Shown here: positions 1 through 64,000 of the stretch, piece after piece
Layout of the letters: each line of letters begins with the position of its first letter
Position numbering within the stretch: the first letter of the stretch is position 1
Source of the DNA: Hansfordia pulvinata
Lineage: Eukaryota > Ascomycota > Sordariomycetes > Xylariales
Direction of reading: 5' to 3'
Assembly (NCBI GenBank): GCA_006538405.1
Contig: BJKQ01000005.1
Span: 1,364,001-1,428,000 of the forward strand
DNA: 64,000 bases
Notes under the pieces: model-generated
The model's database searches: none
What the model was told of the DNA's origin: nothing
The model's input: the letters and a program-made list of their open reading frames with translations, nothing else
Position numbers and translations under genes: made by a program

Positions 1-43
1 AAAAAAAAAAAAAAAAAGGAACGCCCAGCTGGTGGCTGTAGAC

Positions 44-408
44 TCACCAACCGTCGGAACCCGCCTGCGCTCCGGTCCAGCCGTCCTCCGTGTTTCCCGC
101 GTAGAGACCGTTGCCCAGCTGGAAACCATCGCTAGGGCTGTCCGTCGGAACCCACTCCAGCCGCTTCCGCGTCCGGTACTGTCGGGCGATCGACTGTATT
201 AATCTGCATTAGAGCGCGCACTGTGGCCGATAGAAGAGGTCGCGAGCATTGCCACTTTAGGTCGGCTGGCCGATGCGGAACACGAAAAGATTCGGGGGGC
301 TGCAAGACTCACAGCCTTCTCTATCCGCCATAGCCAGGGGCTCATATCGGCAAGGCCCGACTCGATGCTGGCCAGGAGGAGAGTTGCTAGGAAGACGAGC
401 TTGACCAT
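44..408 (-). CDS. Small secreted protein, two exons, unknown function
   Basis: Exon 1 is 408..313 and exon 2 is 193..44, predicting 81 residues. The first ATG that fits is at 408. It opens a classic signal peptide (MVKLVFLATLLLASIESGLA, cleavage probably after Ala20). The intron has a consensus gtgagt donor at 312, a ctaat branch site and an atacag acceptor at 194, and it keeps the frame. The mature part is rich in Trp, Gly and Asp and has no cysteine in the spliced product, so it is not a KP4 or hydrophobin type. The stop codon at 46-44 overlaps a perfect gtgagt donor, so a further intron running off the window edge cannot be excluded. The position next to two other small secreted genes suggests an effector-like or antimicrobial role, which is inference only. 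I recognise no family. Confidence 0.5.
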
Positions 409-1894
409 TTTGGACAATGAACGAACAAAGCAGAAGAGGGGGGAGAGGGGGCTTTATCGTGGTTTCCAACTCTCGGGTTGACTGGGTTTTCTCTTGCCTT
501 GCCCTCTCTTTGATGAAAGCTACGATCCAATGAGGAAAGCGAGTATGATCAATTGTGACTTCTAGACACATGCGCATTTGAGCGACTTGATATAGATGTA
601 AGCCACCATCGCGAATGAGAGCCAGTCGCGAGGCTCGCCGTCTCTAAAATTGGCTACAGCTCACCATCTTCTTCTCTTCGCCGCCGAGAAAAGGCTGAAC
701 CTAGCACGGTGGAGGCCTTGCCTCGTGGAAGGTGGAACGTCGCCTTGAACACCGGGCTGAGGCATACTGTATGCAGCAAGTTTAAGACCAAGGCAACGCC
801 TCTCCGGCAGCTCGGCGACCAGCGCGTGCAAGTTGCCATCGATGAGACTGATAGCTCACCTTCACTGCCAGGGCCACTTTACTGGCCCCAGGAACGCTCA
901 CCATACTCACGCGGTGACTAGTGCCCGACGGCCCGTCCGCCAGGCTTCGAAGATGGGACTCGCCGCTTCGGAAGACGATGCCCCTCGGCGTTAGTCGCGA
1001 CCTGAGGCGGAACTCACTATGCCCGTCACTGCCTAAAGTACGGAGACAGGTTCAACCTTTATATAGGGCGTATTCCGCGTGGGGTCTAGTGGCCAACGGC
1101 GGGATGGTTCTTTTTCAGCGCTGGCAAATTATCACAATACCCACCCGGCCTCAGTCTCCGTATCGCAAAAGAAAACAAGAAAAGAATTAAACAATCATAA
1201 GAGTTTAATAATAGACGAATTTATAGCTTCTTCAGTAAAGGATAGCTTCGACCCGCCAATTGGACCGCATGTCCCCGGGTGGCTGTCAGTGCATCCCCGG
1301 ACATAGTCATTGCCCATGAAGCAGGCCGACTCCTCCGTCAGGTACCCGCTCGTCGTGGCGTTCCTCGGGGAGCCAGCCCGCCCGCCCCTCCTGCCCGTCC
1401 GCGGCCCCGGCCGTCAGGGTTGTATTCGAATAGCTTCAAGCCTTATATCACTACCCTTCGCGAGCCATGCTGCCTTGGCTTACTCCACGAACCATGCCGC
1501 AGCCACACCATCGCTGCCCATGTTCGTTCGTGCTTTTCCGTGTCCGTCCGCCTCGTGTCAACGGCAGCACCAGCAGCCCAGGCTGTCGGTCTCCGTCTCA
1601 TATCGCTATCAATCCTTCTGAAAAGACGATCGAGGCACTGATCAGGATGTCCCTCACGTCACAAAGGCATGCACAGCGATGACGGCCGAAAGGCCCGTCG
1701 GAGAGAAAAAATATGGAAAATCAACACAATAGTATCCACGCGCACGAGCTGTGGGCCTCGTTATAATGAGTTTGATACGGCCTCCAAGACCAGGACAGAA
1801 ATGAATGAGGACGATGCTGCCGACCAGCAGCCACACGACCTTGCTCCTCCACGTAACCACCGCTAGAACTACCTGTTACTGACCACCGCCAGAA
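409..1894. other. Intergenic, no gene recognised
   Basis: Only short overlapping open frames of mixed composition are present. None shows a family motif, a signal peptide or a clean intron structure. It separates two minus-strand small secreted genes, so it should hold the promoter of the leftmost gene and the 3' flank of the KP4-like gene. Confidence 0.5.
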
Positions 1895-1910
1895 CTACCT
1901 GTTACTGACC
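1865..1910. repeat. 26-bp tandem duplication over the KP4-like stop codon
   Basis: The unit beginning agaactacctgttactgacc recurs at 1865 and 1891, period 26, with the second copy partial (20 bases). The right-hand copy contains the last codons and the stop of the minus-strand KP4-like gene. The other copy therefore duplicates the coding end just downstream of it. Confidence 0.8.
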
Positions 1911-2457
1911 CAATTGGACGTGAGGAGCCCACTGTTATTGTTGTCCTCGATGAGATCCACACTTCCGCACTTCTTGCAGCCGTGGTCGAGCAGTCGCTGT
2001 GCTACAGGCTTGAGGTGACCAGCGTCTACTACGCCCGCTTGCAAATCCCCCATGATGTTTGCGTACGCCACGTCATGTTGCATCTGTCCATGCGGCAGGC
2101 GGACCGTCAGTCTTGGCGCGTCACACAGTGAAACGCGTACACTAAGTTAGCGGGTGGATGAGACCTACAAAGAGACAGACTCCAGCACTCTCGCCGGCAT
2201 CGCCGAAGCACGCAATGTGGTCGCCTTCGTGGAAGGTCTTGTTGTCGGGCATCGCATTGAGCTCATCGACCAGCGCCCCAAGGCCCCCGATGGTCCAGTC
2301 GCAGTTTCTGTTTCCCTGGCCTTTCGAGAGCTGTTAGTGCATTTGAAAGCTTACTTGCGTCAGCATCACGCCGAGGGCTATACTTGCAGTTCAGTGTGGC
2401 TGCGGCCGAAGACACGAGAGCGGCGCCCGCAACGAGATAGGCGTTTGTGCAAAGCAT
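1895..2457 (-). CDS. KP4 killer-toxin-like small secreted protein (copy A)
   Basis: Three exons, 2457..2388, 2320..2169 and 2083..1895, predict 136 residues. Exon 1 encodes a signal peptide. The mature part has six cysteines, ending in the family hallmark HGCKKCGS followed by a LTSNWVSN tail. KP4 proteins were first described as a viral killer toxin of Ustilago maydis that blocks calcium channels; ascomycete relatives are secreted antifungal or virulence-associated proteins, and the target here is unknown. Exon boundaries match copy B at 3439-4031 codon for codon. Intron 1 appears to use a GC-AG pair (gcaagt donor at 2387, acceptor at 2321, with ctaac branch), because the gt alternative two codons on breaks the alignment with copy B. 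Intron 2 starts gtaggt. It lies head to head with copy B. Confidence 0.82.
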
Positions 2458-3438
2458 GGTACACGGAGTACGACAGTGAAGGGAACGGTATTAGAAAAAA
2501 AAAGAAAAAAAAGATGTGTCGGCCGTGTTGAAAAGTAGCGATCACGGATTGAAAGAAAAATGGATAGTTAAATCAGAAATAAGTAAAGGGTATCACGACT
2601 GCGGAAAGATCATCGGGATGCCCGCTTGATTATAACTTACATCAATCAAATGGCTACATACCTTAGTTGATCTGCCGCATCCGAGGCTATGAGGGGTTCC
2701 CTGGTTTTGAAATTGTACGCGAGTGTACTTGAGGCTTTGAGTATTAATAGCATCACCTGAGGAATCTCATCCAGGTTGTATCTGGCGCGAGGATTGCAAG
2801 GCCTCAGATCAAGTGACTCCGGCCTTTTCTGCAAAAGAGGTGCTGAAGCTTGAAAGAAGTGAGTGAACCTGAATAGAGTCGTTTCTATATACTACCACCT
2901 TGGCAGGTGGGATTCCCCGAAAAGGATCTCGGACCCCGGAAGCGAGCGAGCGCCCAGCAATATACGACGACTTGCAAAGGTCTAGAAGTCCTTGAAGGAT
3001 TCGAAAGCTCTAAAAACCAACCAACTGGAAAGGCGCTAATGCCCTTTTAACATGTAAACCCTGGAAGCTGGTGCTGTGAAACAAACTGATGACGGGCGCC
3101 AATTATTAATTAGGCCTTAGGCAGTACATGGTGCCAACATTCGGCGACCAAACGCTTCGTATACTACGATCCCAAAGATCAAATCCCAACGAGGAGCCCG
3201 AGTCACCCGAAGCTCATTGAATCTGTCCGAGATTGATGCGACACAACGTAGCAGCAGGAGACATGTCGAGGCTCGAGCACGCTGCGAAGAAGTATTTAAG
3301 CAAAGAAGAGGCCGCCTCGAATTCATCTTTTGAGTCTCAAGACATCATCACCCCTCAATCAGCTATTTCCCATCTTCTCCTCCATCCAAACAATTCAATT
3401 CGTAACAGCGTCGATCGCCTTCCTTTCACCACTTCATC
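2458..3438. other. Divergent promoter region between two KP4-like genes
   Basis: Nearly 1 kb lies between the start codons of the divergent paralogues, so it should contain both promoters. A minus-strand open frame at 2646-2834 reads rather protein-like (RARYNLDEIPQVMLLILKAS) and is preceded by a possible ttttgcag acceptor, but no upstream exon or family could be recognised. Confidence 0.5.
3293..3299 (+). promoter_or_regulatory. Possible TATA element of KP4-like copy B
   Basis: TATTTAA lies 140 bases before the ATG at 3439, a plausible distance for a fungal TATA box. It is a sequence match only. Confidence 0.3.
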
Positions 3439-4031
3439 ATGATTCAGCCCCAGAACCTTCTCTTAGCTGCCCTTTCCCTGGCCCCGCTGGCTTTGGCTGG
3501 GATCAACTGTGAGTACCGAGGCTGGGTGCCTTTTCTTCCTCAATGAAAGTCAGAACTCGAAAGCTGACTCCATTGGGTTACTAGGCAAGGGCAACTCGAA
3601 CTGCGCCGGCACGATTGGCGATCACATTCTGCAGGACTTGATCGATAACGTGAACAAGATCCCGGATAACACAACATTCTCCGAAGGCGACCACATCACA
3701 TGCCACCAGAACCCCGCTGTCGATAGCGGCATCTGCTTATTTGCAAGCCACCCCCCCCCCCCCCCTCTCTTTCCTTTGCTTTCTACCGTTGACTACCCAT
3801 GCATAAGGCGTCACTTGCCAACTAACATTGTATGAAACAATCCAGATGCAACACATTGACGCGGCCGCCATCATGGGCGACCCAGCCGCCACCTCCGTCG
3901 ACATTCAGCACATCAGGCCAGTTGCTCAGGAGCTGCTCGACCACTCTTGCGGCAAGTGTGGAAGCAATGACATGGTCCCAGGGACCACCGATAAGGGCAT
4001 CCTGACATCCAACTGGGTGAGCAAGGTGTAA
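3439..4031 (+). CDS. KP4 killer-toxin-like small secreted protein (copy B)
   Basis: Exons 3439..3508, 3585..3742 and 3846..4031 predict 137 residues. The start gives a signal peptide (MIQPQNLLLAALSLAPLALA). Six cysteines follow in the mature part, with CGKCGS near the C-terminus and a final LTSNWVSK, matching copy A throughout. Intron 1 has a gtgagt donor and ctag acceptor. Intron 2 seems to begin with GC (gcaagc at 3743) and ends tccag at 3845; it contains a run of 15 C. The exon junctions are supported because both introns fall at exactly the positions used in copy A. Expected to be secreted and to act outside the cell on competitors or a host; this is family knowledge, not shown here. Confidence 0.85.
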
Positions 4032-5440
4032 GCTGGGTATGCCTTGATGTCGCCAGGGGCTGGGGGGTACAAGTTTGTACTGTTCACGGCTCGAGAGAGC
4101 AGTTCATTCGGTCCGATCAGGTGGGCTTCTGCAAAGGGGGGCAACTTTTCTTTTTCTTCAACGAGAGCAGGTCATTGGAAGGGCATTTAGGGATAGCATT
4201 GTAACATTATCGCGCTGGTCACGCCTGGAGCGTGGTCAAAACGTATCATAGCAAGAGTGAATAGCAATGGGTTTTACTGGATCCCCGCTGGGAGCTGTCT
4301 TCACTTACTTTGTTTTTGAATACGCGTTAGTGCCCGAGCAGCCACAGAGTCGATCGTGATGAAAAATGAAAGGGTCGATAAAAGCTACTGCAGGTTTTTT
4401 AATTCGATATCAAGACTTGAAATATCAAGCATGTTTTCATGGTTAAACGAGGGGCCTTCATGATCGAGAGTCCAGGGGGAGGATGAGATCCGCTTTGGGT
4501 GGACCTCCTTACATTTTCTTAGGTACCTAACTTAGCCCTGAAGACATATTCCCAGCCGTCGGGGCATTACTTGGGTACAAGTACACGTAGATTGACCAGC
4601 GCGAGGGTACTGGCTACACATGTCCTTCTTAGGTGCCACTCAGTCTGGGACACCATGTATCGCATTGCGGTCCTTAGAAGGCACGGAAAGTCTCTGAGGC
4701 CAACTTAGTAGGTAGCTAAACTCGCGCGTCTGTGCACAGTCCCTGTAGATAACCCCCCGGCCGATGTGACGTCAATTCGCCGCAGCAGCCTCTGCCATCC
4801 AGGACCCCAGATTGGACACCTTCTCGTGGCGCAGGCCGGGCAGCCGGTCCGAGTCTGGCGAGAGGTGCCGCAAGCGCCCCGCGTATTCGTAGCTAAGGTG
4901 GTAGGTACCCAAGATACAGTCATCAGATGGACCGAAATCACTCGCGGGGCAGTCCAGGGCAGGCAGGACACCTGGGGCATTTTTTTTGCTCACAGACCCC
5001 GAACCCCCGAAGCGCGGGGTGGACAGCAGTGGGGCGCCATCGCGACCGGCACCGATTCGAGTCGCACACCGGCAAGGCGTGCTCGCCTCTCGGCAGCGTG
5101 AACCTGCAGCGACTGCGGCGTCGCCGACGTCGGTACAGCGACGCGGGCGCTAGGTTGAGGTTTTTGTATTTGTATTCCACGCGGGGGCACGTTTCTCGCG
5201 CCGTCGGAAGGCTCGTGGATGACCTTGAGAAAATATCTGCCACGCGAAAGCAATATCCCAAGAGGACAAGCGGCACCACCGCTTCAGCCATTACACACAC
5301 ACACTGTCCCCTCACTGCTAGTTAGCATTCCATCTACCCTTGCCCCTCGGCTTCCCGGCCTCACAATTCGCCTCTCGACCACCACAACCCGCCCCTCCCC
5401 CTCCTCCTCCTCCTTCTTCACCACCACCACCACCACCACC
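4032..5440. other. Intergenic, no gene recognised
   Basis: AT-richer to about 4.6 kb, then GC-rich. A minus-strand frame at 4772-4993 looks weakly protein-like but lacks a start, partner exon or motif. The last 40 bases before the aldolase gene are a CTCC/CAC repeat tract ending directly at the ATG, consistent with a pyrimidine-rich fungal 5' leader. Confidence 0.5.
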
Positions 5441-6383
5441 ATGACCCCCAAGGTGCCCCCGAGCGGCGTCTGGGCGCCGGCCGTCACCGCGTTCGACCCG
5501 GCGACCGACTCGCTCGCGCCCGACGCGCAGGCCAAGTACTTTGCCTACCTGGCGGGGACGGGCCTGGCCGGGCTCGTCGTCCTCGGCACCAACGCCGAGA
5601 CCTTCCTGCTGACCCGCGAGGAGCGCAAGCAGCTCGTCGCCGTCGCCCGCGCCGCCTGCCCGCCGGGCACCCCGCTCATGGTCGGCGTCGGCGGGCACTC
5701 GACCCGCCAGGTGCTCGAGCACATCGCCGACGCCGCCGATGCCGGGGGCGACTACGCTCTGGTGCTTCCCCGGGTTACTTTGGCAAGGCGACGACGCCGG
5801 CCGTCGTCGACGCCTTCTTCTCCGAGGTCGCGGGCCGCAGCCGGTTGCCCCTCGTCCTCTACAACTTCCCCGCCGTCTGCAACGGCGTGGACCTCGACTC
5901 GGCGACCATCGCGTCGCTGGCGCGCCGCCACGAGGGCGCCATCGTGGGCGTCAAGCTGACCTGCGGCTCCGTCGCCAAGATCACCCGGCTGGCGGCCGAG
6001 CTGCCCGCCGACCGCTTCGCCGTGTTCGGGGGCCAGTCGGACTTCCTGATCGGCGGGCTGGCCAGCGGGTCGGCGGGGTGCATCGCGGCCTTCGCCAACG
6101 TGGCGCCCCGGGCCGTCGTGCGCGTGTACGACCTGTGGCGCGAGGGGCGGCACGCCGAGGCGCTGGCGCTGCACCAGAAGGCCGCGCTCGCCGAGCAGGA
6201 GTGCAAGTCGGGCATCGCGGCCGTCAAGCGCGCCGCCGCCCTCAACTCGGCCGCGCGCGCCGGCGTCGAGGACCCCGAGCGCCTCTTCCGCCCCGCCACC
6301 CGTACCCGGCCCTGCCCGAGGCCGCGGTCGATAAGATGAAGGCCAACCTGGAGGAGATCCTGGCTATCGAGAACGGGCTGTGA
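5441..6383 (+). CDS. DapA/HOGA-family aldolase, likely 4-hydroxy-2-oxoglutarate aldolase (two frameshifts)
   Basis: Class I (Schiff-base) aldolase of the dihydrodipicolinate synthase/N-acetylneuraminate lyase family, about 314 residues when read through two one-base frameshifts, the normal family length. Visible family elements in order: GTNAE near residue 49, the active-site Tyr in LVLYNFP near 141, the Schiff-base Lys in IVGVKL near 172, and FLIGGLASGSAGCIAAFANV, which resembles the matching segment of human HOGA1. The frame breaks at C runs 5768-5771 and 6291-6294; in both, one extra C would restore the expected family sequence. Beside an aminotransferase and a proline/hydroxyproline dehydrogenase, the likely reaction is 4-hydroxy-2-oxoglutarate to pyruvate plus glyoxylate. 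The alternative is the fungal L-threo-3-deoxy-hexulosonate aldolase of galacturonate breakdown, a member of the same family. No targeting peptide is evident. Confidence 0.78.
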
Positions 6384-6876
6384 TGGGAGGATGTCTGCGG
6401 GGTCGCAGGGTAGATGGTTCCCGTCTTTGCGGGTTATGTAGAAATGGGAAGCTTTATCAATTAAAAACGCGACGATGCCTGGTGTGCATTTTTGAGGCTC
6501 TCTTAGACGCGAGCGGCAGATTACAATAGACTTGACAACAGTAATAAGCCTTGTCACCTTGCCAATTGTGACTCTACGGACTCTTGCGTTTCAGCAGACG
6601 GGTCAGGCTCTCTAGTATTGGGGTACCTACGGTTTATCTTTACATGTCTTGTACTCATCATGTTGGTCACGACTATCATCGATCACGTTGCCGAGAGAGG
6701 CGAAGAGTCACAAAGGCTACAGATTACACTTGCACACTCTCGCTCATGTGGGCAGTGAAATGTGTAAACATAAAACTATATGAGCGACCATTTGATACAC
6801 CACGCCGACCCCAAACTTTGCTCAGTACCTCGAACGACACGCCTTAAGCCATGCGCCTCACAGACATGTCGCCCCA
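6384..6876. other. Convergent 3' region
   Basis: Lies between the aldolase stop and the stop of the convergent aminotransferase gene. Lower GC than the flanking genes; no open frame of interest. Confidence 0.6.
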
Positions 6877-8564
6877 TCAAAGATCCTGCCGAATCACCTC
6901 ATCCAGAGCCGCCACCACACGGTCCAGGTTGGAGTCGTTCAGCCCCGACACGTTGATCCGCCCGTTGTTCGGCAGGTAGATGTGGTACCGGCTGCGCATC
7001 TTGGCGCACTGCGCCGGCGTCAATGGGAGGCAGCTTTCCACCGCGATCATGTCCGTGTCAGCCCGTCGCCGCGCCTCGGGGTGGTGACAGTAGTGGAGCG
7101 GGTCAACTTACCAGAACAGGCCCGTGGTCGACAGGATCGAGGTCCAGTTTCCGGGGGTCTGAAAGAGAAGTCACGTCAGCTCCAAACGGCACGCGGCAGC
7201 GTCAGGGAGCCTGGCTCCGGTTTTCTTTCTTACCTTGCGCCCCTCGACGACGCCCTTGTGCAGCTTCTCGCGGTTGCTCACCAGCCGCGCCCGGAGGGAG
7301 GCCAGCTCCTCGTGCCTTCGACGCCAAAAACGTCAGCAGGGAAACGGCCAGAGAAGAGGACGGACAGTCCAGTAAGTACACTCACCACCCGGCAGCCAGC
7401 CCCGCGTCTTCCATCACAATGTCGGCCAGCCTCGACCCGTACGCGGGCGACGACGAGAACTCCCAGCGGATCAGGCACCGCAGCTGCTCGCGCGCCTCGC
7501 CCGCGCGCGCGGCGTCGGCGGCCACCACGTGCAGCGCCCCGCACCGCTCGCCGTAGATGCCCAGGTTCTTCGAGAAGCTCTGGCACGCCACCATCTCCGG
7601 CACGCCGGCGCCGGCAAAGTACCGCAGCCCGTACGCGTCGTCGTCCCCCGTCCCCAGCCCCTGGTACGCGACGTCGAAGAAGGGGAAGATCCCCCCCTCG
7701 CGCACGAGCTCCGCCAGCTCGCGCCACTGCGAGGGGGAGAAGTCGGCGCCCGTCGGGTTGTGGCAGCACCCCTGCAGCACGAAGACGCTACCGCGCGGCG
7801 CCCCGCGCAGCGCCGCCGTCACCGAGGCGAAGTCCACGCTCCCCGCGCCCGGCGCGTAGTGCGCGTACGTGGACACCTCGAAGCCCGCGTGGGCGAGCAG
7901 CGGCTCGTAGTTGCCCCAGGCCGGGGTGCCCAGGTAGACGCGGGGCAGCGGGGAGGAGGGGGAGGCGGAGGAGGAGCACCGGCCGAGGAGGAGCGCGGCG
8001 AGGTGGCACGCCCCCGTGCCCGAGATGGTTTGCACCGATGCGAGCTGTGTTGCGTGGGCGGTGTTAGGTTTGGTTTGTGGTCTTTGTGTGTTTGAGACGC
8101 GAGGGGTGCAGACAGAGAGAGAGAGAGAGAGGGATGGGGGGGACTCACGCGGTTCGACTTGATGGCCGGCGAGTCGGCGCCGAAGAGCAGCTTGGCGGCG
8201 TTCTTGACGAAGCCGGCCGCCCCCGTGGTCGCCTCGTACTGTGTTTTTTCCGCCCGTGTAAGCTGGGGGGTAGCGTGTGCGGGAGTGATCTGGGCCTTAC
8301 ATCGTGGTTCGGGGGCTTCGCGGCGAGGATCTTCTTGGCCTGGCAGAGGAAGGAAGGAGTCAGCATCGGGCGTGCAGTCAGTCAGGAGAGGTCGACTCTG
8401 CTGGCACCAACCTCGTGCAGGGCTTTCATCTCATGATAGTCCCCTTGCTCGTTCCGGTAGATGCCAACGCCCAGGTCGACCTTGTCGGGGGACGTGTCCG
8501 TGTCGGCCTCGCGCTTGAGGTCGAACATGGGGTCGGCAGGGCTCGGGGGCACGTGTTCGAACAT
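6877..8564 (-). CDS. Aspartate-aminotransferase-type class I aminotransferase
   Basis: PLP-dependent transaminase, predicted 408 residues from seven exons (8564..8412, 8339..8301, 8238..8149, 8044..7386, 7315..7234, 7158..7112, 7033..6877), close to the usual AspAT length and without an added mitochondrial presequence. Motifs: VDLGVGIYRNEQG near residue 30, CCHNPTG with Asn190, FFDVAYQG with Asp218 and Tyr221, the PLP lysine in SFSKNLGIYGER (Lys253), and the substrate-carboxylate Arg in NNGRINVSG. The last intron junction is uncertain: the only in-frame acceptor gives FCCLPLTPAQ where relatives usually have a Trp. Standard reaction: aspartate plus 2-oxoglutarate. AspATs also transaminate 4-hydroxyglutamate, which would place it just before the neighbouring aldolase in hydroxyproline breakdown. 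It is convergent with the aldolase and divergent from the dehydrogenase. Confidence 0.88.
8114..8131. repeat. (AG)9 microsatellite in an aminotransferase intron
   Basis: Pure dinucleotide run within the third intron of the aminotransferase gene. Confidence 0.9.
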
Positions 8565-10966
8565 TGTGGCGGGCTCTGGCTCAGTCACTCTGAAAGACTC
8601 TGGGTGAGTGTGGTGATAGTTGCGACTGCGAGTAAACAGTCTGTGCGCTTGTGCAGAAGTGGACTATAGCAGCAGCGTCAAGCACAAGACGGGATAGCGA
8701 CTATCAACAACATATTGCATTCAACCCCACGGGCCCAATTCAACCAGACCGACTCCGCGAAATCAACGCACTGCCTCGCAAGCAGACGACTCACAATAGA
8801 AGCCACGCCGAATCAGCAAGCGGCGCTGCCGACACGCGGGCGCGAGAGGGACCTCCGACCGGGCACAGAGCCGATGCCGCCCAGTAGTGGGCCGCCAAAC
8901 CCTCCCGACGGGACGCAACCCGGCCTCCAGCCAACGCAGACGGGACTGCACGCGGCCAGCCCGCCACGAGCCTCCTTCATCGCCCACCTCGCTGGGAAAC
9001 CCGCGATGGGCGCGGTCGACATTCCAGCGCGCATCGTGACGTCTGGCACAGGCGCCCGCGCACGCCCGGGCGTGTAAATGCGCGCGGCCGTCCCGCCGGC
9101 TTCGAAGTGTCAGCAGACCTACCAGATCCAGCAGAGGCACCAGCACATCTGCCTACGATATCGGCGGCTGTCGGGTTGGATGCCATGCGCCCAGTGCCCT
9201 TCGCGGCGTCGGCAGCGTGACGCCCGGTTTCGGGGTCCCAAGGTTCGAAGAGATCCATGGCTGTGTAGGCGGGGGGGGATCTGCCGCGTAGAGCCTGCAT
9301 ATCTCTGCCGGCGGATTTGCTCGTCGTTCTCCATCACCACTTCTATGCAGTATGGGATGTCTAGAGGGTGTCCCTGATCCGTGCAATATGATCATTCGAG
9401 GTTGAACCCATGGTCGTGGCCATCGTTTGCTCAGTGTCGGCTGTGGCACCGTTTCATACGGTATTTCTGGCTCCGCCACTGTTTCCATTGACTTGTCACA
9501 TTCAGAAGCCAACAATGAAAGGCGTAATGATGACTTGTGTACTTCGGGTGCTCCATCGGAGATGAGTCGAAGACACTTCGCCGCACCAGTGGTACCCGAA
9601 AACACTTGGGACCTGGCATCTCTCGAGTGGTATCACGGTGTCTGCCGAGAATCCTCTTTGCACATGAAGTAAACAGATAGGATATGATACGGGGCAATGG
9701 ACAAGCGAAGAAATGGCGGGAACCAAGATACAAAGCCGTTCACCGTATCATGAGGGACAGCACCGTCACCAGGATCGAACTCAATAGCTCGCCCCAGACG
9801 GCCTATGGGCACTCCCCATCTCGCTCACCACGCCGTCACGCGTCATTGCGGTCTGTGGACTCCCACGCTGATGACCCCGCAGCCCTGCCCAAAGTCCGGC
9901 CGTCATGGAGCAGCATCCATCGACGAGCCATAAGTAAGAAGAACGCTCATCCTGCCCACCTTTCACGGGACGCAGACCGATGCCAGCAGGGCGCTCTCCA
10001 ACGCAAGGCCGCCGACGGGCCCCATGACCCCCCCCCCCCGTTACACGGCTCTTCGAAGCTTGAGTAGCGTGCTCGACGGGGTCCTGGCTATCGGCGGCGG
10101 CAGTGGCGGGAGTAGACAGCCATGAAGGCAGAAGTCGTAGACGGTCGTCCAGACCGCAGACGCACCCCGCGCAGTTCGCAAGGGTCTGCAAGCCGACGAA
10201 TCTGCATCGAGCGATACGACGCGACAGGGCGCTGCCGCTCGCTGGCCCATTCTCAGGGAAAGCATCTCCGTCCAACCAAGTGGCAGGACACTCCAAAACT
10301 TCCAGGTGGCAGAGCCGAGCTCAGTGCCCCAGGGACCTGGACCCATATCTGGGAAGAGGGCAGAAGCAGCAAAGTAGAAGAGAGAGAGGGGCAGACAAAA
10401 AGGGATGGGCCAGTCTATCAGCAGATCCCTGACGCAGGGAGTCGGCCTATCGGATGGCCTCTCGACCGCCGTGGTCCCTGATAGTCCCAAGACCGGAGGC
10501 TAGATACGGGCGACCTGTGTTTTGATCTGGGTGGGTAAGCAGAGCAGAGCAGTGGCAGCCGAGCACGGGTTGTCCGTCCTTCCCCAGACGGCGCGTTGCC
10601 CCCTCTTCCAAGCCGCCTCGAACCCCGCATTGCAGACGGGGAGACGGTAGAGCCGCTCCTACGAGTACAGCTGCCCTGCTGGGCGAGTGGCCGTAGATGC
10701 GCGCCGGCACGTTTCCCGGTCACTAGTCGAACAGTCGACTGCGAGGACGGGCTCGGAGGGCAAGCCACAGATATAACTCGAGACGACGGCCTGGACGAGC
10801 AGACAAGTCGAGATCTCGAACTGGCCAATCTTCATCTGGTCTACGCATTTGCTCCTTTCCTTCGAAGCTCTCCGCGCCCTTCTACACCTTACGTTGGATA
10901 CCTTAGATACCTTCTCCATATCAATCACATACCGCGTTGCGCAAATACCACACACCCCAGCCTACG
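8565..10966. other. Divergent intergenic region, no gene recognised
   Basis: A 2.4-kb gap between the divergent start codons of the aminotransferase and the proline-dehydrogenase homologue, so both promoters must lie here. Several open frames of 100-170 codons occur on both strands, but they overlap one another and carry no family motif. I looked specifically for aldehyde-dehydrogenase (P5C dehydrogenase) remnants and saw none. A run of 12 C sits at 10028-10039. Confidence 0.5.
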
Positions 10967-12631
10967 ATGCACCTCTTCGCCAAGCGCGTAAAGCCCCCAG
11001 CCAGCAAGGCGGTGACGGCAGCGGCGGCGACCTCCCCTTTTCCCAGCCCCCTGTACATCATCGCCTCCCGCGCGGCGTCCTCCAGCTCCACCACCACCTC
11101 CCCTTCCTCCTGCCCCAAATCGCCCTACGTCAGGAAATCATCCACAATCGCCGCCCAGCAGCAGCAGCAACAACACGGGCAGCGGCAGCACCAGCAGCAG
11201 CCCGTGGTCCCCGGCAAGGAGAGCCTGTACCCCCTCTCAGCCCTGCCGACGGGCAACCTGCTGCGCTCCCTGCTGATCTCGGGCGTCTCCTCGCGCCGCG
11301 CGCTCCTCGTCCCCGCCCTATCCGCGCTCTCCTTCCTGTCCTCCCGCGCCCCCGGCGGCCGCCGGTCCCTCCTCCTCGACGTCGACCGCAACCCGCTCCT
11401 GCGCGGGCTCCTGCGCAAGACCTTCTACGACCAGTTCTGCGCGGGCACCACGCGGGCCGAGGCCCGGTCCTGCGTCAGGGACCTGCGCGCCCTCGGCTTC
11501 GAGGGCGTCATCATCACGTACGCGCGCGAGACCACCTTCGACCACAAGGCGGGGACCAACAGCGGCGGGGTCGACAAAGGGGCGGAGCTGGCGAGCGAGG
11601 AGCAGAAGCGCGCCGCGTCGTTCGACGAGGAGCTCGAGGCGTGGCGCGCCGGGACGCTGGCCACGCTGGACCTGGTGGGCGAGGGGGACATCTTGGCGCT
11701 CAAGTAAGTTCACGTCGCACAGCTCTACGCCCATCTACGAGAGTTCGACGAAAAAAAAAAAAAAGACCCTTCCATGCTAACTGGCGCCTCCAGATTGAGC
11801 GGCGCAGGGCCCGGCGTCGTGGCCGACCTGTCCGCCGGCCGGGGCCCCTCGAAGCAGTTCGCGGACGCGCTCGAGGAGATCTGCGCCCGCAGCAAGGAGC
11901 GCTCGGTCCAGGTCATCGTGGACGCCGAGTCGCAGGAGATCCAGGGGGGCATCGGCCGTCTGACGCTGGACCTGATGCGGCGGTTCAACAACAACACCCG
12001 CGGCGGGGGCGGGGGCGGGGGCCCCGCCGTCGTCTACAACACGTACCAGGCGTACCTCAAGGGCACGCCGGCGGTGCTGGCGGAGCACCTGGCGGCGGCG
12101 GAGCGGGAGGGGTTCACGCTGGGGCTCAAGCTGGTGCGCGGGGCGTACATGCTGACGGACGACCGGGCGCTGATCCACGACACCAAGCGGGAGACGGACG
12201 CGGCGTACGACAGCATCGCGCAGGGGGCGCTGCAGCAGCGGCTGGGGGCGTTTGGCGGCGGCGGCCAAGATGAGAAGCGGTTCCCGTCGGTCAACCTGCT
12301 GCTGGCGAGCCACAACCGCGACAGCGTGCTCGCGGCCAACCGGATGCACCAGGAGCGGACGGCGGCGGGGCTTCCGACGGTGCCCGTGTCGTTCGCGCAG
12401 CTGCACGGCATGTCGGACGCGGTCAGCTTCAAGCTGCTGCAGGACCGGGACGCGCGGGGGCGGGCGCCGCGGGTGTACAAGTGCACGACCTGGGGCAGCA
12501 TGAGCGAGTGCATCGCGTACCTGGGGCGGCGGGCCAAGGAGAACCAGGACGCGGTGCTGCGGACCACGGACGAGTACGCGGCGCTCAAGGGCGAGGCGTG
12601 GCGGCGGCTGACCCGGGTGTTTCGGGCGTGA
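10967..12631 (+). CDS. Proline dehydrogenase family, probable hydroxyproline dehydrogenase
   Basis: FAD-dependent mitochondrial dehydrogenase, 524 residues; exons 10967..11703 and 11794..12631, intron gtaagt...cctccag. The N-terminus (MHLFAKRVKPPASKAV) is basic and rich in Ser and Ala, like a mitochondrial presequence, followed by a Gln-rich stretch near residues 66-80. ProDH barrel motifs: TFYDQFCAG, VYNTYQAYLKG, LVRGAYM, FAQLHGMSDAVSF, and LGRRAKEN with the two substrate-binding arginines (Arg491, Arg492). Cys476 lies 15 residues before Arg491, where E. coli PutA has Tyr540, human proline dehydrogenase Tyr548 and human hydroxyproline dehydrogenase Ser485. A small residue there is expected to admit the 4-hydroxyl. 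Together with the linked aldolase and aminotransferase this points to hydroxyproline as substrate. Plain proline oxidation remains the alternative. Confidence 0.9.
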
Positions 12632-14709
12632 AGGCGGCAGAGCAGCCGTTGGTTGATACGGGCGCGAAGGCGAGGGATGGCTTGGCTACATGGGTACGTT
12701 GTCTGGGGAGTCTGGATTAGTTAGTAAAGGGGCCAGCCGAGACGAGAGGGTGGACTTGACGATGGCGATTTGCGGAGTGGGTAGATTGGCGTTGGCGTGG
12801 ATGTTGGCGTGGATGTTGCACGCCCGGCGATGTGGGAAGGAATCCGGGGTAGCCAGGCCGCGAGTAGCCGCGAACCAACCAGACCACCTGTGTACTTTGA
12901 GGTACATGGGTACAAGATACGACGACATGCGATTCACGAGAACATACCTCAGCTACATCTAGGTACAGAACTTGGCCATTTCAAATTGTAGGTTTCAGTG
13001 TCCTGTCCAATGACCAGGAAGGCGATTGGGATCAATGTCTGCCCGTGAAGATAAATGGTACATGTGTTTGCTATCTTTATGACACGATCATCCATCTCGA
13101 TGCTGGCCCTCCGGCACCAACCACTGAACACAGTCCAATCCAAGCTGCTTCAGGCATGAGCACCCGCACTCCGGTTCCATGCCGTTCTCAAACTTGGAGC
13201 ACCAATCCATTGGACCTCCGCGTCATGCAGATACCCAGTGTCCTATCACCGGAGCCTCGAACGGACGAATCCAATGCAATGCCACTTGCACGGCGCAGAC
13301 TGGCCACCAGGTGGGACGAGGTGTGGTCGGGAAGCCTCCCGACCTCGTTATCATGCCCCACCCGGGACCCCTGCTGGCGCGGTTCGGGGCTGCGCTCCCC
13401 GGAGACGGCAAAGCCGTTGAAGTGGGCTTGGCTATCAGCCGCATCGAATCGCCATGGAAGTTAGTGCCTCGAGCACCACCCCCCCTGCACGGAAGAGTGC
13501 CACCCCACGAAGTGCGAGTCTCGTACACCTGTTCCCTTGGACTGCGCAAGCGCCGACGCGTGCCCGACGCGTGCGTAACTCTTACATAACGCCATCCTGC
13601 CACCGGCTCAAACGGCCCCTCGGGCTCTGCACGTGCCGCCACTCGCTCAGGCGTCATTTCCTCGCCGTACTCATAGAGAGCGTGACAGCGCGGGGTCGAG
13701 GCGGGGTGCGGGACGGATTCGGGGGTTGGGGTTGGCATTGGAGTCCGGGGTAGCAGATCGTGCCCGTGATTGGTGTTCAACTTGCCGTGCGTGCTTGGCC
13801 TGGGCAGTAATTGATTGTTCGGCTGGTGCGCAGGGTCCGCGATGTATCCGGTTCTCTTCAATTCCAGCAGGTCTGTAAATGGAGGGGTTTGATCTACGCA
13901 CGCACGCCGATTCTTTACGCAGGCCAAACTACAAGTTTCTTATCAGTGGGCGTTCTTATCTACGTTATCACCACCGCGGCGCTTCTACGGGCGGGCCCGG
14001 GGAAACAATGTCGTTATCATCACTACCCAACGGTGCAGAGTAGATGTAGGTACCTTATCGAGTCAGCTTCAACCTATGTCGCCAGATCAAGATGTGCCTC
14101 GGGCAGGGGATGCCGGCGTTGCAACGTCAGATAATCCGTTTCTTCGTGGGCACTGCTGGCCAGAGGCCGATAACGGGTAGGCCAGCGTTAGCGCGGTGGG
14201 CTTAGGCGTGGGCCACATCTTGGCAGGGTGGGAGCCTGGGGCCATCATCGAGGGCTCGCCCCGCGCATCAGCCGAAGACTCGAGGCACTGGAGGGGCCGC
14301 TGTAGTGAGCGCCGTCGAGGCCCTCGCAAGCGCTAACCCGCACCACTCTCTCATCCAAACCAGGCAACCGGGCATCCCAGCACCGCCCACCCCAAAACCG
14401 CCCTCTGCCCAGCTCGAATCCAGTCCGCGATACCCCAAGCGAACCGCTAACAACGACTCGCTCCAGTACTCCCGCCTGCGTTTGCGGCACATGTCCTCCA
14501 TGGATCCACGCGCCGCCCCGCACCTGCGCCGGGTTAGCGGTGGTCCAGGTCAGACGCCAGCGCGGCCGGGCGGCTCCTGGCCAGGAACCCAGAGCCAGGC
14601 CGGCCACAAGAAACAACCACCAAGCCTGGTTTCGCCTCCTTGACGTCCTGTCTACAACGACAATCCGACTCCCCTCGTGCCCGTCATACCCTCCCAGTCC
14701 CGGCCCAGT
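12632..14709. other. Intergenic, no gene recognised
   Basis: Two kilobases between the dehydrogenase and the regulator. The longest candidate, a 234-codon minus-strand frame at 13223-13927, has a plausible short segment (YGEEMTPERVAARAEPEG) but no recognisable domain. The 3' half before the regulator should contain its promoter. Confidence 0.45.
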
Positions 14710-17294
14710 ATGTCCGAGAAGAGAGTCACCAAGAGAACCCCCAACGCGTACGTTGTCTCGTCGCCGCCTACCACCCTTGCTGACACCCCCGTCCACAGTT
14801 GTACTCGCTGCCGCAAACAGAAGATCAAGTGCTCCGGCACCCAGCCATGCGCTACCTGCAGCAAGCGGAGGCGCCCCTGCATCTTTGACGAGCGCGACAC
14901 CAAGATCCTCGTCACTCAGGGGTACGTCGTATTTGGCTCGCTTCAGGAAGCCGCGCTGACCGTCGCCGCAGATACATATCGGATCTGCAGAGCAAGATTG
15001 CCAGTCTGGAGAATGTCCAGACCGGCATCCGCAGCCCCCCCGAGCTGTCGGACGCCGGGCGAGACGACGACCCCGCGCCCAGCGGCGACGGCGCTTCTGT
15101 CGACGCCGCGAGACAGGACGGGTCGGATCGCAAAAGGTCGACGGATGCCCAGGTGGCAGACAGGAAGAACGAACCCTCACTGGCCGCCGCCTTCTCAGAT
15201 ACCCAGTCCGTCGAAGATGGCGACGACGACTTGGTGAACCCCCTGGTAGGATCGCCGTCCACTTACATGTCGTCATTGAACGGCAGAACGTGTAAGTTAG
15301 TCGTGACTCCGATCCGAGAGCAGGTTGCTGACAGTGACCAGTCTATCTTGGAACGTCTTCAAATTGGTCATTCTCCGGACGAGCTCTGGGGATGATACAT
15401 GAACATCTCTACCAGCGCCCGCTTCCATCTTCACAACTTCTTTTTGATGGTACGGCATACGACATTGGCTGGGATGGCTTCAGGCGTCCTAGCGCTACCC
15501 CTGTAGCACCCCCCGTGATACCCAGCTTCGACCACGCCTCTTATCTGATCAACGCCGTCAAATTTCGCTGCGGCCAGGTGTTCCATCTGTTTGACGACGA
15601 GGACTTCATGCGGAGAATGCAGCGCTTTTATTCCAACGGGCCCGACGCCCAGTGCGCGCACCCGCAGGACAATTTATGGTCGATTCACTTTCATCTACTC
15701 CTTGCATTTGGCCAGGCCATGGTGCTCTCGAGATCCACCGGAAAAATGCCTGCGGGTGCCGAGTTCTTTGAGTACGCCATGCAGCAGCTCCCAGATGCGA
15801 TGGCCTTGGGCAAGGAGCCGCTGATGGCGGGCGAGATTCTATGCTGCATCGCATTGTATCTGCAGTCGATCGACCACCGGAATGATGCCCACGTATATGT
15901 AAGTCTGGGCCCTCAGATCGCCGACATCGCCAGCACGCTAACACCACAGCAGATTGGACAAGCCGTGCGGGGCGCTCTGGTGTACGGCATGCACACCGAC
16001 ATGCCCATACACGAGCTCGGGGAGGGTCACGTCGAACGGTGCCGCAAGATCTGGTGGACGACGTACGTGCTCGACCGCCAGATGACGTCACTGATGGGCC
16101 TGCCGCAGTCCGTCAGAGACGAGGACATTGAGACCAAGGTGCCGACATACCAGGGCATCACGCAGAAGGCCACCGCGCTGGAGATGCAGGTCACTCTGTC
16201 GCGGATCATTGCCGAGATCAACACGTGTAAGTACCTACCGGCGAGAAACTTGACGACTCGAACTAACCCCGCCAGCTATATACGGAGCAAACCGACGTCT
16301 GAAGACCAAGTTCCTCTCCAGTACGAAAGTGGCCCTGGAGAGGATAGCGGGGGTCGCTGACGACCTGAGAGCCACACTGCCCTTGAGGTTAGACGAGCCT
16401 GGGCGAGGCGTATGTCGGGTATCTGCATACATCCATTTGCTGTACTACCAGGTGAGTGGGACCTATTAAGCGTGGAATGGGCAGCCTCACTAACAACCTA
16501 GTGCATCGTGTTGGCAACGCGGCCTTTGATGTTTTGCTGCCTCAAGACGACCCTGGAGAAGTCGGACAAGACGTCGCTGCCGCAGTCGTCGCACAAGATC
16601 TGCAACCTGCTGCAGCTGGGCATCGAGTCGTGCAACCAGATCATCCGGATACTCGAAGGGCTGCAGGCGCAGGGGCTTCTAGGTCAGTACCCTTTCAAGT
16701 AATGAGCGAGGCAGAAGAAAGAGGGTCCTAACACCGCCTCGCAGAAACGTTCCTCCCCTTCGACCTGGACTCGCTCTACATCTCGACCGTGGTCCTGTCC
16801 ATCAGCCGCGTGCTCGACCTGGGCCCGGTGTACGACTGGTCGTCGACGATCCGGCGCTCGACGAACCTGCTGGACGAGATGACGGTGCGCGGCAACCAGA
16901 TCGCGGGCTTCCGCAAGTCCGAGGTGCACGCGTTCGAGGAGCTGCTGGCGACCTGGCACGCGCTGTCGATAGGGCAGGCTCCGGAGGCGGGGCGGCGCCC
17001 GGCGGCGCTGTGGACTTTGGCGGCATGGACCGCCAGGACCCCTCTCTGCTGTCGCCGGCGGGACTTCCGCTGACCGCCCACCCCGCCGCGCCGCCGGGGC
17101 ACACGCCGCCGCCGCCGCCGCCGCCGCCCCCGATGGGGGGCGACGCGCTGTCGGTGCTGCCGTTCGACGACCCCAGCGGCGGCATGTTCTCGGACCTGTT
17201 CACGGCGGAGCAGCTGATGGCCGTGGCGGACTCGATCCAGTCGGAGGACTGCGAGTGGATGGCCGACACGGTGCTGCAGAACGACATCTGGTGA
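14710..17294 (+). CDS. Zn2Cys6 transcription factor of the catabolic cluster (one frameshift)
   Basis: Nuclear regulator, about 739 residues from eight exons (14710..14747, 14799..14921, 14972..15291, 15342..15898, 15953..16226, 16276..16451, 16502..16682, 16745..17294). The zinc cluster CX2CX6CX5CX2CX6C uses Cys14, 17, 24, 30, 33 and 40. A short coiled-coil-like linker follows (YISDLQSKIASLEN), then the fungal-specific middle domain with RKIWWTTYVLDRQMTSLMG. The C-terminus has a Pro run and an acidic hydrophobic end (SIQSEDCEWMADTVLQND) typical of an activation domain. The frame is lost at the G run 16989-16992; one extra G joins the two halves. Its place between proline-metabolism genes suggests a pathway-specific activator analogous in role to Put3/PrnA. 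That is context, not demonstrated orthology. Confidence 0.85.
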
Positions 17295-17616
17295 GGTGGT
17301 GGCGGCGGCGGCGGGGCTGGCGTGTATGTATCATGATTGATGTTTACGAGTCTAATGTCAAGGCGTGGCCTTTTTTCAACCTCCCGTGCCACACATAGGT
17401 ACTGTGATATGCTTCTGGCGTTGCTGGTGTTTCCATCCAGGATGTTGTTATAATTGAAATGCATCTATCGCAAAGCGCCCTCAGAAAAGGATTATCAAGC
17501 CTTACTGGTGGCACTGGAACGTCGTGATGGATCAGTCGGGACAATTCGTCTTTGCAATTCCGGGCACAGTATATCCCAAACCTCAAACCCGACCTATCAC
17601 CCCCGACTGACGCAGC
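17295..17616. other. Convergent 3' region
   Basis: Between the regulator stop and the stop of the P5C-reductase-like gene; no coding signal seen. Confidence 0.6.
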
Positions 17617-18794
17617 CTAATGCCGCGTATCATTCACGTGCCCGTCCCCGGTCCCCATCCTCCGCGCGACGGTGACCGCCTCCCGCAGCCCCCGCCCCAG
17701 CGTGCCCCTGAACCCGCCCTCCTCGAGCACCATCAGGCCCGCTATGGTGCACCCCTCGGAGCTGGTCCCCTGGTCCTTGAGCAGGGCGGGGTGTTGCGTG
17801 CCACCGCCACTGCCACTGCCGCCGCCGCCCTGCTGCAGCAGCGCGGCCGTGCCGGCCATGGACTGGACGACGGCCTCGAGGGCCTGGGCGCGGGGCAGGC
17901 CGACGGCGACGGCGGCGTCGGCCAGCGCCTCGACGGCGACCGCGAAGAAGGCCGGCGTCGAGCCCCCGACCGCCGTGAAGGCGTCCATGTGCCGCGCCTG
18001 CACGAGGACGTGCGCCCCACCTCCGCGAAGAGGGATTGCGTCAGGGCCAGAGCCGCGGCGGCGTGCTCCTCCGTCGTCGAGGAGGCCGTGGGAGGGGGCG
18101 ACGGCGGCTGCTCGATGGCCGTCATGGACTGGGACGCCTGCGCCGCGATGTTGGGCAGGGTGCGCAGGACGATCGTCCTCTTCCCTGGTGCTCCTCCGGC
18201 TGCTGCGTGGTCGGTGGTGCCGTCCTCGTCATCAGGCTGCCCCAACGCGCCGCGGATCTGCGCCGCCGTCCACCCCGCCGCGACGCTGATGAGCGTCTTG
18301 CCCTCGAGCGCGGCGCGCAGGTCGGGCGCCGCGAGGAGCGCGCCCACGTCCGCCGGGTCGACGGCCAGGATCGCCGCGTCCGCGGCCCGGGCCGCCTGGG
18401 CCAGGGCCTCGGGGCCGGCGGCGACGATCGAGACTTCGACTTTCTCTGGACTGGGCTGCTGTAGGGCGGCTTTGAGGCGGTCCGCGGAGGCCGGGGTGCG
18501 CACGCAGGCCGTGATGCGGCGGAAGGGGAGCTTGGGGCGGCCGGGGCCGGGGCCGGGGCCGGGGCCGGCGGCGTCGCGGGCGTAGGAGCGGATCACGCTC
18601 TGCAGGATGGGCGTGCCGAGGTTGCCTGCGCGAAGGGTATTGTTAGGGGTTGGGGTGTCAAGTGCAATTATTGTGGGAATAGGGGCAGTAGGGTTGGGAG
18701 ACGCGGGTGTACGTCGGGGCGGATAGGGGGGTTAATTAGGGTGCCCCTTACCGCACCCGAGGAAGACGAGGCTCTCGTAGGTGGAGGAGGACAT
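17617..18794 (-). CDS. Pyrroline-5-carboxylate reductase-like protein (one frameshift)
   Basis: NAD(P)H-dependent reductase family, about 350 residues from exons 18794..18752 and 18625..17617 once one missing base is allowed at the C run 18015-18018. The N-terminal Rossmann motif is LVFLGCGNLGTP (GxGxxG). The C-terminal helical dimer domain shows TAVGGSTPAFFAVAVEALAD and GCTIAGLMVLEEGGFRGTL, both characteristic of P5C reductases. It is longer than the usual 270-320 residues because of a Gly-Pro repeat near residue 32, a linker rich in Pro and Ser, and a Gly/Ser/Gln insert. The usual SPGGTT catalytic-site signature reads SSEGCT, so activity on ordinary P5C is uncertain. In this cluster it could reduce 3-hydroxy-pyrroline-5-carboxylate or a related imine; that is inference. 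Confidence 0.8.
18541..18569. repeat. GGGGCC hexanucleotide repeat in coding sequence
   Basis: About four and a half GGGGCC units, encoding alternating Pro and Gly on the minus strand in the P5C-reductase-like protein. A similar tract occurs at about 42838-42858 in non-coding DNA. Confidence 0.85.
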
Positions 18795-19468
18795 TGTGTA
18801 ATCTTTGGGCGTGTGAATTATCTGTCCTGGGGGCAATGGCAAAACTGAGCGATTCTGAATAGGATGTGCTGAGAGTACCGTACCTTTATCGGCCCAAGAT
18901 CAAGGTCGCACGCCCTTTAACCTACGCGCGATAGCACTCTTCGCCGCGGGCAGCCGAAAGCTCGTCCGCGCCCGCAACCGGGACCACAACGCTCGCGCAG
19001 CCAGCCGCGATGGAGCTGCTTCCCCACCCCGATCGCGAGGGCTACGGGTGGCCTCCCGACTGCGGGCGAGCCGTTGCGCCATCCTTCCCCGCATCCCGTC
19101 TGACGAATGTATGTACTCTCAGGGGTCGTATGGGGGGTCAATGAGCACCGTATCGTCGCGGGGCTTGTCTCGGTTTTTTCCGTCTGGTAATGCCCGCGCG
19201 TCATGATTGCAGATATTCCGTAGATGCGATGGTGGTGTTATATTGCAGAGTTGTGGAGGGGCGATACCGGTGGCTATGGCTTAGAATCACTGGCCCACTT
19301 ACATTTCCACGGCCGACCTTGTGAATAAGAACTCCCGATTACAAACATTTGATGCTGTACTCGCATATCATCCAATTCAATTCACACAACGTATGTACCT
19401 AAGTAGTGACGCATAAATTCAGCAGCTATTGAAACAAAACACGAAGAACCCCGCCTCCACGTGCAGCA
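18795..19468. other. Intergenic, promoter side of the P5C-reductase-like gene
   Basis: Separates two minus-strand genes: 5' flank of the P5C-reductase-like gene and 3' flank of the FAD oxidase. No supported gene. Confidence 0.55.
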
Positions 19469-20982
19469 TCACAGCTTGGCCTTGGGCGCCGGCCGGACCG
19501 TGTCAAACTCGACCGTGTTGCCCAGCCGCCAGCTGACCGAGTCGCCCCAGTCCTTGCCGCCGCCGCCGCCCTCCCGCGACGACGGCGGGGGAGGCTCGCG
19601 CCAGCGCCACCGCTCGACGGGCTGCCTGCCGTCGGGCGCCGCGAGCAGGGCCTCGACCCAGCGGCCGACGATGGGGAACATCTTAAAGCCGTGGCCCGAG
19701 TCGCCGGAAAGCAGGACGACGGACGAGCGCGAGCCGGGGACGTAGTCGACGACAAAGTCCGAATCGCTCGTGTCGGCGAACCAGCACAGCGTCTGGTTGA
19801 TCAGGGGCCGGCCGGCGAGGTGCGGCAGCGCGTGCTGCAGCAGCTTGCGGCACCGCGTCTGGTCCTCCTCGGGCATGAAGCGGCTCTCGGCCGCCGTCGC
19901 GGGCGGGTGCGACTCGCCCGTGGCCGGGTCCGTGTTGACGTAGCCGCCGCCCATGGGGCAGATCTTGAGCAGGTTGGTCCCCGGCTCCGGCTCGAACAGG
20001 AACCCGAACTCGCGCGCGTACGTGACGGGGATGCCCCGCAGCGCCGCCGCCTCGTCGTCCGTCAGCCGCACGTGCGCCACCGACCACGACTTGGCCACCA
20101 GCGTCCGGCCGGCCTGGGGCACGAGGCGCGCCGACGCCGCCCCCGCCGCCACGACGACCAGGTCCGCGGCCACGAACCCTTTCGCCGTCGTCTTCTTCTG
20201 CTGCTGCTGCTCACCGCCGCCGCCTCCTCCGCCTCCACCGATGCTGCTGCTGGTCCTGACCCCCGTCGCCGCGCCGCCCGGGCCGCCGTACACAATCTCC
20301 TCGGCGGCGCCCGCGGCGCCCAGCACGAAGCGCACGCCCAGGCCCGCGGCGGCGCGGAACGCCGCCCGCAGCGCGTTGGTCGAGTGCGCGTACCCGTCGT
20401 ACCGGTTGAGGTAGCCCCTCCAGCCCGGCAGGGGGCTGTCGCGGTACTGCCAGGCGGCGTGGTCGGCGATGTCGCGGGCGCCGCGCTCGATGGGGACGAC
20501 GTGGCGGCGCAGCTCCGGGTCGCGCTCGGCGGCGGCCCGGAAGCGCTCCAGCGTGTCCACGGCGCGCTGCGGCGCCTCGACCGACACGCAGTGCAGGAAG
20601 CCCGTGCGGCGGAAGTGCGGGGCGAAGAGGGGGGACTTCCAGGCGTCGAAGGCTTCCTGTTGTTTTTTGTTAAACTGATGATAGGGGGCGTGGGGAAGTA
20701 GTGCGGTCTATAAAGGGAGAGGGAGGGGAGGGGGGGGCAAGATGGCGAAGAATGGGGAAAAACAAGGTCGTGAGGCTTTACCTTGGTCAACTGCGTGTAA
20801 AAGTCGTCCTCATACTCGGCCCTCAGGATCTTGTTGACGTCGTTGGCGGCCGAGAACTCGCTCGGCACCTCCGAGCTCTTATCCAGAACGGTGATGTTGG
20901 TGTAGCCGGCTTGGGCCAGGCGGAGGGCGGTCGAAAGGCCAAAGGCGCCGGCGCCGACGATAACGATGGCCTTGGATTCCAT
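19469..20982 (-). CDS. Peroxisomal FAD-dependent amine oxidase (sarcosine/fructosyl-amino-acid oxidase family)
   Basis: Flavoenzyme of 462 residues; exons 20982..20782 and 20656..19469. It begins with the dinucleotide-binding motif IVIVGAGAFGLSTALRLAQAGY. TLCWFADTSDSDFVVD carries Cys358, at the position of the cysteine that binds FAD covalently in monomeric sarcosine oxidase and amadoriases. LSGDSGHGFKMFPIVGRWV is the conserved C-terminal FAD segment. The protein ends in AKL, a PTS1 peroxisomal signal also seen in fungal amadoriases, so hydrogen peroxide would be made in peroxisomes. Substrates in this family are secondary amines (sarcosine, pipecolate, fructosyl amino acids, saccharopine), and the exact one cannot be read from sequence. 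Next to proline genes, a cyclic imino acid is attractive. The frame is clean throughout. Confidence 0.9.
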
Positions 20983-22611
20983 TGTGAGCGTGAGCGGGCA
21001 GGGCTCTGGGCCACGAAACAGGGGGGTGAAAGCGAGTAGAGGGGCTCCAGCACCGGCTTCGCCGTTCACTCGAGGAGACTCGTTCGTCCTCCCCTGGGCT
21101 CGGTTGGTCCGGCGGTCGGGTATATAAAACCCGTGAGGACATAGAGGGCCGCGAGTCTCCTGGCCTGCGAGTGCCTCCCCCCGTTCTGCGCGAACCCCGG
21201 CCGCTGATACTCTTGCGTAAACCGTTACCCCGTCAAGCCGGATCGTCGTCTGCATCCAGCGCCCGCACGCGCGACTCCGGCCGGTACGCGACCCGTCGTC
21301 CGTTACCGGTTTTCCACGGGATAGGTTCGTCGGCCCCTGTGGCGTGGTCGCATGCCATCTAGAAGGGCCCACTCGACTCGAGGTCGGGATCGCACCCGTC
21401 CCTGCACATGCACTCCAGTCAGCCCCAGCGCCGCCGGCCCATTTCCCTATCGTCTGGTCCGTCGCGTCGGCCGACTCGTGCTGGTCTATCTCTTCTCACA
21501 TGTCTGCCCCATCTTGTGCTGTTTGTGGGTCGAGACTGCGTGATAATGCGGGGAGCTCGGCCACGCCCTCCACCCTCCCCTCCATCCCCCCCTGCGCAGC
21601 GTTTCCGTGGCACTACGCTTGGGCGTCTTTTGGTGGTTCGCTGGGTCGGAAATAGGGCGGATGGACTTGGGCAGCCTATGGTCCACGCAAGCCGGTCATC
21701 GAGCCGGTGTAGAAGCGGCCGCCCCCGCGTTAACTTGGGCCAGGGCTGGATGGTGAACACTCTCCAAGGTCCATTTGCCGTCCGCGGAGCCCTTCTCAAC
21801 ACTGTCCATCCCATGAGGTCATCTTTGATACTGCGACCAGCAATTGGTTATCTCACTCGCTCATTCGAGGGCCCCGGCCGCCCGCGCATGATGCGGTCCT
21901 CCGTGAAGCTGTTGGGCGCCTCAATGGCTCGACCGAGCAAACGTCTGCAAGCCTTGGAAAGACATGCCACAAGGCTTGCTAAGGAACAAGGTCGCTCGGG
22001 TCACATTACACAAGCACAGGACCGCGGATGCAAAGAGTGTGAGGTGAGATTGACAGTGACGAAAGCCAACGCCAAAGCCATCTAGATTCTATCTGGCCAT
22101 TGCTGAAGCAATCAGAGCCCACCGCTGCTCGGTCGTGGAACAATGTCGCGCCTGATTGGCGATGAAGTATATAGCCTCGAGGAATGTAATTAAGCAGATG
22201 CGAAGACTCTTTTTACAGATAGTCACGTAACACACATAAGCAGATAAACGGTGACCAGACCAGACGGCTCATCGGCTGCAAGCGATAAGAGTTCAATGGC
22301 ATCTCGAATGCCTTCACCCGGACATTGGCTGTCTTCTATAAAAGCAATCTTGCAACGTACTAAGATACAAGTGGCATCGACGAGCCCCTTATAGTGCACT
22401 GAGTGATACATAAATAGTGTCACGGACGACGATCAGGCAACTGAGAGTAGTGTGAAAACGATTGATAAAACTGATGATGCTGTCCTAGATCCGTGCCCCT
22501 GATATATACTGTAAAGCGCCTAGAGATAACAAAGGAGAGTTGTGTACAAGTTGCCGACTCAAGCAACCAAGAGACTCAGCACATCCGAGCCCGTCGCGAT
22601 CGTGCGATGGC
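20983..22611. other. Intergenic, no gene recognised
   Basis: 5' flank of the FAD oxidase and 3' flank of the repeat protein. A 225-codon plus-strand frame at 21408-22085 has no motif and random-looking composition. Confidence 0.5.
21121..21129 (-). promoter_or_regulatory. Possible TATA element of the FAD oxidase
   Basis: TATATAAAA on the plus strand, read as TTTTATATA on the gene strand, about 140 bases upstream of the ATG at 20982. Match by sequence and distance only. Confidence 0.25.
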
Positions 22612-24317
22612 TTAGTTGCGGTCACCGCCCTCGTGACGCTCACCACCCTCGCGGCGGCCGCCGCCCTCGCGGTGCTCGTCGCCGCCCTCGCGGTGGCCGC
22701 CCTCGTGTCCCTGGCGGTCACCGCCCTGAGGGTGGCCCTCGTCACCACCGCGGTTGCCATCGCGGTGTCCCTCGCGGTCACCACCGTGGTTGTTGCGCTT
22801 GTGGTGCTCACCACCACCCTGACGGTGCTCACCGCCGCCCTGGCGGTGCTCGCCGCCCTCGTGGTGCTCGTCGCCGCCCTCGTGTCCCTGGTGGTCACCA
22901 CCCCGGGGGCGCCCCTCGTCACCGCCGCGGTTACCGTCGCGGTGTCCCTCGCGGTCACCGCCGTGGTTGTTGCGCTTGTGGTGCTCACCACCGCTCTGGC
23001 GGTGCTCGCCGCCCTCGCGGTGGCCATCCTCGTGTCCCTGGCGGTCGCCACGGGGGCGCCCCTCGTCACCGCCGCGGTTGCCGTCGCGGTGTCCGTCGCG
23101 GTCACCACCGCCGCCGCGGTTGTCGCGCTTGTGGTGCTCATCGCCGCCGCCCTCGTGGTGGTGAGGCCCGCCGTTGCCGTGCTGCTGCTGCTGCTGACGG
23201 TGGCCGCCGCCGCGGGGGCTGCTGTCGTGGGGACCGGGCTGGCGCTCGCCGTCCCGGCCGCCCTGCCGGCGGTCGTCGGCGGCGCGCTTGGAGTGGCGGC
23301 CGCCGTCGCCGCGGTGCTCGTCCCCGCCGCCCTCGCGGTCGTTGTTGTGGCCCTCGCGGTCACCGCCCTTCTGGGGAGGCGGGGGAGGGCGGCGGTCGTC
23401 GCCGCCTCTGCGGCCGCCGTCTTCGTGGCCGCGGTCGCCGCCGCGGTCGCCGCCCTCGTGGTCGTTGCCGCGCTTTGAGTGGCGGCCGCCGTCACGGTGG
23501 TCGTCACCGCCCTCCCGGTCGTTGTGGTCGTTGTGGCCCTGGCGGTCGCCGCCCTTTTGAGGAGGAGGGGGAGGGCGGCGGTCATCACCGCCAGCCCGGC
23601 CGCCGTCACGGTCGCCGCCCTCGTGGTTGTTTCCGCGCTTCGAGTGGCGCCCACCCTCGCGGTCATTGTGGTCGTCGTGGCCGTTGCGGTCACCGCCCTT
23701 CTGGGGAGGAGGGGGAGGGCGGCGGTCATCACCACCATCACCCCGGCCACCGTCACGGTCGCCGCCGTGGCTCATGTCGCCGCCGTGCCGGTCGCCGCCC
23801 TCGTGGTCGTTGCCGCGCTTCGAGTGGTGCCCGCCGTCGCGGTGGTCGTCACCGCCCTCCTGGTGGTCGCCGCCCTTGCCGTGGGGGGAGGGGGAGGGCG
23901 GCGGTCATCACCACCGCCCCGGCCACCGTCACGGTCGCCGCCGCGGTTCATGTCGCCGCCGTGACGGTCGCCGCCCTCGCGGTCGTTGTCGCGCTTAGAC
24001 CGGCGGCCGCCATCGCGGTGCTCGTCGCCGCCGTCGCGGTGGTCGTCGTCGCCGCCCTTGCCGTGGGGAGGAGGGGGCCGGCGGTCGTCGTTGTCGTCGC
24101 CGCCACGGTTGCCGACGCGGCCCATGTCGCCCCCGCCGCGGTGGTCACCTCCCCGGTTGCTGTTGTTGTTGTTGTTGTCGCGGGGGTCGAGGCCGAGGTA
24201 GAGGGCGTCGCGCTGGGTCAGGGGCTGCAGGCTCTCGGCGCGGTTGAGGACCGGGGCCGCCAGGGCCGAGGGGCCGAGGAGGACGACGGCGGCGATGAAG
24301 GACTTGGAGAAGTACAT
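22612..24317 (-). CDS. Secreted repeat-rich protein with multiple Lys-Arg sites (Kex2-processed repeat protein candidate)
   Basis: About 568 residues if one frameshift at the G run 23883-23888 is corrected. Starts with a clear signal peptide (MYFSKSFIAAVVLLGPSALA). The rest is extremely hydrophilic, dominated by Gly, Asp, Arg, His, Pro and Asn, and is presumably disordered. Two repeat types are visible. The N-terminal half has about five copies of GGDDRRPPPPP-KGGD; the C-terminal half has about three to four copies of KRNNHGGDREGHRDGNRGGD. About eight Lys-Arg pairs (SKR five times, HHKR three times) sit at regular module borders, the cleavage site of the Golgi protease Kex2. That organisation fits a Kex2-processed repeat protein or peptide precursor, though the candidate cores lack the aromatic residues of ustiloxin-type peptides. 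A His-rich metal-binding or wall-associated protein is an alternative. Confidence 0.75.
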
Positions 24318-25615
24318 GATGGAAATTGAAGAGAGTTGGAAAGAGGTATAGATGCTGATGCTGATGATGGAAAAGTGGAAAGAGACCGCTGTATGAGAGA
24401 TACAAGGGAAAGATGGGGGTATATGATGCTGGAGAAGGATGATTGTTGTAAGGAAAGATGCTTTGTGATGGTTGTTGTTTGATGCTGCTGATGAGAGTAA
24501 GATTCGTCCTATCCAGCGAGATGAGCCCGTTTAAGTATTACATTTCGGCTCACTGTGAACACTGTATGAATACTCATTGGAAGCATCATGTTGGGCGACT
24601 TGGCGGACCGCTCTGGTGAGGTTTTGCCACAATAGCCTTGGTGTTGCGTGGCCCTGTATGGAAATAGACTGATTTGGACTTTGATGGGCTTCGAGTGGCC
24701 AAATCCCGTTCGCCTCTCCCGAGCCGCGGAGAGGGATCGTGAAGGTTCCGGTGCGCCGCCTGTCAGAGAATAGAACAAGCAGAGAACAACCCAATCGAAG
24801 CACCGCCGCACACCAGTAGCAAGGCAGGCAGACAGAGAGATACTGGCACACATCGGGCATGGCGGACCCCAGCGGCAGCCCACGGGCTCTGGAAGCTCTC
24901 GCCCCACGATCAGCCCTTCTAGAACGGGTGTCAAGGCATGGCAGGATCTCGAACGCGCAACGCTTGTTGCCACTGTGCGCGTCCGGCCGCCTCGGACCAG
25001 GATCGCCTCCGGTGTCCGGGGTAGCTCGGCCTGGCATGTGGGCGAGCGCCGAGCAGGCTCTCTCACAAAGACATTGGAAAGAGTTGTGCTCTGGTTCTTG
25101 GAGAGTCAAGACTCAAGAGTCAATAAGGTAGTTAGTTGCGCAGTTATTACATCAGTCGAGAAAAAGTCTATCAAGGGTTCCGTTGAGGCACTTTCGTGAG
25201 ACAGTGTTCCCTCTTGATTCAGCCCCCAAGCTGTCACCTGTGTCTGCCACGCGCTCGGCCGATTTCCCAGTCCACGGATAGACTCTAACTTAGGGACGTG
25301 AGCCAAAGTCAGCTCAATCGGGCAGACGAGTTGAGAGCAATAGACGCGTAAGCGCTCGGGAAATCCCCACCGGCCCCACGATGAGATGAGCCCCGAGTGG
25401 CCCCCTCCGTCCGTGGGCCGTACTCGTAGCTTCGGCATGTGGGAGAGAGACAAACCCCCGGACTAAACAGGAACAGCGCGCCAGGGGTCCGCGTGGAATC
25501 CCGCCACCACAGCCCTCCGACGACGGCAGGTTGGTTGGTTGCTCCCACGGCCTCTCTCTCCCTCCAGCGGGATCGTGAGCGAGCGAGCGAGCACTCTCAT
25601 CACCACTGCCTTCCT

Positions 25616-25629
25616 TACGAGTACTCGTA
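25616..25629. repeat. Perfect palindrome TACGAGTACTCGTA (copy 1)
   Basis: Fourteen-base perfect palindrome, repeated exactly at 53417-53430; shorter forms occur in other intergenic sequence. Function unknown. Confidence 0.85.
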
Positions 25630-26782
25630 GCAGCAGCTCGGTGCACCGAGCCGGCGGGCGGGGCCGCTGTCAGCGAGGCCGCGTCACCCCCCCATACCGC
25701 GGCGTCCTCCACGAGTCGTTTCACGGATCGTCCGCCTCCCTCAGCAGTGGCGATAAAAGCTGCCGTTTCCCGCGTGCCTGTCCCTAGAGGTGGCCAATGC
25801 CGTGATGGCTTCGTCATGCATGGCTGGCAGCTCACGGATGGATGTGCCACTTGCCAGTCGGCGGCCGCTCTCTACACGTCGCTTCCATGTCGATCGCCGG
25901 ACTGTGGAAGTTGGAATTACAAGAAGCAAAGATAGGTAGGTACGCGATGGTAGCCTTGCACCCATCTTGGCGAACACCCTCTCTCCCCACCCGAGAACAA
26001 TGCCTTCACTGCTGAGCGGTCGTAAGGTTCATGAATATCGCCACGTATGGGGAAGCATACGCGTTCCAGCATCCCCAGACTGAGAGAGGGGGGGCTGGCC
26101 GACGGGCCACGCGAAAACCTCGCCACCGGTACGGGTCTGGGGCATGTGCAGTGGATGCCACGCCATGCAGCCGAGTATAGACAGAGGCAGAAGCCCTGAT
26201 TATGGACTTTACAGAGGTGATTGCGCGGCCCTGACTCCTGGCCGGCGTCGTGGTGATGCCCCAGCGGCGAAGCCGGTATTACATGTCGCCAGAGTCGCAA
26301 CACGGTGACTTGCGTGCTAGATCCAAGCAGCGCTTCCTTTTGCTGATGGGAGTACTTCCTGACTCGTCCTTGTCCTACTCTATATCATACTACTGAGTGA
26401 ATGCCTTGAAAGGAAAATAGAAGATGTGGTCTACGGCGTGGTGCGAGCATCGTGCCGGGAGTAGCTACACGTGCGCCAAGACGGCAATCCCAGGCCGTAC
26501 GGGACTCGCACTATGGTCATTGTCTCGGTCGAGAGAGGCAAAGACCAGAGAGAGGATCGGGCTGGGAAGCAGGAGGCCCTGTGAGTGGCCGGGCTGCCCC
26601 AGCCGGGCCCCAAGTGGGAAGTCTTCACGTTGGATCCGAAGGATTTGGGGCCTCATCATCGCACGCGCGTCCCAGGCAACATTCGCGCCTGCCCCCTTGC
26701 AGCGCTTCGAGGCGGCCGCGAAATTCAAACAACAGTTATAAGGATAATCAATTATTCAATCACGTGCAGCGCCAGAGCGCAG

Positions 26783-26800
26783 ATATATATATATATATAT
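26783..26800. repeat. (AT)9 microsatellite
   Basis: Uninterrupted AT dinucleotide run in non-coding DNA. Confidence 0.95.
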
Positions 26801-27420
26801 AAAGCGCACTCCTACGGCGCAAAAGGCACGCCTGAAGTGGGAGACTGCCATCGGCCACGACATCACGACTCATAACAGCTTATGAAGTATACTCTCCGCG
26901 TCACACCCATTGCCTCTGGGCGGAATTTTCACTTGAAAGAGGGATCTCCGCTTGTTGAAGTCTCAGAAGAAGCGTTCTCACTCCCGCGTGGCTCAACGAG
27001 TCGACCGAGGGCAGCCCGAGAAGCCACTATACTTGTAAGTACCTCCCTGAAGGCTGACTGTGGATCCGACCTGAACGGAGAGACTCGGCCTGTTGTGCTG
27101 CCGGTCAGTCTGTTATACATTCCTCCGTAAGTCTCGATTTCTGTGGACCTCCTATCCCGGCGGCACGCTGTCGTGGAGAGCCAAGTCATTCTGCTTCGAC
27201 CTTGGCTACGCGGGCGGCAGAATGGCCGGGAGCTGACCCCCCTCAGCCCGCCTTCTTCCACAAGCTTGCCCCCTTCAGTGATTCGCGCTCGCTTCCCAGC
27301 CAGAGGCGTCGCGAGGCCTCCGTCTTCGCCAATGGACCTTGCTGGTTACATCTTTGAGGTGTTAGGAGGTCGGTGGTGAGCCATCCTGATTCCTGGTGCG
27401 GGCAAGACTCACACCTATTG

Positions 27421-28887
27421 GAGTGTCAATCTTCCGCCTTATTGACTATAACACAGCTCAGGCAGTCTAGTACAGTAGTGCAAGCGTACCAGTGTCCATG
27501 CCTCTCCGGCGCAAGAGCCCTCACATGAGGCAGCGCTACTTATAAGTCACGAACATGGCTTGCCTTCAGATTTACACGCTGTAAACTGTGCCTTTAAAAA
27601 AAACACCCATGACGCCTTTATGCCGTGGCGTAGATGGTGCAGGTGCTTTACAGCCCTCCCCAGTAAGGTGCGTTGAGATTAAATGACCGAGCGATCACGG
27701 CCTTGCGATCTTTCCAGAGGACCGCTGTTCCAGTTAGGTTCTCATGCGACTGGCGGCTCGCGTATTGGACCGTTATGTGATAAATGTGGCGAAAGGGAAC
27801 GAGCGCAGGGTCGGCAAGGCCAGGTCTTGCCCATTCACCCAGGGGAGACTCGCGGTTCGCGTGCGTGTAACGCCCATGGTCACGGGTCTGGCCCTGGCAT
27901 TGCTGTTGATCATAAGTGCTGGTGTAAGATTGAGCACTAGGGAAGTGTCAATCTCGTATCTTCTGTCTGCGTGTCAGCGCGGTCTAATTGGATCTACCAG
28001 TGCAGTTGCCCATCTAAGGGCCAGAAGTTAGAACCGTTATACCTAGAAACCCCACGCCACGACGCAAGCCCGGTTGTGTGTCGGCCATGATCCATTCATG
28101 TTTGTGACATAAGCTCTAGTTCGAGAGTCTTATTTCGACTGCATTTGGCTCACGAAATGCCGAGCAGCAAATCTTGGGCCTTGCGAGTCTCGACGCAGCT
28201 GGGGCCGTAACAGAGGTATCGTCTGGGTTTACCTTGCAACTCTCCGATGAGGTGATCGAGTTTTTGGGCCGACCTCGGACGACACTTCTCGTACGATGCG
28301 AAGATGAACCAGTTCGGATGCTGTGAAGCATGCCTGTTCGCTGGGAGATCGACCCTGCTCTCAGTGCTCACCGCAGCGGAGCCCGGGCACTGAGAGGCAA
28401 GGGAGCGGGCGCCGCCGCATGCAACAGCCACCGCTCAAGAGGCTGAGGCAGCCCAGCCGGCTCAGCCACACCATACCGGCCTACTCACGTGAAAGGGATC
28501 AGCGGCTCTCTCTCTCGATCACGTGTACAGATTAGTCGTCTCAGTCTGACACCACTGCCCATTGCGCTACAGTGGTACCTGATAGTGTCCTTGTCCAGTG
28601 ACTCCAGTCCCTTCCACGAGACCTAGCCGCGTTTCTTACAGCCAGAGGCAATGTTTGGAGGCACACGGCTTCTAAGTCGATATCCTCAACTCAGGGCAAA
28701 TCAGCTAGCTTCTTCCATGGGCCATAGAATATCAAATTTAAAAGCTTGAAGAGTGTCACGGGCCTGGCCCTGCCGTGTTGATTGTAAGTTTTTATTAAAT
28801 AACCACTTATGAAAGTGTCAACTTTGTATCTTTCGACTGTGCCGCACAGCAATTCTAGTTCAGTGGTATCTCCCAGTGCCTTTGCCC
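27421..28887. repeat. Degenerate direct repeats of about 131 bp
   Basis: Segments 27881-28011 and 28757-28887 can be aligned over their whole length. Both start with cacggg-ctggccctg, share a GTGTCAA core followed by GTATCTT, and end CCAGTGC then TTGCCC. A third, weaker copy runs about 27421-27497 (GAGTGTCAATC ... TACCAGTGTCC). All are in the same orientation and strongly diverged. They could be terminal repeats of a small dead retroelement or a dispersed repeat. Confidence 0.5.
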
Positions 28888-30941
28888 TATCATTGCCACT
28901 GAGCTTGACAGTTACTCAACCTCTCTTGAATCTCCATCTATCGGTTTGAGTTTCAATGTCCTCCAGCGTATTTGAGACTTGAAACATCAAGGGCCAAAGC
29001 CAATGCAAAGATGTCAAAGGCCACAACAGCAGTCTTTCTGTCGCTGTGCAACGATGTTGAGGGCCTTTGCTTCCAATAACTTGGGCGACCATACAGCTGG
29101 GTCAGAGAAGGGCGACGAAAGGAGATGTTCAAGTAGGGCAGCCGTCTGAAGCTGTTCGGCACGAGCACGGCCGCTGTAGACACTTCGGCAGCAGTGGCTT
29201 ATCAGCATTTAGGATGATGACAAGTTCACCACTCTCGAGACACTGGTCTCTCTTTTCATGTGCCGGTTTTGTCTCTGCGGACCGCCAGGACACTGGACCT
29301 CCTCGGGACTCGGGCGTCGGGGCTACCTGTCTACAAGCGGCAGAGCCCAAGCAGCGAGGTGGAGATGTTCCGCCCCCTCGTGAGGCAGCCTATCTCTCAG
29401 ATATACGCCATCGCATATGGGCCTTCCGCAACGCTGCCCCCTGCCCTAATACTAGAGCCTAGTGGTCCGCACATGGCAGCTTTTTTGTTTCCAAAAAAAA
29501 AAAGAAAAAAAAAAGGGGGTTCACGCGACGACGGTTCCGCTCGCTTTCGTATGCTCGCGGCCGACCGAGGACCCTTGAGCCCTGGGGATCGACGGTGGTG
29601 CGCCGCTGCGATTCTAGAATAGAATTCGCCTGCGCCATGGGGAGCAACGCTACGTACACACCCAGACGCGCGGGGGACGAAAAGAGAGAGCCCAACCGAG
29701 AGCCGAATAAGGGCAAGTCAAGGCGAGGGCGTGGGGAGTCTCGGCCTGTCACAAGAGTATAGTGATTGTCCGGGCCCCGTGGGAGCAGAGTGGCGTTGCC
29801 ACTGCCATGCCAGTTTGAGCCGATGAGCCCCCTGTGTTTCCAGGACGACTTGGGCCCCCCGGATACTAGGGGAGAAGAAGGGGGGGTGTGGTTGGGCGGG
29901 CAAGGCTTTTGGGAGCGTCATGTCCGAGTGCCACATCTACGACGGTTGCTCGGATGTCCACATGGCGGGCTCGGACGCCCACTGAGAGTCTCCTCGCGGT
30001 TGCTATTATCGTCAGGGAGGGGCACCGTCGTGTCACGAGGGCCCAGGGGCTGGCGGAACTTGCCTGACGGCCGGCAGATTCCTCGGCCCCTTTGTGAAGG
30101 GGGCCACGCACACACGCCTCTCATCGCTCACCGAGTGCCTCTACGAAGAAAGAAGGTTACCCAGAGGCGAGCCACCTCTTCGCTTCCGCGCTGTGTGGAT
30201 CGTCCTGGGCCACCGCGGCGTGCACAAGGGGGAGGGGGCGTGGGTGGTTTGCATACCATACCCACACCAAAGCAGGGAGCCAGTATGTTGAGGGGCGGGC
30301 ATATGAAACCTCGAATAAAGTCCACATGCAGAACGCAGCTGCAAGATTCGCTACCGAAGCGGGCTTTTTTATCTGCGTCCCGCCCCGGGCGGCGGCCAGA
30401 GCCTGTGGGAGATGGTTGGCTACCTTACCCCCCCGTTGCTCTATTCTTGCCTTACCTTGTCTGCCCCCCGCCCCTCGTCGTGTCACTCCGCCGATCTCTT
30501 TCTCCCCCGGTGGCTATTGTATCCGTTCGTACAGCACGGTACAGGCTCGATCGCTGGGACCCAGCCATCCATGGGTTATGGGTGAGTGACACCGGCCTCG
30601 TAGGGCTATCTGATCGGGGCTCATGGTGCCCACCGCTAACGGAGTCGGGGATCGGTACTTATACATGGCTCCCACCCCTGGGTTTCTTAGGTCAAGGGGT
30701 GACTCGAGTAACATGTCGTCGCTGTCGTTGCGCGATCCCTACACTACCGAAGCACACAGCCGGGCGATCGAGCCGTGGGCAGCGGGCACGACATGCCGGC
30801 GTCGTGGGCACACACCCCTCCCCCGGCCAGCGTGGCATCCATTCTTCCACTCACTCTCGGCCCCCCACCCGCAATACAGAAATCTATGTTTGGGCAGGTA
30901 CCGTAGGCAGGTTGCACCACCAGCAGACGCCACCCGCGAGA

Positions 30942-30968
30942 CTCTCTCTCTCTCTCTCTCTCTCTCTC
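30942..30968. repeat. (CT)13 microsatellite
   Basis: Uninterrupted CT dinucleotide run in non-coding DNA. Confidence 0.95.
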
Positions 30969-32223
30969 CGGTCGGCGCGGTATTCCACCATCGCCCGTTG
31001 GGTCAGACCTGGCCGCAGTTAGCAGGAGCAAGAGAGTGGGACTGGGCGTGGTGAGGGTCAAGGGTGGGAACGGACGAGATCCAGGGCCGCGCGCGCTTCA
31101 TCGTTGTCTAGGCGAGGGGTTTGAGCGCGGGTGCGCTGGCTCTGTGGCTGTCCGGGCGGCGAACGCGCTGGATCCGCGAGGGCCGAAGCTCGATAGGGCG
31201 CGGGTGTCATTGCGAGAGAGCGTACGGGTGGACAGCAAGAAGCCCTTTACGACTGGAGAACCCCAACCTCAAGGCGCCAGCCGATATTTACCCTGGTGGT
31301 TTTTGGCAAGGGGGACTTTGGCAGGAAGTCGTGTAGTGAGGAATTGGCTCTGCTGTTGCCGGATACCGTGCCAGTAGCGCTGTTTCCCGGAGAGATGGCA
31401 GTCTGCTATGGGCAGTGCTGTGCTCGATCGCGAGTGATTCAAGTCGAAGAGAGGCGCGTGCAATTCTTGCTGAAACTTGATGAGGTCAGGTAGTCATGTG
31501 TCGTTGATCATGGCTTCATATCGCGACAGCCGCCCTGAGCCGCTGGTCAAGGGCACCTGGACCGGCATTTTACAGATGTGGACACAGCAGACGCGATAGG
31601 AACACAAAGTGAGGTTGGGGTGTACGTCATTGGTTTTGAAATTCATTTCATCATTCGACGCACTGGAACCCGGACGAGCCCGCGTCGCTCCTCTCCTATC
31701 TCTAAGAGGTAGAAGCGGGTGGGAAAAAGCACCCTCCGTGATTGTACACGATACATGTGGACCTGTTCTCAAGAAGACCCCAAAACGGGAGACCTTCTCG
31801 GAAAAGAAACTCTTGCAAGCCCCGAAAAAAAACAGTAGACGCCCTGGCTCCAATGCTGGTTATGGTGGTGTCAATCAAAGCAAGCAAAATCCCGTATTGT
31901 CCCCTTTATCCCGCGAGTCTTTCCCAGACATGAGCCGATTCCCTTTATCCTGCCGATCGCACGCCCTCCTTAAAAAAACAAAAACTAGAATGAGAATGCC
32001 CGTCCAAGCCAAATTCTGGCGGAGTGGGCGAGGAAGAGGGGAGGATTGGTATCATGGAGTGGTGGAATGAAAAAGCAGCAAAAGAAAAAGCCCAGTTAAA
32101 AAACACCCTTTGTGCCGTGGGGGAAAAAAAGGAAGACGCCCTCAACACCCCGCCAAGTCCGTCCGCTCATACGACATTTTCAAAGATGGGAGAAAAGAGA
32201 AAATAGGACCGAGATGCTCTCGC

Positions 32224-35200
32224 TCACGAGCAACCCATGCCGTGGTTCATGCCGGAGCCGTCACCAAAGATGATCAGCGGCCACTGCATGCTAGCTTCGG
32301 CCTCCATGGCGGCGGCGGCGGCGGCCTGGTGCGGCATGGGCGCGGCGGCCGGCGAGCCCCTGCCGACGTGGCCGTGGTGGCCGCCGTCCCTGGACGAGGC
32401 GCCCAGGGACATGAGGGCGCTGGCGCCGTAGCGCTCGGGCTGGTCGATGATGCTCGTCGTCCACTGCTGCCACGTGTTGCCGCCCTGGCTGCCGTGGTGG
32501 TAGCTCTGGAGCGGGTTGTTCGAGTCGGGCGGAGAGGCGGGCATGTGCTGCTGCTGCTGGTGCGGGGGCGGCGGCGGCGCCTGGGAGGGGAGCGTGGCGA
32601 CGGCGGGCGCACTGTAGAGGAACTGGGTGCCGCTGGGGTCGTAGGACATGGTCGTGGCCGGGTGGTGCTGCGGCTCGGCGTAGACGGCGAGGGGCTGCTG
32701 GGGGTGGTGGGGCTGGAAGGAGGTTGTGGCCGAGTCCGGGGGCGTCGTGGCCGCGGCGGCGGCGAAGTAGTGCTGGACGGCGGCGCCGTCCAGCGGGTTG
32801 GGCGTGGTGCCGCGGCCGGCCGTGTAGGGCGGGGTGTGCGGCGGCTGGCCGATGGAGACGATGGCGCCGGCGCCGGCGTGGGCGTGGGTTGGGGAGGGGA
32901 TCTGCAGCGGCGGCGCGGCGTTGTTGGTCTTGTACAGGTGGTCGTGGTCGATCCAGGCCAATGTGCGCTCGATGATGGCGCTGACAGCGTCGCGGGGGCC
33001 GGTGCCGCATCCTGGGTTTTGGCAGCGTGTCAGTTCACTCTCCTATTGGAAAATTCCGCATGTGGGTTTGCGGACGGTGAGGGAGGGAGGGATGGAGGCA
33101 ACTTACCCATCATGGTGCCGACCTCGTTGATGACCAGCAGCCAGACGTTCATGTCCTTGCGCAGAGTCTGGACCTCGGGGCCCGTGATCTCGAGGCGGCG
33201 CTCCCAGGCGGAGACGAGCATGGTGAAGGTGGCCGAGATGAAGGTGGCGAGGCTGTACCAGGTCGAGTCGAGGCACTTGAGGCGGTAGAGGTTGTGGGCG
33301 ATGAGCAGCATCTCCTTGGCCGACTCGTCGCACTCCTGGCGGCTGGAGGCGAGGATCTGGGGGTCGTCGGTCAGGGCGACGGAGGGGTGCCGCAGCAGCA
33401 GGCGCAGCTCGAGGCGCAGCAGGCGGGCGTACATGGCGAACAGGTGGCCCTCGCCCTCGCCGCGGGCGACGTCGCCCATCCGGAGGCTCTCGGGCAGGCC
33501 GTCCTCCCACAGCTGGATCTGCTCCTCGAGGGCCTCGACGACGGGGACGTAGCGCTTGGGGTCGCGCTTGGCGCAGTAGACGTTGGCGTACAGCTCGAGG
33601 TAGAGGCTGGCGATCTTCATGGCGACGACGCCGATCTCGTAGGCGCAGCGGGCGGTCTTGGTGGTGATGACGCCCTCGTCGGTGATGAGCTCGTCGGCAA
33701 TCATCTCGGGGAAGTCGACGTTGGTCTCCTCGAGGCGGATGGGCATGGGGCGGCCCATGTGGCCGTTGAGCTGGATGGCGACCTTCATCAGCGTCCACCA
33801 GACGCGCTTGCGCATCTCGTTGGCCAGGTTGGTGGGCTCGCCGTGGCGGCGCAGGGCGCGGTGCATGCCCAGCTCGATGGCCAGGTTGAGGGCGTGCTGG
33901 CTGACGAAGCTGCTGACGTCCGACTTGGGGAAGCGCGACGTGTACGTGGCCAGCATGGCCAGCGCCTGCACGTCGTCGAACGTGCGGCTGACGGTCAGGT
34001 CGAAGAAGCGGCCCAAGCCCGCGTGGTAGTGCTTGATGGACATGTCGTGCAGGCGCTCCTTCTGGTCGGCCGACTCCTGGCGGATGCCGTACTGCATGTA
34101 GATCTGCGCGTAGACGAGGTGCACCGTCACGCTCTCGGCCGCCGTCGGCAGGAAGGTCGGGTCGCCGTACAGCCGGTTGAGCAGCGCCATGAAGCTGGGC
34201 TTGTGCAGCACCGGGATGAAGGGGTGGATCATGAGGAAGTACCACTCGGCGTACGTGAAGGCGTCGCTCTTGGGCGGGTAGTCGACGCTGAGCTTGGGGT
34301 TGACGTTCATCGACGTCTGCATCATCGCCCGCAGCGACCGGTTGTACAGCGGCTGCCCCGGCTCCGCGTCCTCCGTGTCCGCCGCCCCGAACGCCCCAAT
34401 GTCGATCGTGCTGCCCAGGATCGACAGCGTCGTGCCCTTGATCGAGCTCAGCGGCTCAAAGTCCATCCGCACCCCCATGTGCGCGTCCACCGGCTCCGGC
34501 TCCGGGATCGTCTGCGAGATGAGCGACTGCGGCAGCTTGGACGCCGCGTCCTTGAGCCACCCCGTCGACGGGCTCGGGGACCACGCCCGCTGTCCGCTGC
34601 CGCCGCCGGCGCCGCCGCTGCCGCTGCCGCCGGCGCCCGCGCTCGGCAGCTCCGTGATCGGGTTGCCCGCCGCGTCGAGCACCGCCGCCGGGTCGCCGCG
34701 CTGCCACTCGCGCACGTCGACGCCCGTGTCCGTCAGCAGCCTCTCGAGAGACCGGATCCGGCTGACCATGTCGTTCTTCTCGCGCTCCAGCTGCTGCATG
34801 TACCCTCTCCTTTCCGTCCGTCCCGTCACCCGGTCTGTCACATTGCAGTCGAGGTTCTGGTTGATGCAGTGGGAGCAGCCTTCAGGCAGGGCGTCGCAGC
34901 GGATCTTGCGCACCTGTGGTTGGGGCGAAGGGGGAGCGCCAAAAGTCAGCATTGCGGATCATAGGTGATTAATCATGGCTTCCCGAAAATCCGGGGTGGG
35001 GGGGGGGGGGGGGGGGGGGCGGTGCGTGTGTGCGCTGTGTCTGCGTCTGCGCGGTCCCGCTGATGACACATTTGATCCGCCGGAGAGGGGCCGGGGCCGG
35101 TTCGCCCGGATAGCGGGACGGAGCCGTATGTCACAGGCCGAGACGGGGATGCCGGCAGCGCACCGGGCAACACATTCTGCGCTTGCAGATGCAGAGGTGC

Positions 35201-35572
35201 GGGCAGGCGCGGGACGACATGACCGACAAATCAGGCGCGCCGCCGGATCGCGACTCTCTGGCGCTCCGCTGCCATTGCTTTCTTTTTGGGTCTCAAGGGG
35301 GCGTGCGCTTCGACCCGGCAGTCGGTCGCGCAAAGGGGGGAAACACGGGGGGAGGGCGGTCGAGACCTCGTCATTCTTGCTCGAAATTCACGTACCTTGC
35401 ATCGATCGCACGCTTGGCCTGTTCTCGTGTATGACTGAAGTTTGCTTTTGACGACGCTGGAAAAGTCGTTGGGTGACGACTTGTCGGTCCGGGCGGCCTT
35501 GGCTCGGGGCTGGTCTTCAGGCGACTGCGACTCCCGGTCGCTGTGTCGCTTCTGAGGGCGGCCAGCAGGCAT
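32224..35572 (-). CDS. Zn2Cys6 fungal-specific transcription factor
   Basis: Nuclear regulator of 923 residues from exons 35572..35396, 34913..33107 and 33011..32224, with gtacgt/cacag and gtaagt/cccag junctions that keep the frame. The zinc cluster CX2CX6CX6CX2CX6C (Cys55, 58, 65, 72, 75, 82) is split by the 482-base first intron immediately after CDRCK. A coiled coil follows (YMQQLEREKNDMVSRIRSLE). The middle homology domain includes RVWWTLMKVAIQLNGHMGRP. The long C-terminal tail is rich in Pro, Gln, His and Ala and ends MQWPLIIFGDG..., a likely activation region. The target genes are unknown and no neighbour lies within 8 kb on either side. No frameshift is needed over 2.77 kb of coding sequence. 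Confidence 0.92.
34998..35019. repeat. Run of 22 G
   Basis: Pure G homopolymer inside the first intron of the regulator gene; on the transcript it is a C tract. Length may be inaccurate in the assembly. Confidence 0.9.
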
Positions 35573-38500
35573 GATGGGGCGCGTGGAGAGGGCCGCCGAC
35601 AAGCTGGTTGAGCCCTCGCAGAGAGGGGGGGAGGAGGAGGGGGGAAAGCGGCGGAAGCAGTGATCGTGGCTGTGGCGTGGCGAAGAGTGTTGGTGGAGAG
35701 GTGCAAATGATGACTCTCCGGAAAGCGAGGGGCCGTCGTTGGCTGCTCGGGCAGAGGCGCAGGAGGAACAGAGCAGAACAGAGCAGAGCAGCCCGGCAGG
35801 CGACCGTCTGCTTAGTCGTACCCGTAGTAAGCGAAGGAGACTAATTACCACCCCAGCGTCCTCAAGAGGGGCGCTATTGAGTCCAAGGAGGCGCCGCGTC
35901 GGCTTAGTCGTTCCAGGCTGGCCGATCTCCGGGGACCTGACCCTGGGCCGTCTAGTGCTGTCTAAACAAGACGGCTGCTGGAAGGATAAGATACGAGTAT
36001 GATGATTGGATCGACAGGGCCTCGAGAGGCTTGAGGCGCTGTGTGAGTATCGGAATCGTCTGGCCACCAGACAGAAGAAGGAGAAGAAGAATAAGGCAAG
36101 TAGGAGGGTAGAGTAGTTAAAGGCACTTTGTCGTAAAAGGCGTTGCTTTTGTCGGTCCAATCTTCAACGGCTGGACTGTCTCTGGTCTTCGTGGGCCAAG
36201 TCAGTAAGGCAAGGACGAAAGTGGTGCCAAAGATGCAGGCGTGCAATAGCGTGAATGGTAAGTAGAAACTGGTGCTGTCCAGACATGAATCATGAGTATA
36301 GACGAGGCCGGGCGAAGCTGTCTTGTTATAAGGCTGTGCTGGACCACCTCCCAATACTGGACGAGAATGGAGACCGTGACGCTCGATTCCACAATTCGCC
36401 CCATTGGGTCGAATCGAACTTGAACTTGACCGGGACTATCTTGACCCAAGACTGCCACGCCCACATTCTCGACTCGACCCGCCACGAGAGCACAAGGGTC
36501 GTCTCCCCTACTCCGTACTCGAGTACTCGCTCGTACATGGACGAGTACATACTCCGTACATGTTTCGCAGGGGTCGTGGCCGCCCTGCACCCCCGGTCGT
36601 GGATCCATCCGCAACATGTACAAATGAGTAGTGGTGTCAGGTAGGTAGGCAGGGTGTGTGGTACGAGTATGTGGTGCATGGTGTGAGGTGTGTGGCGTGT
36701 GGTATAGGGGGGCATCTTGTCTGCGAGTGATAGTGGGTGAGTTAGGTACACGTACGCGCTGAACACATCGCCTCGCCCACACGCTGCGCTGCACTGCTGG
36801 AAAGGTAAGGTAGGTAAGGAGGGAGGGACTTGCTGCTATCCTGGCTTCACCACCAGAGGCGGTGGATCGCCAATTTGGGCGGCGGCATGGCATCGGATGG
36901 ATTCACTCCCGATGGACGCACACCCACATCCACACCCACACCCACGCCTGCTCGACGACCCCCGTGGGCCCCTCTCGATTCGAATGGCCCGTGCCTCCCG
37001 GGCACGCATCGCGTTGTATCTTTGTGAGTGCGAGTATTCGTACTCGTCCCTGCTTGCCTCCATCCCATATCCGCACTCGTAGGGCCAGCCACCCTGCCGG
37101 GATGCATCTCCTCTGTGCCTCATCAGAGGAGGCGGGCCGGGGCTGCAGGGCGGCAAGGGAGAGGGGTTCCGACGGCGCTCTGTGTGCTGCGCAGGGACTG
37201 GGGGTGCACACACACACACACACACACACACACGGCCCAGGAAGCCATCCTGCCACGGCCTGGGTAGGGCTGGAAGCCGTCCCGACAAGCTAAGCCACGA
37301 ACGCATAGGAAGTGTCGGTAGCCCTAAAAGGCGGCGTGGCGGCCTCGACTATCTCGCCCCGTTGGAAGGGATTGTCTGTTCCCGGTACAGGATGGCCTCC
37401 CTCTGCCATCCAAGATGTGCCCGACCGGTGCTCGCCCGCGTGTCTCGTCTTTCTTGCCCGCGGCCCCGGGCGGTCGACATGGGTGCGCCACGCCGACCCG
37501 TCGTCCTCAGGGGACTCTGGACTCTGGGTTTTGTCGGTCGGTACGGCTCCAGAGTCTCGGCACGCAGAACCATATTCGTACTCCGTTGTATGACGCCTGG
37601 GGCAGGGACTTGGGAGCTAAACGCGGCCAGCAGCGTTGGGGGATCGCATAGGCAATCTCACATGCGACTTTGTGCATCGGGGGCCCAGCGGCCCCAGCCC
37701 GCCTCGTTGATCTGCTGCCAGGGCCACTGCGGCCTGTGCGGGACCACAGTCTGGGCCTGGTGCACAGGGGGGGCGCTGGGCTGCCGCCGGTGTGTGGGAG
37801 GATGGATCTGGGTCACAGAGAGATCGGCGCTCTTTTCGTCCCATTTTCACTTTTAGGTGCTCTGTCAGAATGTTAATAGCTCGCGGCTCTACTCCTTCCC
37901 CCGGAGCGCGCTCCAACCGCACCCGTACGTCGGCGGACTTCTTCCGACCGGCAGCAGACTCCGTCGCTGGACTCGTAATCGTGAACGCATGGCCACCTGC
38001 AATCCGCACCCGCGCATGTAACGCACGCACAAGTCTGGTGCGCGTTGGACACCGTGAGGCCTGTGTTCGACGGCCCGGCGAGGATGGACCCATAGGCACG
38101 CCCGGAGATGGTCGAAAATGGTATGGGCAGACCTCGGGTCACAGCCAGTCGCACGACAGAGATACCGGTAGCCGGCCGAGGGCCGAGTGACGTGCTCCGC
38201 GTTCTCACCGCGCCACCAGTGGACTGAGCTTCAACGCATGCCACCATCTCGGCCGTGGCCCGCAACGGGCTTGGACACCGCCGCCGCAGGTTTGCGCTCA
38301 CAGTTAGGCTGTCTCGTCGCCGCAATATCGCCCCCTTGCCATTGTCGGGCCTTGACGTGGCGTGTGGTGTGCGGATTCAACCTTGGAGGCAAATAGTTCG
38401 GCACAGATTGGACCAGAGCCCGGGCAGGGACACGGAACCTGGAAGCCGACCGCAGCGAGTGGGCGGCGGGTGTACTCCGTAGAGCAGTGTCCTTTGAGGC

Positions 38501-41500
38501 AAGCTGGGGCCAAGCACGGTGCGTCTGCCAGCTTCTGATCGGTGTGCCATGACACAACAGGGACAACAGGGTGCCGAGGGACACGATGCCGTCTGTGTCC
38601 CCCGTCGCAGGCACATCTGGGACACTGGAGTCTGGACGTCTGCTCGTGGGCCAGGGCGTCTGGCTCGACACCGAGACTCCTGCAAGACCCCCAGCAGCAT
38701 GATCCGCGCTCCTGTGGGTGTTTACTGTTCCTCGAGACCATTCGCGTCGTCGGTTGTCAGGGCCCGTGGCGAATTCGAGCTGACGGGTCGAGGCGAGAAG
38801 CGGGGTGGAGATGAAGGCCAAAACCATGGTCCAGGAGAGTACTCGTAGGTTCCGTAGGTATCCGTACGTGGATGTGTACCAGTCCGAGCATACAAGCAGT
38901 GTTCCTGCGAGTATTCTCTGCGGCAGGGTGTGGGTCTGGATCAGGGGGTGGGAATCGAGACGAATACAAGTAAACAAAGACAAGGGTGAGGGGAGTGAAG
39001 ATGATAGAGGGCCGGCAAAGGCAGGAGACGATGATGCCAAGCACCGAGGTACCTCGAAACATGAAGTAGGTAGTTCGGCATTTGGTCGACAGAACCTCGG
39101 GGTACGAGTATACTCTGTCGCTTTCCCCGCCAACTTGTGCGAGCACGATCATGAGCTTGGTTCTGCTCCAGCGGTGGTTGTGGCTGATTCTTTCGATGTC
39201 GGCAAAGGTCGGTACCTTTCTTTCGGACTCTGGCCAAAGTATAACATCATCCCTCTCTCCGATATTCTCGGTATCCCCATTGGCAGTTTGGCAGTGATGA
39301 GTACGCGCGCCTTTCGATAATGAGGAGGCTCTCAACGTCATCTGACAGCACCCGAGGGGCTGGGTGGCTCCAGACAAAGCTCGGGGATAAGCTATAGTTG
39401 ATGGGCAAGACAAAAAGCTCGGGGTTTTCCCCGTGGCGTGCCATGCAGCCCACATGCCCCCTGCCAGGCCGTGCAGGTGGCCCTCGTGGATCGACTCCAA
39501 ACATCCATGCTTGTACCAGGCGCGACAGGGGCAATGTCCAGTCCCGCCAGCGGTGGTGTGTTTCGAAGGAGAGCGCAGAGATCAGTGGCTTCTCAAACCC
39601 GTCCTCAGTACGAGTAATCGTACCAACTTGCCCATGGTCGTGTGCCGTCCGCAATCAAGCGCGGAGACCGACACGGCATTACCTCAACCGTAGGAGCCGG
39701 AGCTGCTGCCGGCCAGGTGCAGGAGCAGAGTAGGTCTGGCCGTTCTTGTTGTGTGATGCTTCACTTTTGCGGCAAGATGGCCCCGCAGGCTGCTTTCACT
39801 ATCTTCTCGTCCCTGAACTGACCCAGCGAAGCAGAGCGAAGCCGTGCGGGCTGGCTGGGATACCCAAGTTGGGTTCGAGATGGGGCCCGTTCGGTTCGAG
39901 CACTCGTACCTCATCAACGGTTCGTTTTTGGCTGCTTTTCTCGACTCGAAAGAACCAGCGCTGCAGGTGATCACGAGTACGAGATGCCACTCCGTGTGTG
40001 TTGGCTCCTTGTCGTGAGTCGTCCGCCTGTGGCGGCCGAGGTTGTAAAATGCGAGCACCGGTACGGAGTACTCGCAGAGGGCGGCGTTTGCGGGCTTTGG
40101 TCGTGTATGGGGCTAATTGATGAGACCCTAATATGTGGGTTTGCTCCTTGCCGCCCAGGGCGCTGGCCTTCTTCTTCAACGGTACGAGTACTCGAACTCC
40201 CGCCAGAAATCCTCCACCGCCATCTTCTCCAGCGTGCGGGCATTCTCGTGATCCTCGTCATGCGCGGCCGGCCCGCTTGTATTCACCCAATCCGTGCCCA
40301 CCCAATGGCATTGGTCAGTGGGCTGACCTTGCGAGGTTGCTGTGCGAGGGGCGTCCAATTTGGCGACGCCGGCTCATCTGCGAAGGTACGCCAAGCCCCT
40401 CCGATTCGAGGCAAACAGCTTTCGTCACGTCACTATCGTGCTCACAGCTGCCGCCTGCCAAATATCCAAACCCATTCTGCAGGGTATGAAGATGCCTGTC
40501 AGGGCAGCACCAGCTGCCACTAGTACGTACTCCGCAGAGCAACTGGCAGGGCTCCTTATTAGCAGAACGGTATAGTCAACCCCTGTCTTGTGCGGGTAGC
40601 AACCATCCAGCAGAGTCCAAGGCTACTCGTACTCGGACAGCCCTTCTGCACGGCGCATCGCAGGTGTGGTAAGTTGGTCGGGCGAGCAATCCGGTGCGCC
40701 CCCCCTGGTGAGCGACCCAGTGGAGCCACAGTTTCCGGTCATATTCCCGGGGTGGTACTCGTGTGTCTGAGACAGCAATAGACTTTGTGACATCAATGAG
40801 GCTCCGAGGCCGGCGATGCTACTCGTAAGCCTCGCCACGCAAGCTCGGTGACAGATCCGGCTCCAGGTGAACCGTGAATAACCTGCCAGCGCCCCCCTCC
40901 CGCGCCTCCTTCCGAGAACCTCGTGCTTCGCCATCGCGCGGATACGAGGGGAGCAGCTCAAAGTGTCGGTCGGTGAAGGATCGATAAGCTCTTGATTCAA
41001 CAGAGGACGCCGACGGCAAGTAGTGACTCGGACAGGAATAGCAGCGCCGTCGCCAGCGTTGTCGTCGCCGTCGACGCCACCTTGTGGCTCGTGAGTTGCC
41101 CGCCTAGCCTGCCGTGCGTGGGTAGCGCTCGCTGTTCTTGCCGACGGCCGGTATTGCTGGGTTGTCCTGCGAAGGAATGGTGCATCGTCTCCCGAATAGT
41201 GTACGGAGCAATAATCGCAGGCCCCTGAAGCTGTGCAAGGATTACCGTAAGAAGGTGACAGGGGCGCAATTCTGCCCATCTCGGAGGTGGCACAGGGCTT
41301 GTCTGAGCAGTCTGCCACGCGTATCTGCTTCTGACCACTCTATATTCCGTTTGCTGTAACGCTGCAACTCCTCGGCCGGGATTTTATGTAACGCGTCCGG
41401 GTTTGCGGTTGGGGAAGCAGGCCGTACCATTTTTCACCCTGGTACGCCTGGCTATACGATGACCATGTGAGTGTAGGCGAACGGCTTGTATGTCTTTTCC

Positions 41501-44423
41501 AGTCGTTTTCTGGGAGCTCTGATTTACTGGGTTCGGCGACGTCGATATCTGCTTCTGCGTGACTGTGAGTATTCCGTTTACTGTTAGCCTTATTGGGCGC
41601 CCACTCGGAGTGAGCGGTTGCGAGCCCACTATGACGCTGCGCCGAATAGTGTGGGTGTGTGGGTTGTTCCATTCTTTCTAGCGCATCTGCGGCTTACGAG
41701 TCATGCGAGTCCTCCAGTCCTCGTCCTCCGTTGCACTTTGCTAGCCACGCATGCCACGCTAGCTTGCTTCCACGTGCGTCCTTCCTCGATACGACACTGG
41801 TGTTCGTGCCACCAAAGCGGCATATGGGGTAGAGGCTGATAGTAACGCCGCGTTGGCGCCGAAACTAACAGAAGCTCAGATTCCAATGAGGACCGTACGC
41901 GGTTGGGATCACTCCATTTGACAGGCGATGGGCCGTGTCCCAACCCAGCCTTTGCTGAAGCGCTTCAAGCCTCAAGCCTCATCCGCGATGAGATGCTCGT
42001 GCTCGGACTATGTTGCAGGGATTGAACGCTGGCGGACCCAGAGCCGCTGGGGCAACGTGTGCAGGTATTGCCAACGCGGGCTTTGGCCGGACTCTGGCAT
42101 TGGCCTGTGCCATTTGCTATACCGCGTTACATGAAGATCCGGCACGCCACGAGCCCAGCGCTACCAGTGCCATGCTGACTTCTTTGCTTGCTTTTGTGAG
42201 CTTTCTCGGTCTCATCTTGTACTGAGCGTCGTCGATCTCGAGCTTGAGCCAGGGAGCGGCTCTGAGGCTCGGCTTGGACCAGCTGACCGAGCTGAGCGGC
42301 CGAGGGAGCTGAGCGGCCGAGGCTGTCGTCGTGTTCACGTGTAAGGTCGGGAGCGAAACAGGCAGATCGTTGGGTGGAATAGCTCAGCACACCATGACGA
42401 ACGTCTTTGGCACATCAAGGTGCTCCTTTGCACATATCGCTGCACGTTAGCCATCCTTCACAGTCCAATCTCTCCACGGGACCTACATAGAGCGCAGGGG
42501 TCTGAACCCAAATCATGGGCTGAGTGCGTCTATCCGTACCGTGGCACAGCGAGGCACGGCTAGTCACGTGGAAACGCGAGGGGCTGAAAACACAATAGTC
42601 ATGGCTGAGCGGGAGATCGGAGAATCGGGAGATGGAGCCGGAGCGGCAGGGTGCAAGTCGCCCACAAGGCTGATTGAGAGCCCGCGGCGGAGCGAGGATA
42701 TCCTTTGCTGGGGGCGTCGGTATACGTGGGGCTCGAGAGTATTCCTTCTGAAGTCTCCCCAGAGTGTCTTCCCGGCATGTGGGTGCAACAAAGAAACAAG
42801 ACTTGGAAGAGCGAGGCAGGGAGGGCGGCCCCAGCCGGGCCGGGGCCGGGGCCGGGGCTGCAACCCGGGCTCGGTGGACGCTTTCGAGCTGGCGAAACAG
42901 GCGAGGCTAGGGCGAGACCGTTCGTGGGAGACTGGCGAAAAGTGAGGGTCAAGAGGGGTGCGTGGAATGAATGCTGGGATGTGGTGTGGTTCGGACTTGA
43001 GCCCTACGAGATTGAGATGGAGTTTCGATGTGCGCAAGACAACTGGGATGATGGAGGGAAGTCCTTGGTACAGATACTCTTGCCGCCTGGCGAAAGGGCG
43101 CATTGCACGTGTACCTGCACATAGTCAGCTCATCGCTCCCAAACCAATCATGAGGAAGCCTCGCCTCACGACATGCCCTGGGGGGCAGGCGCAGAGGTAC
43201 TTCTGTATCAGGGCCCTGTCCCGTCCTGGCGAGGGCTCTCGAGGAATCTACCAGGTTTACTCATGTCTTGGGTTGTTACGAAATTACAATTTTCCTTCAA
43301 GTCTGGCGGGGCTCCTCAGTTGGGTCAAGGTTGTGGATGGAGTGATGAGGTACCTGGCGCCTTGTTGCTGGCGAGTCCATCTTCCGCGATTGCTCGATCG
43401 CTGGCCTTCCAATCGAGAGGAAGGAGGCGATTCGAGAGCACTGGGCTCATGGCTCTACCTAATGCGGCCATTGCCCCTCGAACCACCCACAGGCCTGAAG
43501 CCTTGTTGCACGCCCTGAATCTGGGCGCCAGTTGGCTGCCAGAATCATATTTTGACGGACCTTTAGAGCTCTTGAAGGGGGGCTGCGTGTTCTATGAGAT
43601 CCGTCATGGATCGGATGCGTTGGGCGTATCCAATACGCCCCAACCGAAGTACACCGGTGGCTGCCCGGGAGAGTGCCCTCCCTTAAGGTACCTATGTACT
43701 TGCCATCTATGGATAGCGGTCGTCCTTGCATAAGGCTGGCCGCCGGCCCGCTGCTGACAGTCAGGCTGAGGACTGAGGACCTGAGACCGAGCTGGTTGTG
43801 GTGCCTTGGCTCAGCTACAGCGCGCTCGAGTACCCAGCCATGGTGGCAGAGTGATAACAGTACATGGCTTTTAGGTACAGCCAGATGACCAGACACCCCC
43901 CAATTACCCCTCCACCACCGGTCCGACTGCCCCTCCAAACATTTCATCCCAATCTCTGGTCGCGTAGCCCACTTTACCTTCATCCTCCTCCGACTCGTGA
44001 ATACGACCATCCCAATCGCCCGCCCACCAGCCCAAGACCGCAACTGGCAATCCAGACTTCATTCCTACACAGCCCGGCCGAAAGCTTCACGCAGGACCGA
44101 CAAGCCTTCCTTTAGATCACGCCTACATTTCCCGGCGAAACCCTTCACCGAACGCCTGCCGACGCCTTCTCCCCCGCCCAACCGAACCCGTTCCGGGGTC
44201 CTGGTCTCCCACGCGTGTACTTCGAGTTGTCTCTGTTTTCTGGGGAACAGCACCCTTCGTTTCTCAGGCCGCCCTCGTCTCGGCTCGCAAGGCGAATCCT
44301 TCCAGCGCCCGACTCCCGCCTCACCCATCTTCCCTGCTCGCCTCATCCATATCCACGCCTAATCCCACGCCTCTGCATTCTTCCTCCTCATTGTACTCAA
44401 CACGAGCGGCTTCTCCAACAAAC
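35573..44423. other. 8.9-kb gene-poor region
   Basis: No gene supported. Many short frames exist on both strands, none with motifs or splice-consistent structure. The most visible feature is the recurrence of TACGAGTA, GAGTACTCG and TACGGAGTA words (for example 36511-36536, 38835-38848, 40061-40078, 40183-40194). A 17-bp tandem duplication (gagctgagcggccgagg) sits at 42289-42322. The last 500 bases before 44424 are CT-rich, as expected for a promoter and leader of CGI121. Confidence 0.5.
37207..37233. repeat. (CA)13 microsatellite
   Basis: Uninterrupted CA dinucleotide run in non-coding DNA. Confidence 0.95.
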
Positions 44424-45282
44424 ATGGGCATCCTGGAATCCATCCCCCTGGAGCACCTGCCCCCAACACACTCGGTACATACCGCGATCTTCCGCGACGT
44501 GGCCAATGCCGACTTCCTGCAGCAGCGACTGCTCGCCCGGGATCCCGACTTTGAGTATGCCTTCATCGACGCCAGCTCGGTAAGTCTTGCCAGCCCAGTG
44601 CCCCCAGACCCTACGTAGTTCATCATCCCGTGCACTGCCCACTAAACCCCCCCCCCCCTTTTCTTGCCCCAGATCGCCTCTCACCCCTCGCCCGTGCCCT
44701 CAGAAGTTTTCTATATTGGTATTAACAGCAATGCCAGGCCATATCTCGCCTGCAGGTCCTAACGGCCGTCTTCAAGGCCATCACAAATCAAATCGGTGGC
44801 AACATGAGGACTCCCAATGTCCACTCCGAGATTGTCTGCTCTCTTAGCCCCGCCAACAATGTGAGCGCACATCCGCTGCCGACGTAGGAGTCCGCTCCTG
44901 CCTCCGCATTTCAAGCCCTCCTGTCTCTCTCCACGCCGTACCCTGCTCACCGCAGCCCCCGTAGATATCAGAAGCCTACCGGAGATACGGTATCTCGGCA
45001 GCCAGCAAGGATATCATCATTATCAAGGTGCTAGTTTCCGAGCAAGGCCAAGCGAACACCAGGTTTGCGCCGGCTGTGGAGGCGCATCTGGAGAAACACG
45101 TCGAGGGCGTCGCCGCGCCTTTCGAGGACAACATAATCTCTCAGCACACGGATTGGGCCAAGATCCGCAAGTACTACAAGCTCAACGGGATCAAGTCCTT
45201 GGAAGGGATTCCGGATGATCTGTCTAGGCGTCGAGAGATGGAGATGCTCGTTCTGGGCAGCATGGCCCTGAGAGGCCTCTAG
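44424..45282 (+). CDS. CGI121: EKC/KEOPS complex subunit Cgi121
   Basis: Small subunit of the KEOPS/EKC complex, which makes the t6A modification of ANN-decoding tRNAs and is tied to telomere maintenance; Cgi121 binds the kinase Bud32 and the tRNA 3' end. Predicted 198 residues from exons 44424..44579, 44738..44860 and 44965..45282, near the yeast length of 181. Family features: [40 protein letters not shown] followed by [11 protein letters not shown], and a C-terminal Leu-rich helix. The acceptor at 44737 was chosen because it aligns with the yeast protein without a gap; an upstream acceptor at 44672 follows a run of 12 C but breaks that alignment. Housekeeping gene, nucleus and cytosol. Confidence 0.92.
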
Positions 45283-48200
45283 CCTTGAGTACTTCCTCGC
45301 GACCCGCTCCCTACACCCAAAATGCCCGCCCCATTATAGGCAATATCATCATGTGGTTCCACGAGCGGCTTTTGACAGGCTCGGTCCACTTGTTGTGCAT
45401 AGGTTGGCCTGTAGCTCGTCGAGAGTCATGCAGGACGACATCAAGCAACCTGCCAAAACCCCAACTGCCATTTTAAGCAACTCGTTTCTATTCAAAGCAG
45501 ACGGTTTGCCATGGATCTGTGTTGAGTGGCCCCCGCGCCCTAGCCTGGATGGTCTGAGGCGGCACCCACGCATACCGACGAGAGGCGAGGCAGGTTCCGC
45601 CATCCATGTCGGCTTGGGCTGCATTCGCCGTTTTGACGCTTCAATCATCGTCCTCACATACGAGAACCAGTCTTGCTGCATCGGGTAACAATGCCGGCCC
45701 CCGGCTGTCGCTAGCACACCTTTTTAGTGTGTCGTCCGGTGCGCTGCAGAAGGGCCCTGACAGCCCTGTGGCTCCTACCGAGTGACATTTGTTTCAAGGT
45801 CGAAGTGGACAGGGGCATGCGATTGCTTCTGGCACCAAGTCGCCACCGTCAGCTTTGTCCTGCCCAACCTGGTAGATCTAATCCCCAGCGCTTACATGAC
45901 TCGAGTAGCTTGCGTCCCAGTTCGCGCTCAGACCAATCGAGCCGCAGGCTTACCACATCGCACGTGACCGAGCCGCCAGGACCGAGAGTTGTCGTTAGAC
46001 GTCTTGAGAATGAACACGGAACAGATCTCGGCACATCGGGCGCGAGGCCGGAGTGCGCTCCCGTGTGGCTCGGCTCCAGGGATACCTTGGCTGAACGGAG
46101 TAGGAATTACTACACAGCCACGATCGGGGCCCGATTCCCCAGGCTCTTGTTACGGCAGCCAAGGACCCCAGAGCGCGGCTCGGCCTAGGTCGCTGGGCGG
46201 CATGGAAGATCAGGTAAAGGGTGATCTATGTCAGCCGTCAATTGACTGCAGGATCCCCTGGGCAGGACAGCGTGGCTGCAGTCATGCTGCGTCGCATGCA
46301 TCTGCATCTCCAAATTGACAGCACAGCTTTCAAGATTAAGGACACAGGGGTTCGAGCATACTGGTTGGTGATTGACCGACAGGTTTGTCCCTGGAGCTCG
46401 GAGTCCGGAGCCCGGAGTCCGGATTTGTAAAGCACGACCTGTGCGTGCTTGCGAGGATGGTGTGCCGGGGGTCTGCAGAGTCCAGACGCGGGGGTAGATC
46501 CTTTCCTTACCATGCCGGCACTCGCATCTTGGGGTCTGGCTGAGAGCGGCACGATGAGCGGTCTCACATCATCATCTCTGTCGTTGTTGTTTGAGCAACC
46601 TGGTCACAGTCGGAAAGCAGCTGGGTTTCATGCCCAAAAACACGCATGACTATCTCTCTATCCTCGGTCGCATACGCAACCATCCCACCAAGACGCGAGG
46701 CTCTTTGCTACTTCGCGTACATCTCCGGTTTGTCAGTCGAAGCTCGGACGGCTCGCTTAAGCTGTTTGAAACGGTTGTTGTTGAGGTGACTGAGGTGCTT
46801 GGGGCTAGTGTATGCACGAGACCGACAGCTGCTTGGATGGCCTTGCAAGAGCTTTACGCAAGTATCGATTCAGAACAGGCCCCTCTGCTCCAAACCTGGC
46901 AATCATATGCATGGACTCTGACAGCCGAGAGCTGCCATACAACAGCTGCGGCAGAGAGGAGACCAGGCTTGGGTCACGGGTCCCGAGGCCCGTCACTGAC
47001 CGAGGACATCTGATATTCTCCCGACTCTCGAGTCTATCGTTGGCCGAGGCCGAGGGCCGCTGAAAGTCCCGGAGGCTTTTGGTGTCTTTTTCGCGGCCGC
47101 TATTGCTTCCGCCGCCTGCTGAAGATTCCGCTCCAGCGACAGAGCAGGGGAGCCGGCCACGAGATCCTATACCTACACCGACGTTCGATCCTCGGCCCTG
47201 GATATGGTGCAGCCCTAAGTCAATGTGGCAACACAAGGCGGGACAGGGGCCCCATGGCCAATGAATAATCATGGTGTGAGTATACCATAGCACAAGGTGC
47301 CAGGTTGACGTTGTACAGAGTACTCGTACCATGGCGGGTGGCACAGCCGGCCAAGGCGCGTTGAAAGGCGCCGCCAGGGGTGTTTCTCATGGGAATACCA
47401 CGGTTCAAACGACAACTACGTCAACGGCTACGGACTCGCAGACATCTAAAACCCCGGTTTTCGCCCGTCCGTCGCTGGGTGTCATTCTATCAGCGCGCGG
47501 CACCCTAATCAGGTTAACAGTCCGCCTCGTCACTCGACACGCACCCTCCGGCCCCAAAATTGGACCCGCGAGGGACGTGCCAACCTAGGAAGCGCAGGAT
47601 CGCGAACCTGGGGCCGTCCCTCGGGTTTAGGAACCGGCTGTCCCGCCTCAAAACAGAACGACTGACCTTTGCCGCGTTGCTTTTTCTGCGGCTACCCTGC
47701 GAACCCTATCAACCTCCATTCGCACCTCTATTGGTACCGTGGAGTGCCGGCAGACCTGGCCGGGACGCGGCCGGCAGGTCGCCTCTCTTGCGCAAACTCC
47801 CCCGCGCGTCCCAATGGGCTGGTCACTTGGCGTCTGTCTGCTCGTATTCACACCCTGAATGCGGAACAACCGCGAAACCCTGCCTCGTCCACAGCATCAG
47901 ATCCTGAGCGCAGATATTGCCGTATACTATCGAGGGTTGGGGGCCAGCCCGCGCTGCCTCATCTCTTATTCCCTCGAGCAGGGGGCTAGTACCGGCTCGT
48001 TCCCCCCATCTCTCCACGATAGACCGCGGAGAAAGGCTGTGCAGGTTTTGCCATGGAAGTCTCAGGAACAGTTGGCCACAGGCGGAACCACCTGCCACGT
48101 TCTCGGTAGTCACCGGCTTTGCTTGCCACCCGGAAGTATACGGAGTCTTGGAGCGAGGCGGGAAACCTCCGAGCGCGCAGCGAGTGACAAGTACGAGTGG

Positions 48201-50633
48201 GACGAGGGGCCTGTCTATAACGACTCCCCACAACAAAGCCTCTGCACACACACCCTCCTCCCCTCCCCTTACCTGCCCCTTTCTCTCCGCTCTGGCAAAT
48301 CTCGGTCTCAGTGTATACCCGTACCTCTCGTCGCGCCCCTGGGACCAGAGAGCAATGTGACACCTGCTTCGTTGCCGCCCACCGAGACACGAGCTATTTC
48401 GAAATTGAAAGGACTCGCTCCGCGAGGCCAAGGGCCAGGGGGGCCCCGCGTCACCCACGGCAGACACGACCGAGTGTTCTGTTTTTGTGTGTTTTTATGT
48501 GTGTAGGTTTGATGGTCGGAGGCGTCGTGGTGATCTTTTTTCGACGCGTTCTCCGTGGCGACAGGATGGACTCTCCCTCTCATCTCATGCGATACGTCCG
48601 TCAAGAAGCAACCTTGCAGAGGCAGTCCGATGGACACAGTCACACAGCCCGTCCCACACTCCTCATCCATCGAGGGGCCAGAATTCAAGCTCTCCTGTCG
48701 CGTCCGCGTTGCTGCTTTTCTCGCGGCACGCGCTTTCTTCCGTCCTGCGTGAACGCCATTATTCTAATCTTGGATCCTGAGTCGACATTGGGGACCCCCC
48801 AAGCCCACCCCAATCTATCAAGACTCCAGATGTGCTCGGTGTGAAATCCCCTCCCCCGCCACCCTTCTCGCGCTGCGATAGACAGATCTTGTTCTCGATT
48901 TAGAGCATCGCCGCGCCATAGATAGAAAGCCCTACACGTCAATGGGTCGACTCGAAAACCGGCGTGCGGCGAGAGCTCTTGGCAGAAGCCCGCCGGTCGG
49001 GGCGACAATGATCTGCCGGTCCCCTCTGGCGTCAGAGCATCGCAGCCCTGACGTGAGGAGTGCAGGGCGTGGCAACTAAGTTCGAGACCGCGACGGAGAT
49101 TGCTGGGGCTGGCCAGGGGGGCAGCCTTTGCCTCGTCCACCCTGTCTGCTTGGCAGGATCAATGTCGATTCGTCTCGGCAGAGGAAGGGCGGGTGGCTTG
49201 AAGGCGGGCGAGCCTGCCCCACGGGGGACGGTCTGGGTCGCGAGCCAGCATCTGCCCGGGCAGCATCGTCTTGTCGTCTTGGTGAAAGGTATTCACTCTC
49301 GCGAGCCAAATGTAGTACTGGTGAGCTTGTGTTCTGGTGTGGCTCCAAGCCAGGCTGGCAGAGTTACCATGTGTAGAAATGCTGTCGATTACACATTGGC
49401 AGGGTCTGGTGGTATGGGCTGTATGCCCGGGGTGGTAGACGAGCAGGTGCCGCCGCGGTGTGGTTGTGCAGTCCTAAAAACGGCCATCGTGACGTTGGAA
49501 AGCTCCCATGATCTGGAACACTTTCAGCCACAGGCTCGGGCGCCCACATCGTCTGCTTGCAGGGCTGGCATCTCTTGTAGGAGTTCCAGGATACGAAATC
49601 GAGCATGCATATCTCTGGAAGCGAGATTGGAGTTTGTGTGCTGTGAATCTTCACAGCCGCCTTGAGCTACGCCCTCGAGCAAACCGACTGAGTTTTGTCA
49701 TCCGAGAGTTGAACTGGTGGCTCAGCCTCGACAAAGATTTTCAAGACCCAATCCGTTGCTCGCCTTTTTCAAGTTACACAGATCCCTACGATGAGTAAGT
49801 AGACAGCAATGACGATAAGCCTGACGAGTTGATATGCTCCAAGCTGGAAGCGTTTATGACACATGTCAAATTTGGTCTGTAGCTGCGTTCGCGCATCCGC
49901 TCATTCTTTGAAGAGCTATTCTCGTTGCAATTGTACCCGACCAGTGCTGCGTTGTTTTTGATGATCGCACCCTCAAGGTATGCACCCACGCGGTAAACAT
50001 CAGAAAACTCGGCCGAAGATGACAAGCTTCAATAGTGGAAACCACAACATGGTCGTGGCTCCTCAACCTTGGAAGGTTCCCAAGAGCGTTGGACTCGGGG
50101 ATGCTCACTATGGGCCACATGGCCCCCTCAGGCAGATCGCGTAGTATCAGGACGGAGAGAAAACAAAAGGTCAAAGTGTAATGCCTAATAGGAAACTGAG
50201 TCTATCACCCATAGCTCTTCTGGGTATCTGAGTCTTGCATAATCTGAGCAATTTGGTGGAACATCAGGCACACACCAAGTTACTCTGACCCGAGAGGCCG
50301 GGTTTCCATCAATGCCCTGGAAGAAGAAAAAAGAAGCCCTCGGCAAGATGACTCGTCCGCCGATATGATGTTTGCGTGCTCTACGGAGAATCGTGCGATT
50401 CACCACCCAGAGGCAGCACCAAATATAAATGCCGACATGATTAGGAAACATAAAATCGTAATTTCATTTCGTGACGCTACGCCCGAGAATCGCTTGACTG
50501 ACTGCTTCTCCCGGACTCAGCTAGCCCCCGTTACCGTCTAAGCCTTGATCAAGTTATCCCCTCACGCCTCGCAGTAGTTTCGCGAGTACTCCCCTCCCCA
50601 TCGCCTCGTGCCACCCGCCGCCTCGCTGCTCAA
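45283..50633. other. 5.3-kb gene-poor region
   Basis: No gene supported. Frames of 100-200 codons on both strands (for example 47859-48506 and 49060-49665) overlap each other, lack motifs and show no clean intron or signal peptide. Includes a partial TACGAGTA-type palindrome near 47316. Confidence 0.5.
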
Positions 50634-52307
50634 TCAGAAGCCCAGCGCCGCCCGGCACCGCCTCTTGAGCTCCGCCCACATGGCGTCGCGCCCGGCCTTG
50701 GTGCGGGCCATGGCGTCCTTGTTCTCGTACGCCCGCCGCAGCAGGTACTTCATGCACTCCTTGGTCGTGCCCCAGACGAGGTACTTGTAGGCGCCGACGG
50801 CGGGAGCCACAGCGGCGGCTCGAGCGTCGCCAGCTCGTCCCACCTCCTCCTTCTCCGCCGTCGCCCTCTTGGCCTCCTCGCGACCGCGCACAATCAGCTC
50901 GCAGCTCACGTCGTCCGCCATGCCCTGGAGCTGGGCGATGGCCAGCTCGGTGCCGGGCGCCGCGTCAGGGCTGGAGCGGATGGCGCGCGCGCGGCGCACC
51001 GAGTCGAGGTTGTGCGACGCGATCATGATGCTGACGGGGGGGAAGGGCGCGGTGGTGGCGCCCTCTCCCTCGGCTGCGCTGCTGCTGGGGTTGGGGCTGG
51101 GGCTGCGCAGGACGGGGCCCCAGCGCCGGCAGATGAGGCTGTCCGCCAGCCCGTCGTAGCACGCGTCCGTGTCGGCCTTGGTGTCGTGGATCATACCGCG
51201 CGGGTCCGAGCCCAGGTACGCGCCGCGGACCAGCTTGACTCCCAGGGTGAAGCCCTCGCGCGCCGCCGTCTCGAGGTGCGCGGCCAGCACGGCGGGCGCC
51301 GACTTGAGGTACGCCTGGTAGGTGCCGTAGACGATGGCGCCGCCGTTGCCGCCGGCGCCGTGGTGCCTGCGGTTGTGCCGCCGCGAGTAGTGCATGGTCC
51401 AGTCGTCGATGCCCGGCTGCAGGGCGACCTGCTCGGCGTCGAGCAGCAGCGGGACGCCGCGGTCCGCCGCGAGCGCGCAGATCTCGTCGATGGCGGCGGC
51501 CAGCAGCCGGGGCGGCGGGCGGCGCTCCTGCAGCGCCCGCAGCGCCTGACCGCCGGCGCCGCTGAACTTGACCGCCACAAAATCGCCCGGCTGCGCCATG
51601 CGCACCGTCGCCAGCGTGCCGTTCTTCCACGGGATCACCTCCTCGCGCACCTCGCGATCCTCCGCGGCGGCCGCCTGCTCCGCCGTCTGCTTCTGTTTCT
51701 GCTGCGCGTCAGACAGGACCACCTCGCGTGCGTAATTGAGGATGACGCCGCTGAAGCCGATGGAGCGCAGCCCGCCGACGGTGCGGTGGACCTCGGCGGC
51801 GTTCTCGCCCGCGCAGAACTGGGCGTAGAAGGTCCGCTTCAGCAGCCAGCGTAGCATCGGATTGCGGTCCGGGTTGAGCAGCGCGCTCTCGGAATTGGCC
51901 AGCTTTCCCATGACGAAGAGCGACGGGGGCAGTAAGGTAGGTGATGACGAGATGGTCGTCGTGGCCAGGGCCCGGAGGACCGTTATGAGCGGCAGTACCG
52001 AGAGAGGCGGCGGCATCGTGGCCTCGGACTTGCCGGCGGCCGGGGGCAGGTGCCCGACTGCGGATGCGGCGGCGATGGCCTCACTTGGCGTTGCGGAGAT
52101 GGAGAGGTTGTTCTGCGACGACGAGTGCAATTTTCGCTTTTCCGTGCTGCTCGCCGCGCGCGGTGCGGCACTGGTGCTGAGCTGCTTATTCGCGGCATTG
52201 TGGTAGTGTCTAATCGAAGAGTAATAGCGCGACGAGACCGGTCCGTTGACTAGTTGCAAACAAAGAGAAGGAGGCGGAGGCCTGCTGAGCGCATGAGGCG
52301 GACGCAT
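50634..52307 (-). CDS. Proline dehydrogenase (second paralogue, Tyr type)
   Basis: Intronless gene of 557 residues; 52307 is the first in-frame ATG. The N-terminus is basic and Ser/Ala-rich (RYYSSIRHYHNAANKQLS), consistent with mitochondrial import. Family motifs: RTFYAQFCAGE, VYGTYQAYLKS, LVRGAYLGSD, IAQLQGMADDVS and LLRRAYEN with Arg524 and Arg525. Tyr509, 15 residues before Arg524, is the residue that in bacterial and human proline dehydrogenases favours proline. This copy is therefore the better candidate for ordinary proline oxidation (proline to P5C, electrons to quinone), the role of Put1/PrnD. It lies 38 kb from the clustered Cys-type paralogue. The insert around residues 420-440 is low complexity. 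Confidence 0.92.
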   Translation of the reverse strand: MRPPHALSRPPPPSLCLQLVNGPVSSRYYSSIRHYHNAANKQLSTSAAPRAASSTEKRKLHSSSQNNLSISATPSEAIAAASAVGHLPPAAGKSEATMPPPLSVLPLITVLRALATTTISSSPTLLPPSLFVMGKLANSESALLNPDRNPMLRWLLKRTFYAQFCAGENAAEVHRTVGGLRSIGFSGVILNYAREVVLSDAQQKQKQTAEQAAAAEDREVREEVIPWKNGTLATVRMAQPGDFVAVKFSGAGGQALRALQERRPPPRLLAAAIDEICALAADRGVPLLLDAEQVALQPGIDDWTMHYSRRHNRRHHGAGGNGGAIVYGTYQAYLKSAPAVLAAHLETAAREGFTLGVKLVRGAYLGSDPRGMIHDTKADTDACYDGLADSLICRRWGPVLRSPSPNPSSSAAEGEGATTAPFPPVSIMIASHNLDSVRRARAIRSSPDAAPGTELAIAQLQGMADDVSCELIVRGREEAKRATAEKEEVGRAGDARAAAVAPAVGAYKYLVWGTTKECMKYLLRRAYENKDAMARTKAGRDAMWAELKRRCRAALGF

Positions 52308-52397
52308 TCTTCTGCTCGTGCCCGCGATGGTGATATGGAAAAGGGCGGCCAATGGTGAAGGGTTACGGAAGCAGAGTTCTGAGCGTGGAGAGTTGCT

Positions 52398-52439
52398 TGG
52401 TGGTGGTGGTGGTGGTGGTGGTAGTGGTGGTGGTGGTGG
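52398..52439. repeat. (TGG)n trinucleotide repeat
   Basis: About 14 TGG units with one interruption, upstream of the proline-dehydrogenase start codon, probably in the transcribed leader. Confidence 0.9.
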
Positions 52440-53416
52440 AGTACGAGTCGAGTCTTTGTCCACCACACACAAGTTGTTTGGCTGGTCAGGTATATAAGTG
52501 CGAGGGAACCTAAGAACAAAGCGAGTCGCAGGGGCAGGCCTGTTTTCTGTTTGTCGGGTCCTGTGGATGCCAAGCTTATTTGCAAGCAGACAAACAAGTC
52601 GATACCGGGTAGTGACCGGAAGCAGGGTTTTGTGTAGGGCGAGGACGCAAGCGCAGGTGAAGTCTTCGACGCAAGGCAGGACACGGAGGTTTGTGATAGG
52701 GCAGTATCGAGGGGTCGTGTTTCGAAACCCGACGGCGGTGAATGATGCAGTTGAGAGATAAGAGACGGGTGAATTCACTAAGAAGCTTGGTCTGACTCGT
52801 CGCTATCGGGGGCCGGATGGTACGGATTGAATGTGTCTCCAGGTGCCGCTGCCGATAGACTTTGGGCCAGCAACTGTATATATGCTATTTGGGCAGGCGA
52901 CCAAGGAACCGCCGGCTCCTGCGTCCATCTCCGAAAACCGCTGCGCCGCCGTCTCCTCAACTGGCCCCGGTGCCTGGACCAGGGCCAGACTCGGGGGGCG
53001 CTGGTCCGCAGGTCGGACCACACTGGTAGGCTCGGCAGCCTGGGCCGCGCAGCTTGGGAGGGTGCCGCTGCCGCGCGCGCGTCGGCGGCGCGGGGAGACG
53101 GTGACACGGGGCTGTCGATTGGGCAGCACGGGCGCATGGCGCAGGACGCAGGACGCAGGACGTCGATGACACTATCGCGATGGAATTGCTGCTATCAACA
53201 CTCCGTCACGTGGGCCCCAGGAATGCCGCTCGTAGCCGTCGGGTGGGCTCTGATAGACGCAGGGATTGGCCAATAAGGGCCGGGGCCTGGCGATAGGCGG
53301 GCCGTGGCGACTGGCTCGGGTCTGTCCCGGCGGACGTGACGATTGATTTCCAATATTACTCGTACAGCCCGGACGGGAATGGCACCACGGCGGCGCACAC
53401 AATACATTTTTGCCGG

Positions 53417-53430
53417 TACGAGTACTCGTA
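53417..53430. repeat. Perfect palindrome TACGAGTACTCGTA (copy 2)
   Basis: Identical to the palindrome at 25616-25629; intergenic. Confidence 0.85.
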
Positions 53431-54845
53431 AGCACATTGATGAAGCAGGCTGACAGAGGGGAAACAAGCTCGCATTAGCGCCGGCAGCACATGGAGGTTG
53501 ACGGTCGACGGCCGCAGGTGAGGGGGGGGAAGGTATCCGCGTTCACTTGTCTCTTGCGGGGGGGCGTCCTTTTCGCCAAGGTAGCTGTGCTGAGTGATCG
53601 GTCCATGTCATGGTCCTAGGTCTGGCTCGGCATCTATGTCTGTGTCCGTGTCTGTGTGTTCCTGGTCCTCCTCGGTTCTTGGCTGGGCGGCTCAAGCTGA
53701 CGCTGTGCCGAGCGAGTGGACGCGAGTCGCGATGCGGCGTCTGGCGGCGGCTCTCCATCTCCACACCCCCGGTCGGCGGCGCAGCTTTGAAGGGATCCCT
53801 CAGCGGTGGCTCCATCCTGGGCCGAATCTGGCCACAGGTGAGCAGAGACGCAGGTGAAGAGCTTGGCTCTTCCACTCAGTGCTGTCGAGCGCTGTGCTTG
53901 CTGCCACGACGCACGACAACACAGATGCTCATTCGAGAGGGCGATGTTGAGTGCTTGCGTGGCACGCCTGCTGGTCCACAACACGGGCCTGTACCAAAGG
54001 CAACGGATGGAATCTCAAGCGTGTTGCTAGATGCGAGCCGAGTACTCGCTTCCCTGGACATAGCTAGAGCCCGGTCATGTGTTCGCTATTGCGCCGTTGG
54101 GAGAGCCGAATCTTGCCATGACTTCGAGCCGCACAGGCTTGGGCCCAAGTGGGCCTTGCAGGCTCCTGCTCGGCTTGCGTAGGGATTCCTGGCCGCACCG
54201 CCGTTGCCGGAGTCGCGCCAACCACTTGCGCTCCAGCACGCTTCTGCAGCCCGACGGCTGGCTGCGGCCTCTCCCTCGCCATGCTGAGATTGCGTCTTCG
54301 AGTAATCGCCTCCTGGCTCGTTGAACTCCAGTCAAAGCCCACGTCGCCACGCCAAATATTTCCATCCCGGCCGTCCAGGAGGGTAGTGTGGGGGCGAAGG
54401 TATTTGCCTGTATGGCGTGACAAATCGAAACCGCCCAAACCCGAATTCACGCCCACGATATCCAGATCGACACCTTGAGGCCAGCTGCAGCCATGGTTGG
54501 GAGCCGGGCTCGTGTCGCGGCCGCATGCTGCAATCGCGGGTTCTGGCGGAGACACTACGGGACAGAAGTGGACGACACCGGAGAACATAGAGGGCGTGCT
54601 TCAAACGACCAGCTGGCTTGTCGACCCAGATCCAGACGAGTCGGCGTCTGCTGATGCCGACACCACGTAAAGAGGGGCTGCAGGCGACTTGATCTGTCCG
54701 GCAACGACGCGGGGCATGTGTTGTGCAGTCGGGCCGCATGCAGCTTGAAAGGTCATTGGAGAGAACGCAGAATTCGCGGTACTGGCCGCAGGGGCTGCTG
54801 GCGATTGACCATGGCCTAGGCGAGGGTCACCAAATTGGCCGGCGA

Positions 54846-55563
54846 CTACACTGCAGGACGCTCGTCGCTAGTGGACGAAGACCCGAGATGGCGACGAGCA
54901 AATTCCACGTAGCCTACTGGACGGCCTTTGACGAGAGAAAGCAGATCTTGCACGCCACCGTAGGCGATACCGAATAGGAGACCTTTCCTTGCGGTTCTCG
55001 CGGTCTCGGCGGCGGAAAAGCGGTCTGGCTCACGGGTCTCAACGATCAGCGACAAATCCCGGGCGTGCAGTGATTCGCATTGCATGGTCATAGATAAGGT
55101 TCACGGCCAACTTACTTATCATGCTGAAGCCACCGGCGACTGCCAGACTGGCACACACGGTATTGATGGCATCCCTCGTGCCCCGGTAGACATCAAAGAG
55201 GTTCTCGGCGCAGAACATGGCCGTGGTGATCAGCGACAGGCGAGCCCCTACTTTGAATCCCTCCTTGAGCCCGCCAAGCGCCAGGTGGTAGTTCTTGCTC
55301 TTGTGGTACAGGAACCATCCGCCAGTGGTCGTGGGTAGGCGGTGGGCATGTTCAGCGCGGAAGCGCAGACCTGCCATCTTGCTGCCCTGTGCCAGCCCCA
55401 GAGACATGCCGATTCCGAACGCGGTGCATGCAGCAGCGGGGATACGCACAAAGGGCGGGATCGAAAGGCGCGACTTATTCCAGATTTCGTTGAACTCCTC
55501 GCGGGTGAGCTTCGTCCGGGTCGGCGGCGCCTCCGACGAGTTCGCAGGTATTTCCACGGACAT
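54846..55563 (-). CDS. Tim17/Tim22/Tim23/Pmp24-superfamily membrane protein
   Basis: Predicted 208 residues from exons 55563..55116 and 55024..54846, intron gtaagt...gccag of 91 bases. After a hydrophilic start come small-residue, Gly-rich hydrophobic segments: IPAAACTAFGIGMSLGLAQGSKMAG, LGGLKEGFKVGARLSLITTAMFCAEN, INTVCASLAVAGGFSMI and GLLFGIAYGGVQDLLSLV. This spacing of four GxxxG-like helices with ENLFDVYRG in the loop fits the Tim17 superfamily, which includes mitochondrial translocases, TIMMDC1-like complex I assembly factors and peroxisomal Pmp24. I cannot tell which subgroup; it does not look like the essential core subunits Tim17, 22 or 23. Divergent from the small gene at 56425. Confidence 0.75.
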
Positions 55564-56424
55564 TGTATGAGAGAGGGCAGAGAATGGCGAAGGGCAGTCT
55601 ACGTCGAGTGGGCGGTTCGTCACGGTGCTCGGCGTGTGTGGTCGGGGCAGGACGAGGCGATTAGCGTTTGGGATTGCGCCGGGTTTTGAACCGTCGGTGT
55701 CGTGAATCTGACCAGGTGTTGGGTGCTGTCGGGTTTATTGCATTAATGGGACCGTATTGGAGGTGCGATGTGAGCTAGGTGGTGTTGGAAGACGTCGATC
55801 GATGTTTTTGAGGCCGGATTTCAGGTCGTCACGAAAGGCAGAAGGCACCTGGTTTCGGAGAGAAGATGCATGGAAGCGTCCGACGCGGCAATGCAGAGCT
55901 CGGGCCACACCATGACGGGTCATTCAGGCTTGAATCTGGGCGTCCCCAGCTGTCGTTCAGAACATGTACCAAGCTGCCCGGGCACCTGGGGTAGCCCGGG
56001 ACGCCAATGCAAGTACTCCGTCTCGTTCCAAACGGTACCTACTAGGTCGCAGCATCCTGGAATACCGTTTGTGCTCAGATCAGCTCAACCTTTACGGTTA
56101 GAAGGGTCCGCAGTAGTGAACTGAACTTGAAGCATCGTCTGCCTTCGGATTCGAAATCGACGGTGGGCTGCACGAATCCGTTCCGATCTTCAGTCCCGGC
56201 CTGGTCATTTTCACACTCGTACGCACGTCGCGTCAGCTGTCAACTCGCTTCCACCCTCACTTTCCCATCAACAAGCTCCTCGACTACTCGCCCGTACCTG
56301 TCCTGCACCTCTCGATCCAGGTTCTCGTGGCCCGGCTGCGACCCCTCGTCCACCGCCCCGCACTCAGCGCAAGGTCAGCAAACGGCATCACCTGGCGACA
56401 AGATTGAAGTTGAGCTCTTCCAAG
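55564..56424. other. Divergent promoter region
   Basis: 860 bases between two divergent start codons. The right third is rich in CT/TCC, as in fungal leaders. No gene seen. Confidence 0.6.
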
Positions 56425-56955
56425 ATGGTAGGTAACGCGAGATATCCTCATGTCTCAATACGCCTAACTCGCAACCACTCACTGGCAAAACACAGGCAAG
56501 AGGGCACTGCCAAGGAAGCTGTTTGCCCGACCCACGAGATGATACATGCTTACGATACCCAGGTTCAAGAAGTCCAATACTCCATCCGCTTCAAGCATGG
56601 CATACACACTGTATTCCTGTTGGTGGATCCGTTGAAGACGTTCTCGGCTGTGCAAGAGGAACTCCTTGAGGTTTTGGCCGAGCGCTACCCAGACGGACTC
56701 AAGTCGTCGCTTACGCCGCCCAAGACAACACCGCTGCCCGCGGATGCGAGTCTCATCGCATTTGCCCTACCTAAGACCCCGAATGACCTGGCCAACGGAT
56801 GGAAGCCCCTGCAGGTTGAGGCGAGTGACACCCTTGTGTCCAAGAGCGTGAAGGACAACTCAACCTTTGCGTTTGATATCCTACCGAATGCCGACGCCGA
56901 CGCCGCTTTTCACATCGAGGTCCCTACGTTTGAAGAATACGCCGAGCCAGAGTAG
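56425..56955 (+). CDS. Small conserved-looking fungal protein, unknown function
   Basis: Best model: a three-base first exon (ATG at 56425-56427, donor gtaggt), an intron to cccag at 56562, then 56563..56955, giving 131 residues that start MVQEVQYSIRFKHGIHTVFL. The alternative start is the in-frame ATG at 56539, which adds eight residues. The protein has a beta-rich N-terminal part (YSIRFKHGIHTVFLLVD), a helix (FSAVQEELLEVLAERYP), a Pro/Thr linker and an acidic C-terminus (EVPTFEEYAEPE), suggesting a ubiquitin-like or similar small fold. No catalytic motif, signal peptide or membrane segment. The composition is clearly protein-like, but I do not know the family's function. Confidence 0.65.
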   Translation: MVGNARYPHVSIRLTRNHSLAKHRQEGTAKEAVCPTHEMIHAYDTQVQEVQYSIRFKHGIHTVFLLVDPLKTFSAVQEELLEVLAERYPDGLKSSLTPPKTTPLPADASLIAFALPKTPNDLANGWKPLQVEASDTLVSKSVKDNSTFAFDILPNADADAAFHIEVPTFEEYAEPE

Positions 56956-58323
56956 GGCGTCTCTTCAGTTTTCCAGACCAGCTGTCCTCTCGCCGCGGTC
57001 AGATTTCATGTGATGGGCGGGGAAACATGAAGTTGGTTCCTCTGTACCTATCGGGCTGCACAGTCGGGTATCCTCCTGCCTTGCCTCTAATCAGCACAAG
57101 CATGGCAGCTCAGGCACCATTGCATCTCAAAGTCGCCCGGCCAACACTTGCATGCAGGGACACGGAGACCGTCAGGGCACCATTAGAATGAGCGAATGGA
57201 AGACCAAGCAAAGCAGCAGCAGACGAGCGACACGCAGTCCGATTCGTGGACGACACAAATGACGATGCTTCGAGCCGAAACATTCGATACTGCGAAACAT
57301 CTGCGGCATACGATGCCCAATGGTCGTTGCAGCTGGAAAAGAAGTATCCAGGACAGTTGTACGAGCCGATGTATTGATGAAATCCGCTTTTGTCCTCCAA
57401 TGGATTAAGTCACATCAGGTTGTCCTCCGATGGATTAAGTCACATCAGGATAGCCTCTTGCCATATTGCCAGTATGGCGAGAATGCACGGTGATTCGGAG
57501 CTGAAGATCGGACGAAAACCAATATGAAAACCGCAGATGTGATTGCGCAAGCTGCCGGAGGGATCCCCACCCTGGCGCGTGCTGTTGCTCGGAGTGACGC
57601 ACATTCCACTGGCTGCCTCCACGCTGGACATGAAGGCAGGTCTTTGTATTCATACTACATGTACGGAGGGAAGTGACCCCGTAATCATTTGCCCTTCCTC
57701 AAGCTACTGTCGTAGATTCAAAGCAGCCGTTCCATGTTTCTATCTATTGTAGACAATCAATATTCTCTTTGGGTGACCGGTCTTAGGTAAGGAGAACCCG
57801 CGAAAACGGAAGCCGAGGTAGAGGCCATTACGGAGTCGAACGCAAGTACTCTCGTGGGCAGGAGCCTCTGCTTTTTTGGGGAGGTACGCGAAGGTCATTA
57901 GTCTCTGCACGAGAATTTGAAGTACCGAGGGCAGCGGGGGCGAGGCATCTACCTCAGGCCATCACGGTGCTGACCGTCTTCCAGTGGCACGCCAAGTCGC
58001 GTACGAGTACTTGTAGGCCCGTACACCTCCGTCCCATACAATTTTCCACCGCATACCCCTGTCCGGCAGCCATCCGGCGGACTCGCGTTGTCGTCTTCCT
58101 CCAATCGCCAACCATCCAATCATCCATCAACCCAACCCTCGGCCTGTCTGAGCCAGACACTCTTTTCGCCGGCCCAATTGTCCGTCGTTCTTTTTTGCCG
58201 ACTTTTCCCTTATCTTCCTCTGTCCCCGTCCGCGCCGTCCCTGCAACTTCGCCCGTTTTCGCCCCGGCTTCGTCATCGTCACCACGCCGGCCATATGCCG
58301 CTATCCTCCTAACGCCTCGCCAC
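56956..58323. other. Intergenic, no gene recognised
   Basis: AT-richer in the middle, with one tandem repeat. The 350 bases before 58324 are open in the phosphoesterase frame but contain no in-frame ATG, so they are read as a pyrimidine-rich 5' leader. Confidence 0.55.
57391..57450. repeat. 30-bp tandem duplication
   Basis: Two adjacent 30-base units starting tgtcctcc, 28 of 30 bases identical, in non-coding DNA. Confidence 0.9.
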
Positions 58324-60075
58324 ATGTCCGTGTCCATGTCCCGCGTGGCTTTGGTTCGCAATGCCTTGCGACTTGTTGTTCCCCTCTCCCTAGCCGCCAC
58401 CGCCTGGCTATACCTCTACCCCGTCTTTCTCGGTTGCGCCTTTCCCGCCCCTGGGCCCGAGTCTCAGTCGCCGTCTCAGTCTCACGCCGCCTGGACCGAC
58501 ACCCTTCGCCAACATCTAGACCTCCCTCCCGCGGATGCCTCCCGACCGCCCGCCCCCTTCCGCCTGTTGGCGCTCGGCGATCCCCAGCTTGAGGGCGACA
58601 CCTCCATCCCCCATTACGGCGAGAACCCCTTCCCGAATTTGGCCTCCGTCTACAAGCACCTCAGCGCCGGCAAGCGTGCCTACCCATCCGACCGCATCCG
58701 CTACCGTCATGCCCTCCACGACCTGGTCGACTTCTTCCTGGACGACATTCCCGACGCCATAGAATCTGTGCGCAAGCGCATCGATCTTTTTGGCAACGAC
58801 TTTTACCTCGCCCACATCTACCGTACTCTCCGCTGGTGGTCGCGTCCTACCCACGTCACGGTCCTCGGCGATCTGCTCGGCAGCCAGTGGATTGGCGACG
58901 AAGAATTTGCGCGCAGAAGCTCCCGCTTTTGGAACCGCTCTTTCCATGGCGGGGAGCGTGTCCCCGACTCTGTCGCTATATACCCCGGCGATGATCGTCA
59001 GGTCGCAGGCGTTCTCGAGGCTCAGGACGACGCGGCTGCTGCCTGGCGTCGCCGGGTGATCAACGTGGCTGGGAATCACGACATAGGCTACGCAGGCGAC
59101 CTTACCATTGAGCGTCTTGAGCGCTTCGAACGTGCCTTTGGCAAGGCCGCGTACGAGCTCCGCTTCATGTTGCCCATCACCAATGCCACGTCCAACGCCA
59201 CCATGTTCGACCCGGCCCTGAACCCTTCCTCCGACCGCTTGCCTCCGGAGCTCCGAGTCGTCGTCATCAACAACATGAATCTCGATACGCCGGCAGTCGA
59301 GCAGAGCCTGCAAGACAGCTCATATGCGTTCCTCAACGACGTGATCAACACTGCCTCTCCTGTGGATCGCAAGGGCCACTTCACCGTCACGTTGACCCAT
59401 ATTCCGCTCTACAAGGCCGAGGGCATCTGCGTTGACGCGCCCATGTTTAACTTCCATGATGGAGGCGCAGGTGTCAAGGAGCAAAACCAGCTCTCGGGCG
59501 ACGCGTCCCGGGGCTTCTTGGAAGGCATATACGGTCTGAATGGCGATCCCAATGCGCCTGGACAAGGCATGGGCAGGCGTGGTGTCATTCTCAACGGCCA
59601 CGACCACGAGGGCTGTGATACGTACCACTACATCAACCAGACCGAGCCGGAGCGCGAGTGGCGCGTTCTTCGCTGGGGCGACGCTCAGCGCGACGCGGTC
59701 CCCAAGCTGCCCAGCATTCCCGGCTTGCGCGAGATCACAGTCCGTAGCATGATGGGCGGTTTCGGCGGCAACGCGGGCCTACTGAGCGCGTGGTTTGACG
59801 AGGAAACGTGGGAGTGGAAGTTCGAGTTTGCCAACTGTGCATTGGGCACACAATATGTGTGGTGGGGTGTTCACGTACTTGACCTGATCGCCATCGCCGG
59901 ACTTATTCTCTACGGGGTCCTCAGCACATCGTCAGACTCGAATGTTGCCAGCACTCGCAAGCCGCCCACACTCAAGGCTACTGTTCCGGCTTCGGGGCCC
60001 AAAGCGAAATTGCAGATGGCCTCCATCCCGGAGACGAAAGCCGTGCCGGCCAATTCGAGCGCCAAGATTGGATAG
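58324..60075 (+). CDS. Ted1/Cdc1/PGAP5-type metallophosphoesterase
   Basis: Intronless, 583 residues. Calcineurin-like phosphoesterase of the ER/Golgi family that removes ethanolamine phosphate from GPI-anchor mannose. Metal-binding motifs in order: LLALGDPQLEGD near residue 82, VTVLGDLLGSQWI, VAGNHDIGY, LTHIPLY and VILNGHDHEGCD. An N-terminal signal-anchor (LVVPLSLAATAWLYLYPVFLG, residues 18-38) and a second hydrophobic segment near the C-terminus (LDLIAIAGLILYGVL) place the enzyme in the lumen; N-glycosylation sequons (NAT, NRS, NQT) agree with this. The ATG at 58324 is the first in frame. The protein ends in a short hydrophilic tail. Role in GPI-protein export from the ER is family knowledge; Ted1 versus Cdc1 identity is undecided. 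Confidence 0.9.
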   Translation: MSVSMSRVALVRNALRLVVPLSLAATAWLYLYPVFLGCAFPAPGPESQSPSQSHAAWTDTLRQHLDLPPADASRPPAPFRLLALGDPQLEGDTSIPHYGENPFPNLASVYKHLSAGKRAYPSDRIRYRHALHDLVDFFLDDIPDAIESVRKRIDLFGNDFYLAHIYRTLRWWSRPTHVTVLGDLLGSQWIGDEEFARRSSRFWNRSFHGGERVPDSVAIYPGDDRQVAGVLEAQDDAAAAWRRRVINVAGNHDIGYAGDLTIERLERFERAFGKAAYELRFMLPITNATSNATMFDPALNPSSDRLPPELRVVVINNMNLDTPAVEQSLQDSSYAFLNDVINTASPVDRKGHFTVTLTHIPLYKAEGICVDAPMFNFHDGGAGVKEQNQLSGDASRGFLEGIYGLNGDPNAPGQGMGRRGVILNGHDHEGCDTYHYINQTEPEREWRVLRWGDAQRDAVPKLPSIPGLREITVRSMMGGFGGNAGLLSAWFDEETWEWKFEFANCALGTQYVWWGVHVLDLIAIAGLILYGVLSTSSDSNVASTRKPPTLKATVPASGPKAKLQMASIPETKAVPANSSAKIG

Positions 60076-60353
60076 AGTCCACATGGCAGGCAATTATCCA
60101 CCGCGGCAACAACCTTACGATTGATGAACCACCCCTGTATGAAGAACTTTGAAAAAGACGAACATAAATTTTAATAGACATAACCTCCCAGTACACACAA
60201 CTCTGTCCGTGTGCCTCGTCATGATCAACTGGCAGCAGAACCGACCACACCCCCAGGTTCTTAATGGTTTCGTGGGTTGTGATTCTGCGCCCAAGCACCC
60301 ATCTAGTTGTAGTCACGAACTGTGAAAGCCGGAGACCGTTGACCAGCGCCCGG

Positions 60354-62396
60354 TCATCTTTCACGAGCACTACCCAGCTCGAAATCAAGAACCACAACGT
60401 CCGCCTCCCTTCCTGTTGCCGCCGCCGCCACGCCCTCCCGTGACCGGCGGACGAACACGGACAGGACACCGTCGCCGCCGGGCAGCAGCCTGCGGGCGTC
60501 GACCAGCGGCTCCCCGCCCGGGAACTCGCCTGGGCGGCTACCGGCCCACAGTCGCTCGTACGCGTAGCCAACCTCGCCGTGCGTCTCCCCCTCTCCCCCC
60601 TTGCACCCCTCTCGGGAGCTGGCACTCGCGTCAAGAGTGGAGGGCATCGGTGACGCGCGCAGTATCGTCAGCGAGCCCCGCTGCTCGTCCGGGAGCACAA
60701 AGAGCACGGAGCCGTCGCCTGGGCCCGCTGCCGCCGCCACCTGGCCCCGACGCGCGCTTACCTCTGGGGTGATGCTTGGTGGGAGGGGGTGGCATGCCCA
60801 TTGACCTGTTGTTTCAGGGGTCAAATGTTAGATGTGACTGCTAAACCCCAAAGGGCCGCAGTGCGCGGCGGATGGAGATAAAGGGGGGAGCCGTCTTACC
60901 GTCGGGCGTCCGGTAGTAATGCTTCCACCGCACGACGCCGTCACCGCCGACGCTGTCGCGATTCAAGACATGGAGCCCCCCGGCCCCGTCGACGGCCTGC
61001 GACTCCTGGTTCGTCAGGCCGGAGGACCGGGGGATGTCGAAGGCGACGACGCCGGGTCTGGTCGGGTCGAAGAAGGCGGCGGCGGCCGTGCTCTCGCTGC
61101 GAGAAGATGCGCCCCCCTCGCGCCACGCGCCCGCCGCCCGCCACCACCCGTCCTGGCCCGCCCACGCGAAGCACACGTCGTGGTTGTTGGCCGCCGAGTT
61201 GGGCCCGGCCTGCGCCTTGTGCTGCGTGTCGGCCGGATCGTCCCAGCCCGGGTAGGGCACGAAGCCGCGCCACACCCACGAGGCCCACAGGCGGCCGTGG
61301 CGCGCCGACAGGCCGTGCAGGTAGGCGCTCGCCCAGCGGGAGTAGTGGTGGCTGTGGTGGTGGTGGTGGTCGTCGTCGTCGTCGTCGCCTTCTCTCCTCC
61401 CGCGGAGGAACGCGACCGGCGGCCGCGCATACCCTCCGCTGCTGACGCCTTCCCACTCGCAGATCCAGTCGTCGCCCAGGCCCGCGCGGCCCGTCCGGAA
61501 GGCGAACCACATCCGGCCCGTGTCGCTGCCGGTCACGAAGCGGGGGTACGTGATGGAGGAGAGCGGGTCGGCGCGGGCGGGCCCGCCCGGGTCGGGGAGG
61601 CCCGGCAGGTGGTCGAGCGGAGGGGTGAAGCTGGACGTCGCCCAGGCGTGGCGCTCGGGCTCGTGGGCCAGGGGCGCTGTGGAGTGGCGATAGTGGACTC
61701 TTTGCTTTCCGTCAGCAGAGGCTGGTCAGGCCGAGGTGGGCAGAGAGGTGAGGTCCCGGAGATGGCACGTAGCGAGAGAAGGAGGACGTCTGCATACCTG
61801 TCGCAGTGGTGGTCATAAGAGATATGGATCGTCCCGTCGTTGGGACATATGCCCAGCTATGTCAGCTCGCCATTGTCAGCAGGCTGAGTCTCTTCTCACG
61901 AATATATGAAAGTAGAGAGAGAGAGAGACAGCAGAGGGCATGGCCAGAAGCAGCTCTAGTCGTCTGTCAGGAGCACAAGGCTGGAGAGGATCTCAACGTA
62001 TCAAGACGGAGGAGCACAGGCCCGGCTCACCTGGACCGTGTTGTGGCCGTCGTCGGTCGTCTGCGCATAGTCTGCGAATATCAGAGTCTCCCATGGCCCT
62101 TGCGGCAGCTTCCGGCGCGAGAGGTGCACGTACAGCGGCAGTGGCGGTGAATCTGCCGCGTCCGCCTGCTCATCCTGTTCTCTGCCGTCGTCCTCCTCCT
62201 CCTCCTCAAGGGCCGCATAGAAGCACGCGTACTGCCACCCCCCAAGCGAGCTGATGGCGTCTTGCTGGAAAGCGTTGCCGTTAAGCACGCATCGGCGGCG
62301 GCACCGCCAGCCGGGATCAGGCCCAGTGCGCGGGTCCTGGACGGCCGTCGGGTCCGGTCTGAGCACCGAAACGGTCGGGTCTGCCAGGGGACTCAT
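60354..62396 (-). CDS. BNR_4-type beta-propeller protein, possible polysaccharide lyase
   Basis: Predicted 558 residues from exons 62396..62031, 61856..61798, 61699..60900 and 60805..60354; all junctions are GT-AG and in frame. Features of the BNR_4 family: LGICPNDGTIHISYDHHCD, then VHYRHSTAP, SITYPRFV, WASWVWRGF, NNHDVCFAWAG, and the C-terminal VVVLDFELGS. No signal peptide is visible, so the protein is probably cytosolic. Characterised proteins of this fold include ulvan lyases and a Fusarium rhamnose-glucuronate lyase, so action on plant or algal rhamnosyl-uronic-acid chains is possible, but that rests on fold similarity recalled from the literature. Odd point: a loop with six Asp followed by five His. 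Convergent with the phosphoesterase, 278 bases apart. Confidence 0.75.
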
Positions 62397-63921
62397 GGTG
62401 GGGGTCGCCGCTCAGCTGAGAGTTAAGGAGCAGGCAGAGCTTGTTCAGGTCACAACTGAAGCCCGTGTAATAAGCTGACTACGCGCGTTCGAACCGGCGA
62501 AGCTGGGTGTCTCTTCCGCTTGGGTCGTCCTTGGACTGCATAACTCCGTCGCAGGTGTACTTATATCCGGCCTCGGCAAGATTGCTACCAGGTATTACCG
62601 ACTCGGGAGATTCACCCGCGTTACGAGCCCACTTCGCGTGCGGCACTGGTGAGAAGCGCCGCCCGCCAAGATCTCCGTCAGTGTTATCAGCGTCTGGTAG
62701 GACTGGGTTCTGTGGTAGATACCTCAAGTTCCTAACTCGGGCTATTCTCACCTACAGCTGCCGAAAGATATTGGGGCTGGACAGACTGACGACCTCAGCG
62801 CTGTCCACCTGGGCATGCAGTTTAGGTCGTCCCTTCCCCACGAAGTGATGGGCCCCCCGCATCCGAATCGGGACTAGTCTTGTGCGGGCCCGTAATGGCT
62901 CTGGGGAAGCACGGAAGGCACGACCTGGTCACGCTGGAACGGCCTATTGGGGGACGGTCTTCTGGACTCGGCTCCATCTGCCGGCTAAGGATATCCCTGT
63001 CTCCAGAATCACGACATTACACTTTGCTCAACTCGCCTCGCCTACGAGTAGAGCTCTCTCAAATCAGCCATGTCGACTCTTATCCCTGGCTTGTGGCCTC
63101 TGCTCTTAGCATCGATTTCCCCCCCTCCGACGCTCCTGCCGTTCTCCGATCCATCTGCCCGGGAACCTCGCTGAGGCATTCTTGGCCTTGTCAGCGCTGC
63201 GTACGACTGGTGGACCCGTCCGGAAAAACAAGGTCAGCGAGACTTGTCAGGTGAGCAAGCGAGCCAATGTAGATCACCAAGCTGATCGCCCTCGTCGCTT
63301 CATAGGCCCGACCTGCCGAGCCGGCTTGTCGTGTATGCTCATGGGGTAGCCCGGGGCGGAATTCCAGCCCCCTCTCGAGCCTCCAGACGGTTGGAGAAGA
63401 CGGCCCGTTTCCATCACGCTTGACCAGAATCGAGGCCCCAGCACGCGGCACGCTTCCTCGCCCGTCGTCCTGTTCGCGGGGTGTCAGCCGAGGACAGTGG
63501 TTGGTGGGATCACCGCTCGACACGTGCAAGGGAAGCTTTCCCACCACTCACAGCGCCGCCTGTCCCAGCCCTGTGCTCGTAGCCACAGCGCGACCGGCCC
63601 ATGTCGCTTGCTTCCCTATCGCATGCAAACCCTGGGGCTGCTTGGTCGTCTGTCAATTTATGAGACGGCGATTGCAGGGGCCACCTCGCTACCAAGTACA
63701 AAGCTGCCTCTCGCCCGCGTTCCGCCCGTCGCCCAGCTGTCTTGTCTCACTTCTGCCCTGCCAAACATCTTTGTCGTGCCTCGTTGCTGTCCTGAGCCGT
63801 CGAGGTGCCTACCACCCCCTCGTTCGCGCCCGTTGAGCGAGTAAAGTCTCGGCTCCCTCCAAAGACCCATCCCGGAATCGCGCCCTTACCACACCCGGGC
63901 GAGCCCCGAAGACCCGGCGCC
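62397..63921. other. Divergent promoter region, no gene recognised
   Basis: 1.5 kb between the divergent starts of the beta-propeller gene and the transporter. The final 300 bases are rich in pyrimidine tracts. Short frames only. Confidence 0.55.
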
Positions 63922-64000
63922 ATGGCGACCTTACTGAGGAAGATCGTCAAGAACGAGTCCATGAAGAATGACCCCGATGAGATTTACAATTGGCGCGTGT
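63922..64000 (+). CDS. MFS sugar transporter, N-terminal fragment at window edge
   Basis: The first 26 codons are present; the rest lies outside the window. The segment NDPDEIYNWRV just before the expected first membrane helix is typical of fungal sugar/quinate-type major facilitator proteins, in which a P-E-V/I-YNWR motif precedes helix 1. The ATG context (ccggcgccATGG) is good. Substrate cannot be judged. Confidence 0.65.
   Translation, partial: MATLLRKIVKNESMKNDPDEIYNWRV

Follow-up and report, generated by a model that had tools for sequence, protein, structure and literature searches.

Gene content of the locus

The window, a stretch of 64,000 nucleotides from the Hansfordia pulvinata genome, carries six neighbouring genes at positions 5441-20982 (Table 1). 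This set had been listed in an earlier note on the same DNA, and it was confirmed by gene models, drawn by eye from the window DNA alone, together with domain assignments from Pfam. The aldehyde-dehydrogenase step, which the note had expected to be supplied from elsewhere, turned out to be linked: an ALDH4-type P5C dehydrogenase (P5CDH) is located 8 kb upstream of the aldolase gene, 2.6 kb beyond the window; between the two genes lie two frames that Pfam recognises and a long one that it does not. The P5CDH product was compared with solved P5CDH chains, which we take to be yeast and mammalian, and scores 557 bits against 4oe4 and about 480 against 3v9g and others. With this gene included, the proline dehydrogenase (PRODH), P5CDH, aspartate aminotransferase (AspAT) and aldolase families all lie within 17.2 kb. 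The whole genome (46.8 Mb) contains two PRODH matches, three P5C reductase (P5CR) matches and two P5CDH genes above 500 bits, and one of each is found within 23.3 kb; with so few copies available, the grouping is more than chance.

Table 1. Predicted genes of the cluster, numbered by window position except for the linked P5CDH, which is given by contig position
Gene product	Position	Strand	Features
DapA/HOGA-family class I aldolase, predicted 4-hydroxy-2-oxoglutarate aldolase	5441..6383	+	single exon, two frame breaks; PF00701 7.5e-34
AspAT-type transaminase	6877..8564	-	7 exons by eye, no frame break; PF00155 5.7e-60
PRODH homologue, predicted hydroxyproline dehydrogenase	10967..12631	+	2 exons, no frame break; PF01619 1.8e-49
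Zn2Cys6 transcription factor	14710..17294	+	PF00172 and PF04082; one frame break near 3' end
P5C-reductase-like protein	17617..18794	-	PF14748 1.2e-30, 106 bits; one frame break
FAD amine oxidase	19469..20982	-	PF01266; C-terminal AKL; no frame break
ALDH4-type P5CDH	C5:1359459-1361384		outside the window; 8.1 kb upstream of the aldolase

The open frames of the AspAT, PRODH, FAD oxidase and P5CDH genes are uninterrupted, and the frame breaks in the aldolase, regulator and P5CR-like genes fall near 5.77, 6.29, 16.98 and 18.01 kb, most of them inside or beside G/C homopolymer runs. Assembly error is a likelier source of these breaks than decay, since similar breaks occur elsewhere in the assembly in CCT-family chaperonin, aldo-keto reductase and proline-racemase genes; on the comparison with these three sampled genes, decay of the cluster was set aside.

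Substrate-site residues of the PRODH homologue

The PRODH homologue of the window carries a cysteine at the position equivalent to Tyr540 of E. coli PutA. Human HYPDH has a serine at this position. Among the best 120 PRODH homologues listed, the residue is Cys in 118 and Ser in two; the one other PRODH match in the Hansfordia genome is distant, of the Tyr type, and located 38 kb off. An excerpt of PMC3718742, citing Ostrander et al., states that PutA Tyr540 imposes a preference for proline over hydroxyproline, and PDB entry 3e2q is the PutA Y540S variant with trans-4-hydroxy-L-proline. PutA gave no match by single-sequence phmmer and was recovered by a profile search. In the structural alignment of a modelled PRODH orthologue from Camillea, seven of the nine rows with E. 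coli PutA numbering end at an offset of 145, which places Cys395 of the model at PutA 540 provided that no gap intervenes; in the sequence profile, a two-residue gap against the PutA strand falls exactly on the Cys, leaving the position ambiguous there. The Cys might occur in the proven proline oxidases PrnD and Put1 as well.

Aldolase and transaminase

The closest solved relative of the aldolase is PDB 3qfe (401 bits over the full length), presumably from Coccidioides immitis, which is labelled only as a putative dihydrodipicolinate synthase family protein and for which we know of no activity. Leaving 3qfe aside, human HOGA1 (88 bits) scored lower with the aldolase than YagE (98 bits) and a DHDPS chain (96 bits) did, and a second search gave similar results. 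The Schiff-base lysine, the tyrosine and the HOGA-type asparagine (Asn78) are retained, with the GxxGE and GxK motifs, rather than a direct alignment with HOGA1, as the guide; by the same motif-based matching, Thr replaces both Ser77 and Ser198 of HOGA1, and Ala replaces Gly79 of GxxGE. Of the corresponding human HOGA1 mutants, S77T showed a loss of kcat, and KM was 7-fold higher in S198T. With none of the NCBIfam models that it matched, DapA among them, does the Camillea homologue reach the curated cut-off. In a tree, the aldolase and 3qfe form one clade, separate from six further Hansfordia genes of the DapA family (SH-aLRT 97, in a quick tree with long branches and a seventh, weak DapA-family match left out). 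A galacturonate aldolase was also sought through neighbouring aldo-keto reductase genes: the 41 PF00248 matches include none adjacent to a DapA paralogue, and the closest is about 13 kb off. To our knowledge, proline breakdown has no known use for an aldolase.

Many of the listed homologues of the AspAT-type gene are named aspartate aminotransferase; the Camillea protein scores above the cut-off of the NCBIfam subfamily "aromatic amino acid transaminase". No presequence was evident by eye in either the aldolase or the AspAT.

P5C-reductase-like protein and FAD oxidase

P5C reductases usually carry the signatures SGSGPAY and SPGGTT, and the window protein departs from both, with GGSTPAF and TSSEGCT in their place. 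PRODH and P5CR are annotated as a single protein in nine of the best 120 PRODH homologues listed, and eight of these nine joined relatives have GGSTPAF together with TSPEGCT. The genome's own P5CR paralogue used for comparison (L012) has GSGPAY and TSPKGTT, the C2 paralogue L011 being left out. The reductase part of one joined relative, P0061, scores 198.2 with the NCBIfam proC model (cut-off 196.75), and the window protein was scanned with Pfam only.

The FAD oxidase matches PDB 3djd with 196 bits and sarcosine oxidases with about 40 bits; by sequence, it belongs to the fructosyl amino acid oxidase (amadoriase) family within the fructosyl-amine/sarcosine-oxidase group. Its C-terminal AKL is presumably a PTS1-type peroxisomal signal. 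The earlier suggestion that these two proteins widen the route to other imino acids found no support: the reductase adjoins PRODH in relatives, and nothing ties it to other substrates.

Regulator, promoters and permease

The DNA-binding domain of the Zn2Cys6 protein is best matched in the PDB by PUT3, and Put3- and PrnA-type sites were not enriched in the cluster promoters. Two motifs were raised relative to shuffled sequences, CGG-N8-CCG (14) and CGG-N5-CCG (12), each compared with about 5; in all, 21 spacings were tried, with 60 shuffles for each, and these two are leads only. An amino-acid permease was sought among PF00324 matches, none of the 26 being on the cluster contig, a lower bound with 20 of 42 candidates scored.

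Linkage in related fungi

Co-location across relatives, a test named in the earlier note, was recovered in part: it holds for members of the PRODH/AspAT/aldolase set in five of 17 comparable species, and in the other 12 the homologues are on different contigs. The five, one Xylariales and four Pleosporales fungi, have two or three of these genes on one contig. All three genes have the same longest-contig entry in Camillea tinctor and in Byssothecium circinans; in Paraphaeosphaeria and Kalmusia, PRODH and AspAT are 4 and 5 locus tags apart; and in Aaosphaeria, aldolase and AspAT are linked. Contig sharing was assessed manually from the longest-contig entries and locus tags of the best 120 rows each for PRODH, aldolase and AspAT, where a row covering several members may show the contig of another member.

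Proposed pathway and alternative explanations

The observed features of the locus are its gene families, their local linkage, the replaced residue at the PRODH specificity position and, in some relatives, linkage among members of the PRODH/AspAT/aldolase/P5C reductase group. Judged by its sequence, the cluster is probably a dedicated hydroxyproline-degradation set of six genes, with a seventh outside the window, following a mammalian-type route. For substrates, reaction direction, compartments and regulation we infer the following scheme. The Cys-type PRODH would oxidise hydroxyproline to 3-hydroxy-P5C in mitochondria, P5CDH would form 4-hydroxyglutamate, the AspAT-type enzyme would convert this into 4-hydroxy-2-oxoglutarate, and the DapA-family aldolase would cleave the latter into pyruvate and glyoxylate, with the Zn2Cys6 protein as the likely activator of the pathway. 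The P5CR-like protein would most likely return excess hydroxy-P5C to hydroxyproline, and the FAD oxidase, in the least certain step, would most likely admit modified or stereoisomeric hydroxyprolines in peroxisomes. Of the hydroxyproline reading of the earlier note, the PRODH/AspAT/DapA-family aldolase set with its regulator is retained, with the linkage in some relatives and the separate aldolase clade as support; the aldehyde dehydrogenase supplied from elsewhere gives way to the linked P5CDH, and the imino-acid extension found no support.

A more tentative extension, drawn by analogy, is that the Cys-type PRODH may represent a fungal hydroxyproline-dehydrogenase family paired with a retuned P5C reductase that recurs beside it in a hydroxyproline cycle, any surplus of which P5CDH, AspAT and aldolase would convert into pyruvate and glyoxylate. 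Interconversion of hydroxyproline and hydroxy-P5C would buffer hydroxy-P5C and supply the respiratory chain with reducing power drawn from NAD(P)H; the model for this proposal is the PRODH-PYCR1 proline cycle described in an excerpt of PMC13155685.

The alternative that survives best, although unlikely, is an enlarged prn-like proline cluster, in which PRODH, P5CDH and the Zn2Cys6 protein would degrade proline, P5CR would recycle P5C, and the aldolase and AspAT would be passengers. The PUT3-like regulator domain, the proC score of P0061 and a possible Cys in PrnD favour this explanation, as does the A. nidulans prn cluster, where, according to an excerpt of PMC5983819, about 13 kb contain PRODH and P5CDH genes along with that of a Zn2Cys6 activator. 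The supposed passengers, however, both lie on the PRODH contig in two other fungi, a Tyr-type PRODH is encoded separately in the genome, and the contig carries none of the permease matches counted so far. Quite improbable is a different imino acid or amine as substrate, such as pipecolate or a proline with an N-methyl group or a substituent at position 4, for which the FAD oxidase and P5CR-like protein would be the core pair: the aldolase type suits a 4-hydroxy-2-oxo acid, and PRODH, AspAT, aldolase and P5C reductase, the four families surveyed, are linked in relatives, although the oxidase does belong to the fructosyl-amine/sarcosine-oxidase group and E. coli P5C reductase, according to an excerpt of PMC12899673, also reduces P6C. 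Chance neighbours or a decaying cluster would agree with the breaks in three of the six genes and with the 12 of 17 species giving no same-contig evidence; this is very improbable in view of comparable breaks elsewhere in the assembly, four intact genes and linkage that recurs in five fungi. Least credible is an aldolase of a sugar-acid route (e.g. galacturonate) unrelated to the other genes, for although the sugar-acid aldolase YagE outranks HOGA1 among the PDB matches other than 3qfe, the aldolase stands apart from the six genomic DapA-family genes and in three other fungi is found on one contig together with AspAT or PRODH.

Fungi meet hydroxyproline as a constituent of collagen and plant cell-wall proteins. 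Slow growth of A. fumigatus with hydroxyproline as sole nitrogen source is described in an excerpt of PMC2526178, and among the top-ranked matches listed from the open-licence literature no fungal gene set for hydroxyproline was recognised. If the proposed hydroxyproline route is correct, testable functions follow for a clade of proteins most of which currently carry the name proline dehydrogenase or oxidase, and likewise for a P5C-reductase subfamily and the 3qfe-type aldolases.

Comparison with known systems

The bacterial hydroxyproline route employs an epimerase, a D-Hyp dehydrogenase and a DapA-type deaminase. Bacterial systems of this type, or those pairing HypD with ProC, resemble the cluster in having a DapA-family enzyme or a P5C reductase that accompanies a hydroxyproline enzyme; they differ in that Pfam identified neither an epimerase nor a glycyl-radical enzyme among the six cluster genes, and the sole PF05544 gene found in the genome is on another contig. 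The prn cluster of A. nidulans (prnA, prnX, prnD, prnB, prnC) likewise combines PRODH, P5CDH and a Zn2Cys6 activator in a short region, to which the Hansfordia cluster adds the aldolase, AspAT, P5CR-like protein and FAD oxidase; the linked proline permease of prn has no counterpart on the Hansfordia contig among the 26 PF00324 matches counted so far, and PF02423, presumably the family of PrnX, has no match in the Hansfordia genome. The mammalian route, whose four enzyme families are listed in an excerpt of PMC8779045 (HYPDH/PRODH2, P5CDH/ALDH4A1, AspAT/GOT2 and HOGA1), has counterparts in the fungus for all four families, the transaminase among them as a predicted member, with the Tyr540-equivalent of PRODH replaced and, by motif-based matching, a DapA-type aldolase bearing the catalytic Lys, Tyr and HOGA-type Asn. 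Unlike their mammalian counterparts, the fungal genes are clustered and accompanied by those for the Zn2Cys6 and P5CR-like proteins and for the oxidase that ends in AKL, and the fungal enzymes have Cys instead of Ser in PRODH and Thr at the positions of HOGA Ser77 and Ser198.

Gene content and integrity of the cluster

The best explanation of the six genes at 5441-20982 is, in our judgement rather probably, a catabolic cluster for trans-4-hydroxyproline of the mammalian type. The six families that the earlier note had named were recovered at this place with gene models spliced by eye from the window DNA and assigned with Pfam. Three of the six genes contain frame breaks, four in total and most of them within or next to G/C homopolymers, and similar breaks occur outside the cluster in genes for a CCT-family chaperonin, an aldo-keto reductase and a proline racemase of the same assembly. 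Because these three control genes, rather than a genome-wide count, show like breaks, those of the cluster are probably assembly errors; homopolymer errors may be widespread in the H. pulvinata assembly.

Coordinates of cluster genes, neighbouring features and control genes (window positions unless prefixed; C1, C5, C6 and C7, contigs of the H. pulvinata assembly, C5 carrying the window; L037, a stretch with its own numbering)
Feature	Position	Strand	Remarks
DHDPS-family aldolase	5441-6383	+	by-eye model, Pfam
AspAT-type transaminase	8564-6877	-	by-eye model, Pfam
PRODH homologue	10967-12631	+	by-eye model, Pfam
Zn2Cys6 regulator	14710-17294	+	by-eye model, Pfam
P5C-reductase-like protein	18794-17617	-	by-eye model, Pfam
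FAD amine oxidase, C-terminal AKL	20982-19469	-	by-eye model, Pfam
Second PRODH, Tyr type	50634-52802	-	sole other PRODH match in genome search
P5CDH	C5:1359459-1361384	-	2.6-4.5 kb upstream of window start, 8.1 kb from aldolase
DUF5910 frame between P5CDH and cluster	L037:9502-9939	-	Pfam
Kp4-domain open frame, killer-toxin-like family	3467-3835	+	E 9e-11
Example promoter regions for CGG-N8/N5-CCG	8860-10720; 21282-21706; L037:7727-7858		
Secreted-looking protein	22485-24530	-	many Gly/Asp/His/Arg/Pro-rich repeats, a low-complexity expansion (ORF list)
642-aa open frame	33030-34958	-	by eye, resembles a further fungal transcription factor of Zn2Cys6 type
Chaperonin gene	C1:1513794-1515208		homopolymer-run breaks
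Aldo-keto reductase gene	C6:2230930-2231792		homopolymer-run breaks
Proline-racemase gene	C7:2528764-2529782		homopolymer-run breaks

Aldolase

Against the PDB, the aldolase matched 3qfe first (401 bits, full length), followed by YagE (98 bits), a DHDPS (96 bits) and human HOGA1 (88 bits). A quick tree placed 36 sequences, among them the window aldolase and 3qfe, in one clade (SH-aLRT 97), outside which lay six other DapA-family genes of the genome, some incomplete and all long-branched; a seventh, weak DapA-family match on contig C18 was not included. By pattern, GTNAE was present in 109, GVKLTC in 115 and GVKFTC in one of the 120 listed aldolase homologues. Relative to human HOGA, as described in an excerpt of PMC3188589, the window aldolase keeps Lys, Tyr and Asn78, with Ser77 and Ser198 each replaced by Thr and Gly79 by Ala; that excerpt gives S77T as losing activity and S198T as keeping kcat with a 7-fold higher KM. 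The residues fit a 4-hydroxy-2-oxo-acid aldolase and do not single out 4-hydroxy-2-oxoglutarate as the substrate. The cluster aldolase of Camillea matched seven NCBIfam models and fell under the cut-off of each.

Proline dehydrogenase

Both PRODH matches of the genome lie within the window, the cluster copy carrying Cys and the second copy Tyr at the position of Tyr540 in E. coli PutA. Among the best 120 of 717 PRODH homologues, this position is Cys in 118 (117 by pattern, and the single row P0027 read by eye) and Ser in two. The relevant passage of PMC3718742, citing Ostrander et al., states that Tyr540 imposes a preference for proline over hydroxyproline. PDB entry 3e2q is the PutA Y540S mutant with trans-4-hydroxy-L-proline. 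The reading is most exposed at PrnD: should this proven proline oxidase carry the same Cys, the specificity argument would weaken and the aldolase argument would be unaffected.

To check that Cys corresponds to Tyr540, the Camillea orthologue was modelled with AlphaFold2 (alignment of 35 sequences, mean pLDDT 87.1) and the model aligned to PutA; seven of the nine rows that use E. coli numbering end at offset 145 and the others at 143 and 144. Offset 145 would map Cys395 of the model to position 540, provided no gap intervenes. A profile alignment with PutA opened a two-residue gap at the Cys, which counts against the equivalence, and the 15-residue spacing to the next Arg pair favours an ungapped match. 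A tree was built from the two window copies and 50 of the 120 listed homologues; in it the cluster PRODH groups as sister to Camillea (100/100), and the Tyr-type copy, no more than 47% identical to the Cys-type rows, has a very long branch.

Transaminase, regulator, oxidase and P5C-reductase-like protein

The closest listed homologues of the transaminase are named aspartate aminotransferase, and in NCBIfam the Camillea homologue exceeds the cut-off for a subfamily that bears the name aromatic amino acid transaminase; an aspartate-type specificity is therefore putative. In Fusarium oxysporum, one AspAT homologue, P0315, is annotated as a single protein with a domain of the unrelated HpcH/HpaI family, which may be an alternative aldolase partner. 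This family includes aldolases of the same reaction type, and the arrangement hints that the AspAT product may be cleaved by an aldolase. The DNA-binding domain of the regulator gave PUT3 as its best PDB match (27.6 bits; GAL4, 24.1 bits), a weak lead, and Put3- and PrnA-type sites were not enriched in the cluster promoters. Two of the 21 spacings examined stand out in the intergenic DNA (about 9 kb): CGG-N8-CCG with 14 occurrences, against about 5 in shuffles, and CGG-N5-CCG with 12. The FAD oxidase belongs to the fructosyl-amino-acid-oxidase group.

Of the 120 listed PRODH homologues, nine are annotated as a single protein with a P5C reductase. They fall in several distinct regions of the PRODH tree and show the adjacency of the two genes whether they are real fusions or merged gene models. 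The window protein is 33-54% identical to the reductase parts of these joined models and 26% to the one paralogue recovered from its own genome. It shares GGSTPAF with eight of the nine and has TSSEGCT versus their TSPEGCT (eight of nine); the paralogue has GSGPAY and TSPKGTT. Because the reductase part of one of the nine, P0061, narrowly exceeds the cut-off of the NCBIfam model proC (198.2 against 196.75), plain P5C may still be a substrate. An excerpt of PMC12899673 places bacterial ProC beside the hydroxyproline dehydratase HypD and describes poor oxidation of both 4-hydroxyproline isomers by E. coli ProC.

Linkage in relatives

Conserved co-location, which the earlier note had proposed to check, was found in part: of 17 species, five have two or three of PRODH, aldolase and AspAT on one contig, and 12 have them on differing contigs. 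Equal contig sizes were matched by hand across the best 120 rows of each list, for species with matches in at least two lists; Diaporthe amygdali, Penicillium roqueforti and Paecilomyces variotii, whose rows apparently come from different assemblies or strains, were left out. In Camillea tinctor (1002820 bases) and Byssothecium circinans (383196), one contig carries all three genes. In Kalmusia sp. (N0V90_001809 and N0V90_001804) and Paraphaeosphaeria minitans (PMIN06_002791 and PMIN06_002787) one contig carries PRODH and AspAT, and in Aaosphaeria arxii a 5.1-Mb contig carries aldolase and AspAT, which is weak evidence alone. The 12 comprise Xylariales sp. PMI_506, Pestalotiopsis sp. 9143b, Stachybotrys elegans, Aspergillus steynii, A. 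heterothallicus, Colletotrichum truncatum, Thelonectria olida, Mariannaea sp., Thozetella sp., Hypoxylon sp. CI-4A, Neonectria ditissima and Scytalidium lignicola. When the AspAT list is limited to its best 20 rows, five of the six species also seen in another list have the genes on a shared contig, A. heterothallicus being the exception and P. variotii non-comparable, a pattern that fits clustered true orthologues and paralogues among the weaker matches. Since linkage occurs in both Xylariales (Camillea) and Pleosporales (Byssothecium, Aaosphaeria, Paraphaeosphaeria, Kalmusia), the arrangement is either old or has moved.

P5CDH and comparison with known hydroxyproline catabolism

The earlier note had the aldehyde-dehydrogenase step supplied from elsewhere; instead, a P5CDH gene lies on the window's own contig. 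A search of the genome with a eukaryotic P5CDH model gave two genes above 500 bits, on C27 and C5. Against solved P5CDH chains from yeast and mammals, the spliced C5 protein matched 4oe4 best (557 bits; 3v9g and others, about 480 bits), and a stretch of 491 residues from the C27 protein scored 599 and 484 bits. The interval from the C5 gene to the aldolase holds a DUF5910 frame and a Kp4-domain frame (both Pfam) and one long frame without a match.

For A. fumigatus, excerpts of PMC2526178 describe slow growth when hydroxyproline is the only nitrogen source and, in discussing infection data, name the proline oxidase Afu3g02300 as increased. Because an excerpt of PMC5423626 gives PrnX as AFUA_6G08780, Afu3g02300 is probably outside the prn cluster. 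In mammals, the route comprises HYPDH, P5CDH, AspAT and HOGA1, as listed in the part of PMC8779045 concerned; with the P5CDH gene found just upstream of the window counted, 17.2 kb of H. pulvinata DNA holds all four of these enzyme families.
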